This document shows positions 1 through 64,000 of a DNA stretch of 64,000 bases, one piece after another. The notes below the pieces were generated by a model. The model searched no databases. It was not told the origin of the DNA and saw only the letters and a list, made by a program, of their open reading frames with translations. The stretch is from an uncultured Treponema sp. (GTDB lineage: Bacteria > Spirochaetota > Spirochaetia > Treponematales > Treponemataceae). The first letter of the stretch is position 1; every line of letters starts with the position of its first letter. Both the position numbers and the translations under genes were made by a program. Where the stretch lies: NCBI RefSeq assembly GCF_946187725.1, contig NZ_CAMHSK010000011.1:1-64000 (forward strand). Direction: 5' to 3'.

Positions 1-197
1 TTTTCAGGCAAAACCTTTGCAGTGAGCTGAATTTCGCCTTCAACTTCAACAGTGTTTTCGCCCGAAATTTCAACCGATTTTACGGCAACAGTTTCTTTTT
101 CATCGCCGGTGCTGTCAGCATCACAAGAAAACAGCAGGCCGCTCAGAATAAAAGACAATGATGCCAGTACGGCAAATGCCTTTCCAAACTTTTTCAT
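1..197 (-). CDS. Lipoprotein with Ig-like (Big_2-type) domain, 3' part missing
   Basis: The gene runs off the left edge, so only about 65 N-terminal residues are visible. It starts at ATG 197 behind an AAAAAAGGGG ribosome site. Residues 1-25 form a lipoprotein signal peptide ending in LLFSC, so the protein should be lipid-anchored after cleavage. After a short acidic linker, a stretch reading KSVEISGENTVEVEG resembles the start of a bacterial Ig-like group 2 domain, often found in surface proteins. It lies downstream of the pectate lyase lipoprotein on the same strand. Function beyond a surface lipoprotein cannot be assigned. Confidence 0.7.
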   Translation of the reverse strand, partial: MKKFGKAFAVLASLSFILSGLLFSCDADSTGDEKETVAVKSVEISGENTVEVEGEIQLTAKVLPE

Positions 198-230
198 ATG
201 AATCCCCTTTTTTAGATAGTTGGAAGCAAG

Positions 231-269
231 AAAGCGCTGATTAACATTTTCGCGATTAACCAGCACTTT
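231..269. other. Intergenic hairpin downstream of the pectate lyase gene
   Basis: Arms AAAGCGCTGATTAA and TTAACCAGCACTTT pair with one wobble and one bulge around an 11-base loop. It lies between the pectate lyase stop and the next minus-strand lipoprotein start. No T-run follows on either strand, so it may be a weak terminator or an mRNA-stabilising hairpin. Confidence 0.45.
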
Positions 270-277
270 CCTTCAAA

Positions 278-3109
278 TTATTCTCCGATTACGATTACAC
301 CGATTGCAGCTTTGTCACCTTTTGAAATTACATCATTTCCTGTCGCAGTAAATGATTGTTCAAAGGTCGTGACAGCAGTTGCTTTTGCAGCAAGTTTTAC
401 ATCTTTATCGTTCACTTTGAAACATTTCTGACTTCCGCTTGGCAGCGAGCCGATTACGGTAATTGTAGTTCCCGCAGCCGCTTTTACAGTAATTTGAGAA
501 GCAGATTCCATTTTCAAAGTCGGGTATTCTTTTCCATTATATTGAATCGTGAGTGCACCATTCTTTACATCCCCATTAACCTTGCATGAAGTCAATGTTA
601 CGCGCGAATCGCTTGAAACAGCCTTTCCGTCAGAAACAAGTGAAACGACAGCAGCGCCGGTCACAGGTGCAGGCTCTGGAGTTCCAGATTCATTTCCATT
701 TCCGTTACCTGATTCACCTTCGTTTCCATTATCTGATTCGCTTTTGCCCTCGCCACTTTCTTTTTCTTCTGTACCAGAACTTGTTCCGCTTCCCTGAATC
801 TTTGTCAGGCTTGTTTTATAAGCGACAACAATTTCCTTGAGTTCTGAAATCACATCGTCGTCCTTGTCGTCCTTTGCATTATTGAAAGTATAAGCAAAAT
901 CAGGCTCATGACGGCCGGCAAATTTCATTACATCAGCCTTTGCCTGAAGAGGATTTGAAGGAACACCAGAAAGACCAAGACCAGAAAGCCCCAGTTCAGT
1001 GTCGAAGTTAGAATAACTCGTACCGCCAGCCTTAGTCACAACAGAAGCAGGAACGGTCTCAGAGCGTGAATCGACTTCATAAGCGTCAATGTCATCGAGG
1101 GCAACACCTGTCGAATAAGTTGTTGTCCATGCAGTTGGAGCGTAAACCTTAATCGACTTGATGTTGATTGAGCCTTCTTTTCCTGCAACGATTGCAAGTG
1201 ATGTAGATGAATCAGAGCTTACATCAAAGGTGTATGCTGGATAGTTCGCATCAGTAACAGACTGGCTCACACTGCCGACTTTAACTGTTGCAGAAGAAAC
1301 ATTTTTTGAAGCCGATTTTGCAGTAATCACAACCTTGCTTGCATTTGAAGGAACCTTGAGCGTAAATCCTGTTTTTTCATTTGCGAACTGATAATAAGGC
1401 TTTGTTGAATCACTTGCGCCTTTATCAGAGGCATCATTTTTCGAGATGAATGAAGGAAGCTCTTCACCATAAGTCCATGAATAAAGAAGCCAGCCATCTT
1501 CGGTTTCAGTTCCAATCGTCTCGCTTGCAGTGCCAGAGCCGCCAAGAGCAGTCTTTGTTGCCTCGCCAGAAGCATTGTTTCCGTAGCGGTATTTATTTGT
1601 AACAAAATGAACAGTATTAGCCGTGTTGTAGCCGATGAAGTTATTCCATGCCTTGATTATGCCGCCGTCTTCTCCAGAGAAAGTTCCGGCTCCAGTAGCG
1701 TCAGTTCCCTGTTTGCTTGACATCATCGGGTCATTTGCATCACGGAAGAAATTTCCTTCAACAAGGGCAGATGCTCCGGTCGTAATGCCGACTCCATATT
1801 TTGCATTTCCGTCGTAGTAATTGTTGTAAACATGAACGGCACTTGCATTTCTGATGCGCGGATGTCGTGAATCAGAATGGTCATACCAGTTATGGTGATA
1901 AGAAAGATAGTTTGAACCGCCAGATGCATGCTCAGAAGCGTCCAGAAGATTACATTTTCCTGAATCCCAGAAATGATTGTATGAAAGAGTGCTGTAAGTA
2001 GATTTTTTCAAGTCCAGAGAACCGTCACCTTTCGCCTGGTCAGCATCACTGCCTTTTCCGCCATATGAAATATCGTTGTTATGAATCCAGAGATAAGAAT
2101 TGTTCGTATCGATTGAAACGCCGTCATCCATGAAGTTGTAGATTCCGAGGTTAGAAACTTCAACATATTTTGCCTCACGGATAAGGAATCCGAATCCAGA
2201 AATTGCCGCATCATGACCGACACCCTCAATCGTAATGCCGCTTGCAGTCGTGCTCTTAATCTGAAGACCTTCAGCACTTGAACCGAGTGAATCCATCTGG
2301 TCTTTTGAAATCGTTCCGACAATTCGGATATCAAGAGGAACAGAAAGATTTTTAAGGGAAGTCTCGCTCAAAATATCCTGCAAACCAGTGTATGTCGCAG
2401 CCTTTTTGCCACTTGATGAATAAGAAACAGTTTTTGCAGTATCGCCAGTCACATAAATAACGATTGCACCGTCTTTAAGCGTTCCGTCAGCCTTGTAAGC
2501 ACCCGGTGTGTCAGAGCTTGTAAAAGCAAAACCTGAACGGTCATGATCAACGACCTTCATTGTTGCACTTGAATATGCCGAAGTTGTGCCGCCAGAAACA
2601 GCCGCAACCTTGATTGTATGCTCACCAGCAGCAAGACCAAGTGCATCAGCGCGGACAACCTTTGAAAGAGTCTTTTTAGTCCAGCTTACCTGAAGGCTTT
2701 CACTCTCTGACTGCTCGTAATAAACATATTCGTTATAATATCTGATAAGGGATTCATCGATTTCTTTATCATCACAGAGGACTTTATACGAAGCACCGTC
2801 AACCTGCTCAAAAATAACATATGCACTATTGAGCCAACCTTCACCCTTTACGATGTTGACAGACGCATTTGACACATCTGCCTCCGAAGGCTCATCAAGC
2901 TTTGCTTCGTTTTCATTATCATCGCCTTTTGCAGGATTATTGTTATTGTCTTCTTTTCCCTGCTCTTTTTCCTTTTCCTGATTCTGATTTTCAGGAGCCG
3001 CAGGCTTGCTTATGTCATTAGAAGAACTGTCCGAATCAGTCGAACAAGACGCAAACACGAATGTCGCAAGGACACCCGCCATAAAGATTTTTTTCAACAG
3101 GCTTTTCAA
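278..3109 (-). CDS. Secreted pectate lyase lipoprotein (PL1-like)
   Basis: A 943-residue protein predicted to cut de-esterified pectin by beta-elimination at the cell surface. The start is TTG at 3109, eight bases after an AGGGGG ribosome site. Residues 1-22 form a lipoprotein signal (FVFASC). An Asn/Glu-rich linker and a fibronectin-like stretch precede a parallel beta-helix at about residues 250-470. That domain carries polysaccharide lyase 1 signatures: ITIEGVGHDAAISGFGF, YLWIHNNDIS, and HHNWYDHSDSRHPRIR, whose RHPRxR contains the family's catalytic arginine. A carbohydrate-binding-like region follows, then an acidic Gly/Ser/Glu/Asn linker and a short C-terminal domain. Family PL1 is well supported. 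The substrate is inferred. Confidence 0.88.
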   Translation of the reverse strand: MKSLLKKIFMAGVLATFVFASCSTDSDSSSNDISKPAAPENQNQEKEKEQGKEDNNNNPAKGDDNENEAKLDEPSEADVSNASVNIVKGEGWLNSAYVIFEQVDGASYKVLCDDKEIDESLIRYYNEYVYYEQSESESLQVSWTKKTLSKVVRADALGLAAGEHTIKVAAVSGGTTSAYSSATMKVVDHDRSGFAFTSSDTPGAYKADGTLKDGAIVIYVTGDTAKTVSYSSSGKKAATYTGLQDILSETSLKNLSVPLDIRIVGTISKDQMDSLGSSAEGLQIKSTTASGITIEGVGHDAAISGFGFLIREAKYVEVSNLGIYNFMDDGVSIDTNNSYLWIHNNDISYGGKGSDADQAKGDGSLDLKKSTYSTLSYNHFWDSGKCNLLDASEHASGGSNYLSYHHNWYDHSDSRHPRIRNASAVHVYNNYYDGNAKYGVGITTGASALVEGNFFRDANDPMMSSKQGTDATGAGTFSGEDGGIIKAWNNFIGYNTANTVHFVTNKYRYGNNASGEATKTALGGSGTASETIGTETEDGWLLYSWTYGEELPSFISKNDASDKGASDSTKPYYQFANEKTGFTLKVPSNASKVVITAKSASKNVSSATVKVGSVSQSVTDANYPAYTFDVSSDSSTSLAIVAGKEGSINIKSIKVYAPTAWTTTYSTGVALDDIDAYEVDSRSETVPASVVTKAGGTSYSNFDTELGLSGLGLSGVPSNPLQAKADVMKFAGRHEPDFAYTFNNAKDDKDDDVISELKEIVVAYKTSLTKIQGSGTSSGTEEKESGEGKSESDNGNEGESGNGNGNESGTPEPAPVTGAAVVSLVSDGKAVSSDSRVTLTSCKVNGDVKNGALTIQYNGKEYPTLKMESASQITVKAAAGTTITVIGSLPSGSQKCFKVNDKDVKLAAKATAVTTFEQSFTATGNDVISKGDKAAIGVIVIGE

Positions 3110-3159
3110 AATTTCCCCCTTTTTGATATAGCGCGTTTTAATATGTCGTCATTGTAACA

Positions 3160-3205
3160 AGTTCGGAAAAGTACATTCATGGCACAATTTGCACTTTTCC
3201 GAACT
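3160..3205. repeat. Large inverted repeat between divergent pectate lyase and rel genes
   Basis: AGTTCGGAAAAGTAC (3160-3174) and GCACTTTTCCGAACT (3191-3205) pair over 15 positions with one wobble and a 16-base loop. There is no T-run on either side, so a terminator is unlikely. It lies upstream of both divergent genes and may be an operator or a cruciform-forming site. Confidence 0.6.
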
Positions 3206-3254
3206 ATTTTCAAAATATAGGATTTTATGCTATCTTTATGCTTGGGAGATTTTT

Positions 3255-5072
3255 ATGGGATTCGACATCACAACGAACAATACAGAGACTGACCCGCAGA
3301 TTTTGCTGTCTCAGTTTTTCAAGACTTTCGATAATTTTTCTGATGACGAAAAAGCGCGTTTCACCTCGGCATGGGATTTTCTTTGCAAAAAGACCGATGG
3401 CATCAAACGAAACTGCGGACTCCCCTACATTCTCCATCCAATGCGTGTTGCCGCAATCCTCGCCGAAGCACAAATGGACATTGACTGCCTCATTTCCGGC
3501 CTGCTCCACTCAATTTTTGAAGTTGACGGCATTTCCGAAGCAGAAGTCAAGGCACAGTTCGGAGACACGGTTTTCAAAATCGTAAAAGACACTTCCAAAA
3601 TCACGGGCATGAAAATCAATGCGACCACAATCGCACAGGCGGATTCAATCCGAAAAATGCTGTTTGCGATGATTGATGATGTCCGCGTCATTCTTGTCAA
3701 ACTCGCAGACCGTCTCGACCGAATGCGAAACCTCAAATCAATCGAAGAAAAAAAGCAAAGGCTCGTCTCATCCGAAGTCATAGACATCTGGGCACCGCTT
3801 GCCGACCGGCTTGGTATGCAGAGCGTCAAATCCGAACTTGAAGATTTGAGCCTCAAATACTCTAACCCCGATGTCTTCCAGCAGATTAAGGCAATTGTCG
3901 CACAAAAAAAAGACGAACGGGCCGCTTACCTCGAAAAAGCAGTCAACGCAATCTACAAGTCTTCCGAAAAGCTCGGAATCAAAGTCAGCATCTCAAGCCG
4001 CGCAAAGCATTTCTATTCAATCTACAAAAAAATGCAGAAAAGGAATGTTCCTGCATCCTCTCTCTATGATTTGCTCGCACTGCGCATAATCTGCCAGACA
4101 AACGCTGAATGTTACACATTGATTGGAATCGTTCACGGTCTATGGAAGCCAATGGACGGCCGTTTTAAAGATTACATTGCCATGCCAAAAGCAAACGGAT
4201 ATCAATCGCTGCACACCACGGTTGTTTGCGAAGGAAAGCCGCTTGAAATCCAAATCAGAACGAGCGAAATGCACAACATGGCAGAACACGGTGTCGCTTC
4301 GCACTGGCTCTACAAAAAGGGCATGAATCATGACAAAGTTGATGTCAATTCACTCGGAATCTTCAATCAGCTGCAGAATCTCAAAAACGAAGATTTGAGC
4401 AACGAGAATTTCTTTGCAGAGCTCAAGGGCGAACTTTTGGGCGATGAAATTTATGTCTTCACTCCAAAAGGCGATGTAATTCAGCTGCCACAGGGAAGCA
4501 ATGCAATCGACTTCGCATATCATGTTCACTCAGCAGTTGGCGAAAAAATCGTCGGTGCAAAAGCTGACGGAAAAATCATCCCGATTACAACCCCGCTCAA
4601 AAACACTCAGATTATCGAAATCATCACGAATCCGCAGGCTCACCCTACAGAAAATCAGCTCAAGGTCGTAAAAACAAGCAAGGCTCGTCAGCGAATCCAT
4701 TCATGGCTTCTGTCAAACGACCCGACCTTTGAAGACAAGGCAGCCGCAGAACAGCGTGCACGAGATTTGGACGCTCAAAACGAGAGAAGCCGTGCCATCC
4801 AGGAAGAAAAACGCAAAAAACGCTCCGCAAAAGGCACAAATCCCGACTACGCCGAAAAAAGCCTCTACACCGGTAAAATCACCGTCGAAAATACAAAAAA
4901 TGTCGTCTACACGCTGGCCGGATGCTGCAATCCTCAGCCCGGTGACCCAATCGTAGGCTACATGAACAAAAACAAAGGCCTCAAAGTCCACAAAGCGACC
5001 TGCATGACCTTCCAGCGCATTCCGAACATCGAAAACCGAATGATTGAAGTGACCTGGGAAAAAAAGATTTAA
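3255..5072 (+). CDS. rel: Rel-type (p)ppGpp synthetase with degenerate hydrolase domain
   Basis: Makes the stringent-response alarmone (p)ppGpp. I chose ATG 3255 (605 residues) because GGGAG precedes it; the track's earlier start lacks one. Order: HD domain (about 50-170), synthetase (about 230-380), TGS (about 395-460) and a C-terminal Cys-containing segment (GCCNPQPGDP). The family's terminal ACT domain is absent, so it is shorter than usual (about 740). The synthetase keeps RFKDYIAMPKANGYQSLHTT and EIQIRTSEMH, with the RxKD loop typical of bifunctional Rel enzymes. In the HD domain the usual HDxxED motif reads HSIFEV, and the Asn in the later ADRLxNM motif is Arg. Hydrolysis is therefore probably lost. 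A TTTCAA-N17-TATCTT promoter precedes it. Confidence 0.88.
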   Translation: MGFDITTNNTETDPQILLSQFFKTFDNFSDDEKARFTSAWDFLCKKTDGIKRNCGLPYILHPMRVAAILAEAQMDIDCLISGLLHSIFEVDGISEAEVKAQFGDTVFKIVKDTSKITGMKINATTIAQADSIRKMLFAMIDDVRVILVKLADRLDRMRNLKSIEEKKQRLVSSEVIDIWAPLADRLGMQSVKSELEDLSLKYSNPDVFQQIKAIVAQKKDERAAYLEKAVNAIYKSSEKLGIKVSISSRAKHFYSIYKKMQKRNVPASSLYDLLALRIICQTNAECYTLIGIVHGLWKPMDGRFKDYIAMPKANGYQSLHTTVVCEGKPLEIQIRTSEMHNMAEHGVASHWLYKKGMNHDKVDVNSLGIFNQLQNLKNEDLSNENFFAELKGELLGDEIYVFTPKGDVIQLPQGSNAIDFAYHVHSAVGEKIVGAKADGKIIPITTPLKNTQIIEIITNPQAHPTENQLKVVKTSKARQRIHSWLLSNDPTFEDKAAAEQRARDLDAQNERSRAIQEEKRKKRSAKGTNPDYAEKSLYTGKITVENTKNVVYTLAGCCNPQPGDPIVGYMNKNKGLKVHKATCMTFQRIPNIENRMIEVTWEKKI

Positions 5073-5088
5073 CAAACCACCGTCTCAT

Positions 5089-5143
5089 ACCCATTGACCA
5101 ACTAGGCAATTCCCGTTAATATAAACCTATCAAGGTACTAGGT
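5089..5143 (+). promoter_or_regulatory. nifB promoter with two Rrf2-type operators
   Basis: The promoter is TTGACC (5094-5099), 17 bases, TAATAT (5117-5122). Two dyads of the form ACCTA-N9-TAGGT are present. The first (5089-5107) reads ACCCA-N9-TAGGC and encloses the -35 box. The second (5125-5143) reads ACCTA-N9-TAGGT exactly and covers the expected start of transcription. The two are 36 bases apart. The same layout occurs at 21744 and 28304 and, with 40-base spacing, at 15162. Confidence 0.75.
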
Positions 5144-5165
5144 ATTATATTAAAAGGAAACAGTT

Positions 5166-6038
5166 ATGGCATTGGACGAACAGACAATCTACCGCGAGCA
5201 TCCGTGCTTCGGGCCGCACAAACACAATAAAGGGCGAATTCATCTGCCGGTCGCACCTGGCTGCAACATCGAATGCCGCTTCTGCGACAGAAAAATTAAT
5301 GAGAGCGAGAACAGGCCGGGCGTTACAAGCACCGTAATCAAACCCGAAGAAGCCTGTGAATATATCCGCCGCGCACTCGAACGATGCCCGGAGCTTACAG
5401 TAGTTGGAATCGCGGGACCGGGCGACACACTTGCCACAAATTACGCGCTTGAAACATTCCGGCTCGTCAAAAAAGAATTTCCTCAGCTTATCCGCTGTAT
5501 GAGCACCAACGGACTCTTGCTTTCAGAGCGTGCCGAAGAACTGATTGAAGTCGGAATTGACACGCTCACGGTTACAGTCAATGCCGTAGAACCAGAAATC
5601 GAAGCTCAGCTCAACAACAGAATTATTTATCACGGAAAGATTTACACAGGAGTTGAGGCAGCAGAAATTCTGATTCACAATCAGCTGGAAGGAATCAGAA
5701 AAGTCGCCGATTCAGGAATGCTGATTAAAGTGAACACAGTCCTCTGCCCCGGAATCAACGACAAACATATAGAAGAAATCGCCTACACCGTAAAAGATGC
5801 GGGCGCACACATTTACAACATCATTCCGCTGATTCCGCAGAACGAGCTAAAACACCTCGAAGCCCCGACATTCAAGCAGCTCGATGATGCCCGAAAAGCC
5901 GCTTACCCGTACATCAATATTTTCACCCACTGTGCGCATTGCCGAGCCGACGCAATCGGAGTGCCGGGCGAGTACGACATCGGAAGCGAAATCTACATGG
6001 GGCGTGTGAACACGAAGGAGACCTTCAGCCACGGGTGA
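5166..6038 (+). CDS. nifB: NifB-like radical SAM cofactor-synthesis protein
   Basis: A 290-residue radical SAM enzyme of the NifB family, which builds the Fe8S9C core (NifB-co) of nitrogenase-type cofactors using S-adenosylmethionine. The CxxxCxxC motif is at residues 33-40 (CNIECRFC). The family's accessory cysteines are present near the N terminus (HPCFG) and in the C-terminal HCAHCRADAIG motif. It lacks the NifX-like domain fused to many NifB proteins; a separate NifX-like gene lies at 15237. Its promoter carries the same paired operators as the nitrogenase-like operon 10 kb away, so I infer it serves the D/K proteins there. AAAGG precedes the ATG. Confidence 0.9.
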   Translation: MALDEQTIYREHPCFGPHKHNKGRIHLPVAPGCNIECRFCDRKINESENRPGVTSTVIKPEEACEYIRRALERCPELTVVGIAGPGDTLATNYALETFRLVKKEFPQLIRCMSTNGLLLSERAEELIEVGIDTLTVTVNAVEPEIEAQLNNRIIYHGKIYTGVEAAEILIHNQLEGIRKVADSGMLIKVNTVLCPGINDKHIEEIAYTVKDAGAHIYNIIPLIPQNELKHLEAPTFKQLDDARKAAYPYINIFTHCAHCRADAIGVPGEYDIGSEIYMGRVNTKETFSHG

Positions 6039-6093
6039 TTTTCAGCATACGCGCAGCAATGGACATTGCCGGTCAGACATTATATGATAAATC

Positions 6094-7125
6094 ATGCTGT
6101 CATTTGAAAGTGATTATATCGAAGGTGCACACCCGCTGATTTTGGATGCACTCATTAAAAGTAATATGGAACAACTTTCCGGTTATGGTGCAGACAAATA
6201 CACAGAATCGGCAAAGAAAAAACTCGCCGACCTTTGCGGATTGCCGGACTGTCAGATTCAGTTTTTGACTGGAGGAACGCAGACCAATCAGATTGTAATT
6301 GATACTATGCTCCGCCAGTTTGAGGGAGTTGTTGCCGCACAAACGGGTCATGTGAGCGTTCATGAAGCCGGCGCAATTGAATACACTGGCAGAAAAGTCC
6401 TTACGCTGCCATCACATGACGGAAAGATGAAGGCAGACGAACTAGCTTCTTTCATTTCTGATTTTTATGCTGACGGCAACTGCGAGCATATGGTTTTTCC
6501 AGGAATGGTTTACATCTCGCATCCAACTGAATACGGAACGCTTTACTCATTGAAAGAACTTGAAGAACTGAGCGCCGTATGCCAGAAAAACAAGATTCCG
6601 CTTTTTATGGACGGTGCACGACTGGCCTATGCCCTTGCAAGTCACAGCACGGATGTAACTTTAAAAGATATCGCCAGACTTTGTGATGTCTTTTATGTTG
6701 GCGGAACTAAAGCAGGTGCTCTATGCGGTGAAGCAGTCGTTTTTACGCGAAACAATATGCCACTTCATTTCGAGCATCTTGTAAAAAAACATGGCGCACT
6801 TTTGGCAAAAGGCCGACTTCTGGGAATTCAATTCGATACGCTATTCACAGATGATTTGTACCTCAAACTTGGAAAAAATGCCATCGACCGTGCCGAAGAG
6901 CTAAAATCGCTGTTTAAAGAAAAAGGATTCCACTTTTACCTGGATTCGCCCACAAACCAGCAATTCATAATCCTCGAAAACGCACAGATTGAAACCCTCA
7001 AAGCAAAAGTCAAGTTCAGTTTCTGGGAAAAATACGATGACACCCACTCAGTAGTACGCTTTGCAACCAGCTGGGCAACCACAACAGAAAAAATCGCAAT
7101 GCTGCGAGAGATTCTTTCGGAATAA
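6094..7125 (+). CDS. Low-specificity threonine aldolase family enzyme (PLP)
   Basis: A 343-residue fold-type I PLP enzyme of the beta-eliminating lyase/threonine aldolase family, which splits L-threonine or allo-threonine to glycine and acetaldehyde. The conserved GGTQTNQ (cofactor phosphate region), HEAGAIE, DGARLAYAL (Asp-Gly-Ala-Arg) and YVGGTKAG (Schiff-base lysine) are visible. Length is typical of the family. No clear ribosome site precedes the ATG, and a -10-like TATGAT lies only five bases upstream, so a leaderless start is possible. It ends just before the bidirectional terminator shared with the tracrRNA. Confidence 0.87.
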   Translation: MLSFESDYIEGAHPLILDALIKSNMEQLSGYGADKYTESAKKKLADLCGLPDCQIQFLTGGTQTNQIVIDTMLRQFEGVVAAQTGHVSVHEAGAIEYTGRKVLTLPSHDGKMKADELASFISDFYADGNCEHMVFPGMVYISHPTEYGTLYSLKELEELSAVCQKNKIPLFMDGARLAYALASHSTDVTLKDIARLCDVFYVGGTKAGALCGEAVVFTRNNMPLHFEHLVKKHGALLAKGRLLGIQFDTLFTDDLYLKLGKNAIDRAEELKSLFKEKGFHFYLDSPTNQQFIILENAQIETLKAKVKFSFWEKYDDTHSVVRFATSWATTTEKIAMLREILSE

Positions 7126-7129
7126 AAAA

Positions 7130-7251
7130 CAAAAAGAGAGCCGTAGCTCCCTTTTTTCATTTGTTCTGTTTATATTCAAAAAGAATATAAAAGCATTTTG
7201 CGGAGTCAAAAGACTCCTTGTTAGCAGGTTGACCGGATAAATTAATCAGTA
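7130..7251 (-). ncRNA. tracrRNA of the type II-C CRISPR system
   Basis: On the minus strand a near-copy of the repeat complement (CTGATTAATTTATCCGGTCA, then ACCTGCTAAC) forms the anti-repeat at the 5' end. It differs from the perfect complement by one substitution, an extra T and a diverged 5' end. After it come a stem GGAGTC-TTTT-GACTCC, a stem TTTATATTC-TTTTT-GAATATAAA and the terminator GGGAGC-TAC-GGCTCTC with a T-run. A consensus promoter lies just upstream, so the start should be near 7250 and the RNA about 120 nt. It pairs with crRNA made from the minus strand of the array and is required for Cas9 loading. Confidence 0.88.
7131..7157. terminator. Bidirectional terminator (threonine aldolase / tracrRNA)
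   Basis: GAGAGCCGTAGCTCCC forms a six-pair stem with a three-base loop. It is flanked by a T-run on the plus strand (7152-7157) and an A-run on the other side, giving T-runs in both directions. It should end the aldolase mRNA on plus and the tracrRNA on minus. Confidence 0.8.
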
Positions 7252-7256
7252 ATTTC

Positions 7257-7285
7257 ATAATATTGCATCAAACTTTTTATGTCAA
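7257..7285 (-). promoter_or_regulatory. tracrRNA promoter
   Basis: Read on the minus strand, TTGACA (7280-7285) is followed after 17 bases by TATTAT (7257-7262). This near-consensus sigma-70 promoter places the start at the anti-repeat. It lies next to the oppositely directed cas9 promoter. Confidence 0.8.
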
Positions 7286-7291
7286 ATTATT

Positions 7292-7320
7292 TTTACATAT
7301 TCTCTTAATCATGATACAAT
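7292..7320 (+). promoter_or_regulatory. cas9 promoter, probably giving a leaderless mRNA
   Basis: TTTACA (7292-7297), 17 bases, TACAAT (7315-7320), then six T and the ATG at 7327. The expected start of transcription coincides with the A of the ATG. No ribosome site is present, which fits leaderless translation. Confidence 0.65.
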
Positions 7321-7326
7321 TTTTTT

Positions 7327-10300
7327 ATGAAATATCGATTGGGGCTCGATTTAGGTACAAATTCTATTGGTTGGGCTGTGTATTCTTTGGATAATCAGAA
7401 TACACCTTTGAATCTTGAAGATATGGGTGTCCGTATTTTTTCAGACGGGCGGGATCCAAAAACGAAAGAACCTCTGGCCGTTGCGCGAAGAATCGCCAGA
7501 GGGCAACGAAAAATAATCTATAGAAGAAAACTTCGTCGAAAAGCAACTTTCAGACTTTTACAAGAACAAGGCTTGTTCCCAAAAACAAAAGAAGAAACTC
7601 AAAAATTAAAGTCGTTAAATCCTTATGAGCTTCGTATCAAAGCATTAGATGAAAAACTAGAACCATCTGAACTTGCTCGTGTTCTATTTAATCTTTCTGT
7701 CCGTAGAGGCTTTAAAAGCAACCGAAAAGATACTGAGAATAACGAGCAAGAAACTTCAAATTCAAAAGAAAAACTATCTCAAAAGGATATGTGCACAGAA
7801 CTTGCAAATGCAATAAAGGACTCTGGCTGCCGAACTATCGGCGAATTCTTGTGGAAAAATCAGAATCAAAATCATGGTATAAGATTTGTTCCTGGAAGAA
7901 TGAAATACTATCCTCTTCGACAAATGTATATTGATGAATTCAATGCAATTCACTCAGTTCAAGAACAATTCTTCAAAAATATTAAGTGGGATGAAATCTA
8001 TAATGCAATTTTCTTTCAACGCCCATTAAAAGCACAAGAAAGAGGCCGTTGTCAATACATTCCAGAAAACGAAAGAACCTTCAAAGCTCTTCCTTGTGCT
8101 CAAAAACTTAGAATTCTGCAAGAAGTAAGAAATTTAAATTATCAGAATGCAGAAGGAAAAACTCTTCCGATTTCGAATGTGAGTAAACTTTCTCTTTTTT
8201 CCGAATCAGGCGAAGATACTCTCTTAAAACTCTTGGATACAAAAGAAAAAGTTACTTTTGATGCATTCCGAAAAGCACTGGGGCTTAGTCCTGCCTGTAC
8301 ATTTAATCTCGAACGAGGCGGAAGAACTTTCTTGCAGGGAAATACCACAGCTGTAAAAATGAGGAGCAAAAATCGATTTGGTTCTTTGTGGGATACACTT
8401 TCGCTTGAGGAACAGGATTTTATCGTTGAAAAATTGATAACGGCAGATGAGGATTCTGAAATTCTTGAGACTCTCGAAAAATACAGTCTTACAGATGAAC
8501 AAAAAGATTCCATATTAAAATTGCAACTTCAAACTGGTACTACGATGCTTTGTAAAGAAGTTTCCGAAAAACTTGTTCATAAAATGGAATCTGATAGCGC
8601 CGATACATACACGGTTGCTGTTGAATCTTTGGGATATAAATATGCTGACCAAACTGTGGAAAAGTGTGATGAATTGCCATATTACGGAAAAGTCCTTGTC
8701 GGCTCAACAATGGGCTCTGATCCGTCTGCTGATGAAAGCAAGCCTGAGAAAAAATATGGAAAAATCAGCAACCCCACTGTTCATGTATCTTTGAATCAGA
8801 CTCGGGTTGTCGTCAACGCTCTTATCAAACAGTACGGAAAGCCCGCTCAGATAGCCCTTGAACTTTCACGAGATTTAAAGGCAAGCCGGGAAGCAAAAGA
8901 GGCGATTCAGAAAAAGCAGAACGAAAACAAAAAGCGAAATGAAATCACAAATAAAAACATTCGTGATGCAAATCCAAATATTCCTTATCCCAACCGCAAC
9001 GACCGCTTAAAGTGGCGCTTGTGGGAAGAACTTGGAGCAGAAGGGCTTCCACGAAAATGTCTTTATTGCGGAAAGAATATATCCGGTGGGGAACTGTTCA
9101 GCAAGAACATTGAAATTGAGCATATTCTGCCATACAGCCGAACCTTGCTTGACGCAGAGTCGAATCTGACTGTGGCACATGCAAGCTGCAATGCCTTTAA
9201 AAAAGAGCGTTCTCCCTACGAAGCTTTTGGCACAAATCCCAAGGGCTTTAATTGGGAAGAAATTCTTATGCGGGCAAACCAACTGAAAAATCCTGCCAAG
9301 CGCAGGCGTTTTGCCGTAGATGCAATGGAGACTTTTGAAAAAGACAGCGGATTTATTGCCCGACAACTGACGGATAATGCCTATCTTTCAAAAATGGCAA
9401 TGAAATACCTGAAGTCTGTCTGCGACGATATCTGGTCGGTAAACGGCGGAATGACAAAATTGCTTCGTGACAAATGGGAAATTGATTCTATTTTAAAGCG
9501 TAAAATAGATGACAGGGAAATTGCCCATTTTGAATTAAAAGAAGAGCAAATCGGTGAATACAAAAAGAACCGCTATGACCACCGCCACCATGCTTTGGAT
9601 GCTTCTGTAATTGCCTTGATTGACCGTTCGCTTGTAAAGGAAATTTCTACGCTTAATGCTCGCTCACAAAACCACAGAATTGAAGTTCCGCCAATGGCTG
9701 TTCCTAGACTGGAATTGCAGGAAAAAGTGAAAAATATTGTTGTAAGCTTTAAGCCTGACCACGGTGCGGAAGGAAAACTTTCAAAAGAGACTTTGCTTGG
9801 CAAAATCAAGCGTGAAGAATTGCTGGAAATTTCAAAAATTGAGGAGGCGGACATTCCTCTTATAAAAAGTGATAAAGTCCGTAAGGATTTTGAGGAAAAA
9901 TTTGCAGAAACAAAGGACATCAAGCAAGTCCGAAAAGAATTTAAGGATGTCTATCCGCAGATAAAAGTTTTCAAAGAATATTTTGTTGTCCGTACAGCGG
10001 TAATGAGTTTGAAAGAAAACAACATTGAGGACATTGTTGATAATAAAATTCGAACGAAACTGCAAGAATTTATTGTGCTCCACAAGGGTGAAAAATTTGA
10101 AGATGTTTTGGAGCGATTCAGCGAACAGACTAGAATAAAAAAAGTCCGCTGTTTGAATCGTGACCAAAATCCAATTGTTATTAAAGGCTGTGTTCCCCGA
10201 TACTATGAAACTAAAGATTATTGTGCAGCTATAATTTGGAAAACCCCTCCCAAAAAAGAAGGGGCAAAACCGACTTTTGAAGCACAATATTTCCTTAGGA

Positions 10301-10668
10301 CGGAAATCGATAAAAACAACAAACCAAAAAAAGAAATAATAGAAGCATGGAAAAAGCAACACCATCCAGCTGCAAAACGTTTACCATTTCTTTTACACAA
10401 AGATGATTATTTGGAATTCTGCGATGGCGGGAAATGGTATAAGTGTAGAATAGCAGGATTGCAAGCTGCTGCGAATAGATTTGATATACGTCCAATTTTT
10501 TCGGTTACCGATTGTAAAGACTGGATAATTGCTACTGAAGAAAACCAACTGGAAGGATATTGGAAGCCGCAAAAAGGTCAGAATTACATCTCCGTCAATG
10601 TCCTCTTTGGCGAAAAAGAGGCAAGATTCATCACGGTAAATCCAATCGGCCGTGTATTCAGAAAATAA
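7327..10668 (+). CDS. cas9: Cas9, type II-C RNA-guided DNA nuclease
   Basis: A 1113-residue compact Cas9. RuvC-I is GLDLGTNSIGWAVY with Asp8. The arginine-rich bridge helix lies at about 51-78 (VARRIARGQRKIIYRRKLRR). RuvC-II is IALELSRDLK with Glu512. The HNH domain holds two cysteine pairs around CLYCG and IEHILPYSRTLLDAESN with His599. RuvC-III is DHRHHALDASVIAL with Asp758. The rest forms the wedge and PAM-interacting region. All catalytic residues seem intact. Size, and the presence of only cas1 and cas2 without csn2 or cas4, place it in subtype II-C. It is guided by crRNA:tracrRNA pairs. The PAM cannot be read from the sequence. Confidence 0.97.
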   Translation: MKYRLGLDLGTNSIGWAVYSLDNQNTPLNLEDMGVRIFSDGRDPKTKEPLAVARRIARGQRKIIYRRKLRRKATFRLLQEQGLFPKTKEETQKLKSLNPYELRIKALDEKLEPSELARVLFNLSVRRGFKSNRKDTENNEQETSNSKEKLSQKDMCTELANAIKDSGCRTIGEFLWKNQNQNHGIRFVPGRMKYYPLRQMYIDEFNAIHSVQEQFFKNIKWDEIYNAIFFQRPLKAQERGRCQYIPENERTFKALPCAQKLRILQEVRNLNYQNAEGKTLPISNVSKLSLFSESGEDTLLKLLDTKEKVTFDAFRKALGLSPACTFNLERGGRTFLQGNTTAVKMRSKNRFGSLWDTLSLEEQDFIVEKLITADEDSEILETLEKYSLTDEQKDSILKLQLQTGTTMLCKEVSEKLVHKMESDSADTYTVAVESLGYKYADQTVEKCDELPYYGKVLVGSTMGSDPSADESKPEKKYGKISNPTVHVSLNQTRVVVNALIKQYGKPAQIALELSRDLKASREAKEAIQKKQNENKKRNEITNKNIRDANPNIPYPNRNDRLKWRLWEELGAEGLPRKCLYCGKNISGGELFSKNIEIEHILPYSRTLLDAESNLTVAHASCNAFKKERSPYEAFGTNPKGFNWEEILMRANQLKNPAKRRRFAVDAMETFEKDSGFIARQLTDNAYLSKMAMKYLKSVCDDIWSVNGGMTKLLRDKWEIDSILKRKIDDREIAHFELKEEQIGEYKKNRYDHRHHALDASVIALIDRSLVKEISTLNARSQNHRIEVPPMAVPRLELQEKVKNIVVSFKPDHGAEGKLSKETLLGKIKREELLEISKIEEADIPLIKSDKVRKDFEEKFAETKDIKQVRKEFKDVYPQIKVFKEYFVVRTAVMSLKENNIEDIVDNKIRTKLQEFIVLHKGEKFEDVLERFSEQTRIKKVRCLNRDQNPIVIKGCVPRYYETKDYCAAIIWKTPPKKEGAKPTFEAQYFLRTEIDKNNKPKKEIIEAWKKQHHPAAKRLPFLLHKDDYLEFCDGGKWYKCRIAGLQAAANRFDIRPIFSVTDCKDWIIATEENQLEGYWKPQKGQNYISVNVLFGEKEARFITVNPIGRVFRK

Positions 10669-10675
10669 TGGCTAA

Positions 10676-10716
10676 CTCTGTTCAGTATGCCGATATTTAA
10701 AATATGCTGAACAGAG
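10676..10716 (+). other. Hairpin enclosing the cas1 start codon
   Basis: CTCTGTTCAGTAT (10676-10688) pairs with ATGCTGAACAGAG (10704-10716) across a 15-base loop with one wobble. The first ATG of the right arm is the cas1 start codon. With no ribosome site before cas1, this structure could restrict cas1 translation in the cas9-cas1 transcript. Confidence 0.6.
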
Positions 10717-11624
10717 TTTTAGAGATTTATGAAGAAAATCGATATCTGTCTCTCAGTCGTGGCTTTATCGTCATACAGCATGGTTCAGAAGAACTGGGGC
10801 GTGTTCCTCTTGACGATATAGGCGTACTCTTACTTTCAGCTCAAAGCGTAACATTCTCCAAAAACATATTAAATGCTCTTGCAGAGCGAGGCTGCGTTAC
10901 CGTCCTCTGTGGCAAAAACTATTCACCGCAAAGTATGGTTCTTCCTGTCTACTCACATTATCTTTTTGCAAAAATCCTGAAAAAACAGATTGATGCTTCT
11001 TTACCTCTTAAAAAAAGAATATGGCAGCAGATTGTTATCCAAAAAATTAAGAATCAGGCCTTGAATTTAAAACTTTGTGGCAAGGAAGAAGAATCAAAAC
11101 GGATTGAAACCATAGCGGCTCTGGTAAAGTCAGGAGACCCCGACAATCGTGAAGCATACGCGGCCAGAATGTACTGGAAATATTTGTTCGGAAAAGATTT
11201 TACAAGAGATAAAGAAAAGGAAGGAATAAATTCTTTTTTGAATTATGGCTATGCAATCATGCGCTCCTCTATGGCACGGGCAGTTTGTGCCAGCGGACTT
11301 CTTCCTTCCCTTGGTCTTCATCACGACAATCATCTTAATCAGTTTTGTCTTGCGGACGATTTATTTGAGATTTACCGTCCTTTAGTTGACTGTGTAGTAT
11401 TTCATCTTGGAATAAAAGATGATTCTGAGTTAACTCCCGAATATAAAACTAAACTTACAGAAACACTATGGATAAAGGTTCATACTTCGGAAGGCAATTC
11501 CCCTGCATTTCAGAGTATGCAATATCTGACGGCTTCTTATGTTCACGCATTGGAAGATGGAAAACCTGTCATTGATTTGCCTGTATGGGCAGGAGATGAA
11601 TATGGCAATGCCAGAACTGAATAG
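10704..11624 (+). CDS. cas1: Cas1, type II CRISPR integrase
   Basis: A 306-residue Cas1, the metal-dependent integrase that with Cas2 inserts new spacers. The catalytic triad is visible as Glu in NREAYAARMYW, His in LGLHHDNHLNQF and Asp in LADDLFEIYRPLVD. The N-terminal beta-domain begins MLNRVLEIYEENRYLSLSRG. It follows cas9 by 35 bases and overlaps cas2, so the three genes probably form one operon. The start codon sits within a hairpin stem and lacks a clear ribosome site. Confidence 0.96.
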   Translation: MLNRVLEIYEENRYLSLSRGFIVIQHGSEELGRVPLDDIGVLLLSAQSVTFSKNILNALAERGCVTVLCGKNYSPQSMVLPVYSHYLFAKILKKQIDASLPLKKRIWQQIVIQKIKNQALNLKLCGKEEESKRIETIAALVKSGDPDNREAYAARMYWKYLFGKDFTRDKEKEGINSFLNYGYAIMRSSMARAVCASGLLPSLGLHHDNHLNQFCLADDLFEIYRPLVDCVVFHLGIKDDSELTPEYKTKLTETLWIKVHTSEGNSPAFQSMQYLTASYVHALEDGKPVIDLPVWAGDEYGNARTE

Positions 11625-11937
11625 GTATGAGCTTATGTGGATGCTTGTTTTATTTGATTTACCTGTGGTTGAGAAGAAAGAGCGCAAAGCAGCAACAGAT
11701 TTCAGAAATTTTTTGCTCGATCACGGATTTGCAATGGTGCAATATTCAATTTATACTAAGCTTTTTTCCGGTAAGGATGCTTGTGAAAAATATTATCGCC
11801 TGATAAAGCAAAACTTGCCGGAAGAAGGTAAAGTTGATATTATCACGATAACGGATAAGCAATATGAAAACATTATCAGTTATTCATCCTGTAAAAAAAT
11901 CGAAAAAAAAGAGCCTCAACAACTGCTTTTATTCTAG
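11602..11937 (+). CDS. cas2: Cas2, CRISPR adaptation protein
   Basis: I chose ATG 11602 (111 residues) instead of the track's 11539 because AGGAG lies just before it and the N terminus then matches Cas2. The ferredoxin-like fold starts MLVLFDLPVVEKKERKAATD, with the conserved Asp in FDLP, followed by FRNFLLDHGFAMVQYSIY. It overlaps the end of cas1 by 23 bases, suggesting translational coupling. It forms the scaffold of the Cas1-Cas2 integration complex. The array begins 69 bases downstream, read from the other strand. Confidence 0.94.
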   Translation: MAMPELNRYELMWMLVLFDLPVVEKKERKAATDFRNFLLDHGFAMVQYSIYTKLFSGKDACEKYYRLIKQNLPEEGKVDIITITDKQYENIISYSSCKKIEKKEPQQLLLF

Positions 11938-11946
11938 TTTTCCCTC

Positions 11947-12007
11947 AAAAAAAATACGTCCGATGCACTCTATTTCTTTATATAAAATAGAATTACATCG
12001 GATGTAT
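11947..12007 (-). terminator. Strong minus-strand terminator at the cas2-side end of the CRISPR array
   Basis: Arms at 11954-11975 and 11985-12007 pair over about 22 positions with a few mismatches and a nine-base loop. On the minus strand the hairpin is followed by eight T (A-run 11947-11954). No T-run follows on the plus strand. One arm overlaps the first two bases of repeat 1. It should end pre-crRNA transcription before it runs into the cas genes. Confidence 0.75.
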
Positions 12008-13602
12008 TATAACTGATTAATTTGTCCGGTCAACCTGCAACATATTCATACCGCAAGCGTTACACATTTCAATTATAACTGATTAATTTGTCCGGTCAAC
12101 CTGCAACCTTTTCAGCCTGCTGGATAACGGCATTCGAATTATAACTGATTAATTTGTCCGGTCAACCTGCAACGCTTTTGAGCCTCAAAGGCTTATTCCT
12201 TTGATTATAACTGATTAATTTGTCCGGTCAACCTGCAACGCCTTTGTTTTAGTATGGCTTGCTGTAATAATTATAACTGATTAATTTGTCCGGTCAACCT
12301 GCAACGACTGGAGTCATAATATTGAAGTAGATTTTTATTATAACTGATTAATTTGTCCGGTCAACCTGCAACATACAGATTCTCTTTATACAATATTTGT
12401 GAATTATAACTGATTAATTTGTCCGGTCAACCTGCAACCACTTTTAATTGTCCAAATCGTAACAATGAATTATAACTGATTAATTTGTCCGGTCAACCTG
12501 CAACCTTGCGAGCGTTGCTTCAAGAATCGGAAGCATTATAACTGATTAATTTGTCCGGTCAACCTGCAACAAAGGCTACTACAAGGGGGTTGTAGACGCT
12601 ATTATAACTGATTAATTTGTCCGGTCAACCTGCAACCCGCCGTGGCCGTTGGGCGTTCCGAATTAAATTATAACTGATTAATTTGTCCGGTCAACCTGCA
12701 ACTTTTTTGACTATTGGTTACTAGATGAACGGATTATAACTGATTAATTTGTCCGGTCAACCTGCAACAATGGTAACGACCTTTGTCGGGCTTTTGCTAT
12801 TATAACTGATTAATTTGTCCGGTCAACCTGCAACGTAGGAATCGGCACTAACTCACTGTTGATTATTATAACTGATTAATTTGTCCGGTCAACCTGCAAC
12901 ATCTATTTGGGAGATGAGAACGGCACCGTAATTATAACTGATTAATTTGTCCGGTCAACCTGCAACAATTTTTTTTATCGGGTATAACAAAGACTGATTA
13001 TAACTGATTAATTTGTCCGGTCAACCTGCAACCGGGAATGTAATATTATTGTCCAACATTGTATTATAACTGATTAATTTGTCCGGTCAACCTGCAACGG
13101 CAAACATCACACAGAATACACATTATTTATTATAACTGATTAATTTGTCCGGTCAACCTGCAACCTTCACGTTGATGAGGGGGAACGGCTTTGAATTATA
13201 ACTGATTAATTTGTCCGGTCAACCTGCAACATTTCTGGTTCTGATGTCTCAAAGCGTATTATTATAACTGATTAATTTGTCCGGTCAACCTGCAACATAG
13301 CGGTCGGTGGTCAGTGGGCAAAAAGAATTATAACTGATTAATTTGTCCGGTCAACCTGCAACGATTTGTCAACTCTTGAAGCAGATGCGGCAATTATAAC
13401 TGATTAATTTGTCCGGTCAACCTGCAACAAAGTTGCAACGTTTACTCCAAATATGATTATTATAACTGATTAATTTGTCCGGTCAACCTGCAACTCGCCG
13501 CGGTCGTTGGGCCTTTCGCATAAATTATAACTGATTAATTTGTCCGGTCAACCTGCAACGGAATCAAGGTAAAGACGGCACTGCTTGGCATTATAACTGT
13601 TT
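12006..13602 (-). CRISPR. Type II-C CRISPR array, 24 intact repeats plus one degenerate, 24 spacers
   Basis: Twenty-four identical 36-base repeats start at 12006 and end at 13559. A 25th at 13590 keeps only the first ten bases (ATTATAACTG on plus). Spacers are 30 bases, except one of 31 (12306-12336) and one of 29 (13495-13523). In crRNA sense (minus strand) the repeat begins GTTGCAGGTTGACCGG and ends CAGTTATAAT, matching the tracrRNA anti-repeat. Within each repeat TTGACC and TATAAT are 16 bases apart, a near-consensus promoter firing into the next spacer. The degenerate repeat lies at the end away from cas2, so integration probably occurs at the cas2 side. Confidence 0.98.
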
Positions 13603-13705
13603 TATTTATTCAAATTTCCCCATTCCCGAAGTCTTTCCAACAGACTTGGTAGATTTCTGACTGCTTGCGCTTTCTCGCTCTTTCAAAGGTTTTTTTAACC
13701 ACCAA

Positions 13706-13732
13706 TTGACTAGTATAATAATATAGTATAAA
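13706..13732 (+). promoter_or_regulatory. Promoter of the small toxin-like gene
   Basis: TTGACT (13706-13711) is followed after 15 bases by TATAAA (13727-13732). It would start an mRNA near 13739, giving a 65-base leader with a GTCTCC...GGGAGAC hairpin that covers a potential ribosome site. Confidence 0.5.
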
Positions 13733-13742
13733 TTTAAATCAT

Positions 13743-13980
13743 AGGAACACCAAAGCAAGGTGGGCTGTCTCCTAATCTTAACGAATGGGAGACTCGTGCA
13801 GATATGACGAATTACGAAAAAGCGATGCTTGTCATTTCGATTGTAACTTTGCTTATAGAAGCACTCGCTCTCTTCAAGTAATCTTGTAAGAAGCAAAAAA
13901 TATAGCCTACCCCAGTGGTCAAGACTGAGTAGGCTATTCAATCAGCTGAAAGGAGACAGCCACACTGCGACGGTGTTCCT
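13743..13980. repeat. Long inverted repeat framing the toxin-like gene
   Basis: AGGAACACC plus GGCTGTCTCCT (13743-13773) recurs inverted as AGGAGACAGCC plus GGTGTTCCT (13951-13980), with about ten unmatched central bases. The two ends of a toxin transcript could therefore pair, a long-range 5'-3' fold known from type I toxin mRNAs. Confidence 0.7.
13804..13881 (+). CDS. Small hydrophobic peptide, holin-like type I toxin candidate
   Basis: A 25-residue peptide, too short for the ORF track: MTNYEKAMLVISIVTLLIEA and a short tail. A short polar start is followed by one membrane segment, as in the 'putative holin-like toxin' family of Gram-positive bacteria (MxTYExLxxM...). GGGAG lies 12 bases before ATG and is paired with GTCTCC upstream, which would hinder translation. 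A divergent antisense promoter and terminator overlap its 3' side. The whole set looks like a type I toxin-antitoxin module placed right behind the CRISPR array. Toxicity is inferred only from similarity and layout. Confidence 0.6.
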   Translation: MTNYEKAMLVISIVTLLIEALALFK

Positions 13981-13984
13981 TTCT
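13895..13984 (-). ncRNA. Candidate antisense RNA antitoxin
   Basis: On the minus strand TTGACT (14013-14018), 16 bases and TATATT (13991-13996) form a promoter. The expected start is near 13984. The stem TAGCCTAC/GTAGGCTA (13903-13936), followed on minus by six T, forms a terminator. The resulting RNA of about 90 nt overlaps the toxin mRNA 3' region, and its 5' end resembles the toxin leader. It fits an antisense RNA antitoxin. Confidence 0.55.
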
Positions 13985-14096
13985 TGTTTTAATATAGCAT
14001 ATTTCGAGCAAAAGTCAAGGCAATCGTATTATAACTTTCACTCACTTTCTGTCACACCATCTTACCCATCTCCACTTTTCCTGCTACAATATCCTC

Positions 14097-14594
14097 ATGA
14101 ATTCATATTGCACTGAATGTGGTAGGCTTCTTGTCGAAAAGGAGCTTGAGGGCGAAGGGATTGTTCCTTATTGCGAAAAATGTGGTCAGTATCGGTTTCC
14201 GCTTTATAATGTGGCTGTCAGCATGATTGTGATTGACGAGTCAACTGGAAAGATTCTTCTGATTCAGCAGTACGGAAGGCCTGTTTATATTCTTGTTGCG
14301 GGATATGTGAACCGTGGCGAGAGGATTGAAGATGCCGCCGTTCGTGAAATCAAGGAAGAGACTGGCATGACCGCACGCAAGGTTCATTTCAACCGAACGA
14401 ATTTCTTTGAAAAATCAAACACGCTTATGTGCAATTTTACGGCTTTCGTAAAAGATGCAAGCGAACTGAACCCGAACAAGGAAATCGATTCTTTCAAATG
14501 GTTCACTCCTGATGAAGCGCGAAAGAATATTCTTCCAGACAGCCTTGCTTCCAGATTTTTGAACGCTTATCTTGATGAGCAGAATGATTCCTAA
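14097..14594 (+). CDS. NUDIX hydrolase with N-terminal zinc ribbon
   Basis: A 165-residue protein. Two CxxC pairs (CTEC, CEKC) within the first 30 residues form a zinc ribbon, as in NADH pyrophosphatase-type proteins. The complete Nudix box GYVNRGERIEDAAVREIKEE fits Gx5Ex7REUxEExGU and binds the metal for hydrolysis of a nucleoside diphosphate-X bond. The substrate is unknown. The promoter TTACCC-N17-TACAAT ends six bases before ATG and there is no ribosome site, so the mRNA is probably leaderless. The next gene follows after 63 bases with its own ribosome site. Confidence 0.87.
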   Translation: MNSYCTECGRLLVEKELEGEGIVPYCEKCGQYRFPLYNVAVSMIVIDESTGKILLIQQYGRPVYILVAGYVNRGERIEDAAVREIKEETGMTARKVHFNRTNFFEKSNTLMCNFTAFVKDASELNPNKEIDSFKWFTPDEARKNILPDSLASRFLNAYLDEQNDS

Positions 14595-14657
14595 AAATCT
14601 AAACAATTCACTTTCGCCCACCAGAATACTATGTTATACTGATGGGAGAGGTGAATC

Positions 14658-15056
14658 ATGAACGAAATCTACGAATTTATCAAAAAATGCGGAACTTATT
14701 TTCTTGCAACAGTTGAGGACGGTCAGCCACGAAACCGCCCTTTTGGTACGGTAAATATATTTGACGGCAAGCTCTACATCCAGACCGGAAAGAGCAAGTC
14801 TGTTTCAAAGCAAATTCAGAAGAATCCAAAAGTCGAACTCTGCTGTTTTGACGGCTCCACAGGCCAGTGGCTCCGGCTTTCAGGAGAACTTGTGCGCGAT
14901 GACAGGCGCGAAGCCAAGGCCGATATGCTTGAGCACTACCCTGATTTAAAGAGAATGTACTCTGCCGATGACGACAACACTGAAGTCCTCTACTTCAAAA
15001 ACGCAAAGGCAACAATTTCAAGTTTTACGGCTGCTCCAAAAACAATCGAATTCTAA
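14658..15056 (+). CDS. Pyridoxamine 5'-phosphate oxidase-like flavin-binding protein
   Basis: A 132-residue split-barrel protein of the PNPOx-like family. Recognisable parts are the N-terminal FLATVEDGQPRNRPFG, the central KLYIQTGKSKSVSKQIQKNP and VELCCFDG. Such proteins usually bind FMN or F420 and reduce or oxidise small molecules; many are uncharacterised. A strong GGGAGAGG ribosome site precedes the ATG. A clear terminator follows, separating it from the nitrogenase-like operon. The substrate is unknown. Confidence 0.82.
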   Translation: MNEIYEFIKKCGTYFLATVEDGQPRNRPFGTVNIFDGKLYIQTGKSKSVSKQIQKNPKVELCCFDGSTGQWLRLSGELVRDDRREAKADMLEHYPDLKRMYSADDDNTEVLYFKNAKATISSFTAAPKTIEF

Positions 15057-15068
15057 TCTCTCAAAGCA

Positions 15069-15102
15069 GGCGGTCTTCATTTCTATAGACCGCCCCTTTT
15101 TT
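15069..15102 (+). terminator. Rho-independent terminator
   Basis: GGCGGTCT (15069-15076) pairs with AGACCGCC (15087-15094) and a T-run follows. It ends the NUDIX/PNPOx transcript. Confidence 0.85.
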
Positions 15103-15161
15103 CCCCTTTCCATTCCATTTTCATATTATTTTAGCAATTAGCTGTGCTGTTTCTACCATAA

Positions 15162-15220
15162 ACCTATTGATTAAATAGGTTAAATCCTTTACGATATATT
15201 TACCTACTACAACAATAGGT
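15162..15220 (+). promoter_or_regulatory. Promoter of the nitrogenase-like operon with two Rrf2-type operators
   Basis: TTGATT (15167-15172), 17 bases, TACGAT (15190-15195). Two exact ACCTA-N9-TAGGT dyads are present, at 15162-15180 (over the -35 box) and 15202-15220 (at or after the start of transcription), 40 bases apart. This is the best match in the window to the motif. Confidence 0.78.
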
Positions 15221-15236
15221 TTTACAAGGGTACTAA

Positions 15237-15677
15237 ATGAAATATAAAGTTGCGGTCGCTACAAGCGATGGAAAAACAGTTGACTCTCACTTCGGTCATG
15301 CACAGAGCTTTTTAATTTATGAAGTTGATGAAGAAAGCGGTGCATTCGAAGACATTGAAGAGCGTGATGTTACGTCTGCCTGCTCAGGCGGTGAATGTGG
15401 CGGAAAACCGGCTGAATCGGCGGAGGCAGAAACTGCGGGCTGCGGCGGTCACAACGGAGCAGGAACAGGCTCATCTCCTATGGACGAAATTGCGAAAGCC
15501 CTGAGCGATGTGGATTATGTTCTCGTCGCAAGAATCGGGCCACACGCAATCCGTGCACTGGCGAAATACAATGTAACCGCCTACGACATCGTTCTCCCGA
15601 TAGACGAGGCAATTGCAAAAATCAATGATTTCAGAAGAAAAATAAAAGAAAGAAAACAAAATTATAAAACTAACTAG
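15237..15677 (+). CDS. NifX-like / dinitrogenase iron-molybdenum cofactor biosynthesis protein
   Basis: A 146-residue member of the NifX/NafY/NifB-C-terminal family that binds and carries iron-sulfur cofactor precursors. It begins MKYKVAVATSDGKTVDSHFG, with the family's histidine in SHFGHA. The C-terminal half has YVLVARIGPHAIRALAKYN. Between them lies a Cys/Gly/His-rich insert (CSGGECGGK, AGCGGHNG) that could ligate metal. It is the first gene of the operon with the K- and D-like subunits and probably works with the NifB-like protein at 5166, which lacks this domain. Confidence 0.83.
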   Translation: MKYKVAVATSDGKTVDSHFGHAQSFLIYEVDEESGAFEDIEERDVTSACSGGECGGKPAESAEAETAGCGGHNGAGTGSSPMDEIAKALSDVDYVLVARIGPHAIRALAKYNVTAYDIVLPIDEAIAKINDFRRKIKERKQNYKTN

Positions 15678-15741
15678 ACGCGGATGAACGCTGATAAACG
15701 CTGATAAAAAAATCCGCGTCCATCTGTGTGTATCTGCGTCA
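15674..15741. repeat. Intergenic dispersed-repeat-like palindrome
   Basis: GACGCGGAT (15677-15685) and ATCCGCGTC (15712-15720) flank tandem GATAAACGCT units, followed by CATCTGTGTGTATCTGCGTC. This style of ACGCGGATNAACGCTGAT sequence is a common intergenic repeat in several bacterial genomes; a related element lies at 52695. Confidence 0.55.
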
Positions 15742-15758
15742 AATAAGAGGTATTGAGT

Positions 15759-17087
15759 ATGGCGAAAATTCTTGATCAGCCGCGTTACAAGTGTGCGCTG
15801 GCTGCTATGCAGACTGTTCAGTCGATTCCGGGGGCAATTCCGGTTCTTCATTCGGGACCGGGATGTGCTTCAAAACTGAACGACAACAACGGAACCAGCG
15901 GACGATACAGCCCGAACATCTTCCCTTGTACTTCGATTTCGGAGAAGGAAGTTGTATTCGGTGGTGCTGAAAAATTGCGCTCAACGATTCACAATGCGCT
16001 GCGTGTCATTGACGCTGACTTGTTCGTGGTGCTTTCTGGATGTACGGGTGAGATTATCGGAGACGACATCAAGGAAGTTGCTCAGGAATTTGAGGACGAA
16101 GAAAAGCCTGTAATCTGGGCAAAGACTCCTGGCTTCAAGGGTAACAACTACGTCGGCCATGACTGGATTTTGAAGTCAATCTTCGAGCAGTACCTTAACC
16201 GTCCGGAAATCCGCGATGAGCGTGAAGAAGCCGGCGGAACAATAAAAGGTCTGGTCAACATTTTCGCAGGCCCGCCTCAGCAGGATCCTTACTGGCTCGG
16301 AAACTTGCGTGAAATTGAGAGCCTGATTTCTGCAATCGGACTCAAGCCGAACACAATCTTTGGCTTTGGCCGTGGAATCGAGAATATCAAGAATGCAGCA
16401 CGCGCACAGTTCACAATTTTGATTTCGCCGTGGGTTGGTTTGGAAAGCGCAAAATATCTTGAGACAAAATTCAAGGTTCCGCTTTTGCATTATCCAATCC
16501 TGCCGATTGGAGCGAGCGAGACAACGAAATTCCTTCGGGCTGTGCAGGAGTTCACCGGAGCGGACAAAGATCTGGTTGAAAAGGTAATCACCGAAAAAGA
16601 AGCTGAATTCTACTATTATATCGAGCGATTTGCGGATACTTTGCTTGAAACCCGAATCCTGGGCAAGCGTTTTACGGTTGCAAGCGACAGCCAGTACACC
16701 ATGGCAGTCACAAAATTCCTTGTAAACGACATGGGCTTATTCCCGGAGAAAGTCTTTATCACTGACGATGCGCCGGAAGCTTTCCGCACACAGATTGCCA
16801 ATGAGATTTCAAACCTCAACTACGGAATTCAGGCAGAAGTTCAGTTTACGACAGACGGACACGACATTCACGAGCAGATTAAAAAGACTGACTTTGCGGG
16901 CACTCCGCTGATTATCGGTTCCAACTGGGAGAAAAAGCTTGCCGCTGAAATCGGTGCGCATTATGTGAACGTAAGCTATCCGATGCTTGAAAAGCTCGTA
17001 ATCAACGACCACATCGCAGGCTACTCAGGCGGACTTCATCTGCTTGAGCAGATCTTCTCAGCTGCAATGAGCAAATTGAAACTTTAG
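15759..17087 (+). CDS. Nitrogenase-like component 1, K-type subunit
   Basis: The start is ATG 15759 after AAGAGG (442 residues); the track used an upstream TTG. It belongs to the NifD/K/E/N superfamily. All three P-cluster-type cysteines are present: Cys12 (RYKC), Cys36 (SGPGC) and Cys95 (LSGCTGEIIGDD). The later TPGFKGNNYVGHD motif is typical of NifK/NifN. It is shorter than true NifK (about 520) and lacks its N-terminal extension. With the D-like partner it should form the catalytic component that takes electrons from a NifH-like Fe protein, which is not in the window. The reaction is unknown; context points to sulfur compounds rather than N2. Confidence 0.82.
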   Translation: MAKILDQPRYKCALAAMQTVQSIPGAIPVLHSGPGCASKLNDNNGTSGRYSPNIFPCTSISEKEVVFGGAEKLRSTIHNALRVIDADLFVVLSGCTGEIIGDDIKEVAQEFEDEEKPVIWAKTPGFKGNNYVGHDWILKSIFEQYLNRPEIRDEREEAGGTIKGLVNIFAGPPQQDPYWLGNLREIESLISAIGLKPNTIFGFGRGIENIKNAARAQFTILISPWVGLESAKYLETKFKVPLLHYPILPIGASETTKFLRAVQEFTGADKDLVEKVITEKEAEFYYYIERFADTLLETRILGKRFTVASDSQYTMAVTKFLVNDMGLFPEKVFITDDAPEAFRTQIANEISNLNYGIQAEVQFTTDGHDIHEQIKKTDFAGTPLIIGSNWEKKLAAEIGAHYVNVSYPMLEKLVINDHIAGYSGGLHLLEQIFSAAMSKLKL

Positions 17088-17096
17088 GAGATAACC

Positions 17097-18569
17097 ATGC
17101 CATATAACTTTAAAAACGCAAATCTCGCCGTTCGTGAAAACCGACTCGGCTCAATTACAGGTTTTGTGGGCAACCTTGAAACGCTCGTCTACCGCTCAGA
17201 ATGCGGCTCACTCAAAAACCGCGAGCGATGCTTCTCACAGTCAAGCTCATGTCTTTCGGGCTGTGCCTTGAACGCCCTTGCCGCAATCAGAAACGTGGCC
17301 GTTGTTTACCACGCACCGGCAGGCTGTACCGCAATGGCCTCAAACGACAACGTAAAATTCGGCCAGATTGCAGCCAGAATCAACAAAACCACAAATTCGG
17401 TCTTTGTCTGCACGGACTTGAACGAAAAGGACACGGTTTTCGGTGCGATGAACGACCTTCGAAAAATCGTCGAGCACACTTACAACACATACAAGCCGGA
17501 CGCAATTTTCATCTCGACTTCATGCGTTTCTGGCGTTATCGGTGAGGACGTTGACGGCTTGGCCGACGAAATCAACGAGGAACTTCCGATTCCTGTGATT
17601 CCGGTTCACTGCGAAGGCTTTAAGAGCCGAATCTGGGCAAGTGGTTTTGATATTTCCGACCACGCCGTTTTGCAGGGAATCGTAAAACCGCCGAAAGAAA
17701 AACGTAGAATCATCAACATCAAGAACTTCTACGAGAGCGCACGCCCTCAGATTACAAAGATTTTCAACGAAGTTTTTGACGCTGAGCCGCAGTTTCTTTA
17801 CTGTAACTCGACAATCGAAGAGCTTAGTCATTTGAGCGAGGCTCTGGCAACGGTCTGTATCTGCGGTACTCTGGGAACTTATCTTGGAAACGCTTTGGAA
17901 GAAACTTACGGCGTTCCTTACGTGCGGACAATCAACCATTCTGGAGTCACAGGCTTTGAAACATGGCTCCGTGGAATCGGGGATGCGATTGGCCGCCGCG
18001 AGCAGGTTGAAGCCTACATCAAAAAACAGCGCGAAATTTACATTCCGCAGATTGAAGAAGCAATCAAGCCGCTTCGTGGTCTTCGGGCTGTAATCGGAAT
18101 GGGACCAGGCTTTACTTACGAGATTGCCCGCGTTTTGCAGGAATTCGGCATGACAATCGATTACGCCCTTGCATGGCACTATGATTACAAGTACGACAAC
18201 GGCCAAGTTCCGCCGGCACTGGAGCATCTGCTCAAAAACAGCCCTAAGGACATGAAGGTTGCCGTCGCCGACCAGCAGAACTACGAGGTTTTGAACATCC
18301 TCAACCGCTACAAGCCTGACGTGTACTTTAGCCGACACCCGGGAACTACTGTCTGGGCAATCAAGCAGGGCTATGCCGCAGTCTTCGTTGCCGACGAGTA
18401 CACTGTCTTTGGTTACGAAGGAACTTTGAGCTTTGCAAAACTGATTCGCGACACCGTTACAAACCGCTCGTTCGAGAAAAACCTTGCCGCCCGAATCAAG
18501 CTTCCATACACAAAATGGTGGTACGAGCAGAGCAACGAAAAGTTCATCAACGCGGAGAGCAAGAGGTAG
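17097..18569 (+). CDS. Nitrogenase-like component 1, D-type subunit
   Basis: A 490-residue NifD/E-type protein nine bases after the K-like gene with a GGAG site. P-cluster-type cysteines are Cys56 (LSGCALNAL), Cys77 (APAGC) and Cys143 (STSCVSGVIGED), and IPVHCEGFKSR follows. Cys256 (ICGTLGTYLGNALEETYGVP) aligns with the cofactor-binding Cys275 of NifD. In the region of the cofactor-binding His442, my alignment by eye shows no His (VADEYTVFGYEG), so cofactor ligation differs from MoFe nitrogenase. It probably binds a NifB-derived cluster. The sequence suits a nitrogenase-like reductase acting on another substrate; C-S reduction is my inference from the neighbours. Confidence 0.82.
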   Translation: MPYNFKNANLAVRENRLGSITGFVGNLETLVYRSECGSLKNRERCFSQSSSCLSGCALNALAAIRNVAVVYHAPAGCTAMASNDNVKFGQIAARINKTTNSVFVCTDLNEKDTVFGAMNDLRKIVEHTYNTYKPDAIFISTSCVSGVIGEDVDGLADEINEELPIPVIPVHCEGFKSRIWASGFDISDHAVLQGIVKPPKEKRRIINIKNFYESARPQITKIFNEVFDAEPQFLYCNSTIEELSHLSEALATVCICGTLGTYLGNALEETYGVPYVRTINHSGVTGFETWLRGIGDAIGRREQVEAYIKKQREIYIPQIEEAIKPLRGLRAVIGMGPGFTYEIARVLQEFGMTIDYALAWHYDYKYDNGQVPPALEHLLKNSPKDMKVAVADQQNYEVLNILNRYKPDVYFSRHPGTTVWAIKQGYAAVFVADEYTVFGYEGTLSFAKLIRDTVTNRSFEKNLAARIKLPYTKWWYEQSNEKFINAESKR

Positions 18570-18734
18570 TGAGCAGGTAGCAGTGAGCAGTTTTCAGTGG
18601 ACGTTACCCGCCTTTGACGGGTCGGGCTTTTCGTGAGCACTCTCGTTGTCGTGCTCATTTGGGTTCCGCTATCGCTCTATTGCTCACTGCGTTTCGCAAC
18701 GGCTATCGCCGCCACTACAATCCCTAACGCTTGG
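18570..18734. other. Convergent intergenic region with hairpins and GTGAGCAGT-type repeats
   Basis: It holds AGCAGGTAGCAGTGAGCAGT (related to the repeats inside the gene at 38127), a hairpin ACCCG...CGGGT followed by CGGGCTTTT that may terminate the D/K operon, and GAGCAC...GTGCTC. No gene is seen. Confidence 0.5.
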
Positions 18735-21686
18735 CTATTTTGCTAATTTTTCGTAAAGCTTAAATAATTCTCCGACTATTTCCGATTCTGTGATGTCAGG
18801 GGGAAATCCGTAGGCCGCTATTACAGCCTTGTCGTTGGCTTGGTGGGCTTTTCGCAATTCTTGGGGCATGAAAGTCTCATCGTATAAATCTGCGAGCGTA
18901 CTGTCGGGGAAGTTTGCGCGGGTATCCAAAATTGCCTGTGCGGTTTGTTCGATTTTTGCTTTCTGCTCGGCTGTTGGATTGCACCAAACAAAATTGTTGT
19001 AGACAATATCATTTGAGTAACGATAATCGCTTTTCAATCTTCCGCAAACTACACGCATCCATGCGTTATGAATAGAACTTGTAAGTATACCAAATTCATA
19101 TAAACTTGCATTTGGAACAATTTGTACAGCATCACTTGCAATTATATCGGATGAAACATACCCTATTGGAATATAACTACGTTTTTCTGACGAGACTCGA
19201 GGAATCAAGAGATAATTTCCACTTTCGGGCTGACGGTTCTCGGTAAACAGATATGGATATGCGGCCCAATTCTGAGTTGATTCTTTGGAACTTGAAAGCC
19301 GCATTTCTTTTACAGCGGCTACTCTTTGTGCTACAAGTGACATTTTGCGTAATTCGGCAGGACTTGCATTTACGAGCCATAGGCAATATCGTTTTTTCCC
19401 ATTTATGAATTCTTCTGCTCCTAAAAACTCTCGGATAAATTTTTTTGCAGCAGGTTCCTTTTTTATGAATTCGTCGTATTCTTCCGCTTCAATTATAAGA
19501 TTGCCACCATCTGTAGGCTGGCTTCCTTTGTTAATTTTAGAAACTTTGCAAAGCGGATTCTTTCTTTTTTCAACAAAAACATTCGGTGCATCAATTAAGT
19601 AAGGAGAGATATTACTTGCTATAGTCTTATTTCCATTCTCATCGAAGATAATTTTTTCCTTTTGATTGCTGTTTTTGTCACTGAATCCAAGAATTACACA
19701 ATGAACATGAGCTTTTTGAGAGCTTTCAGAATCCCAAACAAATGTTTTATATGCAAAATCAAATTGAATATTGTTTTCCTCAAAAAGTGGCTTCCATACT
19801 TCTGCGACTTGCTCACCTTGAATAATCGAGTTTGTAGAAACAAAAGCGCATTTTGTCTGACTTCCATGAATAAGTCTGCTTGCTTTAATATACCACCCGA
19901 CAACATAATCGATATTTTTCCCAATGTTTTTTACAACAAGTGCCAAGTCTTTCTTTTGCTGTTCAGATTGGAATGCATATCCAACAAAAGGGGGATTCCC
20001 GATGATGTAATCATAAACAATAGGCTTTGAAATTGATTTTGTATGGTCTATTTTGAACTCGACTTCTTTTGCAACTACATTAAGTTCTTTAAAATACTTC
20101 TGTGATAAGGCAGATTCTTCAATTTCTGAATCATGGATTTCAATCGTTGCCCCAGATAAATCTTTGTAAATGTTGAGCTTTTCGGCATAAAGAGCGTTAA
20201 GTTTCTGATTCTGCGAAAGTGTCGCCCAGTCAAGCTGCAGTGCGTTTCCTTCAATGATATTAGCACCTGTTTTGAGTGGTAGAAAATCAATTGTCTGACT
20301 CAAAATTGCCTCGGTTTCTGCAACCATCTGGCTTTCCGCAATCCACAAGGCGGTTTTTGCGACTGTTACGGCAAAATCGTTTATTTCAATTCCATAGAAC
20401 TGGTTGATGTGAACTTTGATAAATTCATCGAATCCTAATTTTTTGTGGCCTTCGTTAAGGATTGAAAGAACTTTGTTTTCAAGCCGTCGGAGCGAAAGAT
20501 ATGTTTCTGTCAAAAAGTTTCCGGAGCCACATGCTGGGTCAAGAAATTTGAGTGAGCCGAGTTTTTCTTGAAAATCATAAAGTTTATCGATTTTTTGCTT
20601 GGCCGCTTTTGTCGCGCAAATCTGTTCAAACTCAGAATTTAACTCGTCCATAAAGAGCGGGTCGATTACCTTGTGAATGTTCTGAATCGAAGTGTAGTGC
20701 ATTCCGCCCTTTCGGCGTGTGTCTGGATTCAATGTACTTTCAAAAACTGCACCAAAAATTGTTGGGGAAATCTCTGACCAGTTGAACGGAGCGCAGTGAT
20801 TTACGATAACATCGACAATCTCTTGTGTGAAATTTGGAATTTCAATCTTTTCATCTCGGAATAATCCGCCGTTCACATAGGGGAAAGGCTTTAGTTTGAG
20901 GTCGTATTTGTCTCGGTCTGAAAGTTTTGTATCGAGACTCTTGAAAAGCTTGATGATTCCGTCACGCAGATTTTCAATGGCAAATGATTTTATATAATCT
21001 TCAAAAGAACTTTTGGTTTCAAAAAGCCCCGCATCTTCGGCATAAAGGCAAAAAACGATTCTGACGCAGAGAATGTTGAGTGAACGAAGACTGTTTTCTT
21101 CTGGTTCAATGTACTCTTTGTATAAAGCATCGTAAAGTTTTCCTACAAGTTCTCCAGCTTTTAAAGAAATTTCTTCTTCACGACGGATATTCTCGTTTTT
21201 TGTGTCCGAAAGAAATTGCAGACGATAAAAATCTTTTTCCAAGTCTTTCAAGAAAATCTGCTCTGGCTCGCCGCTTGGATTTTCCATGTCATACACAAGA
21301 AATTCATCAAAATTGCAAGTAACAATCCACTTTGGATGCTGGCTCAAAGGCAAGTCTGCAACATATTTTTTTGCCTGTTGGTATGGAGTGAGAAAAGATC
21401 CATCGCTCTGCTTGATAGGTTCACGCAAGTCCTTGTGGCTTGACTTTTGCTCAATCATAACTCGGGTGGAAGGAATATAGGCATCGATAAAATTCGTGAT
21501 TGTTTTGTTCTGAATCTTGTCTTTTACCTGCTCTTCAAAGAAGATGAAATTCGCAATGTCTGCCACACCGAACACGCAAGTCAGAAGGTCAATCCAAAAT
21601 TTCTGGGATTCGCCTTTTTCGTAGCCGTGTCCAAGCCAGTTTTCCGCGAACTTTTTAGCATTCTTTGTTTGTTCTGCCCTTGTCAT
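18735..21686 (-). CDS. MmeI-like type II restriction-modification enzyme (nuclease plus N6-adenine methylase)
   Basis: A 983-residue single-chain enzyme. The N-terminal nuclease has a PD-(D/E)xK pattern (Asp68, then IEQKSSH with Glu79 and Lys81). A helical spacer follows. The methylase domain contains motif I LDPACGSGNFL (about 384) and motif IV NPPFVGY (about 564), typical of N6-adenine methylation. The C-terminal part should hold the target-recognition region. MmeI-type enzymes modify one strand and cut about 20 bases away. No separate specificity or restriction gene is nearby, as expected. TATAAT lies six bases before ATG with no ribosome site, so it may be leaderless. Recognition sequence unknown. 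Confidence 0.88.
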   Translation of the reverse strand: MTRAEQTKNAKKFAENWLGHGYEKGESQKFWIDLLTCVFGVADIANFIFFEEQVKDKIQNKTITNFIDAYIPSTRVMIEQKSSHKDLREPIKQSDGSFLTPYQQAKKYVADLPLSQHPKWIVTCNFDEFLVYDMENPSGEPEQIFLKDLEKDFYRLQFLSDTKNENIRREEEISLKAGELVGKLYDALYKEYIEPEENSLRSLNILCVRIVFCLYAEDAGLFETKSSFEDYIKSFAIENLRDGIIKLFKSLDTKLSDRDKYDLKLKPFPYVNGGLFRDEKIEIPNFTQEIVDVIVNHCAPFNWSEISPTIFGAVFESTLNPDTRRKGGMHYTSIQNIHKVIDPLFMDELNSEFEQICATKAAKQKIDKLYDFQEKLGSLKFLDPACGSGNFLTETYLSLRRLENKVLSILNEGHKKLGFDEFIKVHINQFYGIEINDFAVTVAKTALWIAESQMVAETEAILSQTIDFLPLKTGANIIEGNALQLDWATLSQNQKLNALYAEKLNIYKDLSGATIEIHDSEIEESALSQKYFKELNVVAKEVEFKIDHTKSISKPIVYDYIIGNPPFVGYAFQSEQQKKDLALVVKNIGKNIDYVVGWYIKASRLIHGSQTKCAFVSTNSIIQGEQVAEVWKPLFEENNIQFDFAYKTFVWDSESSQKAHVHCVILGFSDKNSNQKEKIIFDENGNKTIASNISPYLIDAPNVFVEKRKNPLCKVSKINKGSQPTDGGNLIIEAEEYDEFIKKEPAAKKFIREFLGAEEFINGKKRYCLWLVNASPAELRKMSLVAQRVAAVKEMRLSSSKESTQNWAAYPYLFTENRQPESGNYLLIPRVSSEKRSYIPIGYVSSDIIASDAVQIVPNASLYEFGILTSSIHNAWMRVVCGRLKSDYRYSNDIVYNNFVWCNPTAEQKAKIEQTAQAILDTRANFPDSTLADLYDETFMPQELRKAHQANDKAVIAAYGFPPDITESEIVGELFKLYEKLAK

Positions 21687-21743
21687 ACTTTGATTATATC
21701 AGACAATGGGAACTTTGTATAAGGAAATGTTTTTATCCTATTT

Positions 21744-21798
21744 ATCTATTGACTTAGTAGGTAATAATCGCTATTATATACCTACCTTACAACTAGGT
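21744..21798 (+). promoter_or_regulatory. Promoter of the ABC-transporter/cysteine operon with two Rrf2-type operators
   Basis: TTGACT (21749-21754), 17 bases, TATTAT (21772-21777). Operator 1 (21744-21762) reads ATCTA-N9-TAGGT over the -35 box. Operator 2 (21780-21798) reads ACCTA-N9-TAGGT exactly. Spacing is 36 bases, identical to nifB and the LanC promoter. Confidence 0.78.
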
Positions 21799-21814
21799 AT
21801 TAAAAGAGGTACGA

Positions 21815-22774
21815 ATGCTTAATTTAAAAAATGTTCTATATCGTGCTTTACCTGTACTTGGCGTGCTTTTTGCACTTTTGGTGCAGAGTGTTTTTCCTGA
21901 TAGTCCGCTTCACCCGGCTTCAACGAAACATTATTACAACTTTCTTCTATATATATTGCTTTCGGTCACGGTTGTGTTGTTTGCGCTTTCTTTTTTCATC
22001 AAAAGGATTCATGACTCGCTTTCTGAAAAGGGAGCTTTTTTCGCTGGAAGCGGCATTCTGATTGCGATTTTGAATCTTGTGACCGCAAAATTGGCCTTGC
22101 TTCCGGTGATTTTCTTTCCGAGCTATGACAACATTCTGGCGGTATTCGTAGAACAAACTTCCCTGCTTTTGAAGTGCATTGGCTTTTCGTTCAGACTTTT
22201 GATTCTGGGCGTAATTTGGGGCGTAATTACAGGATTTATCACGGGCGTTTTTCTTGGCTTTTCAAAAAAGGTCTACTACTGGATTAATCCGTACATAAAG
22301 CTGATTGGTCCGATTCCTGCTACGGCATGGATTCCGCTCGTGCTGACCACTTTTCCGACGCCACTTGGGGCAAGCATTTTCATCATCGCGCTTGCGGTTT
22401 GGTTCCCGGTTCAGCTGATGACAAGCTCCGGAATACAGAATACAAGCAAGGTTTATTTTGAAGTGAGCAAGACGCTTGGAGCGGGAACCTTTTATCAGGT
22501 GTTCAAAGTCGCAGTTCCGGCCGCCCTTCCGAACATCTTTCAGGGCGTTTTCAACGGAATCTGTGCGGCATTCATCGCGCTCATGACGGCAGAAATGTTC
22601 GGTGCAAAATACGGAATCGGCTGGTACATAAGCTATCAGAAAGCGATGATGCTCTATTCAGGTGTCTACGCCGGTCTGATTATGATTGCGGTCTTCTGTA
22701 CAGTAATCATCACCGCCCTATTCAAAGTGCGAACCCGCCTATTAAGCTGGCAGAAAGGACTTATCAAATGGTAA
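21815..22774 (+). CDS. ABC transporter permease, NitT/TauT (sulfonate/taurine) type
   Basis: A 319-residue membrane protein with about eight hydrophobic segments, longer than TauC/SsuC (about 260) because of extra N-terminal helices. The permease signature region reads SKTLGAGTFYQVFKVAVPAA, matching the EAA loop that contacts the ATPase. AGAGG precedes the ATG. It is first in an operon with the binding protein (26 bases downstream) and probably works with the ATPase at 27003. The substrate is likely a sulfur-containing organic acid such as a sulfonate, judged from the regulon and cysteine genes. Confidence 0.85.
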   Translation: MLNLKNVLYRALPVLGVLFALLVQSVFPDSPLHPASTKHYYNFLLYILLSVTVVLFALSFFIKRIHDSLSEKGAFFAGSGILIAILNLVTAKLALLPVIFFPSYDNILAVFVEQTSLLLKCIGFSFRLLILGVIWGVITGFITGVFLGFSKKVYYWINPYIKLIGPIPATAWIPLVLTTFPTPLGASIFIIALAVWFPVQLMTSSGIQNTSKVYFEVSKTLGAGTFYQVFKVAVPAALPNIFQGVFNGICAAFIALMTAEMFGAKYGIGWYISYQKAMMLYSGVYAGLIMIAVFCTVIITALFKVRTRLLSWQKGLIKW

Positions 22775-22799
22775 AAATACAAAAAAAACGGAGGTAAAA

Positions 22800-23882
22800 A
22801 TGAAAAAAGTTTTTACAGCAATTGTCTTTGCAGCTATCGTATTTACTGGCTGTGAAAAGAAATCGTCGTCTCAGAAGGTCGTACGAATCAACTTCCAAAC
22901 AGGCACTCTCTGTGCGGCTCCTGTTCATGTCGCAATGAAAATGGGGCTTTTTGATGAGGAACTTGCCGCAATCGGGCAGAAAGCGGAATATGTTCAGGTC
23001 GTTGAAGGCGGAGCAACTCTTGCAGAAATGATTGCTTCGGGCAAAGTCGATGCAGGATATGGCTTGTATGCGACCCAGCTTCAGGCAATGGAAAACGGTC
23101 TTCCAATCTCCTACACTTCGGGAATTCATGTCGGCTGTACGAAATATTATGTCCGTGCAGACTCAAACATTTATTCTGCAAAAGACTTGCGCGGAAAGAA
23201 AATCGGTGTTCCAGGCCTTGCTGATTCGAGCGTCATGAACCTCAAACGAAAACTCATGGATGAAGGAATCGGAGTTACTGCTGATAACAACGAAGTCGAA
23301 TTTCTGGCTTATGCTTCATCTGACCTTGCAATCGCTTTGAATAACGGTGCGGTTGATGTAATCGGTGCGCACGATCCAGTCGCAACAAAAGGCGAACGAG
23401 CTTACAAATTCCGAAAAATTCTTGATACGGGAATTGATGAAAAATTCGTAAACGAGTATTGCTGCCAGCAGTTCGTAACGCACAAACTCTTAAAGGAAAA
23501 TCCCGAAGGAGCAGCCGCTGTAACACGGGCTTTGCAGAAAGCAAGTGCCTTTGTCGAAGCAGAACCAAGAATTGCGGCACAGCTTCAGATTGAAAACAAT
23601 CTCGTTGCTGGAGACCTGGATTTCAATGCAGAACTTCTCGACGAGCTAAACTTCATCCCAAGCCGCTCATTGGGCAAAAAGACCTTTGATTCTGCGGCGC
23701 GACAGCTTCAGGAAGCAGGAATCCTTAAAAAGACAACGGACATCGAAAAGTTTATTGCACAAGGATATATCGAGCTTTTTGGAGTTCCAGACGGCTATTC
23801 GTATGATTCAGCAACACAAACTTATAAAGAGATCAACGGAACAAGAACTAGTTTCAATTTAAAAAAATATCGGAGAAAATAA
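22800..23882 (+). CDS. ABC transporter substrate-binding lipoprotein, SsuA/NMT1 type
   Basis: A 360-residue lipoprotein with signal MKKVFTAIVFAAIVFTGC. The binding domain is of the SsuA/TauA/ThiY type: TGTLCAAPVHVAMKMGLFDE, VVEGGATLAEMIASGKVDAG and KDLRGKKIGVPG. It captures ligand outside the membrane and passes it to the permease at 21815. An unusual cysteine pair (EYCCQQF) is present. Ligand probably a sulfonate, organosulfur compound or related anion. GGAGG lies just before the ATG. Confidence 0.86.
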   Translation: MKKVFTAIVFAAIVFTGCEKKSSSQKVVRINFQTGTLCAAPVHVAMKMGLFDEELAAIGQKAEYVQVVEGGATLAEMIASGKVDAGYGLYATQLQAMENGLPISYTSGIHVGCTKYYVRADSNIYSAKDLRGKKIGVPGLADSSVMNLKRKLMDEGIGVTADNNEVEFLAYASSDLAIALNNGAVDVIGAHDPVATKGERAYKFRKILDTGIDEKFVNEYCCQQFVTHKLLKENPEGAAAVTRALQKASAFVEAEPRIAAQLQIENNLVAGDLDFNAELLDELNFIPSRSLGKKTFDSAARQLQEAGILKKTTDIEKFIAQGYIELFGVPDGYSYDSATQTYKEINGTRTSFNLKKYRRK

Positions 23883-23883
23883 A

Positions 23884-24087
23884 ATGAAAAAGCTAAATCT
23901 TATTCTGGCATCAGTAAGTGCACTTTTTGGACTGCTCGTAGCACTGGCCCCATACACCTTCGCAAAGGTCTGTTCAATGCCAAAAATGCACTGCCACGCA
24001 GTAACCGCACCGACTGAATTTGTCCTTGGAATCTTGATTTTCGCATTTTCTGCCTTTCAGGCGGCACTTCTATGGAAAAAACGCTGA
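23884..24087 (+). CDS. DUF4418-like small membrane protein
   Basis: A 67-residue protein with two membrane helices flanking a Cys/Met/His segment (KVCSMPKMHCHAVT). It resembles the DUF4418 family, which has a conserved MxCH-type motif. It starts one base after the binding protein stop and overlaps the FtsX-like gene by 16 bases, so it is translated with them. The Cys/Met/His segment could bind a metal, but function is unknown. Confidence 0.68.
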   Translation: MKKLNLILASVSALFGLLVALAPYTFAKVCSMPKMHCHAVTAPTEFVLGILIFAFSAFQAALLWKKR

Positions 24088-25286
24088 TTGAAAAACTGCC
24101 GGAAGGATTTTCTCTGGCGCTTTCAAATCTTTCAAAGAAGATTTACAGAACAGTTTCGCTTATCTTCCTTGCAGCTATTTCTTCTGCTGTTCTGTTCGCT
24201 TCGCTGATTCTCTCTTCAAGCCTGAAATCTGGAATCACAGGCCTTCGTTCCCGACTGGGCGCAGACCTGCTGGTAGTTCCAGAAGGCTATGAACAGGGAG
24301 CAGAGAATGTTCTTCTTACTGGTGAACCAAATTATTTCTACATGGACAAATCCGTTCTGGAATCAATTCGGGGCCTTGAGGGAATTGAAAATGCCACTGC
24401 TCAGTTTTACCTTACAAGCCTTGCTGAATCCTGCTGCGACTTTCCTATACAGATAATCGGATTCGACAGAAAAAGCGATTTTATCGTTCAGAATTGGGCA
24501 CGCACGAAACTGGGCGAAAACAGCTCAACTGAAGACTTTCTTCTTTCGGGCAGCAATGTAAGCCTGACACACGGAAAAGTCAAATTTTTCGGTGAAGAGC
24601 ACACAATTTCCGGAAGACTTTCAAAAAGCGGAACAGGAATGGACAATACAATCTTTTGTGATTTGGAAAGCCTTCAAAAAATTTTCGAAAGCGCAAAATC
24701 AAAAGGCTTCGGCTTCATTTCTGACGGCGATACAAAGAATAAAATCAGCACGGTTTTAATCAAAGTATCAGACGGCTCTTCAACAGATTCCGTCGCGCTC
24801 AGAATAAAAAATGCTGTGAAAGGAATACAGGTACTTACCGGCGAGAAATTCCTTAAATCTTTTTCGGAAAGGATTTCATCATTTCTCGTATTCTTTTATT
24901 CAATTTCGGCCCTGGTTCTCTTAATCAGCATTTTTTCACTCGGAATTGTATTTTCGTTAACAATCAATGAGCGGCAGCGTGAATTTTCAATTCTTCGTGT
25001 GCTCGGAGCAAACAGAAGACAGCTCAGGCAAATTCTTTTAGCAGAAGCGGCTTTTTTGGGCGGAAGCGGAGCTGTCACAGGAATTGCATTATCAGCACTG
25101 ATTGTGATTCCATTCAACGCCATCATAGCAGAAAAAATCTCACTTCCTTTTGCGATGAGCAGTGCAGGCGAGATTCTGATTTTTGCCCTTCTCACCTTCG
25201 CCTTATGTACAGCTTCAAGCGTTTTTGCCGCATTAAACGGCGCATTCAGAATCTCAAAAATTGAACCTTATGGAGGAATAAAATGA
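24072..25286 (+). CDS. FtsX/MacB-type ABC transporter permease
   Basis: A 404-residue protein with an N-terminal membrane segment (VSLIFLAAISSAVLFASLIL), a large extracytoplasmic domain (about 60-260) and three C-terminal helices with the FtsX signature NERQREFSILRVLGANRRQL. Such permeases move lipoproteins, peptides or signals outward, or act as mechanotransmitters. It overlaps both neighbours and forms a unit with the DUF4418-like protein and the ATPase at 25283. Its presence inside a sulfur operon is unusual and its cargo is unknown. Confidence 0.82.
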   Translation: MEKTLIEKLPEGFSLALSNLSKKIYRTVSLIFLAAISSAVLFASLILSSSLKSGITGLRSRLGADLLVVPEGYEQGAENVLLTGEPNYFYMDKSVLESIRGLEGIENATAQFYLTSLAESCCDFPIQIIGFDRKSDFIVQNWARTKLGENSSTEDFLLSGSNVSLTHGKVKFFGEEHTISGRLSKSGTGMDNTIFCDLESLQKIFESAKSKGFGFISDGDTKNKISTVLIKVSDGSSTDSVALRIKNAVKGIQVLTGEKFLKSFSERISSFLVFFYSISALVLLISIFSLGIVFSLTINERQREFSILRVLGANRRQLRQILLAEAAFLGGSGAVTGIALSALIVIPFNAIIAEKISLPFAMSSAGEILIFALLTFALCTASSVFAALNGAFRISKIEPYGGIK

Positions 25287-25939
25287 TTCAAATCGAAAAA
25301 CTGTCAAAATCATTCAAAACTCCGCGGGGAATAAAAAAAGTCTTTTCAGATTTTTCATTAACGGTGAAAGATGGAAGTTTTCTCGGAATCGCAGGTGAAT
25401 CAGGAACAGGAAAAAGCACGCTCCTTTCAATCATTACCGGCCTTCAAAAGCCAGATTCTGGAAAAGTATGCGTCAACGGAACGGAACTTTTGTCGCTCAA
25501 TGATGATGAGATGTGCACTTTCCGAAATGAGAACATTGGATTTGTTTCGCAGGAGCAGAGTTTCCTTGAAAATCTTTCAGTTCTCGACAATGTGACACTT
25601 CCGGCTTTGCTTTCAAAAACAGGCAAAACCAAAAAGAGCGAAGTTATCGGACGGGCAAAAAAACTCCTTTCAGATTTCGGAATAGAAAGCCTTGCTGAAA
25701 TGGGTCCATCAGCTCTTTCCGGCGGGGAAAACCGAAGACTGCTGATTGCACGGGCGCTGATTAATGACCCGCAGATTATTGTAGCCGATGAACCGACTGA
25801 TGCCGTGAGCAAAAAGCAGGCCGAAGAAATCATCGGCATATTCAAGGCACTTTCAAAACGCGGAAAGACGGTAATTTTAGTCACCCACGATGAAAACGCA
25901 CTGAAAAAATGCAGCAGCGTTTTTTATTTAGACAAATAA
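25283..25939 (+). CDS. ABC transporter ATP-binding protein, LolD/MacB type
   Basis: A 218-residue ATPase. Walker A is GESGTGKST, the signature is ALSGGENRRLLIARAL, Walker B is IIVADEPTD and the switch His is in VTHDE. Its ATGA start overlaps the FtsX-type permease stop, so the two are coupled. It powers that permease rather than the TauC-type one, which has its own ATPase at 27003. Confidence 0.86.
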   Translation: MIQIEKLSKSFKTPRGIKKVFSDFSLTVKDGSFLGIAGESGTGKSTLLSIITGLQKPDSGKVCVNGTELLSLNDDEMCTFRNENIGFVSQEQSFLENLSVLDNVTLPALLSKTGKTKKSEVIGRAKKLLSDFGIESLAEMGPSALSGGENRRLLIARALINDPQIIVADEPTDAVSKKQAEEIIGIFKALSKRGKTVILVTHDENALKKCSSVFYLDK

Positions 25940-25957
25940 CCTAGTCAAAATATAGGC
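25939..25957 (+). promoter_or_regulatory. Single Rrf2-type operator before the first cysteine synthase
   Basis: ACCTA-N9-TAGGC overlaps the end of the ABC ATPase stop codon, followed by an AGGAG site for the next gene. It differs from the consensus dyad by one base. No clear promoter boxes are seen, so it may act as a roadblock or an internal control site. Confidence 0.55.
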
Positions 25958-25975
25958 AAAAAAAAGGAGAAACTA

Positions 25976-26968
25976 ATGGCAAAAAAGATTCACGATTCAC
26001 TTACCGAGCTTGTAGGACACACTCCCCTCGTTCGGCTTCACGGATATGAAAAAAAACTCGGCTTAAAGGCACATCTTCTGGCAAAAGTTGAATATTTCAA
26101 TCCAATCGGAAGCATTAAAGACAGGATTGTTCTGCGCATAATCGAAGATGCAGAAAAAGCAGGAAAAATTCAGCCCGGAAAAACCACCTTGATTGAATAC
26201 ACCAGCGGAAACACAGGAATTGCAGTAAGCGCAATCGGAGCGATGAAAGGCTACAAAGTCCGCATTTTCCTTCAGGAAGGTGTCAGCAAGGAACGCTTGC
26301 AGGTGATGAAAGCATTCGGCGCAAATGTAACAAAAATCGGTGATGTTCCAGAATTACAAGATGCACTCAAAGCAACGAACAATGATTTCGTAGCGGCAAC
26401 AAACATATTAAAACAGCATATTCGTGACCGCCAGGCCGCAGGTGATGATATTTATTTCGTTGATCAGATGATTAATCCTCTGAATCCGCAGGCTCATCAC
26501 GATACGACTGGAAAGGAAATCTGGGAAGACACGGAAGGCGAACTTGCGGCCGTAGTTGCTTCGGTCGGAACGGCCGGAACCATCCGTGGAATCGCTGACT
26601 ACCTTCATGGGCAGACAAAAAATGTAAAAATCTTTGCCGTAGAACCGGGCGAAAAAGACACGAAACTTACGGGAATTCATAATTTTACAGAAGTGCCAGT
26701 TGAACGAGTTCCGCCAAGCATCAAGGAAAACAATGAAATCACTAAAAAAGTCTTTGATGAAGTGTTTGTCGCTGACACAGACGGCGCATTTGAAGCGGCA
26801 AGAACTGTTGCAAAAACAGACGGCGTTCTGGTAGGAAATTCAAGCGGAGCGGCCCTCTGGGGAGCAACACAGATTGCCCAAAAAGAAGAATTCGCCGGAA
26901 AAAATATCGTAGTGATTTTCCCTGACACAGGACTTCGATATTTGAGCACAAATCTTTTTGAAGACTAA
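25976..26968 (+). CDS. cysK: Cysteine synthase-family PLP enzyme (first copy)
   Basis: A 330-residue fold-type II PLP enzyme that should make cysteine from O-acetylserine and sulfide. The Schiff-base lysine is in NPIGSIKDR, the carboxylate loop is TSGNTGI, the phosphate loop is SVGTAGT, and the C-terminal serine is in VGNSSGAALWG. It has an insert (KQHIRDRQAAGDD) also seen in some CysM/CBS-like proteins. A paralogue lies at 29828. Placement just before an ABC ATPase and a CymR-like regulator suggests a role in sulfur control as well as catalysis. Confidence 0.85.
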   Translation: MAKKIHDSLTELVGHTPLVRLHGYEKKLGLKAHLLAKVEYFNPIGSIKDRIVLRIIEDAEKAGKIQPGKTTLIEYTSGNTGIAVSAIGAMKGYKVRIFLQEGVSKERLQVMKAFGANVTKIGDVPELQDALKATNNDFVAATNILKQHIRDRQAAGDDIYFVDQMINPLNPQAHHDTTGKEIWEDTEGELAAVVASVGTAGTIRGIADYLHGQTKNVKIFAVEPGEKDTKLTGIHNFTEVPVERVPPSIKENNEITKKVFDEVFVADTDGAFEAARTVAKTDGVLVGNSSGAALWGATQIAQKEEFAGKNIVVIFPDTGLRYLSTNLFED

Positions 26969-27002
26969 ACGCAATATAAAGCAAAAGCGATAAGGGGGCA
27001 TT

Positions 27003-27767
27003 ATGCCGGGAAACATAAATATTCAGAAAGTTAACAAAAGTTTCGGAGATATTAAGGTACTGAACGATTTCTCACTGGATATAAAAGAAGGTTCTTTCGT
27101 AAGTTTGATTGGTCCGTCTGGATGCGGAAAATCAACACTTTTAAGAATCATCGGAGGTCTTGAAAAAGCAACAACAGGTTCTGTAAGTCTGGACGGCGAA
27201 ACAATTACAAAGGCTGGAAGTGACAGAGGCTTTGCTTTTCAGGGCTCGAATCTGTTCCCCTGGCTTTCGGTAAAGGATAATGTTTCATTCGGCCTAAAAG
27301 CACGAAAAATCTACCACGAAAAAAAGCAGGATGTAAGCGATATCATCAATCTTGTCGGCTTAAAAGGATTTGAAAATTCCTATCCGCATCAGATTTCAGG
27401 CGGAATGCAGCAGAGAGCGTCCTTAGCACGAGCACTCGTCGGTCATCCAAAAGTCCTTCTTCTTGACGAACCTCTTGGCGCTTTGGATGCCTTTACGCGA
27501 ATGAATTTGCAGGATGAAATTCTCCGCATAAAGAAAGAAAATGAAATGACTATGCTCATGGTAACTCATGATGTAGATGAAGCGATTTACATGAGCGACA
27601 GAGTTGTGGTAATGAGCGCACGGCCAAGTCGTGTTGAAGCAGTTATCGATATAAATCTTCCTCATCCGCGAATTCGGGTGCAGGATACCTTCACTCTTTA
27701 CCGCAATAAGATTCTTGAATACCTGGATTTTGGCGGCAAAGTTCAGGATATTGAATATGTAATTTAA
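27003..27767 (+). CDS. ABC transporter ATP-binding protein, SsuB/TauB type
   Basis: A 254-residue ATPase with Walker A GPSGCGKST, Q-loop AFQGSNLFPWL, signature QISGGMQQRASLARAL, Walker B VLLLDEPLGALD and switch VTHDVDEA. The sequence is typical of nitrate/sulfonate/taurine importers. It should pair with the permease at 21815 and binding protein at 22800, although four genes separate them. A GGGGG ribosome site precedes the ATG. Confidence 0.87.
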   Translation: MPGNINIQKVNKSFGDIKVLNDFSLDIKEGSFVSLIGPSGCGKSTLLRIIGGLEKATTGSVSLDGETITKAGSDRGFAFQGSNLFPWLSVKDNVSFGLKARKIYHEKKQDVSDIINLVGLKGFENSYPHQISGGMQQRASLARALVGHPKVLLLDEPLGALDAFTRMNLQDEILRIKKENEMTMLMVTHDVDEAIYMSDRVVVMSARPSRVEAVIDINLPHPRIRVQDTFTLYRNKILEYLDFGGKVQDIEYVI

Positions 27768-27809
27768 CAAGTCGGTTTTTAAAGACTTAAAAATAAAATG
27801 GAAGAGAAT

Positions 27810-28235
27810 ATGTACAAAATTTCAACCAGAGGACAGTATGCACTTTTGATTATGGAAGATTTGGCGGAAAACGCAGAAGATTCTTTTGTTCCGCTGCGAC
27901 TTCTTTCTCACAGACGAAATCTTTCAGTAAAATACCTCGAACAGATTCTTTCAAAACTGGTTGCGGCAAATCTCGTTGAAGGTTCAAGAGGAATTAACGG
28001 CGGCTACAGACTTACGAAACCCGCAGATAATTACACGGCAGGCGAAATCCTTCGAGTCATGGAAGGCGACCTTTCCCCGCGAAATACAAACGAAGGAAAT
28101 ACAATTGAATCAGCAGGCAGCGACGAGTTTTGGAAAGGCTTTGAGAATGTAATCAATAATTTTGTGGATTCCATAACGCTCGACACGCTGGTTCATAAAA
28201 ATAAAGAATTCGTTGGCTTTGAATACTGCATCTAA
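27810..28235 (+). CDS. Rrf2-family transcriptional regulator, CymR-like
   Basis: I favour ATG 27810 (141 residues), which gives the family-typical MYKISTRGQYAL and has GGAAGAG before it; the track's 27798 adds four residues. The winged helix contains KYLEQILSKLVAANLV and the wing RGINGGYRL. It lacks the three clustered cysteines that hold Fe-S in IscR and NsrR, which places it nearer CymR, the cysteine regulator that acts with CysK in Bacillus. It is the only Rrf2 protein in the window and lies among genes carrying the ACCTA-N9-TAGGT dyad, so I infer that it binds this site in response to sulfur or cysteine supply. Confidence 0.82.
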   Translation: MYKISTRGQYALLIMEDLAENAEDSFVPLRLLSHRRNLSVKYLEQILSKLVAANLVEGSRGINGGYRLTKPADNYTAGEILRVMEGDLSPRNTNEGNTIESAGSDEFWKGFENVINNFVDSITLDTLVHKNKEFVGFEYCI

Positions 28236-28303
28236 ACGCGCGCTGAATAAAGCCATTTGCGAATTTTTCAAAGTTAAACCGAGTTTCCTTAAATTTTCTT
28301 AAA

Positions 28304-28358
28304 TCCTATTGACATAGTAGGTAATTAAATGTATATTAAACCTACCAGTTAACTAGGT
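28304..28358 (+). promoter_or_regulatory. Promoter of the LanC-like/cysK operon with two Rrf2-type operators
   Basis: TTGACA (28309-28314), 17 bases, TATATT (28332-28337). Operator 1 (28304-28322) is TCCTA-N9-TAGGT over the -35 box. Operator 2 (28340-28358) is ACCTA-N9-TAGGT exactly. Spacing is 36 bases. A GGAG ribosome site follows. Confidence 0.78.
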
Positions 28359-28372
28359 TTAGGAGAAAAAAT

Positions 28373-29803
28373 ATGGCAGAAAATGTACTTTTCAGTGACT
28401 ACTCTGCTTCCGATTACATAAAATTTGCGGAACAGAGCGCGGCATGGATAAAATCCACAAAGCAGGCAGGAAAATTCGGTGCACGATGGATTCAAAGCCC
28501 GGATTCAAAAGAAGATTTTACTGATTACCCGATGCTCACACCGAAATCCCTTTACGGTGGCTCAGCTGGAGTCGGACTTTTTTACCTTCGATTATATCAG
28601 TCGACAAAAAATGCTGAATATCTTGAGGAAGCAAAATCAGCGGCAAAAGAGATAATCGAAACCGATGAAGGGGCGGCTTTTTACGAGCGGACTTTGAATG
28701 CAAAGGCAAGCGGGGCTTCAAAACTTGTTCATGTAAAAAATATGCCTGGCTGGGCTGCAGGATACTACAACGGTCCTACTGGAAGTGCATATCTCGTGCT
28801 CAAACTTTATGAACTTACAGGTGATGAATCTTACAAAAACTATGCCGTCAAAGTTGCTGATGATTTGCTTGCGGCTGCAAAAAAATCTGATGCTGGCATT
28901 TACTGGAGCGAACAGAATGATTTGTGCGGCGATGCAGGATTCGTGACCTATCTTTCTGCAATCTACGAGCTTACAAAAGATTCAAAATATCTTGATGCAG
29001 AAAAAAGTTTCGGGAACTTCCTTTTGAGCAAAGGAAAACCTGCTCCAAAGGGCGGAACTTACTGGAATGTAGTTGATTTGACAATCATCGACTTTCCGAA
29101 AGATGTTTTCTGGGTAAATAATGCTCACGGAACAAGCGGAATCGGCTGGATTTTCACGATTCTTTACAAAACGACAAAAGACGAAAGATTTTTGAACGCG
29201 GCAAAAGAAGCTGCAAAATATATCGAAGGAATTGCGGTCGGTGACGAAAATGCTGTTCTTGTTCCATATCTCGACAGTTTGGAACGCGGTCCATCAACTG
29301 AGTTCTATTATCTGAGCACATGCCACGGACCTGCAGGAACTTCACTGCTCTTCCATGCGCTTTATAAAATCACCAGCGAAAAGCATTATCTGGATTGGGT
29401 TTTGAGGCTGAGCCGTGGAATCATTAAGGCGGGTGCACCGGAGAATTTCAGCCGCGGTTACTGGCAGAGTCAGGCTTTGTGCTGCGGAACTCCGGGCTTG
29501 CTTGAACATTTCGTTTCGGTTTACAAGCTCACGAAAAATCAGGAATTCCTTGAATATGCTAAACGGGCGGCAAAAACTGTTGTTGGGCAGTCATTTGTTC
29601 CTGATGCAGACGGTGATATTTATCATCAGAAAGCATTGCGAAGATGGAGCGGTGCATGGTGGCGAACGATTCCGACCGATGTTCACTCTTACACAGGTCT
29701 TTACATCGGAACGGCAGGAAACGCATGGTCGCTTCTTTCACTTGCGGCAGCCGAAAAGAACGAAAATCTTATCGAGCTGATTGAATACAACTATTTTAAC
29801 TAA
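28373..29803 (+). CDS. LanC-like (lanthionine synthetase C-type) protein
   Basis: A 476-residue alpha/alpha-barrel protein with six-hairpin repeats: GGSAGVG (about 65), NGPTGSAYLVL, AHGTSGIGW (about 250), CHGPAGTSLL (about 317), CCGTPGLLEHF (about 369) and YIGTAGNAWSLL. LanC enzymes bind zinc through Cys, Cys and His and add cysteine thiols to dehydroamino acids. Here the last Cys-His pair appears as Cys-Cys, so metal ligation may be altered. No LanB/LanM dehydratase or precursor peptide lies nearby. It starts an operator-controlled operon with a cysteine synthase, suggesting a thiol-addition role in sulfur metabolism. Function is not established. Confidence 0.72.
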   Translation: MAENVLFSDYSASDYIKFAEQSAAWIKSTKQAGKFGARWIQSPDSKEDFTDYPMLTPKSLYGGSAGVGLFYLRLYQSTKNAEYLEEAKSAAKEIIETDEGAAFYERTLNAKASGASKLVHVKNMPGWAAGYYNGPTGSAYLVLKLYELTGDESYKNYAVKVADDLLAAAKKSDAGIYWSEQNDLCGDAGFVTYLSAIYELTKDSKYLDAEKSFGNFLLSKGKPAPKGGTYWNVVDLTIIDFPKDVFWVNNAHGTSGIGWIFTILYKTTKDERFLNAAKEAAKYIEGIAVGDENAVLVPYLDSLERGPSTEFYYLSTCHGPAGTSLLFHALYKITSEKHYLDWVLRLSRGIIKAGAPENFSRGYWQSQALCCGTPGLLEHFVSVYKLTKNQEFLEYAKRAAKTVVGQSFVPDADGDIYHQKALRRWSGAWWRTIPTDVHSYTGLYIGTAGNAWSLLSLAAAEKNENLIELIEYNYFN

Positions 29804-29827
29804 AAAAAACATAGAGGAGAAAATATT

Positions 29828-30808
29828 ATGGCTAAAATTTACGATTCAATTACAGAACTTGTTGGGGACACACCGCTTGTCCGTCTTCATCGATATGAAA
29901 AATCTGAGAACCTTGAGGCAAACATTCTCGGAAAATTTGAGTACTTCAATCCTTCGGGCAGTGTCAAAGACCGAGCGGCATTGAACATCATCGAAGAAGC
30001 AGAAAAACGCGGCGACATTCATCCTGGAATGACTTTGATTGATTATACGAGCGGCAACACTGGAATCGGTGAGGCAACTTTCGCAAATGCAAAGGGATAT
30101 AAATTCGTTGCCGTCATTCAGCCACTTGTTTCGCAGGAACGATCGCAGATTCTCAAGGCTTTGGGAGCAGAGCTTTTGCAGGTAACGGATGTTCCGGGAT
30201 TCCCTGAGCTTTTGAAAAACGGCCTTACAATGACCGCACTCGAAAAACTCTTCAAAGATTTTGCCGCATCAAAAGGCTGGTATTACTTGAATCAGTGCGC
30301 GGACATTAATAACTCGCTTGCTCATGTAAAATCAACTGGTCCTGAGATTTGGGAAGCAACAGGCGGAAAAGTCGATTATGTTGTTCAGCTCGTAGGAACA
30401 GGCGGCACGCTTTCAGGCCTTTCAAAATACTTCCGTGAGAAAAATCCAAATGTAAAGATTATCGGAGCACAGCCTGCCGAACAGTCAAAGAAAAACCCTA
30501 ACTTCCCGGAGCGAAACACAATCGACGGTGTTTTGAACTTTGACGGCGTTCCACAGGAAAATTATCCGCCACTTTTCACAAGTTTCGACACCAAATACGA
30601 TGAATGTTTCAATGTCGTTGCCGAAGACGCTTATGAGACAGGCCGAAAACTCGTAAAACAGGAAGGATTCTTCGTTGGCCAGTCAGCAGGCGCGGCCCTT
30701 TGGACAGCAACCCAAATTGCAAAACGCCCGGAAGCAAAAGGCAAGAACATCATCGTGATTCTCGCCGACAACGCGTTCAAATATCTTTCAACAAATATGT
30801 ATAAATAA
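29828..30808 (+). CDS. cysK: Cysteine synthase-family PLP enzyme (second copy)
   Basis: A 326-residue paralogue of the enzyme at 25976. Landmarks are NPSGSVKDR (Schiff-base lysine), TSGNTGIGEA, VGTGGTLSGLSKYF (phosphate loop) and VGQSAGAALWTATQ. GTGGTLSG is closer to classical CysK than the GTAGTIRG of the first copy. It follows the LanC-like gene by 24 bases with a GAGGAG site. Two differing copies in one regulon suggest different sulfur donors or one regulatory copy. The exact substrate of each is not readable. Confidence 0.86.
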   Translation: MAKIYDSITELVGDTPLVRLHRYEKSENLEANILGKFEYFNPSGSVKDRAALNIIEEAEKRGDIHPGMTLIDYTSGNTGIGEATFANAKGYKFVAVIQPLVSQERSQILKALGAELLQVTDVPGFPELLKNGLTMTALEKLFKDFAASKGWYYLNQCADINNSLAHVKSTGPEIWEATGGKVDYVVQLVGTGGTLSGLSKYFREKNPNVKIIGAQPAEQSKKNPNFPERNTIDGVLNFDGVPQENYPPLFTSFDTKYDECFNVVAEDAYETGRKLVKQEGFFVGQSAGAALWTATQIAKRPEAKGKNIIVILADNAFKYLSTNMYK

Positions 30809-30811
30809 CGA

Positions 30812-30857
30812 AAAAGGGGGAACGGCACCTTTCAAAGCAAGGTTCCTTTCCCCCTTT
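30812..30857 (+). other. Long imperfect hairpin between cysK and the transsulfuration gene
   Basis: AAAGGGGGAA with ACCTT pairs with AAGGT and TTTCCCCCTTT. No T-run follows. It could be a processing or stability element inside the operon, or a weak terminator. Confidence 0.5.
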
Positions 30858-30897
30858 CAATCCCCTAATCTTCCAAAGTTAAAAATGAGGTGCGAAT

Positions 30898-32073
30898 ATG
30901 TCTTTATCCTTTGAATCCAAATGTCTTCACATAGAAGATGAATCCGCTCCCGCGGGTGGTATAACTGCAGGGCACTGTACTCACTATGGTGCGATAAGTT
31001 TCCCGATTTATCAGACTGCAACTTACGCTCATCCCGCTGTCGGTCAGAGCACAGGCTTTGATTACAGCCGTCTGCAAAATCCGACAAGAGAGCATCTTGA
31101 AAAAGTAATTGCCCAACTCGAAGGAGGAATAGACGCATTCGCACTTTCAAGCGGAATGGCCGCTATCACTTTGCTTATGGAGCTTTTTTCACCGGGTGAC
31201 CACATAATTGCAGATTCAGACCTTTACGGAGGTTCAATCCGCCTGTTTGACAATGTATCAAAAAAAAATGGAATTCAGTTCACCCGCCAAAATATTGCAG
31301 AACTTGGCGAATCAGAATTGGAAAGTCTTGTCACATCAAAAACAAAGGCAATCTATATCGAAACCCCGACAAACCCGATGATGAATGTTACCGACATTGC
31401 AAAAACAGCGGAAATTGCAAAGAAACACGGACTTCTTTTAATAGTAGACAATACATTTATGTCCCCATATTTTCAGAATCCACTTGCACTCGGTGCCGAC
31501 ATCGTGGTTCATTCAGGTACAAAATATCTGGCTGGCCACAATGACACCCTTGCAGGCTTCATAGTGACAAATCGGCCGGACATTCAGGAAAAACTTCGCT
31601 TCCTCATAAAAACCACGGGAGCAGGCCTTTCACCTTTTGACAGCTGGCTCACCCTGCGCGGAATCAAGACGCTCGCAATCCGCATGGAAAAGGCACAGCA
31701 AAACGCTGTAAAAATCGTTGAATGGCTCAAAAATCAAAAGGAAGTCACAAAAGTCCTGTATCCGGGGCTTCCAGAACATCCGGGCTTTGAAATTCAAAAA
31801 AAGCAAGCCCGTGGATTCGGCGCGATGATTACATTCAATGTCACCGATGAAGCAAAGGCCAAGTCAATTTTGAACAAGGTCAAGCTGATTCAGTTTGCAG
31901 AAAGTCTCGGTGGAGTGGAAACGCTCATCACCTATCCGGTAACGCAAACTCACGCAGATGTTCCTGAAGAAATCCGTCTCAAAAACGGAATCACAACCTC
32001 AACGCTCCGACTTTCAACAGGCATTGAAAATCCAGACGATTTAATAGAAGATTTAAGGCAGGCAATAAAGTAA
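30898..32073 (+). CDS. Cys/Met metabolism PLP enzyme (cystathionine gamma-synthase/lyase family)
   Basis: A 391-residue fold-type I transsulfuration enzyme. Family marks are GFDYSRLQNPTRE, ALSSGMAAI, ADSDLYGG, ETPTNPMMNVTDI, IVDNTFMSPY and the Schiff-base lysine in VVHSGTKYLAGHND. Subgroup features (YSRLQNPTR, SLGGVETLITYP) fit a MetB/MetI-type synthase or a lyase such as MetC/methionine gamma-lyase. It could join cysteine or sulfide to an activated homoserine, or release thiols from sulfur amino acids. GAGGTG precedes the ATG. It is probably co-transcribed with its neighbours. Confidence 0.82.
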   Translation: MSLSFESKCLHIEDESAPAGGITAGHCTHYGAISFPIYQTATYAHPAVGQSTGFDYSRLQNPTREHLEKVIAQLEGGIDAFALSSGMAAITLLMELFSPGDHIIADSDLYGGSIRLFDNVSKKNGIQFTRQNIAELGESELESLVTSKTKAIYIETPTNPMMNVTDIAKTAEIAKKHGLLLIVDNTFMSPYFQNPLALGADIVVHSGTKYLAGHNDTLAGFIVTNRPDIQEKLRFLIKTTGAGLSPFDSWLTLRGIKTLAIRMEKAQQNAVKIVEWLKNQKEVTKVLYPGLPEHPGFEIQKKQARGFGAMITFNVTDEAKAKSILNKVKLIQFAESLGGVETLITYPVTQTHADVPEEIRLKNGITTSTLRLSTGIENPDDLIEDLRQAIK

Positions 32074-32107
32074 AGGGGAAAGCCTTAAAACCCAAAAGGA
32101 GAATCAA

Positions 32108-33274
32108 ATGTACGATTTCAACAAAATTACAGACCGTCATAACACCAACGCGATAAAATTCGACCTTGCAGTTGCACGCGGAAAGCCCGCCGATGTACTT
32201 CCTCTTTGGGTTGCCGACATGGACTTTCCTACTTCGCCAGCAATTATTGAAGCACTTCATTCTAAAGTAAATCACGGAATTTTCGGATATTCTGTTCCTG
32301 ATGAGCGATTTTATGACGCCGTCAAAAAATGGCAGAAAACAGAGCACGATTTTGAAATCAACAGAAACTGGGTTGTGACCACACCGGGAGTCGTTTTTGC
32401 AATCGCCACGGCAATCAGGGCCTTTACAAATGAAGGGGATGCCGTAATCATTCAGACTCCGGTTTACTATCCATTCAAGAACATGATTGAAGCAAATAAC
32501 CGTAAACTCGTCACATCTTCGCTTTTTGAAAAAGACGGCAAGTGGCAAATCGATTTTGATGACTTTGAGCGAAAAATCGAAGAAAACGCCGTAAAGCTCT
32601 TCATTTTATGCAGCCCGCACAATCCAGTCGGCAGAGTCTGGACGCGCGAAGAACTGACCCGTCTTTCAGAAATCTGCCTTAAGCACAATGTTCTTGTTTT
32701 TGCCGATGAAATTCACAACGATTTTGTATTTGAGCCGAACAAGCACACAGTTTTTTCGACGATTTCTAAAGAGACCGCATTGAATTGTATCGTCTCTACT
32801 TCCGCGAGCAAAACTTTCAACCTTGCGGGCCTTCAGTTCTCAATCAATTTCATTCAGAATCCTCAGTTAAAAAGAAAATTCCATGATGAACGCGACAAAA
32901 CCGGCTACGATGAACCGAGTCTTATGGGATTCGTTGCAACGCAGGCAGCTTATGAACAGGGCAAAGAATGGCTTACCGAACTGAAAGCACACCTTGTATC
33001 AAATCTTGATTTTGTACGGAAATTTGTTAAAGAAAATCTCCAAAAAGCACGGTTGATTGAACCAGAAGGAACTTATCTTCTGTGGCTGGATTTTTCGGCT
33101 TACGGGTATTCAGATGCTGAACTCGATGATTTAATCGTAAATAAGGCAAAAGTCTGGCTTGACCGTGGAACGATGTTTGGAGCGGAAGGAAATTGCTATC
33201 AGAGAATCAACATAGCAACTCCCCTCCCGATTTTAAAAGAAGCCCTCGAAAGAATATCGAAGGCTTTATCGTAA
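32108..33274 (+). CDS. MalY/PatB-type C-S lyase (cystathionine beta-lyase)
   Basis: A 388-residue PLP aminotransferase-fold enzyme of the MalY/PatB family, which splits cystathionine or cysteine conjugates to a thiol, pyruvate and ammonia. Marks are LPLWVADMDFPTSPAI, GYSVPDERFYDAV, SPHNPVGRVWTREEL, FADEIHNDFVF and the lysine in STSASKTFNLAGLQ. It follows the transsulfuration gene by 34 bases with AGGAG and closes the sulfur cluster. Together with the upstream gene it could convert cysteine to homocysteine. Confidence 0.87.
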   Translation: MYDFNKITDRHNTNAIKFDLAVARGKPADVLPLWVADMDFPTSPAIIEALHSKVNHGIFGYSVPDERFYDAVKKWQKTEHDFEINRNWVVTTPGVVFAIATAIRAFTNEGDAVIIQTPVYYPFKNMIEANNRKLVTSSLFEKDGKWQIDFDDFERKIEENAVKLFILCSPHNPVGRVWTREELTRLSEICLKHNVLVFADEIHNDFVFEPNKHTVFSTISKETALNCIVSTSASKTFNLAGLQFSINFIQNPQLKRKFHDERDKTGYDEPSLMGFVATQAAYEQGKEWLTELKAHLVSNLDFVRKFVKENLQKARLIEPEGTYLLWLDFSAYGYSDAELDDLIVNKAKVWLDRGTMFGAEGNCYQRINIATPLPILKEALERISKALS

Positions 33275-33278
33275 AAAA

Positions 33279-34448
33279 CTATTCGCTTAAAAGAACATCT
33301 TTGAGAATCGCAAGGCCCTCATCGATTTCTTTGTAAGAAATGTTGAGTGGCGGCACGATTCTGAGAGTGTTTGCACCGGCTGTTGAGGTAAGAAGCCCCT
33401 TTGCAAGAAGCTTTTTCTCAACCTCAACAGCAACGGCTCCGTTAATCATATCAACGCCAATCATCAGACCCTTTCCACGGATTTCGCCAACGCATTTTGC
33501 CCCGAAAGAAGCAATGGTCTTCCGCATATATTCGCCTTTTTCAACGACTGATTCAAGGAATCCCGGTTTTGTAAGCTCTTTAAGAACGACAAGACCTGCG
33601 GCACAAGCCAATGGGTTTCCACCGAATGTTGACTGATGATCACCAGCCTTGAACACATCAGCTGCCTTTCCGCGAATCAAAATACCACCGAACGGCACGC
33701 CACCGGCGACGCCTTTCGCAAAAGAAACAACTTCCGGCTCAAAATCAAGTGCATCGCTTGCAAGCAAAGTGCCTGTGCGGCCAAAACCAGTCTGAACTTC
33801 ATCGGCCATTACGATTGCACCAGCTTTTCGGGCAGCATCTGCAGCAGCTTTTGCCCATTCAGCATCAACGATGTTTACACCACCCTCGCCCTGAACGCAT
33901 TCAATCATAAGGGCTGCAGTTGTGTCATCGAAAGCCGTTTTAATTGCTTCCCAGTCGTTTGCTTTGATAGTCTTAAAGCAGTCAACATAAGGAGCAAAGC
34001 AGGCAGGATGGAATTTGTCCTGACCTGTTGCAGTCAGAGTTGCCAAAGTGCGGCCATGGAAAGAACTTTCCAAAGTGTAGATTACGCGGCGTTTTTCTCC
34101 ACCATTGAGATAGCCGTATTTTCGAGCCAGTTTGATTGCAGCTTCATTTCCTTCTGCACCAGAATTTCCGAAGTAAACGGCATCAAAGCCTGTCTGTCCG
34201 AGAAGTTCTGTTGCATACTCGATTCCGACATCACTCGTAAAATAATTGCAGACATGAATCTGCTTTTTTGCCTGTTCAGAAATGGCCTTTACGAGAGGCT
34301 TAAAATTGTGACCGAGGCAGTTGACGGCAATTCCCGCCAGAAAATCAATGTATTTTTTGCCGTTGATGTCGTAGCAGGTTGAGCCTTTACCCTTTACCAT
34401 TGTGACATCGAACGAGCCGTAATTATTTACAACAATTTTTGAACCCAT
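33279..34448 (-). CDS. argD: Acetylornithine aminotransferase
   Basis: A class III PLP aminotransferase of 389 residues for arginine synthesis. I chose ATG 34448 after GGAGAAAATT; the track's start is an upstream TTG. Visible parts are YFGNSGAEGNEAAIKLAR, SFHGRTLATL, ADEVQTGFGRTGT and the lysine in VSFAKGVAGGVPFG. It is the last gene of argJ-argB-argD, 16 bases after argB. It converts N-acetylglutamate semialdehyde to N-acetylornithine. It converges with the sulfur cluster. Confidence 0.9.
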   Translation of the reverse strand: MGSKIVVNNYGSFDVTMVKGKGSTCYDINGKKYIDFLAGIAVNCLGHNFKPLVKAISEQAKKQIHVCNYFTSDVGIEYATELLGQTGFDAVYFGNSGAEGNEAAIKLARKYGYLNGGEKRRVIYTLESSFHGRTLATLTATGQDKFHPACFAPYVDCFKTIKANDWEAIKTAFDDTTAALMIECVQGEGGVNIVDAEWAKAAADAARKAGAIVMADEVQTGFGRTGTLLASDALDFEPEVVSFAKGVAGGVPFGGILIRGKAADVFKAGDHQSTFGGNPLACAAGLVVLKELTKPGFLESVVEKGEYMRKTIASFGAKCVGEIRGKGLMIGVDMINGAVAVEVEKKLLAKGLLTSTAGANTLRIVPPLNISYKEIDEGLAILKDVLLSE

Positions 34449-34464
34449 AATTTTCTCCAAGATT

Positions 34465-35373
34465 TTAGTAAATCATCGTGCCAATACCACGGTCACTGAA
34501 CATCTCGATAAGAAGCGAATGTGGTACGCGGCCGTCGATGATGTGGGTGCGTGGAACACCGCCTTTTCGCGCCATCATGCAGCACTCGATTTTTGGAATC
34601 ATTCCGCCAGCGATTGTGCCGTCATCAAAGTATTTCTGAACATCTTCAATGTGAATCCGCTGAATCAATGATTTTGGATCGTTTATGTCACGGAGCACGC
34701 CCGGAACATTCGTGAGCTGAACGAATTTTTCGGCCTGCAAGGCAATTGCAAGTTTAGCTGCGGCTGTATCAGCATTGATGTTGTAACGGGCACTGTCACC
34801 AGATTCTCCAAGCGCAACAGTTGAAACGACAGGAATAAAGCCCTTGTCCAAAAGCGACTGAACGATTTCAGGATGAACTTCGGTTACTTCACCGACAAAG
34901 CCCAAATCAGCGCCGTCTTTATCAATCTTCTTTGCACGGAGCAAGCCTGAATCAACGCCCGAAAGACCGACTGCCTTTCCGCCTTCCTGAAGGATAAGAC
35001 CAACAATGTCCTTGTTGAGTTTACCAGTCAAAACCATCTGAACGATTTCCATTGTTTCGGCATCGGTGTATCGAAGACCATTGATGAATTTTGATTCCTT
35101 TCCAACGCGCTCAAGCATGTTGTTGATTTCAGGACCGCCGCCATGCACGAGCACGACCTTGATTCCGATTGTATTCAAAAGAACCAAATCCTTCATTACT
35201 GCGGCTTTGAGTTCTTCATTGAGCATGGCATTTCCGCCATATTTTACAACGACAGTTTTTCCAACCCAATGGCGGAAATAAGGCAAAACCTGCACCAGAA
35301 CATCCGACCAGTGAGCGTTGTCAACACGCGGATCAATTTTCTCACGAGTTTCGTTTTCATTATTTTCAGACAT
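34465..35373 (-). CDS. argB: Acetylglutamate kinase
   Basis: A 302-residue amino acid kinase. Marks are VVKYGGNAM, VLVHGGGPEINNML, NINADTAAAKLAIALQ and GGMIPKIECC. It phosphorylates N-acetylglutamate, the second step of cyclic arginine synthesis. It starts nine bases after argJ with AGGAG. The short acidic N-terminal extension (MSENNENETREKID) resembles that of arginine-inhibited kinases, but inhibition cannot be judged here. Confidence 0.92.
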   Translation of the reverse strand: MSENNENETREKIDPRVDNAHWSDVLVQVLPYFRHWVGKTVVVKYGGNAMLNEELKAAVMKDLVLLNTIGIKVVLVHGGGPEINNMLERVGKESKFINGLRYTDAETMEIVQMVLTGKLNKDIVGLILQEGGKAVGLSGVDSGLLRAKKIDKDGADLGFVGEVTEVHPEIVQSLLDKGFIPVVSTVALGESGDSARYNINADTAAAKLAIALQAEKFVQLTNVPGVLRDINDPKSLIQRIHIEDVQKYFDDGTIAGGMIPKIECCMMARKGGVPRTHIIDGRVPHSLLIEMFSDRGIGTMIY

Positions 35374-35382
35374 AATTTTCTC

Positions 35383-36660
35383 CTAAGTTCGATAATCTCC
35401 GTTGATTTTTACATAATCGTATGTGAGGTCACAGCCCCATGCGGTGCCTTTGGCATTTCCGTCTTCAAGTTCAACGAGGATGTCAACAGCTTCTTCGGTG
35501 AGAATTTTCTTTGCCAAGTCTTCATCGAAATTGAGCGGAACTCCGTGCTCGAACACTTTAATAGAAGATTCTTTACCACCGTTCTGACTTCCGTCCTCGA
35601 AATAGCGTTTTGCACCTTCGCGGCTCAAGAATGAAACCGAAGTTTTTTCTGGTGTGAAGAAGAATCCTGAATAGCCCATTGCGTCCAAGATTCGGCCCCA
35701 GTTTGCGTCAGCACCAAAGAATGCGGCTTTTACGAGATTTGAGCAGATTACGGCTTTTGCAAGACCACGGGCATTCTCTACAGTGTCAGCACCGACTACA
35801 TTACAGGTGACAAGGCGGGTTGCACCTTCACCGTCAGCGGCGATTTTCTTTGCCATCTGGGTGTTGAGTGCGTTCAAAGCCTCAACGAAAGCGTCAAAAT
35901 CAGCTCCTTCGCCAGTGATTTCAGCGTTTCCGGCCATTCCGTTTGCAAGAATAAGAAGAGAATCGTTTGTTGAAGTGTCACCGTCGATTGAAACGCAGTT
36001 GTAAGTGCCTGCCGCAGAAATTCGGAGTGCCTTTTCGAGCATTTCTGAAGAAATTGCACAGTCAGTCGTGATGAAGCCGAGCATTGTTCCCAAATTGATG
36101 TGAATCATGCCGCTGCCTTTAGCCATTGTTCCCATGCGGACAGTTTTGCCGCCAATCTGAGTTTCAAGGGCAACTTCTTTATACTGAGTGTCAGTCGTCA
36201 TGATTGCGATTCGGGCTTCCTTGTGGCCTTCTTTTGAAAGACCGTCAGCAAGCTTGTCCAGACCGTTAAGGATTTTATCAACAGGAAGCTGCTGACCGAT
36301 TACACCAGTCGAAAGAACGAGAACATCATCGGAATTAATGTTCATTTTTGCTGCGACTGCAACAGCCTCTTTATTTGCGTTGTCATAACCTTCTTTTCCA
36401 GTACAGGCATTTGCGTTTCCAGAGTTGGCGATTATGGCCTGAGCCTTGCCGTTTGCAATGTGATCACGAGTAAGTTTAACACACTCTGCCTTTACCCGGT
36501 TCTGTGTGAATACGCCGGCTGCATTGCAGACCTTTTCGCTGAAAATAAGAGCCGTGTCGTTAGTCGTTCGGCTTGATTTGATTTTGTTCAAAACACCGTT
36601 TGCAGTGAATCCCTGGGCTGCAGTAACGCCGCCGTCAATGAAATTACAAGAAAATGCCAT
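35383..36660 (-). CDS. argJ: Bifunctional ornithine acetyltransferase / N-acetylglutamate synthase
   Basis: A 425-residue ArgJ that recycles acetyl groups from N-acetylornithine to glutamate. The self-cleaving site is IDGDTSTNDS, where the Thr becomes the N-terminal nucleophile of the beta chain. MAKGSGMIHINLGTML precedes it. It is first in argJBD and lies behind three ARG-box-like sites. argC is not in the window. Confidence 0.93.
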   Translation of the reverse strand: MAFSCNFIDGGVTAAQGFTANGVLNKIKSSRTTNDTALIFSEKVCNAAGVFTQNRVKAECVKLTRDHIANGKAQAIIANSGNANACTGKEGYDNANKEAVAVAAKMNINSDDVLVLSTGVIGQQLPVDKILNGLDKLADGLSKEGHKEARIAIMTTDTQYKEVALETQIGGKTVRMGTMAKGSGMIHINLGTMLGFITTDCAISSEMLEKALRISAAGTYNCVSIDGDTSTNDSLLILANGMAGNAEITGEGADFDAFVEALNALNTQMAKKIAADGEGATRLVTCNVVGADTVENARGLAKAVICSNLVKAAFFGADANWGRILDAMGYSGFFFTPEKTSVSFLSREGAKRYFEDGSQNGGKESSIKVFEHGVPLNFDEDLAKKILTEEAVDILVELEDGNAKGTAWGCDLTYDYVKINGDYRT

Positions 36661-36686
36661 AATTTTCTCCTGTATGCAAAAAAAAA

Positions 36687-36752
36687 TGAATATTTATGCA
36701 AATTTATTACATAAATATTCATTAAGTATACGATAATGTGAATAAATATTCA
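36687..36752 (-). promoter_or_regulatory. argJ promoter with three ARG boxes
   Basis: Boxes: TGAATATTTATGCA (36687-36700), TACATAAATATTCA (36708-36721) and the perfect palindrome TGAATAAATATTCA (36739-36752). They match the ArgR/AhrC consensus TGNATWWWWATNCA, the middle one with one mismatch. The promoter on minus is TTGAAT-N17-TATACT, with the palindrome over the -35 box. The repressor gene is not in the window. Confidence 0.75.
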
Positions 36753-36771
36753 AGGTGAATGAGAGACAGCC

Positions 36772-37710
36772 TTATTCCTGTGATTCAATCACAACATCTT
36801 CTTTTTTGACTTTCTGCCAGTCAAAGGCACTTACGGCCTCTTCAAGCGACAGTTTCTCTTCTTTTTCGAGGCAGCCGCAGAGAAATAGGATTTTTCCAAT
36901 CAATTGTTCACTGGTAAAATTCTCTCGCAAAAAGCCCATGTCAGTGTCCTTGTCACGCTTGGAAAGACGGCGACCGTCAGCACTCAGCAAAAGAGGAAGA
37001 TGAAAAAATTGCGGGAGCTGATGGAAATCGAGTTTTTCATAAAGATAAAGCTGATTGAAGGTCGAAGAAATCAAATCCCGGCCGCGAACAACCTGATTCA
37101 CGCCCATAAGAGCATCATCAACCACGACGGCAAGCTGATATGAAAAGTTTCCGTCAGAACGGCGGATTATAAAGTCGCCCAAATCACGAGAGAGGTCGCA
37201 ATTCTGATTTCCATAATGGCCGTCAAAAAAAGAACAAGTCCTGTCTTCAACAATGATTCTTTTTGCCGGAAGACGCACACTGTATAAAAGAGATTTTTCG
37301 GATTCTGAAAGGTTGCGGCACTTCCCTGAATAGACTGATTTTCCGTCACTTGCGTGCGGCGCTGATGATGAAAGCAAATCGGCACGAGTGCAAAAACAAT
37401 CGTAAACAAGGCCTTTTTCACAAAGCAAATCGAAAGCTCTTATATAGAAAGAATCGCGATTCGACTGGTAAAACTCGCCGGAAAGTCCACCCTCGCTCGC
37501 TGAAAAATTATCCCATTTGAGGCCGAGCCAGAGCAAATCTTCAATAAGCTGAGAGGAATACTCTTTTTTACAGCGCTGACGGTCAAGATCTTCGATTCGT
37601 AAAATCCACTCGCCGCCAGTTTTTTTTGCAGAAAGATATGAAAGCAAGGCAGAATACACATTTCCCAAGTGCATTCGCCCGCTTGGAGAAGGAGCAAAGC
37701 GTCCACGCAT
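36772..37710 (-). CDS. gluQ: Glutamyl-Q tRNA(Asp) synthetase-like protein
   Basis: A 312-residue protein equal to the catalytic half of glutamyl-tRNA synthetase without the anticodon-binding domain. The HIGH motif is PSGRMHLGN and the KMSKS motif is RRLSKRD. Zinc-type residues lie around DCFCTRADL and GKCRNL. Such proteins attach glutamate to queuosine in tRNA(Asp). It overlaps the upstream small membrane protein by one base (TAATG). Confidence 0.88.
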   Translation of the reverse strand: MRGRFAPSPSGRMHLGNVYSALLSYLSAKKTGGEWILRIEDLDRQRCKKEYSSQLIEDLLWLGLKWDNFSASEGGLSGEFYQSNRDSFYIRAFDLLCEKGLVYDCFCTRADLLSSSAPHASDGKSVYSGKCRNLSESEKSLLYSVRLPAKRIIVEDRTCSFFDGHYGNQNCDLSRDLGDFIIRRSDGNFSYQLAVVVDDALMGVNQVVRGRDLISSTFNQLYLYEKLDFHQLPQFFHLPLLLSADGRRLSKRDKDTDMGFLRENFTSEQLIGKILFLCGCLEKEEKLSLEEAVSAFDWQKVKKEDVVIESQE

Positions 37711-38018
37711 TATTTTGAACTTTTTCCGTGAACTTTTTCGACTTCATCAAAGAACTTAGAACCGCCCTTTCCTCTTCCACGGTGAGGTCCAAGAACTTTT
37801 GACTGAACTTCGCCAGTTTTTTTCATTGAAGTCGCCATTCCCTTTCCAGGAACAGAAAGACGGTTGTAATTCATCTCATACATGACAGGATTTGATTCAC
37901 TGAATTTGAAGATTTTGTTTGAACCGATTAGAAAAGAAAAAACCGCTGCAATCACGAGCAAAATCGAAACGCTCTTAACATTCTGAACGATTTTAGATTC
38001 ATCAATAACGATAGTCAT
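37710..38018 (-). CDS. Conserved-looking small membrane protein, unknown function
   Basis: I chose ATG 38018 after GGGGG (102 residues) over the track's 38048. A short cytoplasmic start is followed by one membrane segment (SVSILLVIAAVFSFLIGSN) and a basic Gly/Lys-rich tail (GPHRGRGKGGSKFF). It does not match a family I recognise. It is probably co-transcribed with gluQ because of the one-base overlap. Confidence 0.65.
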   Translation of the reverse strand: MTIVIDESKIVQNVKSVSILLVIAAVFSFLIGSNKIFKFSESNPVMYEMNYNRLSVPGKGMATSMKKTGEVQSKVLGPHRGRGKGGSKFFDEVEKVHGKSSK

Positions 38019-38126
38019 TTTATCCCCCTTGCGCATTAAACGCCCCAATAAAAATCACCCGTTTATATTTTCGGAAAGTTTTTGGCACTTCTTTATTTTT
38101 CATTTCCATTATAGAATAATCACAAT

Positions 38127-39563
38127 ATGTTTCCACCACTTCCACAAGAAAAAGCAGCCGCAGTTTTAAAAGATTTAATTCAGTCGCTCGAAGAAGGCAA
38201 AATTGAACTTGTACAGGTAGCCCGACCGAGTGAAGAACGAAAGAATCAGGGGGTGATGCTGGGCGCGCTCGTCTGTAAAAATAAAAACGGCGATGAAGTC
38301 AATTTGGTGACAAACTCTGGGAACGCAAAACAGTTTAGAATTAGCAGTGAGCAATTAGCAGTTAGCAGTGAGCAATTAGCAGTTAGCAATTATAACGGGA
38401 CATTGTTCGCTTCGCTCACTCGTCCTAGTGTTTTGGGGGGAGTTGTTTTTGTAGGGCCGATTGTTTCGGCAGGGCAGATTGAAGCTGCACTTTCTGAGAA
38501 TGATAGAGAAATTCATGAAATAACGAAAAAAATTAACAATGAGCAATTAGCAATGAGCAATGAGCAATTGAAAGAATTGCGTAAACAGCGAGAAAAATTG
38601 TGTGATGAGTCTTTGTCAAAAGTTCATGCACTTTATAAGTTTCATTGCATTGATGGGAAGGTTCGGTCGCTCAAAGAGATTTGCGGAATTTATAACGGCG
38701 GCAAATTGCCTCCGACTGGAACTGGTGACTGTTGCGCACCGAAACTCTTAGATTATGCCTTTTCGCACGAATTGATTCCTATTTCACTGGCAGAAACTCC
38801 TCACTCAACTTCTCACTGCTCACCGCTAACTGCTAACTTAACTCCCCCTTGCGATGAACGATGCGGAATCCTGCTTCCTGCCATGCTGGGCTTGCGGATT
38901 TTATATCGTGACGAGGCGATTTGCGTTGTGAACAAGCAGTCTGGGCTTTTGAGCGTTCCCGGTCGTGGAGAAGACAAGCAGGACTGTATTGAGTCTCGAT
39001 TTAAGCGGCTTTTCGGCGACAAAGTTGAAATCGCACAGTGTGCAGTTCACCGTCTCGACCTGGAAACCAGCGGCGTGATGATTCTTGCATTTACAAAAGA
39101 GACACATCACAAACTTATGCAGCAATTTGAGGCAAAAACCGTTCAAAAAGAATATGTCGCACTGCTTGACGGCGTGCTTGCCAAAAAAGGAATTGCACAG
39201 CACGGTCAGATGGAGCTTTTTTTCAGGCTTGATGTCGAAAACCGTCCGCACCAGATTTGGGATGCAGAAAACGGCAAAAGTGCGGTCACTGAATGGGAAA
39301 TTTTGGGCGTTGAGCGGTATCATGCGCCAGACGGCTCAACACGGAATGCCACGCGGGTACTTTTTATGCCGCACACAGGGCGCACTCATCAGCTTAGGCT
39401 TGCAAGCGCGGACGCTCACGGCTTTGGCGTGCCGATTATAGGAGACACTCTCTACGGAAAATGCGATGAAGGTGAGCGGCTCATGCTCCACGCACGGAAA
39501 GTCACTTTCACGCACCCAGTCACAGCCGAGCCAATGACGATTGAGTGCAATCCGGAGTTTTAA
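38127..39563 (+). CDS. RluA-type RNA pseudouridine synthase with repeat-derived inserts
   Basis: A 478-residue protein whose C-terminal half (about 260-478) is a RluA pseudouridine synthase. The catalytic Asp is in VHRLDLETSGVMI, and LLSVPGRGED and MPHTGRTHQLR follow. The N-terminal half resembles the extension of the tRNA/23S RluA-like (YqcB-like) group. It contains inserts translated from a dispersed DNA repeat (ISSEQLAVSSEQLAVSN at about 73-90 and NNEQLAMSNEQLKEL at about 140). The target uridine is unknown. The stop overlaps that of the convergent transporter. Confidence 0.84.
   Translation: MFPPLPQEKAAAVLKDLIQSLEEGKIELVQVARPSEERKNQGVMLGALVCKNKNGDEVNLVTNSGNAKQFRISSEQLAVSSEQLAVSNYNGTLFASLTRPSVLGGVVFVGPIVSAGQIEAALSENDREIHEITKKINNEQLAMSNEQLKELRKQREKLCDESLSKVHALYKFHCIDGKVRSLKEICGIYNGGKLPPTGTGDCCAPKLLDYAFSHELIPISLAETPHSTSHCSPLTANLTPPCDERCGILLPAMLGLRILYRDEAICVVNKQSGLLSVPGRGEDKQDCIESRFKRLFGDKVEIAQCAVHRLDLETSGVMILAFTKETHHKLMQQFEAKTVQKEYVALLDGVLAKKGIAQHGQMELFFRLDVENRPHQIWDAENGKSAVTEWEILGVERYHAPDGSTRNATRVLFMPHTGRTHQLRLASADAHGFGVPIIGDTLYGKCDEGERLMLHARKVTFTHPVTAEPMTIECNPEF
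38341..38390 (+). repeat. AGCAGTGAGCAATT tandem repeat inside the RluA-type gene
   Basis: Units of AGCAATTAGCAGTTAGCAGTG type occur in phase with the reading frame. Related copies lie at 38537-38572 and, inverted, at about 38803-38840, and at 18570 outside genes. They encode SEQLAVS-like peptides. Confidence 0.7.
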
Positions 39564-40517
39564 GATTTTTTTATCTCGCTCACGAAGAGGCCGGCAATCG
39601 TAAGCACGGCACCAATTGCGCCCATCAACGAGATTTTTTCGCCGAGTGCAAAAAACGCAAACACAATCGTGACGACAGGAATCAAATAAATGCCGACGGT
39701 TGCGCGCACTGTTCCGAGTTTCTCACAGGCAACATTCCATGCGGCAAAACAGAAGGCACTCGCCCCCAGACCTAAAAAGCACAGATTGAGCCAGTTAAGC
39801 GGATTAAAAAAACGGCTCTTATTAAAGAAAGAATCAAAAATCACGGAAATGCTGCCAGGAATCTGAAAATCTGGGGCTGAAGGAACGAATGCACCGAAAC
39901 GAGCAAGTGAGAAAATCCCGATTGGGAGCATGAAAATTATAGCCCAGAAGAAAATACGCCGGGTCACCTGAATTGAATCGAGTTGCAGGGCATTGATTTT
40001 TGACACGCACAACGAGTAAACACCCCAGCTCAAGGCCGCCGCAAGGGCAAGGAAGTCACCCTTTGGATTGAGATTGAATTCCACGACGCCGTTAAAGCTA
40101 ACCAGTGCGACTCCTAAAATCGCGAGCAGAAAACCGATGATAAAACACCCTGTCAGATGGTGCTCTTTCAAAAAAATCTGCGCAAAAATAGCTGTAAAAA
40201 TCGGGCAGATAGAAACAATAATGCTGACATTCGATGCTGATGTATACGAAATCGCCATGTTTTCCATGAACTGATAAGCCGTGACGCCAGAAAATCCCGC
40301 GAGCATAAAATAAAGCTCCTGTTTTTTCGCAGACAGTTTGAGCAGCCCCGGCTTTAAAACCCAAAGCCCAATATATGCAAGAAGAAACCTGATAACGAGG
40401 ATTTCATAAGACGAAAAGGAACGCAAAAGATATTTTGTCGAAACAAATGTGATTCCCCAGATGAACACGGAAATAGAAGCGAAGAAAAGCCCGGTGATGT
40501 TAATTTTTTTTGTCATG
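39560..40517 (-). CDS. DMT-superfamily (EamA) transporter
   Basis: About 318 residues from ATG 40517, which gives a typical start MTKKINITGLFFASISVFIW. Ten hydrophobic segments form two EamA repeats, the first with KYLLRSFSSYEILVIRFLLAYIG and the second with ALSWGVYSLCVSKI. Such proteins export amino acids or metabolites; the substrate is unknown. TACAAT on minus lies seven bases before ATG, so the mRNA may be leaderless. Its end overlaps the RluA-type gene by four bases. Confidence 0.82.
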
Positions 40518-40643
40518 GAGAAGATTGTAGCAAAAAACACGGATTGAAGCCACAATTCTATAAAAAGGAAGAAAGCCATCGGTTTTCATAAAGTTTCGTT
40601 TAAGAAATTGTATTTTTTTTTGATTTCTGATATTCTCTACATC

Positions 40644-41816
40644 ATGAAAGAATTCGAACTTAAATACGGATGCAATCCAAACCAGAAGCCTGCAAAGGTT
40701 TATGTAGATGAAGGCGATCTTCCAATCACAGTTTTGAATGGAAGACCGGGATATATCAACCTGCTCGACGCATTGAACGGATGGCAGCTTGTAAAGGAAC
40801 TTAAAGAAGCAACAGGTCTTCCTGCCGCAACAAGTTTCAAGCATGTAAGTCCGGCCGGAGCCGCTGTCGGAAAGCCTCTTTCAGACACACTTAAATCAAT
40901 TTACTTTACAGACGGTGTTGAACTTACACCACTCGCTTCGGCTTATGCACGCGCCCGTGGAGCAGACCGTATGAGCTCTTTCGGAGATTTCATTTCTTTG
41001 AGCGATGAATGTGACGAGGCCACAGCCCTTTTGATTAAAAAAGAAGTTTCTGACGGAATCGTTGCACCTTCATATTCACCAAAAGCACTTGAAATCCTCA
41101 AGGCAAAAAAGAACGGAAATTACTGCATTATTCAGATTGACCCGAACTATGTACCGCCTGCAACAGAAGTAAAACAGGTTTTCGGCGTTAAATTCGAGCA
41201 GGGACACAATTTCCTCAAAATTGACGAGTCTTGCCTTTCAAACATCGTTACGAAAAACAAAACTCTGAGCGAAGATGACAAGCACAACCTTATCATCGCG
41301 CTGATTACACTTAAATACACTCAGTCAAATTCAGTCTGCTATGTAAAAGACGGTCAGGCAATCGGTATCGGTGCAGGCCAGCAGAGCCGCGTTCACTGTA
41401 CACGTCTCGCAGGTCAGAAAGCCGACAACTGGTGGTTGCGCCAGTCTCCGAAAGTTCTTGGCTTGCAGTTCGTTGACGGAATCAAACGAGCAGACCGCGA
41501 CAACGCAATTGACGTTTACATTGGTGATGAGTACGAGGATGTTCTTGCTGAAGGCAAATGGCAGAATATTTTCAAAGTTAAGCCAGAAGTTTTCACACGC
41601 GAAGAAAAACGCGCTTGGCTCGACAAAAACACAAATGTAGCCGTAGGAAGTGACGCATTCTTCCCATTCGGAGACAACATCGAGCGGGCAAGAAAGAGCG
41701 GCGTTACAGTTGTAGCACAGCCAGGCGGAAGCGTCCGTGACGATCAGGTTATCGAAACCGCAGACAAGTACAACATGGTAATGTGCTTCAACGGAATCCG
41801 CCTCTTTCATCACTAG
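40644..41816 (+). CDS. AICAR transformylase-only PurH-like protein
   Basis: A 390-residue protein matching the AICAR formyltransferase half of PurH: ELKYGCNPNQKPAKVY, TSFKHVSPAGAAVG, SFGDFISLSDECDEATA, IGIGAGQQSRVHCTRLAGQKAD, SDAFFPFGDNIERA and AQPGGSVRDDQVIE. The IMP cyclohydrolase domain of normal PurH (about 520 residues) is missing and must be supplied elsewhere. TTGTAT-N17-TATTCT ends seven bases before ATG with no ribosome site, so a leaderless mRNA is likely. Confidence 0.88.
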   Translation: MKEFELKYGCNPNQKPAKVYVDEGDLPITVLNGRPGYINLLDALNGWQLVKELKEATGLPAATSFKHVSPAGAAVGKPLSDTLKSIYFTDGVELTPLASAYARARGADRMSSFGDFISLSDECDEATALLIKKEVSDGIVAPSYSPKALEILKAKKNGNYCIIQIDPNYVPPATEVKQVFGVKFEQGHNFLKIDESCLSNIVTKNKTLSEDDKHNLIIALITLKYTQSNSVCYVKDGQAIGIGAGQQSRVHCTRLAGQKADNWWLRQSPKVLGLQFVDGIKRADRDNAIDVYIGDEYEDVLAEGKWQNIFKVKPEVFTREEKRAWLDKNTNVAVGSDAFFPFGDNIERARKSGVTVVAQPGGSVRDDQVIETADKYNMVMCFNGIRLFHH

Positions 41817-41830
41817 TTTGTAAGATAATG

Positions 41831-41921
41831 CCCGCATGGAGGCGGGTGATAAGCACAGAGAGAATTTTCGCAAGAAAATTCTCGTACGAATCAAAAATTA
41901 CATGGATGTAATTTTTGTTCG
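41831..41921. repeat. Triple-hairpin element A
   Basis: H1: CCCGC-ATGGAG-GCGGG. H2: GAGAATTTTC-GCAA-GAAAATTCTC. H3: CAAAAATTACA-TGGA-TGTAATTTTTG with CGAA/TTCG outer pairs. It has the same order and loop style as elements at 60387 and 62490 but different stem sequences. Confidence 0.6.
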
Positions 41922-42115
41922 AGTGTTCCATCATTAATATAAATGCAAAATGCCCGCACGGAAGCGGGCACACAGCAAAAAAATGGCCACACAGAGCGAA
42001 ACTGTGTGGCTTTTCATTTTATGCCGCTCCGCTATGGAGCCCCGCAGTTGCCGTTTACGGCAATGAGCGTGAGCGAAGGGCGGAACAGCGGCAGAGAGTT
42101 GATTTGCACCAAATC
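41922..42115. other. Convergent intergenic region with terminator hairpins
   Basis: It holds GCCCGC-ACGGAA-GCGGGC, the terminator-like GCCACACAG-AGCGAAA-CTGTGTGGC followed by TTTTCATTTT on plus (end of the PurH-like gene), and TTGCCG-TTTA-CGGCAA. No gene is seen. Confidence 0.6.
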
Positions 42116-43294
42116 TTATGCGTAAATCGGGCGAACTTTGATTACGCCTTCGATTGACTCGAATGCTTTGAGTGTTTCGCCTTCAACTTTTCCGTCAACA
42201 TCGATGAGTGCATAAGCCAAATCGTTCTTGTTCTGGTCAACCATGCTTGCAATGTTGAGTTTTGCGTTACCAAGAACTGTTGTGAACTGAGCAATCATGT
42301 TCGGAACATTTTTGTGTGCAATACAAAGTCGTGTTCCGTTTGCAGGAATCACATTGTTCAAGAATGTCTTCGGGAAGTTGACTGAATTGCGAATTTCGCC
42401 GAGTTCGAGGAAGTCACGAAGCTCTTTTACTGCCATTATTGCACAGTTGTCTTCTGCTTCTGGAGTTGAAGCACCCAAGTGTGGCAAGCAGATTACTTTG
42501 TCGCATTTAAGAAGTTCTTCGTCTGCGAAATCAGTGATGAGAGCTGCAACTTTACCTGAGTTCAAAGCTGCAAGTACATCAGCGTTGTTAACCAAGCCAC
42601 CACGAGCAAAGTTTACGATGCGAACGCCGTCTTTCATTGTTTTGATTGAAGAAGCGTTAATCATGCCCTTTGTGTCGTTTGTCTGTGGAACATGAACTGT
42701 GATGTAGTCAGATTTTGTGTAAACGCCTTCGAGTGTGTCAGAGATTTTTACATTGCGGTCGAGGGCGAGAGCTGCTTTTACAGAAAGGAATGGATCGTAG
42801 CCGATTACGTTCATTCCCAAAGCAATTGCTGTGTTTGCAACCATTGCACCGATTGCACCCAAACCGATAACGCCCAAAGTTTTTCCTTTAAGCTCTGGTC
42901 CAACGAACTGAGATTTGCCTTTTTCTGCGAGGGCAGGAATCTCATCACCTTTACCAGCCAAGCCTGCAACCCATTTGTTTGCGGCAACTGCCGGGCGACT
43001 AGAAAGCAAAAGGCCGAGGATAACAAGCTCTTTTACAGCGTTTGCGTTTGCACCCGGTGTATTGAATACTACGACGCCTTTTGCAGCGAGTTCTTCGCAA
43101 GGAATATTGTTTACACCAGCACCAGCTCGTCCTACAGCCTTAACTGACTCCCCAAGCTCCATTCCATGCATTTCAGCAGAGCGAACAAGAATTGCGTCCG
43201 GGTTATTAATGTCAGTAGCGATTTCATAGTCATCGCGAGGAAAGTTTTCCAAGCCGATTGCACTGATTTTATTTAAAGTCTGAATCTTGTACAT
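42116..43294 (-). CDS. serA: D-3-phosphoglycerate dehydrogenase
   Basis: The first enzyme of serine synthesis, 392 residues from ATG 43294 (GGAG before it; the track's start is a TTG). Parts: substrate domain, NAD-binding fold GVIGLGAIGAMVANTA, the Arg in NFARGGLVNN, the His in CLPHLGASTPEAEDN, and a C-terminal ACT domain (LAYALIDVDGKVEGETL) usually sensing serine. It is 13 bases after serC and under the same Rex-box region. Confidence 0.93.
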   Translation of the reverse strand: MYKIQTLNKISAIGLENFPRDDYEIATDINNPDAILVRSAEMHGMELGESVKAVGRAGAGVNNIPCEELAAKGVVVFNTPGANANAVKELVILGLLLSSRPAVAANKWVAGLAGKGDEIPALAEKGKSQFVGPELKGKTLGVIGLGAIGAMVANTAIALGMNVIGYDPFLSVKAALALDRNVKISDTLEGVYTKSDYITVHVPQTNDTKGMINASSIKTMKDGVRIVNFARGGLVNNADVLAALNSGKVAALITDFADEELLKCDKVICLPHLGASTPEAEDNCAIMAVKELRDFLELGEIRNSVNFPKTFLNNVIPANGTRLCIAHKNVPNMIAQFTTVLGNAKLNIASMVDQNKNDLAYALIDVDGKVEGETLKAFESIEGVIKVRPIYA

Positions 43295-43307
43295 TTTATT
43301 CTCCAAA

Positions 43308-44483
43308 TTATGCGTTCTCTTTTGCGAATTTCTTCATGAACTCAACGAGAGCTTTAACTCCGTCCAAAGTCATTGCGTTGTAGATTGATGCTCGCATACC
43401 ACCTACGAGGCGATGACCTTTGAGGTTTACGAGGCCGGCTGCGGCAGCTTCTTTAACGAACTTGTCGTTGATTTCCTTTTCTTTTGCGAGTGCTGCTTTT
43501 TCTGCGTCTGTGCGGTCAGCTTCGTCTTTCTTTCCGGCAGCAGCAGTTTCTGCAGTTGAGTATTTTGTGAGGAAAGGAACATTCATCAAAGAGCGGCTAC
43601 CCTTTTCTGTTGTGGCATGGTAGAAATTGCCCTCGTTGTTGTCGAGGTAGTTGTAAAGGTATTCAGCCTTTTCCTTGTTGCGTTTGAGCATTCCATCTGC
43701 ACCGCCGTTCTTTTCAATCCAGTGAAGAACCTTGTCCAAAACATAGATTGTATAGCATGGTGGTGTATTGTACATTGAGCCGTTGTCAGCGTGTGTTTTG
43801 TAAGCGAGCATTGTCGGTGTTCCTGGCAAGCAATCAGCGGCTTCAGGAATCAAGTCTTCGCGGACGATTACGAGTGTAACGCCAGCTGGAGCCAGGTTTT
43901 TCTGAGCACCTGCGAAAAGCAAACCGAATTTTGTTACATCAAGTGGCTCACTCAAAACGCATGAAGAAATGTCGGCAACCAATGGAATGTCGCCAGTCTC
44001 AGGGATGTACTCGTAGTGAGTTCCCATGATTGTGTTGTTGAAACAGATGTAAACGTAGTCGTAGTCGCCAGTTACTTTCTCAACTTTTGGAATGTAAGAA
44101 TAATTCTTGTCTTTTGAAGAAGCGATTACATCAACTGCGATTCCGAGTTTTTTTGCCTCAGCAGCAGCTTTTTTTGCCCAAACACCAGTCTCGATGTAAG
44201 CAGCTTTTTTATTTTTGATACCCAAGTTCTGAGCAACCATTGCGAACTGTGTAGAACCGCCGCCCTGAACAAAAAGAACTTTGTAGTTCTCAGGAACATT
44301 CATCAATTTGCGGACCATTTTCTCTGCATCTTCGATGATTGGCTCATAAGCCTTCGAGCGGTGACTCATTTCCATTACGGACTGACCTGTTCCGTTGTAA
44401 TCAAGCATTTCTGCCGCACACTCTTTCAAAACCTCTTCCGGCAAGCAAGAAGGACCCGCACTAAAATTGTAGACTCGTGCCAT
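43308..44483 (-). CDS. serC: Phosphoserine aminotransferase
   Basis: A 391-residue PLP enzyme for the second step of serine synthesis. Marks are NFSAGPSCLPEEVL, EMSHRSKAY, LFVQGGGSTQFAMVAQNL and the Schiff-base lysine in FAGAQKNLAPAGVT. It carries a Lys/Ala/Glu-rich insert (TAAAGKKDEADRTDAEKAAL), unusual for the family. It starts the serC-serA operon behind two Rex-type sites. Serine feeds O-acetylserine and hence the cysteine synthases of the sulfur cluster. Confidence 0.93.
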   Translation of the reverse strand: MARVYNFSAGPSCLPEEVLKECAAEMLDYNGTGQSVMEMSHRSKAYEPIIEDAEKMVRKLMNVPENYKVLFVQGGGSTQFAMVAQNLGIKNKKAAYIETGVWAKKAAAEAKKLGIAVDVIASSKDKNYSYIPKVEKVTGDYDYVYICFNNTIMGTHYEYIPETGDIPLVADISSCVLSEPLDVTKFGLLFAGAQKNLAPAGVTLVIVREDLIPEAADCLPGTPTMLAYKTHADNGSMYNTPPCYTIYVLDKVLHWIEKNGGADGMLKRNKEKAEYLYNYLDNNEGNFYHATTEKGSRSLMNVPFLTKYSTAETAAAGKKDEADRTDAEKAALAKEKEINDKFVKEAAAAGLVNLKGHRLVGGMRASIYNAMTLDGVKALVEFMKKFAKENA

Positions 44484-44589
44484 TTTTTTCTCCTATTGAG
44501 GGGGAAAGCCTTCCCCCTGCGTCGCACTTCGTTGCGCCGACACCCCCTTCGCCTAGGGCTACGCCCTAAAACCCGGTATCAGCGTTTCA
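44484..44589. other. GC-rich serC leader with hairpins
   Basis: This leader lies between the serC start and the first Rex-type box. It holds GGGGGAA-GCC-TTCCCCC and AGGGC-TAC-GCCCT hairpins and a TGCGTCGCACTTCGTTGCGC stretch, more GC-rich than its surroundings. It looks like a dispersed repeat or a structured 5' leader. Confidence 0.45.
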
Positions 44590-44692
44590 GTGAAATATTT
44601 CACAGAATTTATGACTAGAGTTTAAAGATTTGCAGGAACAAGGTCAATGAAAGTGGCGAAATTTGTGCAATTTATTGTGAAATATTTCACAG
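44590..44692 (-). promoter_or_regulatory. serCA promoter flanked by two Rex-type boxes
   Basis: Perfect palindromes GTGAAATATTTCAC occur at 44590-44603 and 44677-44690, the second extended to TTGTGAAATATTTCACAG. They match the Rex operator. Between them the minus-strand promoter is TTGACC (44642-44647), 17 bases, TAAACT (44619-44624). The near box lies just after the start of transcription. The rex gene itself ends five bases from the far box. Confidence 0.82.
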
Positions 44693-44694
44693 TA

Positions 44695-45384
44695 TTACTG
44701 TTTTGCGGCCATTCCGGTCAGGACAATTACTGTATTCACATTTTCTACTCTTATATCTTTTGGGAGAGAGAGAACAACATTTGTATAATTGACAATTCCT
44801 TTTACACCAGCTTCCACCAACCTTTCTGCCATAAACTGGGCTTTTTCGTCCGGCACGGCAAGAACGGCATATTCAATTTTGAGAGAGTGAATCTTTTTTT
44901 CTAAATCAAGGGTCGGAAAAAGAGGAATGGCTGACTTCATGATTTCAATTTTATTCATATTTGTATCAAAACCCGCCGCAAGCTCAAAGGAAGTTCCTTC
45001 GAAAACCGAAGATTCAAGTAGTGCCGCTCCAAGCTTGCCCAGTCCAACGATGCAGCACCGGTGCTTTTCCTGTTCATTATATTCTATTCCAAAAGCCTGC
45101 CGGATCGCGTCCTGCAAAATTTTTATATCGTAGCCGTTGCTCACCCCATTATGAAGCTCAAGCAAGGAAATGTCTCGGCGAATCGTAGCTTTACCCCAGC
45201 CAGTCAACGCGCTCAATTCAACAGAAGTCACCTTTTCTTTTTCAAGCTGAGAGAGAAGTCTTTCAAGAACAATGAGTCTTTTTTTGGACGGCGCAGGAAT
45301 TTTTTTCATATAACTTTTATATCTTAAATCGCTCAGTCTGTCATCCGAAAAAAGTCTTTTTAAAATTTTGGAGTTTTCTGACAT
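44695..45384 (-). CDS. rex: Redox-sensing transcriptional repressor Rex
   Basis: A 229-residue Rex. A winged-helix DNA-binding domain (about 35-95, LSALTGWGKATIRRDISLL) is followed by a Rossmann NADH-binding domain starting CCIVGLGKLGAALL and a C-terminal swapped helix. Rex releases DNA when NADH is high. The match between this gene and the adjacent GTGAAATATTTCAC boxes supports both calls. The start region lies in an inverted repeat CTGACAT...ATGTCAG (45379-45417), which may bear on its own control. Confidence 0.9.
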   Translation of the reverse strand: MSENSKILKRLFSDDRLSDLRYKSYMKKIPAPSKKRLIVLERLLSQLEKEKVTSVELSALTGWGKATIRRDISLLELHNGVSNGYDIKILQDAIRQAFGIEYNEQEKHRCCIVGLGKLGAALLESSVFEGTSFELAAGFDTNMNKIEIMKSAIPLFPTLDLEKKIHSLKIEYAVLAVPDEKAQFMAERLVEAGVKGIVNYTNVVLSLPKDIRVENVNTVIVLTGMAAKQ

Positions 45385-45511
45385 ATTTTTTAGAGAAAAA
45401 ACCGCAAAAATGTCAGAATATTACAAATTCTACAAAGAAAAATGCAGAGATTTACATTTGATACTGTTTATAAGAATTATCTTACTTTTTACATTCAAAA
45501 AGGGGGAATGT

Positions 45512-45781
45512 ATGAAAAAATGTTTGAAGACAATTATGGGTGCTGGTCTTGCTGCTGCGCTCGTTTTGTCAGGATGCTCAGAAATTGCCGACATCAATGA
45601 AGGTGATTCAAACACAACAAGCGGAACCTTTACAATTCTCGCAAACTCATCAAAAACTGTAAAAGTTTCAAAGAGCTCTCTCACCTACAACACAAACAAT
45701 TACAAACAGGCTTTCGATTTGGGTGGCGGTGCTGACGGAGTAAAACCGACTTACAGAGCGATTAAATTCGGATTCAGCTGA
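45512..45781 (+). CDS. Small lipoprotein, unknown function
   Basis: An 89-residue lipoprotein starting at ATG 45512 after AGGGGG; the track's longer start is unlikely. The signal ends LAAALVLSGC. The mature part is Ser/Thr/Asn-rich and ends with YRAIKFGFS. A strong terminator follows. I do not recognise a family; abundance and surface location are possible but not shown. Confidence 0.65.
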   Translation: MKKCLKTIMGAGLAAALVLSGCSEIADINEGDSNTTSGTFTILANSSKTVKVSKSSLTYNTNNYKQAFDLGGGADGVKPTYRAIKFGFS

Positions 45782-45798
45782 ACGAACATCGGAGATTT

Positions 45799-45846
45799 TC
45801 CGCCGTCAATTTGAAGTACGCTTCATTCTGACGGCGGATTTTTTTT
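45799..45846 (+). terminator. Rho-independent terminator after the small lipoprotein
   Basis: TCCGCCGTCA pairs with TGACGGCGGA, with an inner GAAG/CTTC stem, and eight T follow. Confidence 0.9.
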
Positions 45847-45916
45847 CAGAATATTACTTCTCTTGTATACTTTTTTTAAAATCATGCTATAATGGAATAA
45901 CTTTTTGGAGCAAAAC

Positions 45917-46906
45917 ATGATTAGTTGTGTAAAATGCAAAACATCCCTCCCTGATGAAGCAAATTTCTGCAGCCACTGCGGTTTTCCTGTCGGCTCGCTT
46001 AAAATTTGCCGTTCTTGCACGGAATGTGGAGCAAATTTAAGTGCAATCGACAGATTCTGCTCTCAATGCGGCAAACCAGTTCGCGTCGTTAAATCAACCG
46101 ATGTTAATCCTTTTGTAAACTCAAAGTCAAATGCCGCAAACAACGATGTTCCAAAAATGATTGCTATTGAAGGCGGAGAATTCCTCATGGGCGGTGCAGC
46201 CTCAAATTGCGTCGTCAATCTTACAAGTTTCTTCCTTTCAGAAACCCCTGTCACGCAAAGGCAATACTTTCATATTACAGGCCAAAATCCGTCCAAACTT
46301 CAAGGCGAAGACAAGCCTGTCGAAATGGTAAACTGGTGCGAAGCCGTAATCTTCTGCAACATTCTCAGCGCACGCAAAAATCTTACTCCGTGTTACAGCA
46401 TCGGTACAATCACTGACCTCAGAGCATTTGATTCAACAAGCCCGGTCTGGAAGCGTATCAGCTGCAACTTCCTTGCAAATGGTTTTCGTCTGCCCACAGA
46501 AGCAGAATGGGAATTCGCAGCCCGTGGTGGCAAAAACTGTGATCCATTCTCTTTTGCAGGCAATTCAGACATCGATAAAGTGGCATGGTACGGAGAAAAC
46601 AGCAACATTAACTCTCACACGGTCGGCACAAAAGCCCCCAACTCACTTGGACTGTTCGACATGTGCGGTAATGTTACCGAATGGTGCTGGGATTACTTTG
46701 AAAATGATTTTCCCACAAAGTCTCAGCTAAATCCGCATGGTCCGCAAATCGGCAACATGCATGTAAAACGAGGCGGAAGCTGGCTCGACGATGCCCCGCA
46801 ATGCACCGTCTTCTACAGGAGTGCAAGTGCTCCTGCAGGCAAAAGCAGCAGTCTTGGCTTCAGAATCTGCCAGACAAATCTTAACGACCCAAATTTAAAG
46901 AGATAG
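45917..46906 (+). CDS. FGE/SUMF1-domain protein with double zinc ribbon
   Basis: About 329 residues from ATG 45917 (TTGGAG before it). Two zinc ribbons lie at the N terminus (CVKC...CSHCG and CTECG...CSQCG), then a linker and a formylglycine-generating-enzyme-like domain (about 80-325). Domain marks are MIAIEGGEFLMGG, ETPVTQRQYFHITGQNPS, GFRLPTEAEWEFAARGG and CGNVTEWCWDYF. FGE folds oxidise sulfatase cysteines or serve as binding or maturation modules; no sulfatase is nearby. It precedes a STAS protein by 38 bases and may share its transcript. Confidence 0.83.
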   Translation: MISCVKCKTSLPDEANFCSHCGFPVGSLKICRSCTECGANLSAIDRFCSQCGKPVRVVKSTDVNPFVNSKSNAANNDVPKMIAIEGGEFLMGGAASNCVVNLTSFFLSETPVTQRQYFHITGQNPSKLQGEDKPVEMVNWCEAVIFCNILSARKNLTPCYSIGTITDLRAFDSTSPVWKRISCNFLANGFRLPTEAEWEFAARGGKNCDPFSFAGNSDIDKVAWYGENSNINSHTVGTKAPNSLGLFDMCGNVTEWCWDYFENDFPTKSQLNPHGPQIGNMHVKRGGSWLDDAPQCTVFYRSASAPAGKSSSLGFRICQTNLNDPNLKR

Positions 46907-46944
46907 TCATAATAAGCACAACAAGGATATATAAGGAAGAAAAT

Positions 46945-47244
46945 ATGACAATAACACAGAACAAAACTTCAGATGGACTTGAACTGGTAGTTGCCGGCCG
47001 ACTGGATACAAACACAGCTCCTGAACTCGAAATGGCCCTCAAAGCAATCGAACCTGCAAAACAAACACTTCATCTCAACCTGAAGGATATTGAATATGTG
47101 TCCAGTGCAGGTCTTCGGGTTATTCTCCTTGCGCACAAAATCATGCTTCCAACTGGCGGCAAAATGGTCATCAAAGAACCGTCAGAATTCTGCCGTCAGG
47201 TGCTCAGTGCAACCGGCATGGATTCAATCCTTATATTCGAATAA
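46945..47244 (+). CDS. STAS-domain anti-sigma factor antagonist
   Basis: A 99-residue RsbV/SpoIIAA-type protein. The phosphorylatable serine is in YVSSAGLRVILLAHK, and VAGRLDTNTAPEL precedes it. In partner switching the unphosphorylated form binds an anti-sigma kinase. The facing gene at 47367 encodes a protein with both PP2C phosphatase and kinase-type domains, so the two likely form one pathway. AAGGAAG lies before ATG. Confidence 0.87.
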   Translation: MTITQNKTSDGLELVVAGRLDTNTAPELEMALKAIEPAKQTLHLNLKDIEYVSSAGLRVILLAHKIMLPTGGKMVIKEPSEFCRQVLSATGMDSILIFE

Positions 47245-47252
47245 GATTTGGG

Positions 47253-47314
47253 GATGAGCAAAAAATGTGGTGGTTGAGCTTGTCGAAACCACCATGTATC
47301 AAGTGAATGCTCAT
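47253..47314. repeat. Palindromic repeat of the TGGTTGAGCTTGTCGAAACCA type
   Basis: GTGGTGGTT-GAGCTTGTCG-AACCACCA forms an inner hairpin, enclosed by ATGAGCA/TGCTCAT. Sequences of the GGTTGAGCTTGTCGAAACC type are common intergenic repeats in varied bacteria. It lies between convergent genes. Confidence 0.55.
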
Positions 47315-47366
47315 TTCTGCAAATTCACAGCCCCACGCGCACCATTTAACCGAACGCTCCCCTGCT

Positions 47367-49412
47367 CTATTCAATTGCTTTTTTAATCGTCAGAATATTC
47401 TGTCCGTCGGCATATTCGTATTCAACGATGTCCATAAATTTCTTCGTCAAAAAGATTCCAAGACCACCGATTTCACGCTCTTCGGCACTCAGGCTTAAAT
47501 CAGGATCCTGCTTTGCAATCGGATTGAAAGGCTTACCTTTATCTTTAAAAATCATGGTCAGCACATTGTCAGCAAAAGCGGCAGAAACGCGTGCTTCTCC
47601 GACCTCTGGAGTGTAAGCATAATGGGCTATATTCACGAAAATTTCTTCAACGGCAAGATCTATCTTATTTATCAAAATCGGCGAACAATTTTCTGGCAGG
47701 CATGAATGTATAAAATCATTGACTTTTTCGATATTACAGTCTTCAGCAGTGATTGTCAGTTCACTCATCTTTGCAGCCCCTCCATTTTCATTTTTTAAAT
47801 CAGGATTTCCAATAAACTCCATTTCGAGCATGGTAATATCATCAAACTGGTCAGCTCCATTTACAAAGCCATCGATGTCTTTACGAACAAAATCAACAAT
47901 TTCCTTAGGACTCATTTTAAAAGCCTCATCCCGCTTCAAAACCGAAAGAAGCCGTTCTTCACCGTAAAGCTGATTGGCACTGTCAGTTGCTTCAGTAACA
48001 CCGTCCGTATAGAGGAAAAGTTTATCGCCAGGAAGAATTGAAATTTCATGATTTTGATACGGGATTCCTTCCATCGCCGCAAGCATGAGATTCGGCTTAG
48101 ATTCAAGATAAGAAACCTCGCCGCCTTTGCAGATTACCGGGGCTGTATGACCTGCATTTGAAAAAGTCAGTTTGCCGGTGGAAAGTTCAAGAATCGCCAT
48201 CCAGCAGGTGACAAAAAGCCCGGACTCATTGCCCTCGCAAAGTGCCCTGTTCACATGGTCGAATATTTCAGCTGGTGTCTTAAAGCGGAAAGCTGCTTCT
48301 TTTAAAAGAGTTTTTGCAACGACCATGAAAAGAGCGGCAGGAACTCCCTTACCAGAAACATCTGCCACAACAACAGTAAAATGATCATCGTCAATCATGA
48401 AAAAATCATAGAAATCACCGCCGACTTCCTTTGCCGGTGACATAGAAGCAAAAAGGGAGATTTCAGGATGATTTTTATATGGAGGGAAAACGCGCGGCAA
48501 CATTTCAGCCTGAATCTTTGTGGCGACATTTAGCTCAGCTCCGATTCGTTCCCGTTCTGCAGTGGCTTGAGTCAAATCAGAAATATAACGGTTCATGTCC
48601 CCGCTCATCTTTTCGACGGATTTCGCAAGCAGCCCCAGTTCATCCCGATTTTTGATTTTTTTCAATACGCCGGAAAGTTCACCGTGATGCTCCGCAAAAT
48701 GAGTGGTTTCATCGATTATAAGCATGAGTGGCTTGATTACACTGAGCAAAAGCGAAAGGGCGTACAGCAAGATGAACAAAAGCGTAAATACAAGAGCCGC
48801 TATGAGAGTTGGACGCAGATAATTATGAATGTATGCCTCAACTTCCTTCATTGGCTTTACAACACTCAGAACGGCAACAACCTTTCCTGTAAAATCACGC
48901 ACAGGAACAGAAGTCGTGACATGGCCGCCAGATTTTTTGTAAGAAAAGAAACTTAATGATTCGCCGTTTTCTATAATGCGCCTGAGATTTTCAATATACA
49001 CAGCATTTTTTTTGGCAAGTGATTCAACATAACCGAGAGGATAAGGCTCACTCGCAACAAGACTGTTGACCGTATCAAAAATGTAAGTCCGCGAAGTGTA
49101 ATCAGGAGCAACAACTGTAAGATAGATGAAAGCGATTTCAGCCGTTTCGGTAAGTTCGTTTAATCGCTGATTCGTTGAATCCCAAAGACCGTCATTTCCT
49201 TCAGTGAGCCAGTAAGAAATTCGTTCGCTATCAACATAAGAAATGGCTGTCTGAGCAAACTGCTTTGTACTGTCACCGTAAACGCCTTCAAGTTGCTTTT
49301 TAAATTCTTTATAACTCATGAAACTGATGATTGCAAACATGAAAATGCCAAACAGAGATGCAAAGGCAAGCAGCTTAACAGACAGGACAGACAAGTGAAT
49401 TTTTCGTTTCAT
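47367..49412 (-). CDS. Membrane PP2C (SpoIIE/RsbU) phosphatase with HAMP and C-terminal anti-sigma-type kinase domain
   Basis: A 681-residue signalling protein. A membrane helix at about 10-30, an extracytoplasmic sensor to about 200, a second helix, a HAMP (about 225-275), a SpoIIE/PP2C domain (about 305-510; KEVGGDFYDFF, VVADVSGKGVPAALFM, LFLYTDGVTEA) and an RsbW-like ATPase (about 545-680; DLAVEEIFVNIAHYAY, GGLGIFLTKKFMD). It should dephosphorylate a STAS partner, probably the product of 46945, in response to an outside signal. Having phosphatase and kinase-type domains in one chain is a notable arrangement. Confidence 0.87.
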   Translation of the reverse strand: MKRKIHLSVLSVKLLAFASLFGIFMFAIISFMSYKEFKKQLEGVYGDSTKQFAQTAISYVDSERISYWLTEGNDGLWDSTNQRLNELTETAEIAFIYLTVVAPDYTSRTYIFDTVNSLVASEPYPLGYVESLAKKNAVYIENLRRIIENGESLSFFSYKKSGGHVTTSVPVRDFTGKVVAVLSVVKPMKEVEAYIHNYLRPTLIAALVFTLLFILLYALSLLLSVIKPLMLIIDETTHFAEHHGELSGVLKKIKNRDELGLLAKSVEKMSGDMNRYISDLTQATAERERIGAELNVATKIQAEMLPRVFPPYKNHPEISLFASMSPAKEVGGDFYDFFMIDDDHFTVVVADVSGKGVPAALFMVVAKTLLKEAAFRFKTPAEIFDHVNRALCEGNESGLFVTCWMAILELSTGKLTFSNAGHTAPVICKGGEVSYLESKPNLMLAAMEGIPYQNHEISILPGDKLFLYTDGVTEATDSANQLYGEERLLSVLKRDEAFKMSPKEIVDFVRKDIDGFVNGADQFDDITMLEMEFIGNPDLKNENGGAAKMSELTITAEDCNIEKVNDFIHSCLPENCSPILINKIDLAVEEIFVNIAHYAYTPEVGEARVSAAFADNVLTMIFKDKGKPFNPIAKQDPDLSLSAEEREIGGLGIFLTKKFMDIVEYEYADGQNILTIKKAIE

Positions 49413-49519
49413 AGGATTCCCCCTTATATTATAAAGCGGAATTAAAAAAAAATCGATTTTTTTCTATTTTTTTTGCCTTGAGATTGCCGAAAAGTGATTT
49501 TTAACTCTAATATATAGGT

Positions 49520-50647
49520 ATGAAGAAAATAAATTTTAAGAAGACATTTTTTAATCAGGGGCTTTTTGCCGCAATTTTCGCAGTGTTTTTGCTTTTATTC
49601 TCATGCTCTGAAAGCAAAGATTGGAAAACGGTTTCGCCCACCACGCAGGGCACGGAGCAGGAAAGTGAACAACAAGATGACGCTCAATCTGAGCAGCAGG
49701 AAGAGTCTCCCGGCGGTCAAACCGAACAAAAATCCGAATCTGAACCGCAGAGCCTTAAAATCATGAACTGGAACCTTCAGACTTTTTTTGACGCAGTTTA
49801 TGACGGAAATGAATATGACGAATACAAGAATGCAGATAGCGGCTGGACTGAAGAAAAATACAATGCCCGGCTTGAACGGCTCGCTTCAGTCATAAAGACC
49901 ATCGATGCGGATGTAATCACTTTCGAGGAACTTGAAAAAGAAGAACAGCTTCAAGATATCGCAAACAGGCTTGCCGGCAATTTTTCTTCATCAGCAAGCT
50001 ATAAAAAGGCATTCTTTGCGGCCAATTATGGAAGCTCACTTGGTTGTGCGGTAATTTCCCGCTACCCGATTGGTGAAACTTCAGTGCACGCGATTGATTA
50101 CGGCTCACCAAAATCAACTCGCCCGATTATTAAATTTTCTGTATACAAAGAAGGCCGAACCCTCACGATTTTTGTAAATCACTGGAACAGCAAACGAAAC
50201 GACAGCGCATTTTCAAAGACATGCCGTGAAAAACAGGAAAAACTGCTCGCAAAGCTCATGTCCGAAGCCAGTGCGGAAAACCAGCCGCTTCTTGCCACTG
50301 GAGATTTCAACATGGATATTTCGGAATTTGAACTGATTGAGGCAAGCATTAATAATTCTATAGAAAATGATGAAAACATTATGCTGAATGGGGAATCTGA
50401 TTTTGCGGTCTACTCACCGTGGATTCAGGAAAATGGCGAGTATCAGACACCCGGAAGTTACTGGTACAACAATGATTGGGAACGAATCGACCACTTCTTT
50501 GCAGCCGGAAACATTAAAATAGAAGATTTCTGCGCGGAAGGTTCAGGTGAATGGGTCTATTCAAACAATCATCCATATTACTACAGTTTGAAAAACAATC
50601 AGGGCTACTCAGACCATTTCCCAATCACCTGCAAAGTTACCTTCTAG
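49520..50647 (+). CDS. Endonuclease/exonuclease/phosphatase-family lipoprotein
   Basis: A 375-residue lipoprotein (signal ending LLLFSC) with a Glu/Gln/Ser-rich linker to about 75. The EEP domain follows: KIMNWNLQTFFDA, ITFEELEKEE, GCAVISRYPI, FVNHWNSKRND, LATGDFNMD and YSDHFPITCKV. Catalytic Asn, Glu, His and Asp residues of the DNase I fold are present. It is probably an extracellular or periplasmic nuclease or phosphodiesterase. The substrate is unknown. Its stop overlaps the convergent RelB-like gene. Confidence 0.83.
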   Translation: MKKINFKKTFFNQGLFAAIFAVFLLLFSCSESKDWKTVSPTTQGTEQESEQQDDAQSEQQEESPGGQTEQKSESEPQSLKIMNWNLQTFFDAVYDGNEYDEYKNADSGWTEEKYNARLERLASVIKTIDADVITFEELEKEEQLQDIANRLAGNFSSSASYKKAFFAANYGSSLGCAVISRYPIGETSVHAIDYGSPKSTRPIIKFSVYKEGRTLTIFVNHWNSKRNDSAFSKTCREKQEKLLAKLMSEASAENQPLLATGDFNMDISEFELIEASINNSIENDENIMLNGESDFAVYSPWIQENGEYQTPGSYWYNNDWERIDHFFAAGNIKIEDFCAEGSGEWVYSNNHPYYYSLKNNQGYSDHFPITCKVTF

Positions 50648-51177
50648 CGGCAACCGATTTCTTCTTCATCGCCCACATCCCATGCATCAAAAAGGTTGTC
50701 GGGCGTGTTTTCATCCTCATCTTCGTCATCATCGCCGTTTTTCACTTCAGTCGAATCGTAGTCTCCGTGAGTTCCGTCGTCCTCATTTTGATCAAATTCC
50801 GGGGTGACTTCTTTATCTCCGATTTCATTCCTCATTTCAGCCACAAGAGCCTCATTTGCGGCAACGCGAGCTGCAATTTCTGGAGAGACAGAAGATTCGC
50901 TCGTTACGGTCGCAACATTACATTCTTCTTCCTCAGAAACACCACCGTGCAAATCATCTTCAAATTGGCTTTCACAAGCATTTTCTGACTTGCTCAGGTC
51001 TTCTCCACCGGCAGAATCTTCCGGGATTGCAACTTCAAACGGAAAACCTTTTCGTAAAAGAGCCTGCTTCAAAAAAATCGCGATTGCAACATCAATATCA
51101 GTTCCAAGAGTCTCAAAAAGTTCTGACGCTTTTTCGACGAGAGAATCTTCCAAATCAATTTCATAAGTCTTAATCAT
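50644..51177 (-). CDS. RelB/DinJ-type ribbon-helix-helix protein with long acidic tail
   Basis: A 177-residue protein. Residues 1-60 resemble RelB/DinJ antitoxins (KTYEIDLEDSLVEKASELFE, GTDIDVAIAIFLKQALLRKG, FPFEV). The rest is very acidic (for example DDDEDEDENTPDN) and low in complexity. No RelE/YafQ toxin lies next to it, so it may be an orphan or a regulator of another sort. It overlaps the convergent nuclease gene by four bases. Confidence 0.72.
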   Translation of the reverse strand: MIKTYEIDLEDSLVEKASELFETLGTDIDVAIAIFLKQALLRKGFPFEVAIPEDSAGGEDLSKSENACESQFEDDLHGGVSEEEECNVATVTSESSVSPEIAARVAANEALVAEMRNEIGDKEVTPEFDQNEDDGTHGDYDSTEVKNGDDDEDEDENTPDNLFDAWDVGDEEEIGCR

Positions 51178-51273
51178 ATTTTTATTATCGGTGAAAAGCT
51201 GATAAATTTCAACGCAGCGAACAGGCGCGATGCTGTTTAATTTTCTGGCAGCATGGTATAATATCTGTCTTAT

Positions 51274-52656
51274 ATGAATACGACATTAGAACAAAAGCAG
51301 GAGTCTAAGCAGTTTTACCGCTCTCTTGCAAAAATCGTTACGCCAATTGCCCTTCAAAATCTTATTTCAGCGGCGGTCAGTTCTGCTGATGTCGTCATGC
51401 TTGGATATGTCGGGCAAAATGCTATCGCGGCTGTAAATCTTGCCTCCTACATTCAGTTCATTCTTTTCCTTTTTTTCATTGGATTTTCTTCCGGTGTCGT
51501 CATGCTTGCGGCTCAATACTGGGGGAAAAAAGACACTTACTCAATCGAAACGATATTTTCAATTGCGGTCAAGCTAGCAGGATTTGTCGGTCTCGTCTTT
51601 TCACTGCTGTCATTTTTCATTCCTCATCACCTGATGAAAATATTCACCGATGACAAAACTCTTATCGCAATCGGAAGCGACTACCTTAAAATCGCAGGAA
51701 TCGGGTTCTTCATCCTCGCTTTCTCGCAGATTTACCAGGCCGTCCTTAAAAGTATTGAGCATGTAAAAACAGTCACGGCAATCACAACGACAGCCCTTCT
51801 CATCAATATTTTCTTAAACGCCGTTTTCATTTTCGGTCTTTTCGGTGCACCAAAAATGGGAGTAAAAGGCGTCGCCCTTGCAACAAGCATTTCAAGATTT
51901 CTCGAATTCGCCATCTGCGTGTTTGTCTGCAGGAGAATCAAGGAAATCTCCTTCTCACCAAAACTTCTTTTCAGACGGAATTCCGTTCTTTTTAAAGATT
52001 TCGTTCATTTTTCCATGCCGGCAATCGGAAACGAAGCAATCTGGGGTGCGGGCTGGTCAATGTATGCGGTAATCATGGGGCATCTTGGAGCAGATTTGGT
52101 TGCAGCAAATTCGGTCGTCAGTGTAATAAGAAACCTCACGAGCGTTCTTGCATTCGGAATGGCTTACGGCGGTGCAATTCTTTTAGGAAAACAGATGGGA
52201 GCAAACCAAATGGCTCTGGTTTCGAGAAACGCTTCCAGGCTCGTAAAAAGCACAATTTTTGTCGGATTGCTTGAAGCTGTCGTACTCTTAGCGTGCAAGC
52301 CGCTTCTTTTTAAAATAGCAGATTTGAACGAGCAGGCCTCCGCATACCTCACGCCACTGCTGTACATAAACAGCATTTCGCTTGTTGGAGCCGTAATCAA
52401 TACGGTCCTGATTTGCGGAGTTTTCCGTGCCGGCGGAGATGCGAAATTCGGTCTTATCCTAGACACCTTTGCAATGTGGGCAGTTTCGGTTCCGCTCGGC
52501 TTTATCTGTGCCTTCGTCCTCCATCTTCCACCATTGACCGTTTACCTGATTATGTATCTCGATGAATGGGAAAAAATGATTTTCAACATCATACATTACA
52601 AAAACAAAAAATGGATAAAAAACATCACAAGGGATTTTACAAAAGAAAACAACTAA
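51274..52656 (+). CDS. MATE-family efflux transporter
   Basis: A 460-residue transporter with twelve hydrophobic segments in two similar halves. Marks are IALQNLISAAVSSADVVMLG near the N terminus and FSMPAIGNEAIWGAGWSMYA in the second half. MATE proteins export drugs or metabolites using Na+ or H+. Substrate unknown. A basic hydrophilic tail (YKNKKWIKNITRDFTKENN) is slightly long. TATAAT lies eleven bases before ATG, with no clear ribosome site. Confidence 0.87.
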   Translation: MNTTLEQKQESKQFYRSLAKIVTPIALQNLISAAVSSADVVMLGYVGQNAIAAVNLASYIQFILFLFFIGFSSGVVMLAAQYWGKKDTYSIETIFSIAVKLAGFVGLVFSLLSFFIPHHLMKIFTDDKTLIAIGSDYLKIAGIGFFILAFSQIYQAVLKSIEHVKTVTAITTTALLINIFLNAVFIFGLFGAPKMGVKGVALATSISRFLEFAICVFVCRRIKEISFSPKLLFRRNSVLFKDFVHFSMPAIGNEAIWGAGWSMYAVIMGHLGADLVAANSVVSVIRNLTSVLAFGMAYGGAILLGKQMGANQMALVSRNASRLVKSTIFVGLLEAVVLLACKPLLFKIADLNEQASAYLTPLLYINSISLVGAVINTVLICGVFRAGGDAKFGLILDTFAMWAVSVPLGFICAFVLHLPPLTVYLIMYLDEWEKMIFNIIHYKNKKWIKNITRDFTKENN

Positions 52657-52694
52657 TTCAAAAAAATAATCACGATAAAAGGGATAAAAAAAAT

Positions 52695-52763
52695 AAACCA
52701 CAGATTACTCAGATTACACGGATTAAAAATCTAATCTGTGCAATCTGTGACATCTGTGGTTTT
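52695..52763. repeat. Dispersed-repeat-like palindrome with CAGATTACNC units
   Basis: AAACCACAGAT (52695-52705) pairs with ATCTGTGGTTT (52752-52762), with nested CAGATTA/TAATCTG. Such ACAGATTACACGGATT sequences recur in several bacterial genomes. It lies between convergent MATE and PEPCK genes. Confidence 0.6.
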
Positions 52764-52803
52764 AAATTAAACAGCTAAGTTTAACTTATTTGCTCAAGCG
52801 AGC

Positions 52804-54651
52804 TTATTTTGAAAGACGAGCTTCGAGGTCATCCAAGCAGGCTGTGAGCTCTTTTGGCAAGTGTTTGCCGAATTTTGGATAGTGGTTCTCGCGGATGTCT
52901 TTAACTTCCTTCAACCAGCCCTCTTTGTCCACATTGAGAATCTGTGGGAGAGTCTTTTTGTAGTACTCAGGCAATCCGTCTGTGTTGATAGCACCCTCTT
53001 TTGGCATGAAGCCGATTGGTGTGTCAACATAGTTGTCTTTTCCGTCGCAGCGGTCGAAAATCCATGCGAGAACGCGTGAGTTGTCGCCGTAGCCTGGCCA
53101 CATGAATCCGCCTGGAAGCTCTTTGTTGTTCTCGTCCTTGCGGAACCAGTTAACGTAGAAGATCTTTGGCAATTTGTCCTGATCAGCTTTTGCACCAACG
53201 TCAATCCAGTGCTGGAAGTAGTCGCCCATGTTGTATCCACAGAATGGGAGAATAGCGAATGGGTCACGGCGGATTTTACCAACCTGTGAAGCATCGATTG
53301 TAGATGCTGCTGTGATTTCTGAACCAACGATAGAACCCAAGAATACACCGTGATTCCAGTTGCGGCTCTGGTGTACGAGAGGTACAGTTGATGGGCGGCG
53401 ACCACCGAAGAGGATAGCAGAGATTGGAACGCCCTCTGGGTTTTCCCACTCTGGAGCGATACACGGACACTGTTTTGCAGGTGCTGTGAATCGTGCGTTT
53501 GGATGAGCGAATTCCTCGCCTTTTGGTGATTTGTCTTTTGGAAGAGCGTCACGAGTCTGGCCTTTCCAGTCAACGAGCTTGCCCTTAGCTGGGTAACCAA
53601 TCTGTTCCCACCAAACATCGCCGTCTTCTGTAAGAGCACAGTTTGTGAAGATTGTGTTCTTTGAAGCAGAGATAAGAGCGTTTTTGTTAGACTCAGCAGA
53701 AGTTCCTGGAGCAACGCCGAAGAAGCCTGCCTCTGGGTTGATAGCGTACAAGCGACCGTCTTTGCCGAATTTCATCCAAGCGATGTCGTCACCGATTGTC
53801 TCAACTTTCCAGCCTGGGATTGTTGGGATAAGCATAGCCAAGTTTGTTTTACCACAAGCTGATGGGAATGCGCCAGTAACGTATTTAACTTTGCCCTCTG
53901 GGTTTGTGAGCTTGAGGATGAGCATGTGCTCAGCGAGCCAGCCTTCTTCACGAGCCAGAACAGTAGCGATTCGGAGAGCGAAACATTTTTTGCCGAGCAA
54001 AGCGTTTCCGCCGTATCCTGAACCGTAAGACCAGATGAGGTGCTCTTCTGGGAACTGAGAGATGTATTTGTGCTCAACATCTGCACAAGGCCAAATGCCG
54101 TTGTCTTTTTCGCCGTTGTTGAGTGGTTTACCAACTGAGTGCAAACAAGGAACGAATTCACCGTCTGTACCGATGATGTCGAGAACTTTTTTGCCTGCGC
54201 GAGTCATGATGTCCATGTTGAGAACAACGTACTCAGAGTCAGTAAGCTCAATACCGTTCTTTGAGATTGGTGAGCCGAGTGGACCCATGCAGAATGGGAT
54301 TACGTACATTGTGCGGCCGTGCATACAACCTTTGTACAAACCTTTCATTGTTGCCTTGAGCTCAACCGGGTCAATCCAGTTGTTTGTTGGACCTGCATCT
54401 TCCTGTTTTACAGAAGAAATGAATGTTCGGCCCTCAACGCGAGCTACATCGCTTGGAAGTGAACGGAACAAGAAGCTGTTAGGCTTTTTTGCAAGTGGAG
54501 TAGCAAGACCTGCATCGACGCATTTTTTCATCAATCGGTCATACTCTTCAGTAGAACCATCACATACATAAACGCTGTCTGGTTCACACATCTTAACACA
54601 TTCTTCAACCCAAGCTTTGATTTTCGGGTTTTTGATTTCATCAAGTGTCAT
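52804..54651 (-). CDS. pckG: Phosphoenolpyruvate carboxykinase (GTP)
   Basis: A GTP-type PEPCK of 615 residues from ATG 54651, which has GGAG before it; the track's start adds 31 unlikely residues. Marks are the P-loop with reactive Cys ([18 protein letters not shown]), [25 protein letters not shown] and WNHGVFLGS. It interconverts oxaloacetate and PEP; in fermenters it often runs toward oxaloacetate to make succinate. It appears to be a single-gene transcript. Confidence 0.95.
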
Positions 54652-54742
54652 TGTATCGCTCCTATAAAGTTCGATTTGAAAAAGATTATACCACGATTTT
54701 TGCGAATTGTGAATATGGAAGTGAAAAAAAAGCCGTGTGGAC

Positions 54743-54778
54743 AAAAAAAATTGCCCGCACGGTTAAGTGCAGGCAATT
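54743..54778 (-). terminator. Terminator of the alpha-galactoside operon
   Basis: On minus, AATTGCCTGCAC pairs with GTGCGGGCAATT, followed by eight T. It lies just after the GPH transporter stop. Confidence 0.82.
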
Positions 54779-54798
54779 CTTCTATTTAAGCCGATTTT

Positions 54799-56253
54799 TT
54801 AGTTTTCGTTGCGGGCTTTCAACTCAGCAGAAATCTCTTCGACTTTGCTATCTGTCAAAATGAATTTACTTCTGAAGATAATTACACCGACAATCAGAAC
54901 CAGGATTGGAACAAGTGTCATTACCATGCGCAAGCCCATTTTTGAAGCTGCATCAACGCCTTCTGAAAAATCAATTTTGACATAATCAGGAACATCGTCT
55001 GCAACATTCTTCAAATTAAGGACAGAAAGAGCGATTGAAGCGATGAATGCCGAAATTCCTGAAGCAAGTTTTACAACGAAAGTCTGCATAGAGAAGATAA
55101 CGCTTTCATCGCGGCGTTTATTCTTCAAATCACCATAATCAACTGTATTTGCAAGGAAGACAGTGATGATTACATTGTTTACACCTGCACTTGCCATTAC
55201 GAGCACACCAGGAATCAGGAATGGAACTACAGAATTTACACCGATTGAAGCCATTGCAAGCAAAGCGATATAGCCGATAATGCTCATTCCAACGCTAACA
55301 TAGAAAATCTTTGTATTGCTCAACTTCAAGCCACTTCTCAAGAGAGGATACAAAAGCATCATCGCAAGAATCTGTGTGCCGCCACCGACCATATTGAACA
55401 GTGCATAACCGTCATTCCAGTTTGTGCCGCCCAAATCATACTTGAAGAAGTAGATTACAAGGTTTGAAGTGATGTAAAGCGCAACATTGATAACAACAAT
55501 CGTAATAACAACAGTCATTGCCTGGTCATTTCGCAAAAGTGCACGGAACATTTCACCCATTGAAGGAGTTTTCATGTCAACAGTTGATTTTTCTTTGATT
55601 GCGATACAGAGAATCAAAGTGAAAATAACGAAAAGAACTGCAACACCAAGAGTGAAATATTTGAATCCGATGAATTCATGCCACTGAGAGCCTGGAAAAC
55701 GAGAGGCCTGTTCAGCAGTAGCATTGCCGCCAATCATTTTTCCAAGAAGAGGAACAATAATCATTGTGGCGATAGAAATGATTGCAGCACCGACACCAGC
55801 ACAGCTTCGAGCCAAAGTTGTAAGACCTTCGCGCTCTTTTCCGCCGTTAGTGAAAGCAGGAATCATTGACCAGTAAGGAATATCCATCATTGTGTAGGTA
55901 ATGCCCCAAACGATGTAAGTGACAGCAGCATAAGCTACAAGACCTTTTGCATCGATACAAGGTGGAGCAGAGAACATAAGGAAGAGAACGACAGCATTTG
56001 TAAGCGTACCGATTAAAAGCCACGGACGAAATTTGCCCCAGCGGGTTTTTGTTTTTGCAACAATAACACCCATAATCGGGTCATTGAATGCGTCAAAAAT
56101 TCGTGCAGCAAGCAGAATTATACCCATCGCAACGGCACTAACGCCCATGATATCCTGAAAATAATACAGAATATAGCTGGCAGAAAGCATGTAAACCATG
56201 TCTTTTCCAACAGCACCAAGACCATACGAAGCCTTTTCCTTTAGTCCTAACAT
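54799..56253 (-). CDS. GPH-family sugar:cation symporter (MelB-like)
   Basis: A 484-residue transporter with twelve hydrophobic segments. Features of glycoside-pentoside-hexuronide symporters: KASYGLGAVGKDMVYML, ARIFDAFNDPIMGVIVAKTKTRWGKFRPWLLIG and DIPYWSMIPAFT. It probably imports alpha-galactosides such as melibiose or pectin- or raffinose-derived sugars together with a cation, given the alpha-galactosidase at the head of the operon. AAAGGAG precedes ATG, and a terminator follows. Confidence 0.87.
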   Translation of the reverse strand: MLGLKEKASYGLGAVGKDMVYMLSASYILYYFQDIMGVSAVAMGIILLAARIFDAFNDPIMGVIVAKTKTRWGKFRPWLLIGTLTNAVVLFLMFSAPPCIDAKGLVAYAAVTYIVWGITYTMMDIPYWSMIPAFTNGGKEREGLTTLARSCAGVGAAIISIATMIIVPLLGKMIGGNATAEQASRFPGSQWHEFIGFKYFTLGVAVLFVIFTLILCIAIKEKSTVDMKTPSMGEMFRALLRNDQAMTVVITIVVINVALYITSNLVIYFFKYDLGGTNWNDGYALFNMVGGGTQILAMMLLYPLLRSGLKLSNTKIFYVSVGMSIIGYIALLAMASIGVNSVVPFLIPGVLVMASAGVNNVIITVFLANTVDYGDLKNKRRDESVIFSMQTFVVKLASGISAFIASIALSVLNLKNVADDVPDYVKIDFSEGVDAASKMGLRMVMTLVPILVLIVGVIIFRSKFILTDSKVEEISAELKARNEN

Positions 56254-56281
56254 AGGATTCTCCTTTTTAAAATTTCCGTTT

Positions 56282-56974
56282 TTAATTCTTTAAGGCAACA
56301 AGAATTATGTTGATTAAAAGTTCAATCTGCTTTCTCGCTTCTACGCTTCTGTCCATGGTCAAAAGTTCTCCTGAAATTGAAAGCTTTTGCGCAAGGCAGA
56401 ACAGGGAATGCATCATCGTTACAAACATTTCCTGTGCAGTTGAAGCGGCAAGCACTTCATTTTTGGAACTGGAGAATGAAATCGAACCGTCCTTGATTCC
56501 TTTTTCCAGTGCCTGAACAACGATTGTATTTGTGATACCAATCGTTTTTTCGTATTCGAGGAGCTTTTCAGAACTCACCTTTTCCTTCTTAATGAAAGAA
56601 TCGAAATAGTAGATGAAGCTGAAAAAACTTCTCTGTGTTATGAGGGCATCAGCATAAACTTCAAGCAATTCCCTCATCTGCTCAAAGCCGCTCAACGAAT
56701 CGTACTTCTCAGAAGAAAATACTTCGCTGAACACTGCCGTCTCAAGATTCCATGCGTAAATCGCGACCTCAATTGCAAGTTCTTCCTTTGTCTGGAAATA
56801 TCTGTACAAAGAAGCAACTCCAATTTTGGAAGCTGCCGCAATGTCGTTCATTGAAATGTTTTCGATTCCGTTCTCAGAAAACAAACCGAAAGTACATTCA
56901 ATAATCGACTGGATTCTTCCGTCTTTTTTTTCTTTTCGGGTTTCGCTTTTAGTTACACTCGCCTGCCCACTCAT
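56282..56974 (-). CDS. TetR-family transcriptional regulator
   Basis: A 230-residue TetR protein. The helix-turn-helix is at about 18-65 (IIECTFGLFSENGIENISMNDIAAASKIGVASLYRYFQTKEEL). The C-terminal part should bind ligand. It overlaps the end of the upstream gene by 26 bases and precedes the transporter by 28 bases, so it is embedded in the alpha-galactoside operon and may control it. Confidence 0.87.
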   Translation of the reverse strand: MSGQASVTKSETRKEKKDGRIQSIIECTFGLFSENGIENISMNDIAAASKIGVASLYRYFQTKEELAIEVAIYAWNLETAVFSEVFSSEKYDSLSGFEQMRELLEVYADALITQRSFFSFIYYFDSFIKKEKVSSEKLLEYEKTIGITNTIVVQALEKGIKDGSISFSSSKNEVLAASTAQEMFVTMMHSLFCLAQKLSISGELLTMDRSVEARKQIELLINIILVALKN

Positions 56975-58451
56975 AGATGCTCACCTCTTTGCCGACAGCT
57001 TTTTCAACAGCATGATATGCGCCATTGTAAATTCCGACTTTTTTATTAGACATAATCGCATGATTCATCTTTTCAAGCAAGTCGGGTGTCTCAACAAATG
57101 AACGAAGCATAAAGCAGGCATATTCAAGACTCGGACATTCCGGTGTTCCATCGCCCACTTCTGCAGCCCGTATTGCACCCCAGCATTCATGGCCTCCGAC
57201 ATGCTGAATCATCAGCTTTGGAACAGGATAGAATGCAAGCTCACTCGGTTTTGTAATCAGCACATCACAAGCACGAATAAGAATGTTTGTCGCATAAACG
57301 GCCGCAAAAATGTCTTTGTGGCAGAAAACATGAATTCCGTTTGACTCATCGCCAGCACAGGCAATGTCATTCAAAGCGTTTTCTGCAAATTTTCGTGTGA
57401 AAGACCAGTCATGGAAATGAGTCTTTGAATGTTCCTCAATTTCAGGGATTTTCTCCTTAAACATGTTCCACACATTCTCATAATCTCCGATGTTCAGATA
57501 CAGGGCAGCTTTCTTTTCCTTGATATAAGGAAGCAAAGTTTTGATAAGTCCTGCAAAGTAGTCTCCCTGAGCGCCCGCACCGCCAATTGTCAAAAGGAAG
57601 CGAAGCGGTTTTTTGCCAGAGATTCTTGCAAGTCGTTTTTTACAATCAGACTCAATGTTTCGAACCATTTCGTCGTCCATGTAGTGACCTGCATAGCAGA
57701 TATCTTTTTCGCTCATCGGTTTGAGGATATTTTCACCGTCAAAACCTTTGAGTGTTCTATATGAAAGATAAGAAGAAGGAGTCTGCACAAGATGAAGTGC
57801 ACCTTCGCTCAAATGAAGGCCCATTGCCCAGTTGTCAGGAATTGCGTTAACAACATGAGTGAAGCCAGCATGAACGGCAGCCTGACTTGGCCAGACATGA
57901 GTTGCGATATACGGTGTTTCGCGCGGCAAATCATGCAGGACAGGTGTCATAAGCTCAGCAGTTTTCTGGTCGCCCGCATTGTAAGAGAGCTTTTTGAAGC
58001 CTTCTGTGTTGAGCGGATCCCATACCAATTTATTGAAGAGTTTTGACTTCTGTGAAAGGCGGCTTGCCATTGAATAAAGCTTGTTCTGATAAGCAATGAT
58101 TTTTGTACAAGTCGTCTCCGGGAACGAATTCAAGTCGAGCCAGAGCGGAGTGTAGCCCATTGCGTGAGCGGCACTTGCCATTGCCATTGAAATTCTGTAG
58201 TGACCGAAGCCCATTCGGATGTTACCAATGATGATTGATTTTTCAGGAAGTTCGCCCATCGGCTCTTTTGAAAGCACGAGAACTTTAGCCCCGAAAGCTG
58301 GTGTCAAAACTTCATTGTCCACAGCAGCAAGATGATAAGGAGTATTCCTGTCATCACCAAATTTTTTAAGGAATTTTTTCTGCTGTGCCGATGCCTTGCG
58401 GAGTGTCTTTTTATCGATTACATTGCCAAAAATAACAGATGACTTGTCCAT
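56949..58451 (-). CDS. GT-B-like (MurG/GT28-style) protein, unknown function
   Basis: A 500-residue protein whose pattern suits a two-domain GT-B glycosyltransferase-like fold. The N-terminal half has IIIGNIRMGFGHYRISMAMASAAHAMGY (a glycine loop as in MurG/diacylglycerol glucosyltransferases). The C-terminal half has LLTIGGAGAQGDYF and ACDVLITKPSELAFYPVPKLMI, which resembles a sugar-nucleotide binding region. The product it would make is unknown. Being between an alpha-galactosidase and a sugar symporter gene suggests it acts on galactosides or a glycolipid. Confidence 0.6.
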   Translation of the reverse strand: MDKSSVIFGNVIDKKTLRKASAQQKKFLKKFGDDRNTPYHLAAVDNEVLTPAFGAKVLVLSKEPMGELPEKSIIIGNIRMGFGHYRISMAMASAAHAMGYTPLWLDLNSFPETTCTKIIAYQNKLYSMASRLSQKSKLFNKLVWDPLNTEGFKKLSYNAGDQKTAELMTPVLHDLPRETPYIATHVWPSQAAVHAGFTHVVNAIPDNWAMGLHLSEGALHLVQTPSSYLSYRTLKGFDGENILKPMSEKDICYAGHYMDDEMVRNIESDCKKRLARISGKKPLRFLLTIGGAGAQGDYFAGLIKTLLPYIKEKKAALYLNIGDYENVWNMFKEKIPEIEEHSKTHFHDWSFTRKFAENALNDIACAGDESNGIHVFCHKDIFAAVYATNILIRACDVLITKPSELAFYPVPKLMIQHVGGHECWGAIRAAEVGDGTPECPSLEYACFMLRSFVETPDLLEKMNHAIMSNKKVGIYNGAYHAVEKAVGKEVSIYEWAGECN

Positions 58452-58463
58452 AACTTTTTCTCC

Positions 58464-60350
58464 CTACTTTCTTTCATAAATCGAAATCGAATGTGGCTCA
58501 AAATGGAAGCCGTCAGTCATTCGTGTTCCGTAGTCAACTACTGATTCAAGATTCTCTGTTTTACCGCTGAATCTTGAAACCAGTTCAGTTCTTTCTATAT
58601 ATACAGGCTCGTCTCCAAGATTGATGAAGCCTGTGTATTTTTCATTTTTAGAGAAGATGAAATAACTTGTGGCATTTCTGTTTTCAACACCAAAATCTTC
58701 ATCCTCAAAGAGCTCATAAAGCTGCTCGATTTTCTTTGTAAATGCCCCTTCTTTTTCTGAATCAAAATGTACAGGGTCGTCTGAATGCATTGTCTGACTT
58801 GCAAACAGATAATTCACAAGTGCAATCAGGATTTTTTCTTTATCAGTCAAACTGATGTTCTCGTAGCGCAGGAATACAACATCCGGATCATTGATGTATA
58901 CGCCGTTATCCCAAAAAGCATGTCCAAGGGTATCCTGCATATTTACGAATGCACTCGGTCTTGAAGGATAGTTCGATTTTTTCATCCACGAAATATCCCA
59001 GTCTTCTTTAGTATCAGTTCCGATTCTTGAGAGCGGGAAGGCCTTAAAGCTTGACTCGAACGGCATTCCGCAGCCCAGGTAAGCTACCCTCTCTCCATTT
59101 TTGTTCATTGTTCTCTTTGTAAGAACTTTTACAGCACGGTCATACCATTCGTATGCAGCACCGCCATTTTTAAATTCACCACGAATAAGACCGGCAAAAA
59201 GGAAGTCCAATTTAAGGTAACGGAATCCCCATTCATTCACAGCCTTTTCAATCAGCGCATCAAGGTGTTCAAGAACATCATCACGGCTCAAATCAAGGCA
59301 GAAATATGAACCAGGGAAAGAAGGCTGATCCTTTCCAAAATTCGCGCCCCAAAGAGGATTGAATCCTGCTGTAACGGGTTTTCCTTTTTTATCACGCAAA
59401 AGCCAGTCGGTATGATTTTTTACAAGTTCGCTTCTCAAATCAACAATGAAAGGTGCAATCCAAAGACCTGGAACATAGCCCTTTTCTGCGATTGAAGAAG
59501 CAAGAGAGTTCATCCCCTGAGGGAAACGGTCAGTTCGGGCATCCCAGTCACCAAGGGAAATTTCCCATCCGTCATCAACCTGAAAGACACAAGGCTTTTT
59601 AGAATCAAGAAAATGTGTTTTGATGAGATTTTCTGTCTTACCAAGCCCTTCAAGGTCACCCTGAATAAGTTCGTTGTTGATGTCGGCATAGTGATTATAC
59701 CAAGATTCCCAGCCGCCGACAGAAATTTTACCTTTCTGCGGTGTAGAATTGAGGAAATTCAGCGTGCCGAAGCGCGCCTCCTTATCCTCTGCAAAGAGCT
59801 TCTGAGTTGTCTCGCGAAGCTCAAAAAAATCACCAGCGACAAACACGGCAAGTTCAGCGATTTTGTCGCCTTCGTGCCATGTCTTTCCGTCAGCATAGAC
59901 CGTGCATGTAATTTCACGCTTTTTACGGTCAACATAGAAACTAACTGGCGGAACCAATCCCTTAACATTACCCGTTGAAGCCACAGCAAGATACAGATTC
60001 TTACCGTTCATGTTCCAACGCAAATAGATAAAGAACGAGCCGACAAGCAGTTTTTTTGATTTCAATGATTTTGGAAGACGGCCTGGAACTGTGAAATAAT
60101 TTTTCCACTGCGGAACAACCGGGAAGTATTTTTTCTGATACTCACCAGGATTGATTTCACCGCCAAAGCCCCAGCCCTGCCAGCCCGAACCATAGAAAGC
60201 GAAGTCATTCTTTTTGCAGAATTCAGCCGCTTCCCCTCCAAGCTGTTTTTCAAGGAGCGAATCAACAGAAAGAGTTGCAAAGATTCTGTTTTCGCTATCA
60301 GTACAATCTGCACCGTGGTAAAAATACTCATTTCGATCCAACTCTTTCAT
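58464..60350 (-). CDS. GH36-type alpha-galactosidase
   Basis: A 628-residue glycoside hydrolase without a signal peptide, hence cytoplasmic. Marks are FQVDDGWEISLGDW, GLWIAPFIVDLRSEL, the nucleophile Asp in RYLKLDFLFAGL and the acid/base Asp region in RIGTDTKEDWD. It should release alpha-galactose from imported oligosaccharides. It heads the operon with the GT-B-like gene (12 bases), TetR and GPH symporter. GGAGC precedes ATG. Confidence 0.88.
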   Translation of the reverse strand: MKELDRNEYFYHGADCTDSENRIFATLSVDSLLEKQLGGEAAEFCKKNDFAFYGSGWQGWGFGGEINPGEYQKKYFPVVPQWKNYFTVPGRLPKSLKSKKLLVGSFFIYLRWNMNGKNLYLAVASTGNVKGLVPPVSFYVDRKKREITCTVYADGKTWHEGDKIAELAVFVAGDFFELRETTQKLFAEDKEARFGTLNFLNSTPQKGKISVGGWESWYNHYADINNELIQGDLEGLGKTENLIKTHFLDSKKPCVFQVDDGWEISLGDWDARTDRFPQGMNSLASSIAEKGYVPGLWIAPFIVDLRSELVKNHTDWLLRDKKGKPVTAGFNPLWGANFGKDQPSFPGSYFCLDLSRDDVLEHLDALIEKAVNEWGFRYLKLDFLFAGLIRGEFKNGGAAYEWYDRAVKVLTKRTMNKNGERVAYLGCGMPFESSFKAFPLSRIGTDTKEDWDISWMKKSNYPSRPSAFVNMQDTLGHAFWDNGVYINDPDVVFLRYENISLTDKEKILIALVNYLFASQTMHSDDPVHFDSEKEGAFTKKIEQLYELFEDEDFGVENRNATSYFIFSKNEKYTGFINLGDEPVYIERTELVSRFSGKTENLESVVDYGTRMTDGFHFEPHSISIYERK

Positions 60351-60386
60351 GATTTACGCTCCTGTTTTTAATTATTTTAGAACATC

Positions 60387-60493
60387 CCCCACAAGGATGT
60401 GGGGTTTCAGACCAGAGAGAAAATTCTGTTTACCTTTAGGTGAACAGAATTTTCTCGTACTAAGTCAAAATGCAAGGATGCATTTTGACTTAG
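60387..60493. repeat. Triple-hairpin element B
   Basis: H1: CCCCACA-AGGA-TGTGGGG. H2: GAGAAAATTCTGTTTACC-TTTA-GGTGAACAGAATTTTCTC, 18 pairs with one wobble. H3: CTAAGTCAAAATGCA-AGGA-TGCATTTTGACTTAG, 15 perfect pairs, overlapping the outer-membrane protein stop codon. Architecture matches elements A (41831) and C (62490). Confidence 0.65.
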
Positions 60494-62457
60494 AAGAACA
60501 TTTCAACACCGATTGGCATGTAGAATCGGCTTGATTTTCCGTCATATTTGAGGTCAACAAGACCGTTTACATTACCTTCCATGCTCTGGAGTGTGAAGTC
60601 ACCTGCGATACCTGCGAACATGAAGTTGTTTGCAGCAAATGTTTTCTTGACATAGATTTCAGCAGCAATTTTGTGCTGGTTCAACTTCAAATCTTTTACA
60701 GAAAGACCTGATTTCATATCTCCGTCTGCACTAGCAGATGTGATGTTGTAGTTTCCAGAAAGACCTACGAAGAGATTCTGAGCACCGAAAGGATTTACAC
60801 AAACTTCTGTGAGGAAGTCTACACCAGCCATAATGATGTCAGCTCCGTTATCTTTTTTCATATCAACAAGACCGTAAGAATACTGGCTCAAGTTTGAAGT
60901 ACCCATTCCACCCCAAACATGACCTTTGTACATGATGAAGCCGTGCTCGATAACACCCATTGTTCCCAAACAACCGTACCAGTTGTAGAATTTCTCTGGG
61001 TCATAGTCACGCAAGTCTTTGTCGCCTACGAGTGGGAGTTTGAATCCCAATTCGATAAGGTTAGCATTCGGTGTTTTCTCAAGGTCAAGAGCCGGGTCAA
61101 GGAAGCTTGATGCACCGCCCATAAATCCGAGCCAGTCAATACCGAATTCCATTCGACCGTAGTAGTCGTTCATACCAAATCCAGCAGCACGAGCAGCTGC
61201 ATACTTTGATTTCTGATAGCGGTAGTTGCTTTCTGAAATTGAATCGCCCCAGTACTGAGCTTTAATCTGGAAGAGGCCTGGAAGTGTGTAACCTACACCA
61301 ATCTGTGAATCACGAACTGCATCGTAGAGGCGAACTGATTTTTCACTGTCTGTATCAACAGCGCTTTCACCACCCAAAACACCTGCCATATCAACAGCAC
61401 CGTTCAAGTAGAAGCCTTTGAGTGCTGAATCTTCGTTTCCTTTGATTGATGCGAAAAGACCAGTTGCAGTCCAGATTTCCTGGAAAATATCATCTTCTGA
61501 TTTTACATCGCTTGATTCACGCTGACCAAAGTCACCGATTGTACCGCGAAGTTCATTCTCTCTCATGCGGCCGAAAGCAACTTTTGTCTGGAAAAGAGAA
61601 TTGTCGAACAAGCCCCAGATTTTTGCCTGGTCACCGATTGCAACAGCATATTTTCCGTCTTCGTTGTAGTTAATATCATTCTGTGCTTCGTCAGAATCCC
61701 AGAGTTTGTGAACGAAGAGAGCGCGAGCGTCTGCGTCCAAGTTGAAGTCGAAACCGAATTTCTGATCCGGTGTGCGGCCGATAATCCAGAATCCAACTCG
61801 TGTACCGTAAGACCAGTCCGGTTCAAGACCTGCGTAATTGCGTGAGTTAGATTCATCTTTTTCCTGCGCTTTGAGCATTTTTGCAATAATTGTAGCGGCA
61901 GAAGCCTGACCAATTTGCGTGCCGTATTCTGTTCCAATTTTTGTTCCATATGCAGTGCAGTAAGCCTGAATTCCAGCAGCATCAGCAGTATATCCTGCAC
62001 CAGTTACTTCAGCAGCAGCAGCCTGCATTTTCGCAGGATCTCCAGAGGTCAAGGCAGCCTGAAGTTCAGCACCTTTTGCAGTACCAGCTTCGATACCTTT
62101 GGCATTTCCTGCATAAGTTCCAATAGCTGTTGCATAAGTCGCTGCATTGCTTCCGTCATCAGCAAGTGTTACAGAATCAACACTTCCCAATGAGTTTGTA
62201 GCCTTAGCAGCCTCGTAGGCAGCAATAGCCTCAGTTCCAACAGCAACAGCCTGCTCACCAGTTTTAGTCAAATCAGCCGTAATCTTAGTGCTTGTATTCT
62301 CTCGACCTACATTGAAAGTAGAGCGTCCCCAAGCGCCAAAAGAAATGTCACCAACACCTGTCTGCAAGGTGTGTGCCTTCAAAGTTTCATGGGCTTCTCC
62401 AAAAGCCAAGCCAGCAGTCAAAGCAAGTGCCGAAGCTGCAGCAACCAATTTTTTCAT
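60490..62457 (-). CDS. Outer-membrane beta-barrel protein, porin-like
   Basis: About 655 residues from ATG 62457 after AAGGAGG; the track's longer start runs through the promoter and is wrong. A Sec signal (MKKLVAAASALALTAGLAFG) is followed by FGAWGRSTFNVGREN, an Ala/Gly/Thr-rich stretch (about 60-190), then alternating beta-strand-like segments and a terminal Phe (IGVEMFF), the usual barrel end signal. It may be a porin-type surface protein. The Ala-rich part could be an extracellular or periplasmic insertion. Two tandem operator-bearing promoters suggest strong, controlled expression. Confidence 0.78.
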   Translation of the reverse strand: MKKLVAAASALALTAGLAFGEAHETLKAHTLQTGVGDISFGAWGRSTFNVGRENTSTKITADLTKTGEQAVAVGTEAIAAYEAAKATNSLGSVDSVTLADDGSNAATYATAIGTYAGNAKGIEAGTAKGAELQAALTSGDPAKMQAAAAEVTGAGYTADAAGIQAYCTAYGTKIGTEYGTQIGQASAATIIAKMLKAQEKDESNSRNYAGLEPDWSYGTRVGFWIIGRTPDQKFGFDFNLDADARALFVHKLWDSDEAQNDINYNEDGKYAVAIGDQAKIWGLFDNSLFQTKVAFGRMRENELRGTIGDFGQRESSDVKSEDDIFQEIWTATGLFASIKGNEDSALKGFYLNGAVDMAGVLGGESAVDTDSEKSVRLYDAVRDSQIGVGYTLPGLFQIKAQYWGDSISESNYRYQKSKYAAARAAGFGMNDYYGRMEFGIDWLGFMGGASSFLDPALDLEKTPNANLIELGFKLPLVGDKDLRDYDPEKFYNWYGCLGTMGVIEHGFIMYKGHVWGGMGTSNLSQYSYGLVDMKKDNGADIIMAGVDFLTEVCVNPFGAQNLFVGLSGNYNITSASADGDMKSGLSVKDLKLNQHKIAAEIYVKKTFAANNFMFAGIAGDFTLQSMEGNVNGLVDLKYDGKSSRFYMPIGVEMFF

Positions 62458-62489
62458 ATTTTCCTCCTTTTTTAACTCCGCGTTAGCGG

Positions 62490-62577
62490 CGTTGCAGGAA
62501 GCAACGGAATCGCAAGTTTTTACCAACGGTAAAAACTTGGCCGTGAAAAACCTTACATGGATGTAAGGTTTTTCATG
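62490..62577. repeat. Triple-hairpin element C in the outer-membrane protein leader
   Basis: H1: CGTTGC-AGGAA-GCAACG. H2: CAAGTTTTTACC-AAC-GGTAAAAACTTG. H3: GTGAAAAACCTTACA-TGGA-TGTAAGGTTTTTCAT. It lies in the 5' leader of the outer-membrane protein mRNA, just upstream of its ribosome site. Confidence 0.65.
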
Positions 62578-62617
62578 CCTCCTTTTTTTATAACCTTTCT
62601 GGAAGTTTGTTGTTATT

Positions 62618-62679
62618 ATGATAGTGTTACTATCACTCACTTTCAAAATTATGATAGTGGTACTATCACTTTTTGTCAA
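62618..62679 (-). promoter_or_regulatory. Duplicated promoter-operator of the outer-membrane protein gene
   Basis: On minus, TTGACA (62674-62679)-N17-TATCAT (62651-62656) and TTGAAA (62641-62646)-N17-TATCAT (62618-62623). Palindromes TGATAGTGGTACTATCA (62652-62668) and TGATAGTGTTACTATCA (62619-62635) sit between each -35 and -10. The units are 33 bases apart, about three helical turns. Confidence 0.72.
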
Positions 62680-62873
62680 CAGATTAGAGCAAAAAAAGTT
62701 GAGATTTTAGGGGGAAATTTTGTACTAAAACGAAGAGTAAGCTGACATCGAAACTCATCTGAGACTCCGTTGCAACCTGTGGGAGAAAAAAATCTCCGCA
62801 TACTTTCCACTTTCAATTTCCAATTTTCCGTTTTCCACTTTCCGTTTGGCATTTTTCCGTCTATAATCTTCTC
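62680..62873. other. Divergent intergenic region
   Basis: It holds a small hairpin GGAG-AAAAAAA-TCTCC and a pyrimidine-rich tract with repeats of TTTTCCACTTTCC type, then the promoter of the next gene (TATAAT 62862-62867). No gene is seen. Confidence 0.5.
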
Positions 62874-64000
62874 ATGCTAAAACGCTCTGGCCACGCGGAT
62901 TTGCCGCTCCATACAGGCACGGTCCCAAAATGGCTCGCCGACAGGATGAAACTTCTCGGAACTCAGATTATCGAGGCGATGCTCATCAATTTCGGAAAAA
63001 AAGAAGTTCTCACACGGCTTTCCGACCCGCTCTGGTTTCAGTCGCTTGGGGCAGTTCTGGGCATGGACTGGCATTCGAGCGGAATCACCACAAGCGTAAT
63101 GTACGCGCTCAAACGAGGAATCAACGAAAGAGCGCGTGAATTCGGTCTTTGCGTGTGCGGCGGGCGCGGAAAATACTCGCGAAAAACCCCCGACGAGCTT
63201 TTGTATCTTGCGGATGCGACCGGTCTCGACGGGGCTTCTCTTGTAAATGCAAGCAAACTCACGGCGAAGGTCGATGGATGTGCGGTTCAGGACGGATTTC
63301 AACTTTACATGCACAATTTTATTCTGAGCGACGAGGGCGATTGGGTTGTGGTCCAGCAGGGAATGAACACGGCAACAAAAACAGCACGCCGTTACCACTG
63401 GTCTTCTGAAAATCTGCGTTCGTTCGTGGAAGAGCCGCACGCCGGGGTCATGGGCGAAAATCAGGGAAAGATTCTCAATCTCACGGACTCCGCTGCCAAA
63501 GAAACGCGCGGCACAATCCTCACGCTCACCCACGAAAATCCAGACAGAATGATTCGGGAAATTGCAAAAATTTCAAATGAAAATTATGTAACAGAATTTG
63601 AACTCCGTAATGACAGGAATCTTGTGATGCCGGCGCATCATGAAGTGAGAGCTGAAGATGTTGATTTGAAACGGCTGGGTGCGGTGCTGGCTACGGCATA
63701 TGAGAGCGACAACAAGGATTTTGAGTCACTGTTGCTCACACCGGGGCTTGGCCCACGCACGCTGCAGAGCCTCACGCTTGTAAGCGAAGTGATTTACGGC
63801 ACGCCCAGCAGATTTTCTGACCCGGCGCGGTTCAGTTTTGCACACGGCGGAAAGGACGGCCATCCGTTCCCTGTTCCGTGCAAGATTTATGACGAATCAA
63901 TCCGTGTGCTCGGAGAAGCAATCGAAAAGTCAAAACTCGGCTACAACGACAAAAGCGAATGCATCCGCCGTCTCAACACAACCGCCCGCCAAATCGAAGC
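62874..64000 (+). CDS. DUF763-family protein, 3' end cut by window
   Basis: An open frame of 375 codons starts at ATG 62874 and runs off the right edge; the track omits it because no stop is reached. Its start, KRSGHADLPLHTGTVPKWLADRM, and DPLWFQSLGAVLGMDWHSSGI, CGGRGKYSRKTPDEL, WVVVQQGMN and HENPDRMI fit DUF763 (domain of unknown function). TATAAT lies six bases upstream of ATG with no ribosome site, suggesting a leaderless mRNA. Function unknown. The overlapping minus-strand frame at 62877-63533 is a shadow. Confidence 0.8.
   Translation, partial: MLKRSGHADLPLHTGTVPKWLADRMKLLGTQIIEAMLINFGKKEVLTRLSDPLWFQSLGAVLGMDWHSSGITTSVMYALKRGINERAREFGLCVCGGRGKYSRKTPDELLYLADATGLDGASLVNASKLTAKVDGCAVQDGFQLYMHNFILSDEGDWVVVQQGMNTATKTARRYHWSSENLRSFVEEPHAGVMGENQGKILNLTDSAAKETRGTILTLTHENPDRMIREIAKISNENYVTEFELRNDRNLVMPAHHEVRAEDVDLKRLGAVLATAYESDNKDFESLLLTPGLGPRTLQSLTLVSEVIYGTPSRFSDPARFSFAHGGKDGHPFPVPCKIYDESIRVLGEAIEKSKLGYNDKSECIRRLNTTARQIE

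Follow-up and report, generated by a model that had tools for sequence, protein, structure and literature searches.

The window analysed here is a 64,000-nt stretch of contig NZ_CAMHSK010000011.1 from an uncultured Treponema species, and it carries a cas9-cas1-cas2 operon together with a CRISPR array (Table 1). The Cas9 retains both HNH and RuvC domains, and its nearest solved relatives belong to the NmeCas9 size class. The Cas2 profile begins at residue 33 of the cas2 reading frame, so the true start of the gene probably lies near 11605-11635. Genes for a radical SAM protein and a beta-eliminating lyase flank the operon upstream and NUDIX and PNPOx genes downstream; neither csn2 (II-A) nor cas4 (II-B) is present in the operon or among these neighbours. 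Since cas9, cas1 and cas2 stand without an adjacent csn2 or cas4, the system is, by its gene content, a type II-C CRISPR-Cas9. The host genome is that of a spirochaete: it yields three matches to the periplasmic-flagellum family FlaA, which is missing from 14 control genomes. Elsewhere in the window, a 983-aa protein (18735-21686) with weak similarity to the BREX methyltransferase PglX, well below curated cut-offs, is possibly a restriction-modification or defence enzyme, and the similarity of a 476-aa protein (28373-29803) to LanM/LanL lanthipeptide synthetases is confined to their C-terminal, cyclase-like part.

The region of the tracrRNA has a fold z-score of -4.6 on the minus strand and of +0.6 on the plus strand. 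A minus-strand tracrRNA implies that the crRNA would likewise be read from the minus strand, which places the PAM-side end of each spacer at its left end in the window. The system resembles the type II-C systems of Neisseria meningitidis and Campylobacter jejuni in its three-gene operon, its 36-nt repeats and spacers of about 30 nt, the apparent transcription of tracrRNA and crRNA against the direction of the cas operon, and a PAM located 3' of the protospacer.

Table 1. Features of the CRISPR-Cas locus and of a microvirus provirus in a same-genus genome. Positions are those of the window unless a contig is named.
Feature	Position	Strand	Description
tracrRNA	7128-7256	-	Anti-repeat 7220-7253, then hairpins and a terminator-like stem; ends approximate
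cas9	7327-10668	+	1113 aa; TIGR01865, E 1.9e-165; PDB 6jdq, E 1.5e-58
cas1, type II	10704-11624	+	TIGR03639 cas1_NMENI, E 1.2e-83
cas2 ORF	11539-11937	+	TIGR01573, E 3.9e-19
CRISPR array	12006-13589		24 exact 36-nt repeats and 24 spacers of 29-31 nt
Spacer 8	12505-12534	+	Exact 30/30 protospacer in Mu-like phage contigs L200, L205 and L206; PAM GAAGTC
Spacer 10	12637-12666	+	30 nt; RRGRWAFRI from base 2
Spacer 18	13165-13194	+	Protospacer (28/30) in a tailed-prophage capsid gene of sister genomes; PAM GGAATC
Spacer 23	13495-13523	+	29 nt; RRGRWAFRI from base 2, seven third-position differences from spacer 10
Degenerate partial repeat	13590-13607		Far end of array
Microvirus provirus, G050	L078:978-7550		On 480-kb contig C13; capsid F, HUH Rep, pilot protein

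The repeat unit of the array is ATTATAACTGATTAATTTGTCCGGTCAACCTGCAAC, and all its copies are identical. The initial annotation had drawn attention to spacers 10 and 23 as encoding one peptide from their second base; their positions and common reading are confirmed, and the seven or more wobble differences it counted are exactly seven, all in third codon positions. At zero offset the two spacers are identical in 22 of 29 positions. The mismatches, at positions 1, 7, 10, 19, 22, 25 and 28, fall on third positions in seven cases out of seven: six lie within the nine codons of RRGRWAFRI, and the remaining one is at the wobble base of the codon just before them. When seven changes were placed at random, the peptide was preserved in only 16 of 200,000 simulations. 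The next-best spacer pair within the array reaches 17/27 identity, and the homologous arrays of the genus contain no other divergent, near-identical pair within one array. The left, PAM-side ends of both spacers occupy the same codon register. This common register and the restriction of the differences to silent positions strongly support the earlier interpretation that the two spacers were acquired separately, from homologous genes at one site. The shared PAM placement claimed alongside it holds in that both spacers begin at the same codon position on the PAM side, whereas their own flanks were not located.

The search for the peptide and its protospacers envisaged in the initial annotation found no protospacer for either spacer, and the PAM was obtained from the protospacers of other spacers. 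The protospacer of spacer 8 lies in a Mu-type transposase gene in the three IMG/VR contigs L200, L205 and L206, and the sister array G065 has two spacers that match these same phages exactly. With exact spacer matches from two species of the genus, these contigs (L200 at 4778-7728) are probably phages of this genus. On the crRNA-3' side, the flanks at four tailed or Mu-like targets read GAAGTC, GGAATC, AGAATC and GGAATC, while the opposite flank is not conserved. Two microvirus capsid near-sites of spacer 1 of G045, a genome whose Cas9 is 85% identical to that of the window, are flanked by CCAATC and GTAATC. The four targets gave NRARTC, which was loosened to NNARTC upon addition of the capsid near-sites; the consensus thus stands on six sites, a small sample. 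It differs from the PAMs of the N. meningitidis and C. jejuni systems, and makes a PAM available for this group of Cas9 proteins.

Searches of IMG/VR, INPHARED, the species-genome collection and 200 genomes of the same genus gave no exact or near-exact protospacer for spacer 10 or spacer 23, and spacer 10 has none in plasmid records; blastn of both spacers against phages, and of spacer 10 against plasmids, returned chance-level matches only. Exact RRGRWAFRI is absent from IMG/VR and from the same-genus genomes, and its few matches in the species genomes are at chance level, as are the matches of one-residue-shorter peptide patterns in IMG/VR and the species genomes. The peptide resembles the zinc-motif region near the N-terminus of VP4, the replication initiator of Microviridae. 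Pattern scans led to 4-5-kb contigs, many with terminal repeats, which encode a protein of about 300 aa carrying CGKCxxCxxxRxxxWAFRI and RPHYH and assigned to PHROG 942 / REP_ORF2-G2P; the R...WAFRI motif was also found in a few other open reading frames. A VP4 profile was then built from microviruses gathered by another motif, independently of the RRGRWAFRI-like segment. Against this profile the peptide scores p ~0.0003 (null of random 30-mers from non-microvirus phages), a value not fully corrected for the choice of family, as the family was picked from this resemblance before the test. The peptide fits the conserved segment C-x2-C-x3-R-x3-W-[AS]-F-R and agrees at all the positions found near-invariant in 80 VP4s, namely the Arg four residues before the Trp, the Trp itself, the Phe and the Arg. 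VP4s in INPHARED come close with KRRGDWSFRL and NRRSDWAFRL.

At the nucleotide level, the closest VP4 site matches the pair at 21/30. In the exact register of the pair, all four PAM bases occur in 1 of 111 distinct VP4 sites, and three of the four in only 3-4%. The single site with a perfect PAM belongs to the G442 provirus, from the same bacterial family, a coincidence with a chance of about 3% for four spirochaete VP4s. Two further spacers of the array were considered as microvirus-derived and rejected: spacer 8 (CERCFKNRK) scores p ~0.002 as a third VP4 spacer, which its exact Mu-like protospacers rule out, and spacer 12 (NGNDLCRAFA), as a counterpart of the capsid motif INDLRRAF, scores p 0.01-0.06 and breaks invariant residues. 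Because the same profile misled on spacer 8, the assignment of the pair to the zinc-motif region of VP4 is probable but unproven. The origin of the pair in related phages, as stated in the initial annotation, is likely, and a Microviridae replication initiator can be proposed as the source.

The two acquisitions at one homologous site might instead have come from a tailed phage, a plasmid or another mobile element, a reading that we consider rather unlikely. Spacers 8 and 18 of the same array do target Mu-like or tailed phages, and the pair has no known exact protospacer in VP4; however, neither RRGRWAFRI nor RGRWAFRI has a convincing match in the tailed-phage genes of IMG/VR, and the VP4 profile fit, the strand and the context of the genus favour microviruses. 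Self-derived spacers sometimes occur in CRISPR arrays, but derivation from a gene family of the host is very improbable here, as a degenerate form of the peptide pattern finds only the two spacers in the host's own 3.27-Mb genome and has no other match across 200 same-genus genomes. Duplication of one spacer within the array, followed by drift of one copy, is more improbable still. Spacer duplication does take place, the same 29-nt spacer being present twice, as spacers 21 and 24, in the G145 array (L260). Drift would nevertheless have had to introduce seven silent-only changes in 29 bases while leaving all the repeats of the array unchanged, and nothing would confine it to third positions; with letter-perfect repeats and untranslated spacers, it is excluded in practice. 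Chance coincidence, even with many spacer pairs and frames under comparison, has a negligible probability: identity of at least 22/29 is expected at ~6e-8 for one pair and ~4e-4 over all pairs, strands and offsets, to be multiplied by ~2e-4 for the placement of all seven mismatches at third positions.

It is likely, then, that spacers 10 and 23 record two events at one PAM-anchored site in silently diverged related phages, most likely in the VP4/Rep gene of Microviridae. The type II-C host would have acquired them from related phages on two occasions, both uptakes falling at the identical PAM-anchored position of one conserved gene. This gene would be the rolling-circle replication initiator, and the site its segment C-x2-C-x3-R-x3-W-[AS]-F-R-[IL] upstream of the HUH nuclease motif. 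The crRNAs of the two spacers would pair with the coding, or virion, strand of the phage, and the second spacer may have brought a benefit, since the first would be weakened by silent changes at PAM-proximal positions 1, 7 and 10. Two independently acquired spacers on one protospacer are reported from a laboratory study of a Legionella type I-C system (PMC5071653). The pair described here resembles that case in the repeated, independent capture of one protospacer site, but there a single plasmid sequence was sampled in the laboratory, and here two silently diverged homologues were sampled in nature. For CRISPR biology the single pair is a neat but ordinary event. As a trace left in nature, it cleanly documents that one host lineage met homologous versions of one phage gene on at least two occasions.

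The wider pattern in the genus is more interesting than the pair itself. We scored 298 distinct spacers, taken from homologous arrays of about 20 same-genus genomes, against VP4 and capsid profiles, using a separate null for each strand. At the 1% level, 19 spacers match on the array strand and a single one on the opposite strand, with 3 expected on each; at the 0.1% level the counts are 11 and 0. Column-reversed decoy profiles give 2 against 2, and a null taken from the window itself gives 18 against 1. The matches include RPHYH spacers in G171 and G188 and CGEYG in G161; capsid motifs among them are GYIMGIMII (G045), DYFLSALP (G171) and HLSEQAVYN (G065). Since the profile sees conserved sites only, apparent hot spots partly reflect what it can detect. 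Near-protospacers at the nucleotide level were found in faecal microviruses, at 27/30 in the Rep gene of Dulem virus 253 and at 26/30 in a microvirus capsid gene; the peptide pattern for the G045 capsid spacer has no match in IMG/VR. Spacers 1 and 19 of the G045 array (L254) read YSPEFAHLGE and, more weakly, MNPSFQHLSE at one capsid site in the same register, and are a possible second case of the pattern seen in spacers 10 and 23. Arrays of the genus are clearly aimed at microvirus Rep and capsid genes, and the substantial share of spacers directed at these ssDNA phages is a further difference from the N. meningitidis and C. jejuni systems.

Microvirus proviruses are present in spirochaete genomes. 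The provirus of the same-genus genome G050 (Table 1) matches Phage_F (E 1.9e-46) and REP_ORF2-G2P (E 7.6e-17), and is flanked by 31-nt direct repeats (ACTTCCTATAACGCGCATTCTGT...) 6,542 bp apart, which resemble dif sites. Its relatives are microviruses of 5.7-6.6 kb, mostly from rodent, tortoise and pig faeces. VP4 genes were found in three further spirochaete genomes, from the same family, the same order and the same class. An FtsW/RodA-like gene adjoins the proviruses of two spirochaete genera (L274:1-3810 in G442; L078:7891-9228), and may mark an integration site common to both. In a 2022 survey, Kirchberger et al. (PMC9239249) met Spirochaetes as a host once, on one contig of a fragmented assembly, and set the case aside as a possible binning error; in a lemur virome study Treponema is among the iPHoP host predictions (PMC11281440). 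Our use of spacers to tie microviruses to bacterial hosts is akin to the CRISPR-based assignments of these studies (PMC9239249, PMC11281440). Here, unlike in the single case of the survey (PMC9239249), three lines agree: arrays from several sister species, a provirus bounded by repeats and a common PAM. Spirochaetes are thus credible hosts of Microviridae, and the link, drawn from spacers in several sister species together with proviruses and a PAM, is better evidenced than before.

Almost all microvirus-like spacers of the genus are sense on the array strand, so that their crRNAs would pair with the coding strand. In Microviridae the coding strand is the virion strand. PAM availability accounts for a strand ratio of only 1.2-1.7 to 1, against the 19 to 1 observed at the 1% level, although the more distant Cas9 proteins of the genus (58-64% identical) may have different PAMs that contribute to the ratio. 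The few tailed-phage targets (n=4) lack this bias, with two sense and two antisense. The asymmetry may stem from selection of guides that act on ssDNA or mRNA, or from strand-biased capture. Cas9 proteins of types II-A and II-C are able to cut ssRNA (PMC5796797), whereas Cas12a confers no detectable immunity via ssDNA (PMC9226536), which by analogy counts against a role for ssDNA. We only tentatively suggest that the type II-C system of the genus is biased, by acquisition or by selection, towards guides complementary to the virion/coding strand of ssDNA microviruses. If this were true, Cas9 would act on the incoming single-stranded genome or on transcripts, or spacer capture during rolling-circle replication would favour one strand, and the action of the system would not be symmetric on the double-stranded replicative form. 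The asymmetry makes it testable whether Cas9 immunity to ssDNA phages uses their single-stranded stage.

Follow-up and report, generated by a model that had tools for sequence, protein, structure and literature searches.

A nitrogenase-like NifX-K-D operon under a sulfur-gene operator in Treponema, probably the catalytic part of a C-S-cleaving reductase

The window, a stretch of 64,000 nucleotides from an uncultured Treponema sp., carries three adjacent genes that probably (roughly three chances in four) encode the catalytic part of an assimilatory, ATP-dependent C-S-cleaving reductase under operator control, with NifH and NifB as shared partners. Unless stated otherwise, coordinates are those of the window, and all genes given with them are on the forward strand. 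The genes encode a NifX/NafY-like cluster-binding protein with a Cys/Gly-rich insert (15237..15677, PF02579 4.7e-19), the K1 subunit (15759..17087, 442 aa from the ATG in an open reading frame that starts with TTG at 15753, PF00148 2e-74) and the D1 subunit (17097..18569, 490 aa, PF00148 5e-65). The nitrogenase-like K and D frames and their NifX-like partner had been recognised in an earlier note on this DNA, and the profile searches agreed with it on all three. The D1 and K1 genes are under strong purifying selection (for D1, dN 0.019 and dS 1.36 against Treponema saccharophilum).

By sequence and by structural model, K1 and D1 are nearest to MarDK of Rhodospirillum rubrum and far from NifDK. 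The best PDB match of K1 was MarK (9d9u_C, 9e-103; next match 1e-25) and that of D1 was MarD (6e-86; next match 1e-29), about 55 orders of magnitude ahead of any nitrogenase. The AlphaFold model of D1 (pLDDT 83) was superposed on MarD 9fmg_A with TM-scores of 0.87/0.91, compared with about 0.7 for nitrogenases, and the NifD/K (or Vnf/Anf) equivalog scores were 142 and 124 bits, where the cut-offs exceed 400. The R. rubrum methylthio-alkane reductase MarBHDK (PDB 9fmg, 9d9u; PMC12552129) shares the fold, the NifB partner, the sulfur context and the whole ligand set of the P-cluster and the [Fe8S9C] cluster, including the Arg-His loop.

All six P-cluster cysteines of the D and K subunits are present: Cys12, Cys36 and Cys95 of K1, and Cys52, Cys77 and Cys143 of D1, the latter assigned by alignment to MarD Cys66, Cys91 and Cys158. 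The earlier note had listed the same K cysteines (counted from the ATG) together with D Cys77 and Cys143, but had taken for Cys52 an additional cysteine, Cys56, which lies four residues downstream. The cysteine that it placed at NifD Cys275, the Fe1 ligand, is Cys256. The histidine that it did not find at the NifD His442 position is truly absent from the alignment, because the ligand His414 is on a Mar-type Arg-His loop, beside Arg413. Cys256 and Arg413-His414 are the D1 equivalents of the MarD [Fe8S9C] ligands Cys270 and Arg428-His429, and were invariant in an alignment of 33 sequences; Arg428-His429 has been named as a possible Mar hallmark (PMC12552129).

Such likeness raises the possibility of a strict methylthio-alkane reductase, which would reduce 2-methylthioethanol, dimethyl sulfide or similar compounds and pass methanethiol to MetY. 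The nearest relatives of known structure are Mar proteins, the cluster ligands are all of the Mar type, and the metY gene (O-acetylhomoserine sulfhydrylase) carries the operator described below, but four observations make this reading unlikely. In the D tree, D1 falls in a separate Treponema/Clostridia clade (support 99/98), and its grouping with Mar was rejected by the AU test (p 5e-33), which rules out MarDK orthology; the trees were built without the IsrD and Endomicrobium NfaD sequences. Among the MarD pocket positions compared (Cys73, Gln74, His194, Trp195, Phe199 and His375), D1 retains the Trp, Phe and His375 equivalents (Trp180, Phe184 and His361), whereas Cys-Gln-His, found in nearly all Mar-clade D rows, is replaced by Asn-Ala-Ile (Asn59, Ala60 and Ile179), with Ile at the His194 position. 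The Fe protein falls in the Nif-type clade of the NifH tree, unlike MarH, and its PDB matches agree (NifH 1cp2 2e-130, MarH 8e-88). Finally, the gene most often found beside D1 in relatives encodes CysK, and MetY is not the conserved neighbour. The C-S chemistry proposed for D1 is thus carried over from Mar by homology. The earlier suggestion of a "similar or new" C-S reductase remains apt, but methylthio-alkane reductase as a name does not, because D1 branches apart from Mar and its substrate pocket differs.

The genes of the system are joined by a 19-bp palindrome, ACCTA-N9-TAGGT, present in 10 copies in the genome, each of them upstream of genes that belong either to this system or to sulfur metabolism. 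The targets are nifB, nifX-K-D, the SsuAC importer, LanC-cysK-metB-malY, metY, nifH, a second importer-DK operon and a divergent importer/M20-RidA pair. Within the window, eight matches were found at one mismatch or fewer, against 0.41 expected, and none of 100 shuffles scored as high. An exact match, ACCTATCAAGGTACTAGGT (5125..5143), precedes nifB (5166..6038), as the earlier claim of operators shared with nifB had it. Two copies 40 bp apart precede nifX-K-D (15162..15180, embedding the -35-like hexamer TTGATT, and 15202..15220), and pairing at 40-41 bp recurs before nifH and in relatives. The importer operon is preceded by a site at 21780..21798 and by a one-mismatch site at 21744..21762 that overlaps a TTGACT -35, 17 nt before TATTAT; the LanC-cysK-metB-malY operon is preceded by a site at 28340..28358 and by a one-mismatch site at 28304..28322 that embeds TTGACA. 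A consensus promoter scan gave no more matches than in shuffles, and an Rfam search of positions 1-40000 found no riboswitch or other RNA. The mean operator count was 9.8 in 15 genomes with D1 and 1.4 in 15 without, and a reversed-pattern control gave no significant difference between the two sets; the operator was absent from the Clostridia loci and from one further genome (G127).

An Rrf2-family, CymR-like regulator with a single Cys, not of the IscR type (27798..28235, PF02082 6e-26), is, from synteny and family, the candidate repressor of this operator. Its best PDB match was CymR (2y75, 4e-20), and its score against CymR NF047409 (104 bits) is below the cut-off of 195. The CymR cysteine regulon of Firmicutes likewise combines an Rrf2/CymR-like regulator, CysK, cystathionine enzymes, cystine-type importers and one palindrome, although the Treponema protein is under the CymR equivalog cut-off.

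Downstream of D1, the window encodes an SsuC/TauC-like importer permease (21815..22774; NCBIfam SaoP 6e-28, TauC 6e-22, all under cut-offs) and an SsuA/NMT1-like substrate-binding lipoprotein (22800..23882; TIGR01728 2e-22, PF09084 2e-17), whose likeness to SsuA is distant and which gave only a weak THI5 match in the PDB. They are followed by a LolC/FtsX-like permease that recurs near D1 in relatives (24072..25286), a LolD-like ABC ATPase (25283..25939), a CysK-like cysteine synthase family protein (25976..26968, TIGR01136 1e-83) and a probable SsuB, an ABC ATPase that clusters with those accompanying SsuC/SsuA (27003..27767). Beyond the regulator are a LanC-like protein (28373..29803, PF05147 2.5e-30), a second CysK-like protein (29828..30808, PF00291 2e-64), a MetB/MetC-type PLP enzyme of Cys/Met metabolism (30898..32073; PF01053 2e-146, NCBIfam cystathionine gamma-lyase/synthase families) and a PatB/MalY C-S beta-lyase (32108..33274; TIGR04350 476.8 bits, cut-off 340). 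The sulfur-side, Mar-like reading of the earlier note gains from the best homologue and fold (MarDK), from the Arg-His loop, from an operator that links NifH, NifB, both D/K pairs, importers, CysK, MetB, MetY and PatB, and from the CymR-like regulator.

The importer could also serve a sulfonate reductase like isethionate reductase (Isr), in which an SsuABC-type importer brings in a sulfonate and D1K1 releases sulfite. The SsuA/SsuC-like importer is in the regulon and adjoins D1 in several lineages, and the nitrogenase-like IsrBHDK of Rhodobacter capsulatus, which acts on organic sulfur, likewise combines H, D and K subunits and a radical SAM protein with SsuCAB (PMC11423573). However, two of the three P-cluster cysteines are missing from IsrD, as is the counterpart of Cys275, and IsrB is no NifB (PMC11423573), whereas D1 has all of these cysteines and the Treponema NifB has all its motifs. 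As described, most P-cluster ligands and every FeMo-co-type ligand are absent from Isr, and apart from the SAM motif its radical SAM protein shows no relation to NifB. Furthermore, no sulfite/nitrite reductase domain (PF01077) that could use sulfite was found in the source genome and 16 related spirochaete genomes (17 in all). Identity with Isr is ruled out on the ligands and the absent sulfite reductase, and an Isr-like reaction is improbable.

The earlier note had found no NifH. None is encoded within the window, but a genome search located a canonical Nif-type NifH on another contig (C46:9420-10271), preceded by two copies of the same operator; it scored 454.9 bits against TIGR01287, above the NCBI cut-off of 394.35. 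The NifB-like radical SAM cluster-forming protein of the window (290 aa, TIGR01290 6e-82) is without a NifX domain and has all six NifB motifs (HPC, CX3CX2C, ExRP, AGPG, TxTxN and CxxCRxDAxG). A second pair, D2K2, is encoded on contig C31 with a polar-amino-acid/cystine-type importer, in an operon that carries the operator; D2 is without the Arg-His ligand loop. D1, K1, D2 and K2 are the only four PF00148 matches of the genome, which is 98% complete, and none scored above the NifE/N cut-offs; with only two D/K pairs, both non-Nif, NifEN is therefore absent.

This gene content bears on whether D1K1 could be a divergent group IV N2-fixing nitrogenase, such as has been claimed in Endomicrobium proavitum and proposed in Heliophilum fasciatum (PMC9147875, PMC11257099). 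Canonical NifH and NifB would fit, but the genome has only non-Nif D/K pairs without NifEN, NifD/K/E/N scores are far under cut-offs, the operators are placed on sulfur genes, and no N2 reduction was seen with MarDK, which has that ligand loop too (PMC12552129). The clade, the ligands, the lack of NifEN and the operators on sulfur genes led to the rejection of an N2-fixing nitrogenase, and N2 fixation is very unlikely. That one pair is a NifEN-like scaffold maturing the cluster for the other, and no reductase, is scarcely credible: D2 is without the Arg-His loop, as might suit a scaffold that binds its cluster loosely, but D2K2 has its own operator-bearing importer operon, and in some genomes with D1 (e.g. 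G088, G095 and G123) a single D/K pair was found, which means that D1 can do without D2.

The reductase reading is further supported by relatives. All 26 Treponemataceae genomes with D1 encode NifH and NifB, whereas NifH was found in 2 of 104 genomes lacking both such a D and true nif (co-occurrence of NifH with D of any type, Fisher 2e-25). A genome may encode as many as three or four D/K paralogues, mostly with one NifH of this type. One relative (L052) has a single run of cysK-nifB-nifH-nifX-K-D-ssuC-ssuA, and in Clostridia the order metB-malY-cysK-nifB-nifX-nifH-cysK-D-K is kept at 60% identity. One member of the D1 branch, T. saccharophilum JCM 32279 (plasmid pTS2), is a named strain whose sequence is available; a literature search linking T. 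saccharophilum to nifH found nothing relevant.

We propose that an SsuABC-type importer would supply a small organosulfur substrate. NifB would build a carbide-containing Fe8 cluster, probably carried by the NifX-like protein, and D1K1 would hold the P-cluster through the six cysteines and the [Fe8S9C] cluster through D1 Cys256 and His414. The single NifH would drive ATP-coupled electron transfer to D1K1, which would cut the C-S bond of the imported compound, and the reduced sulfur would reach CysK, MetY and MetB; D2K2 may use the same NifH and NifB. The CymR-like protein probably binds the palindrome and would occlude the promoter when sulfur is plentiful. Sulfide is the most likely product of D1K1 and a thiol is possible. 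Sulfide would suit the CysK encoded nearby, while the regulon's metY and metB genes would be equally consistent with a thiol or methanethiol.

The best reading is an assimilatory [Fe8S9C] C-S-cleaving reductase family with interchangeable catalytic pairs. Its fuller form is put forward tentatively, at less than even odds: several D/K pairs with different pockets and their own importers would share one NifH, one NifB and one sulfur switch, and D1K1 would release sulfide reductively, instead of methanethiol or sulfite, a reaction undescribed in the superfamily. MarBHDK differs in its D clade, its pocket and its MarH-type Fe protein, and the Treponema system in its CysK-centred neighbourhood and in having more than one D/K pair for each Fe protein. 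Multiple D/K pairs of group IV likewise occur in Heliophilum fasciatum (NflDK1-5, with one adjacent NifH-like gene; PMC9147875) and Endomicrobium (NfaDK), and one NifH-like gene is inferred to serve more than one pair. The sampled Heliophilum pairs are in the same wider clade as D1 and have the Arg-His loop; unlike the Treponema system, these belong to other subclades, have a MarH-type Fe protein and were interpreted as partly N2-fixing (NfaD was compared by description). In another spirochaete, Pillotina corrugata, the available part of the account describes a dispersed nifB, nifH and an nifDK operon with cysteine synthase, and suggests a sulfur role for the group IV nif homologues (PMC13067680); that part is without ligand, operator or paralogue analysis, and the likeness is by description, not sequence.

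Ligands, phylogeny, operator and co-occurrence together mark out, among the [Fe8S9C]-type reductases, a branch that occurs in Clostridia and in gut-type Treponema, and the pocket positions that differ between reductase branches are now listed. A canonical nifH, even one above the NCBI cut-off, is no proof of nitrogen fixation; since NifH accompanies a D1-type reductase in 26 Treponemataceae genomes, nifH surveys would wrongly count these bacteria as diazotrophs. If the proposal is true, gut and rumen bacteria take sulfur from organic compounds by nitrogenase chemistry.

Among solved structures, the nitrogenase-like D and K subunits of the window (D1 and K1) best matched the R. rubrum methylthio-alkane reductase (Mar): MarD for D (6e-86; runner-up 1e-29) and MarK for K (9e-103; runner-up 1e-25). 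When D was modelled with AlphaFold (pLDDT 83.2, pTM 0.86), its fold resembled MarD 9fmg_A (TM 0.87/0.91) more closely than it did nitrogenases (about 0.7). In MarDK, the P-cluster is held by MarK Cys32/56/121 and MarD Cys66/91/158, and the [Fe8S9C] cluster by MarD Cys270 and His429; Arg428-His429, a proposed Mar hallmark, lies on a loop that nitrogenases lack (PMC12552129). All these ligands had equivalents in the window (K Cys12/36/95; D Cys52/77/143, Cys256 and Arg413-His414), and MarD Trp195, Phe199 and His375 were also retained. Of the P-cluster cysteines that the earlier note assigned to D, Cys77 and Cys143 stood and Cys56 was corrected to Cys52; its failure to find NifD His442 is explained by the Mar-type Arg-His loop.

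In trees of D, the window protein fell inside a clade (D1) shared by Treponema, a second Spirochaetota family and Clostridia; 7 of the 391 Clostridia genomes searched had such a D, at 60-62% identity. Support in the careful tree was 99/98 for D1 and 100/97 for Mar, and the possibility that D1 is Mar itself was dismissed, as grouping the two was rejected (p-AU 5e-33). The pocket-lining MarD positions 73, 74 and 194 were Cys-Gln-His in nearly all Mar-clade rows (one aberrant row: Ser-Leu-His), Asn-Ala-Ile in the window D and mostly Gly/Ala/Ser-Gln-Ile in Clostridia D1; D3 (a further paralogue type in relatives) and the remaining branches had their own combinations. Four alphaproteobacterial loci (L101, L107, L109, L069) carried a second D/K paralogue forming its own clade near Mar, with a Thr-Asn-His pocket and Trp in place of Phe199.

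The host genome (3.27 Mb, 80 contigs, 98% completeness) had Treponema saccharophilum as closest named relative found; a protein of its plasmid pTS2 was 98.4% identical to the window D, but dS for D was 1.36, so the window comes from a different species. D is under strongly purifying selection. The NifX-like (15237-15677), K (15759-17087) and D (17097-18569) genes form one operon, and NifB (5166-6038) contained every known NifB motif. A type II CRISPR system (7327-13600; Cas9 at 7327-10668, Cas1, Cas2, array at about 11990-13600) separates nifB from this operon; related genomes have nifB, nifH, nifX, K and D side by side. D is followed by an MmeI-type restriction-modification gene (18735-21686, opposite strand), an SsuC/SsuA-like importer, a LolC/D-like pair, CysK, an ABC ATPase and an Rrf2 regulator, then by a LanC-like gene (28373-29803) heading an operon with a second CysK, a MetB/MetC-type enzyme and the PatB C-S lyase (cysK-metB-malY). 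In a relative (L052), cysK-nifB-nifH-nifX-K1-D1-ssuC-ssuA form a single run, without the MmeI-type gene between D1 and the importer. The product of 45905-46906 combines a zinc ribbon with a domain of the formylglycine-generating-enzyme-like (sulfatase-modifying factor) type.

The earlier note had proposed a genome-wide search for a NifH-like gene with the same operator, and the one strong NifH of the genome was located on contig C46 with two operator copies. It scored above the NCBI nifH cut-off (454.9 vs 394.35), was closest among solved structures to Clostridium NifH 1cp2 (2e-130; MarH far weaker, 8e-88), and grouped on the Nif-type side of the NifH tree with D1-associated NifHs of other genomes, except that of G264 (L188), which was MarH-type. 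Among 145 Treponemataceae genomes, NifH and NifB were both present in 26/26 with D1; NifH was found in 30/32 genomes with any type of D and 2/104 with neither such D nor true nif (Fisher 2e-25, overstating independence because the genomes are kin). Two Treponemataceae genomes (G031, G069) had NifH and NifB and no D above the limit used, which may reflect missing contigs or loss of D/K.

A second pair in the genome (D2K2, contig C31; L014:8190-10964) retains the P-cluster and Fe1 cysteines without the Arg-His ligand loop. Its operon also encodes a polar-amino-acid importer, with YtmK as the closest match of the binding protein (3e-46). Up to three D types occurred in relatives and up to four D matches in sampled Clostridia; the pairs mostly adjoin an ABC importer, and most of these genomes had a single NifH of D1-associated type and a single NifB. 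The pairs are very unlikely to be scaffolds for one another, since only one was found in some D1-positive genomes (such as G088, G095 and G123). An earlier study of Heliophilum fasciatum had suggested that one NifH-like protein can serve several D/K pairs (PMC9147875); the present analysis adds the D1 branch, its Nif-type Fe protein, the operator and the pairing with importers. In H. fasciatum, a D/K pair beside NifH (L134:7992-14000) is probably the one proposed in that study as dinitrogenase; it has a Mar-type Arg-His loop and lies near CysK and SsuAC-like importer genes, features that fit sulfur better than nitrogen.

The operator (ACCTA-N9-TAGGT) occurred 10 times genome-wide, against 4 for the reversed control: before nifB, nifX-K-D (two), ssuC and the LanC-cysK-metB-malY operon in the contig of the window, and elsewhere at nifH (two), the importer-D2-K2 operon, metY (contig C4) and, on C46 (L011:7022-9406), between two divergent units, an ABC ATPase gene belonging to a putative MetNI-type importer and an M20 amidohydrolase-radical SAM-RidA run. 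The LanC promoter region holds two copies, one with 1 mismatch. Mean counts were 9.8 in 15 genomes with D1 and 1.4 in 15 without; reversed-pattern counts did not differ significantly between these sets. Paired operators near nifX-K-D and nifH were 40 bp apart, as in relatives. The upstream copy at nifH, ssuC and 28304 embeds TTGAC[A/T] with a -10-like hexamer 17 nt further (read by eye), so that a bound repressor would occlude the promoter. The Rrf2 protein was closest to CymR (2y75, 4e-20), under the CymR cut-off, and with its single Cys it is not an IscR-type cluster sensor. B. subtilis CymR acts together with CysK, and the Rrf2 gene is flanked by CysK genes.

By homology to MarDK, D1K1 would catalyse ATP-driven reductive C-S cleavage. 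CysK was the most constant D1 neighbour, and 17 spirochaete genomes searched for a sulfite reductase domain yielded none, making sulfide or a thiol a more likely predicted product than sulfite; a regulon that includes MetY and MetB would also suit thiols. The M20-radical SAM-RidA operator context suggests that additional sulfur may come from S-substituted or N-acylated amino acids. MarBHDK and the isethionate reductase IsrBHDK are already published, and a 2026 paper on the spirochaete Pillotina corrugata describes group IV nif homologues with a cysteine synthase, for which its authors suggested sulfur metabolism (PMC13067680); the window system is thus a variant within a known class.
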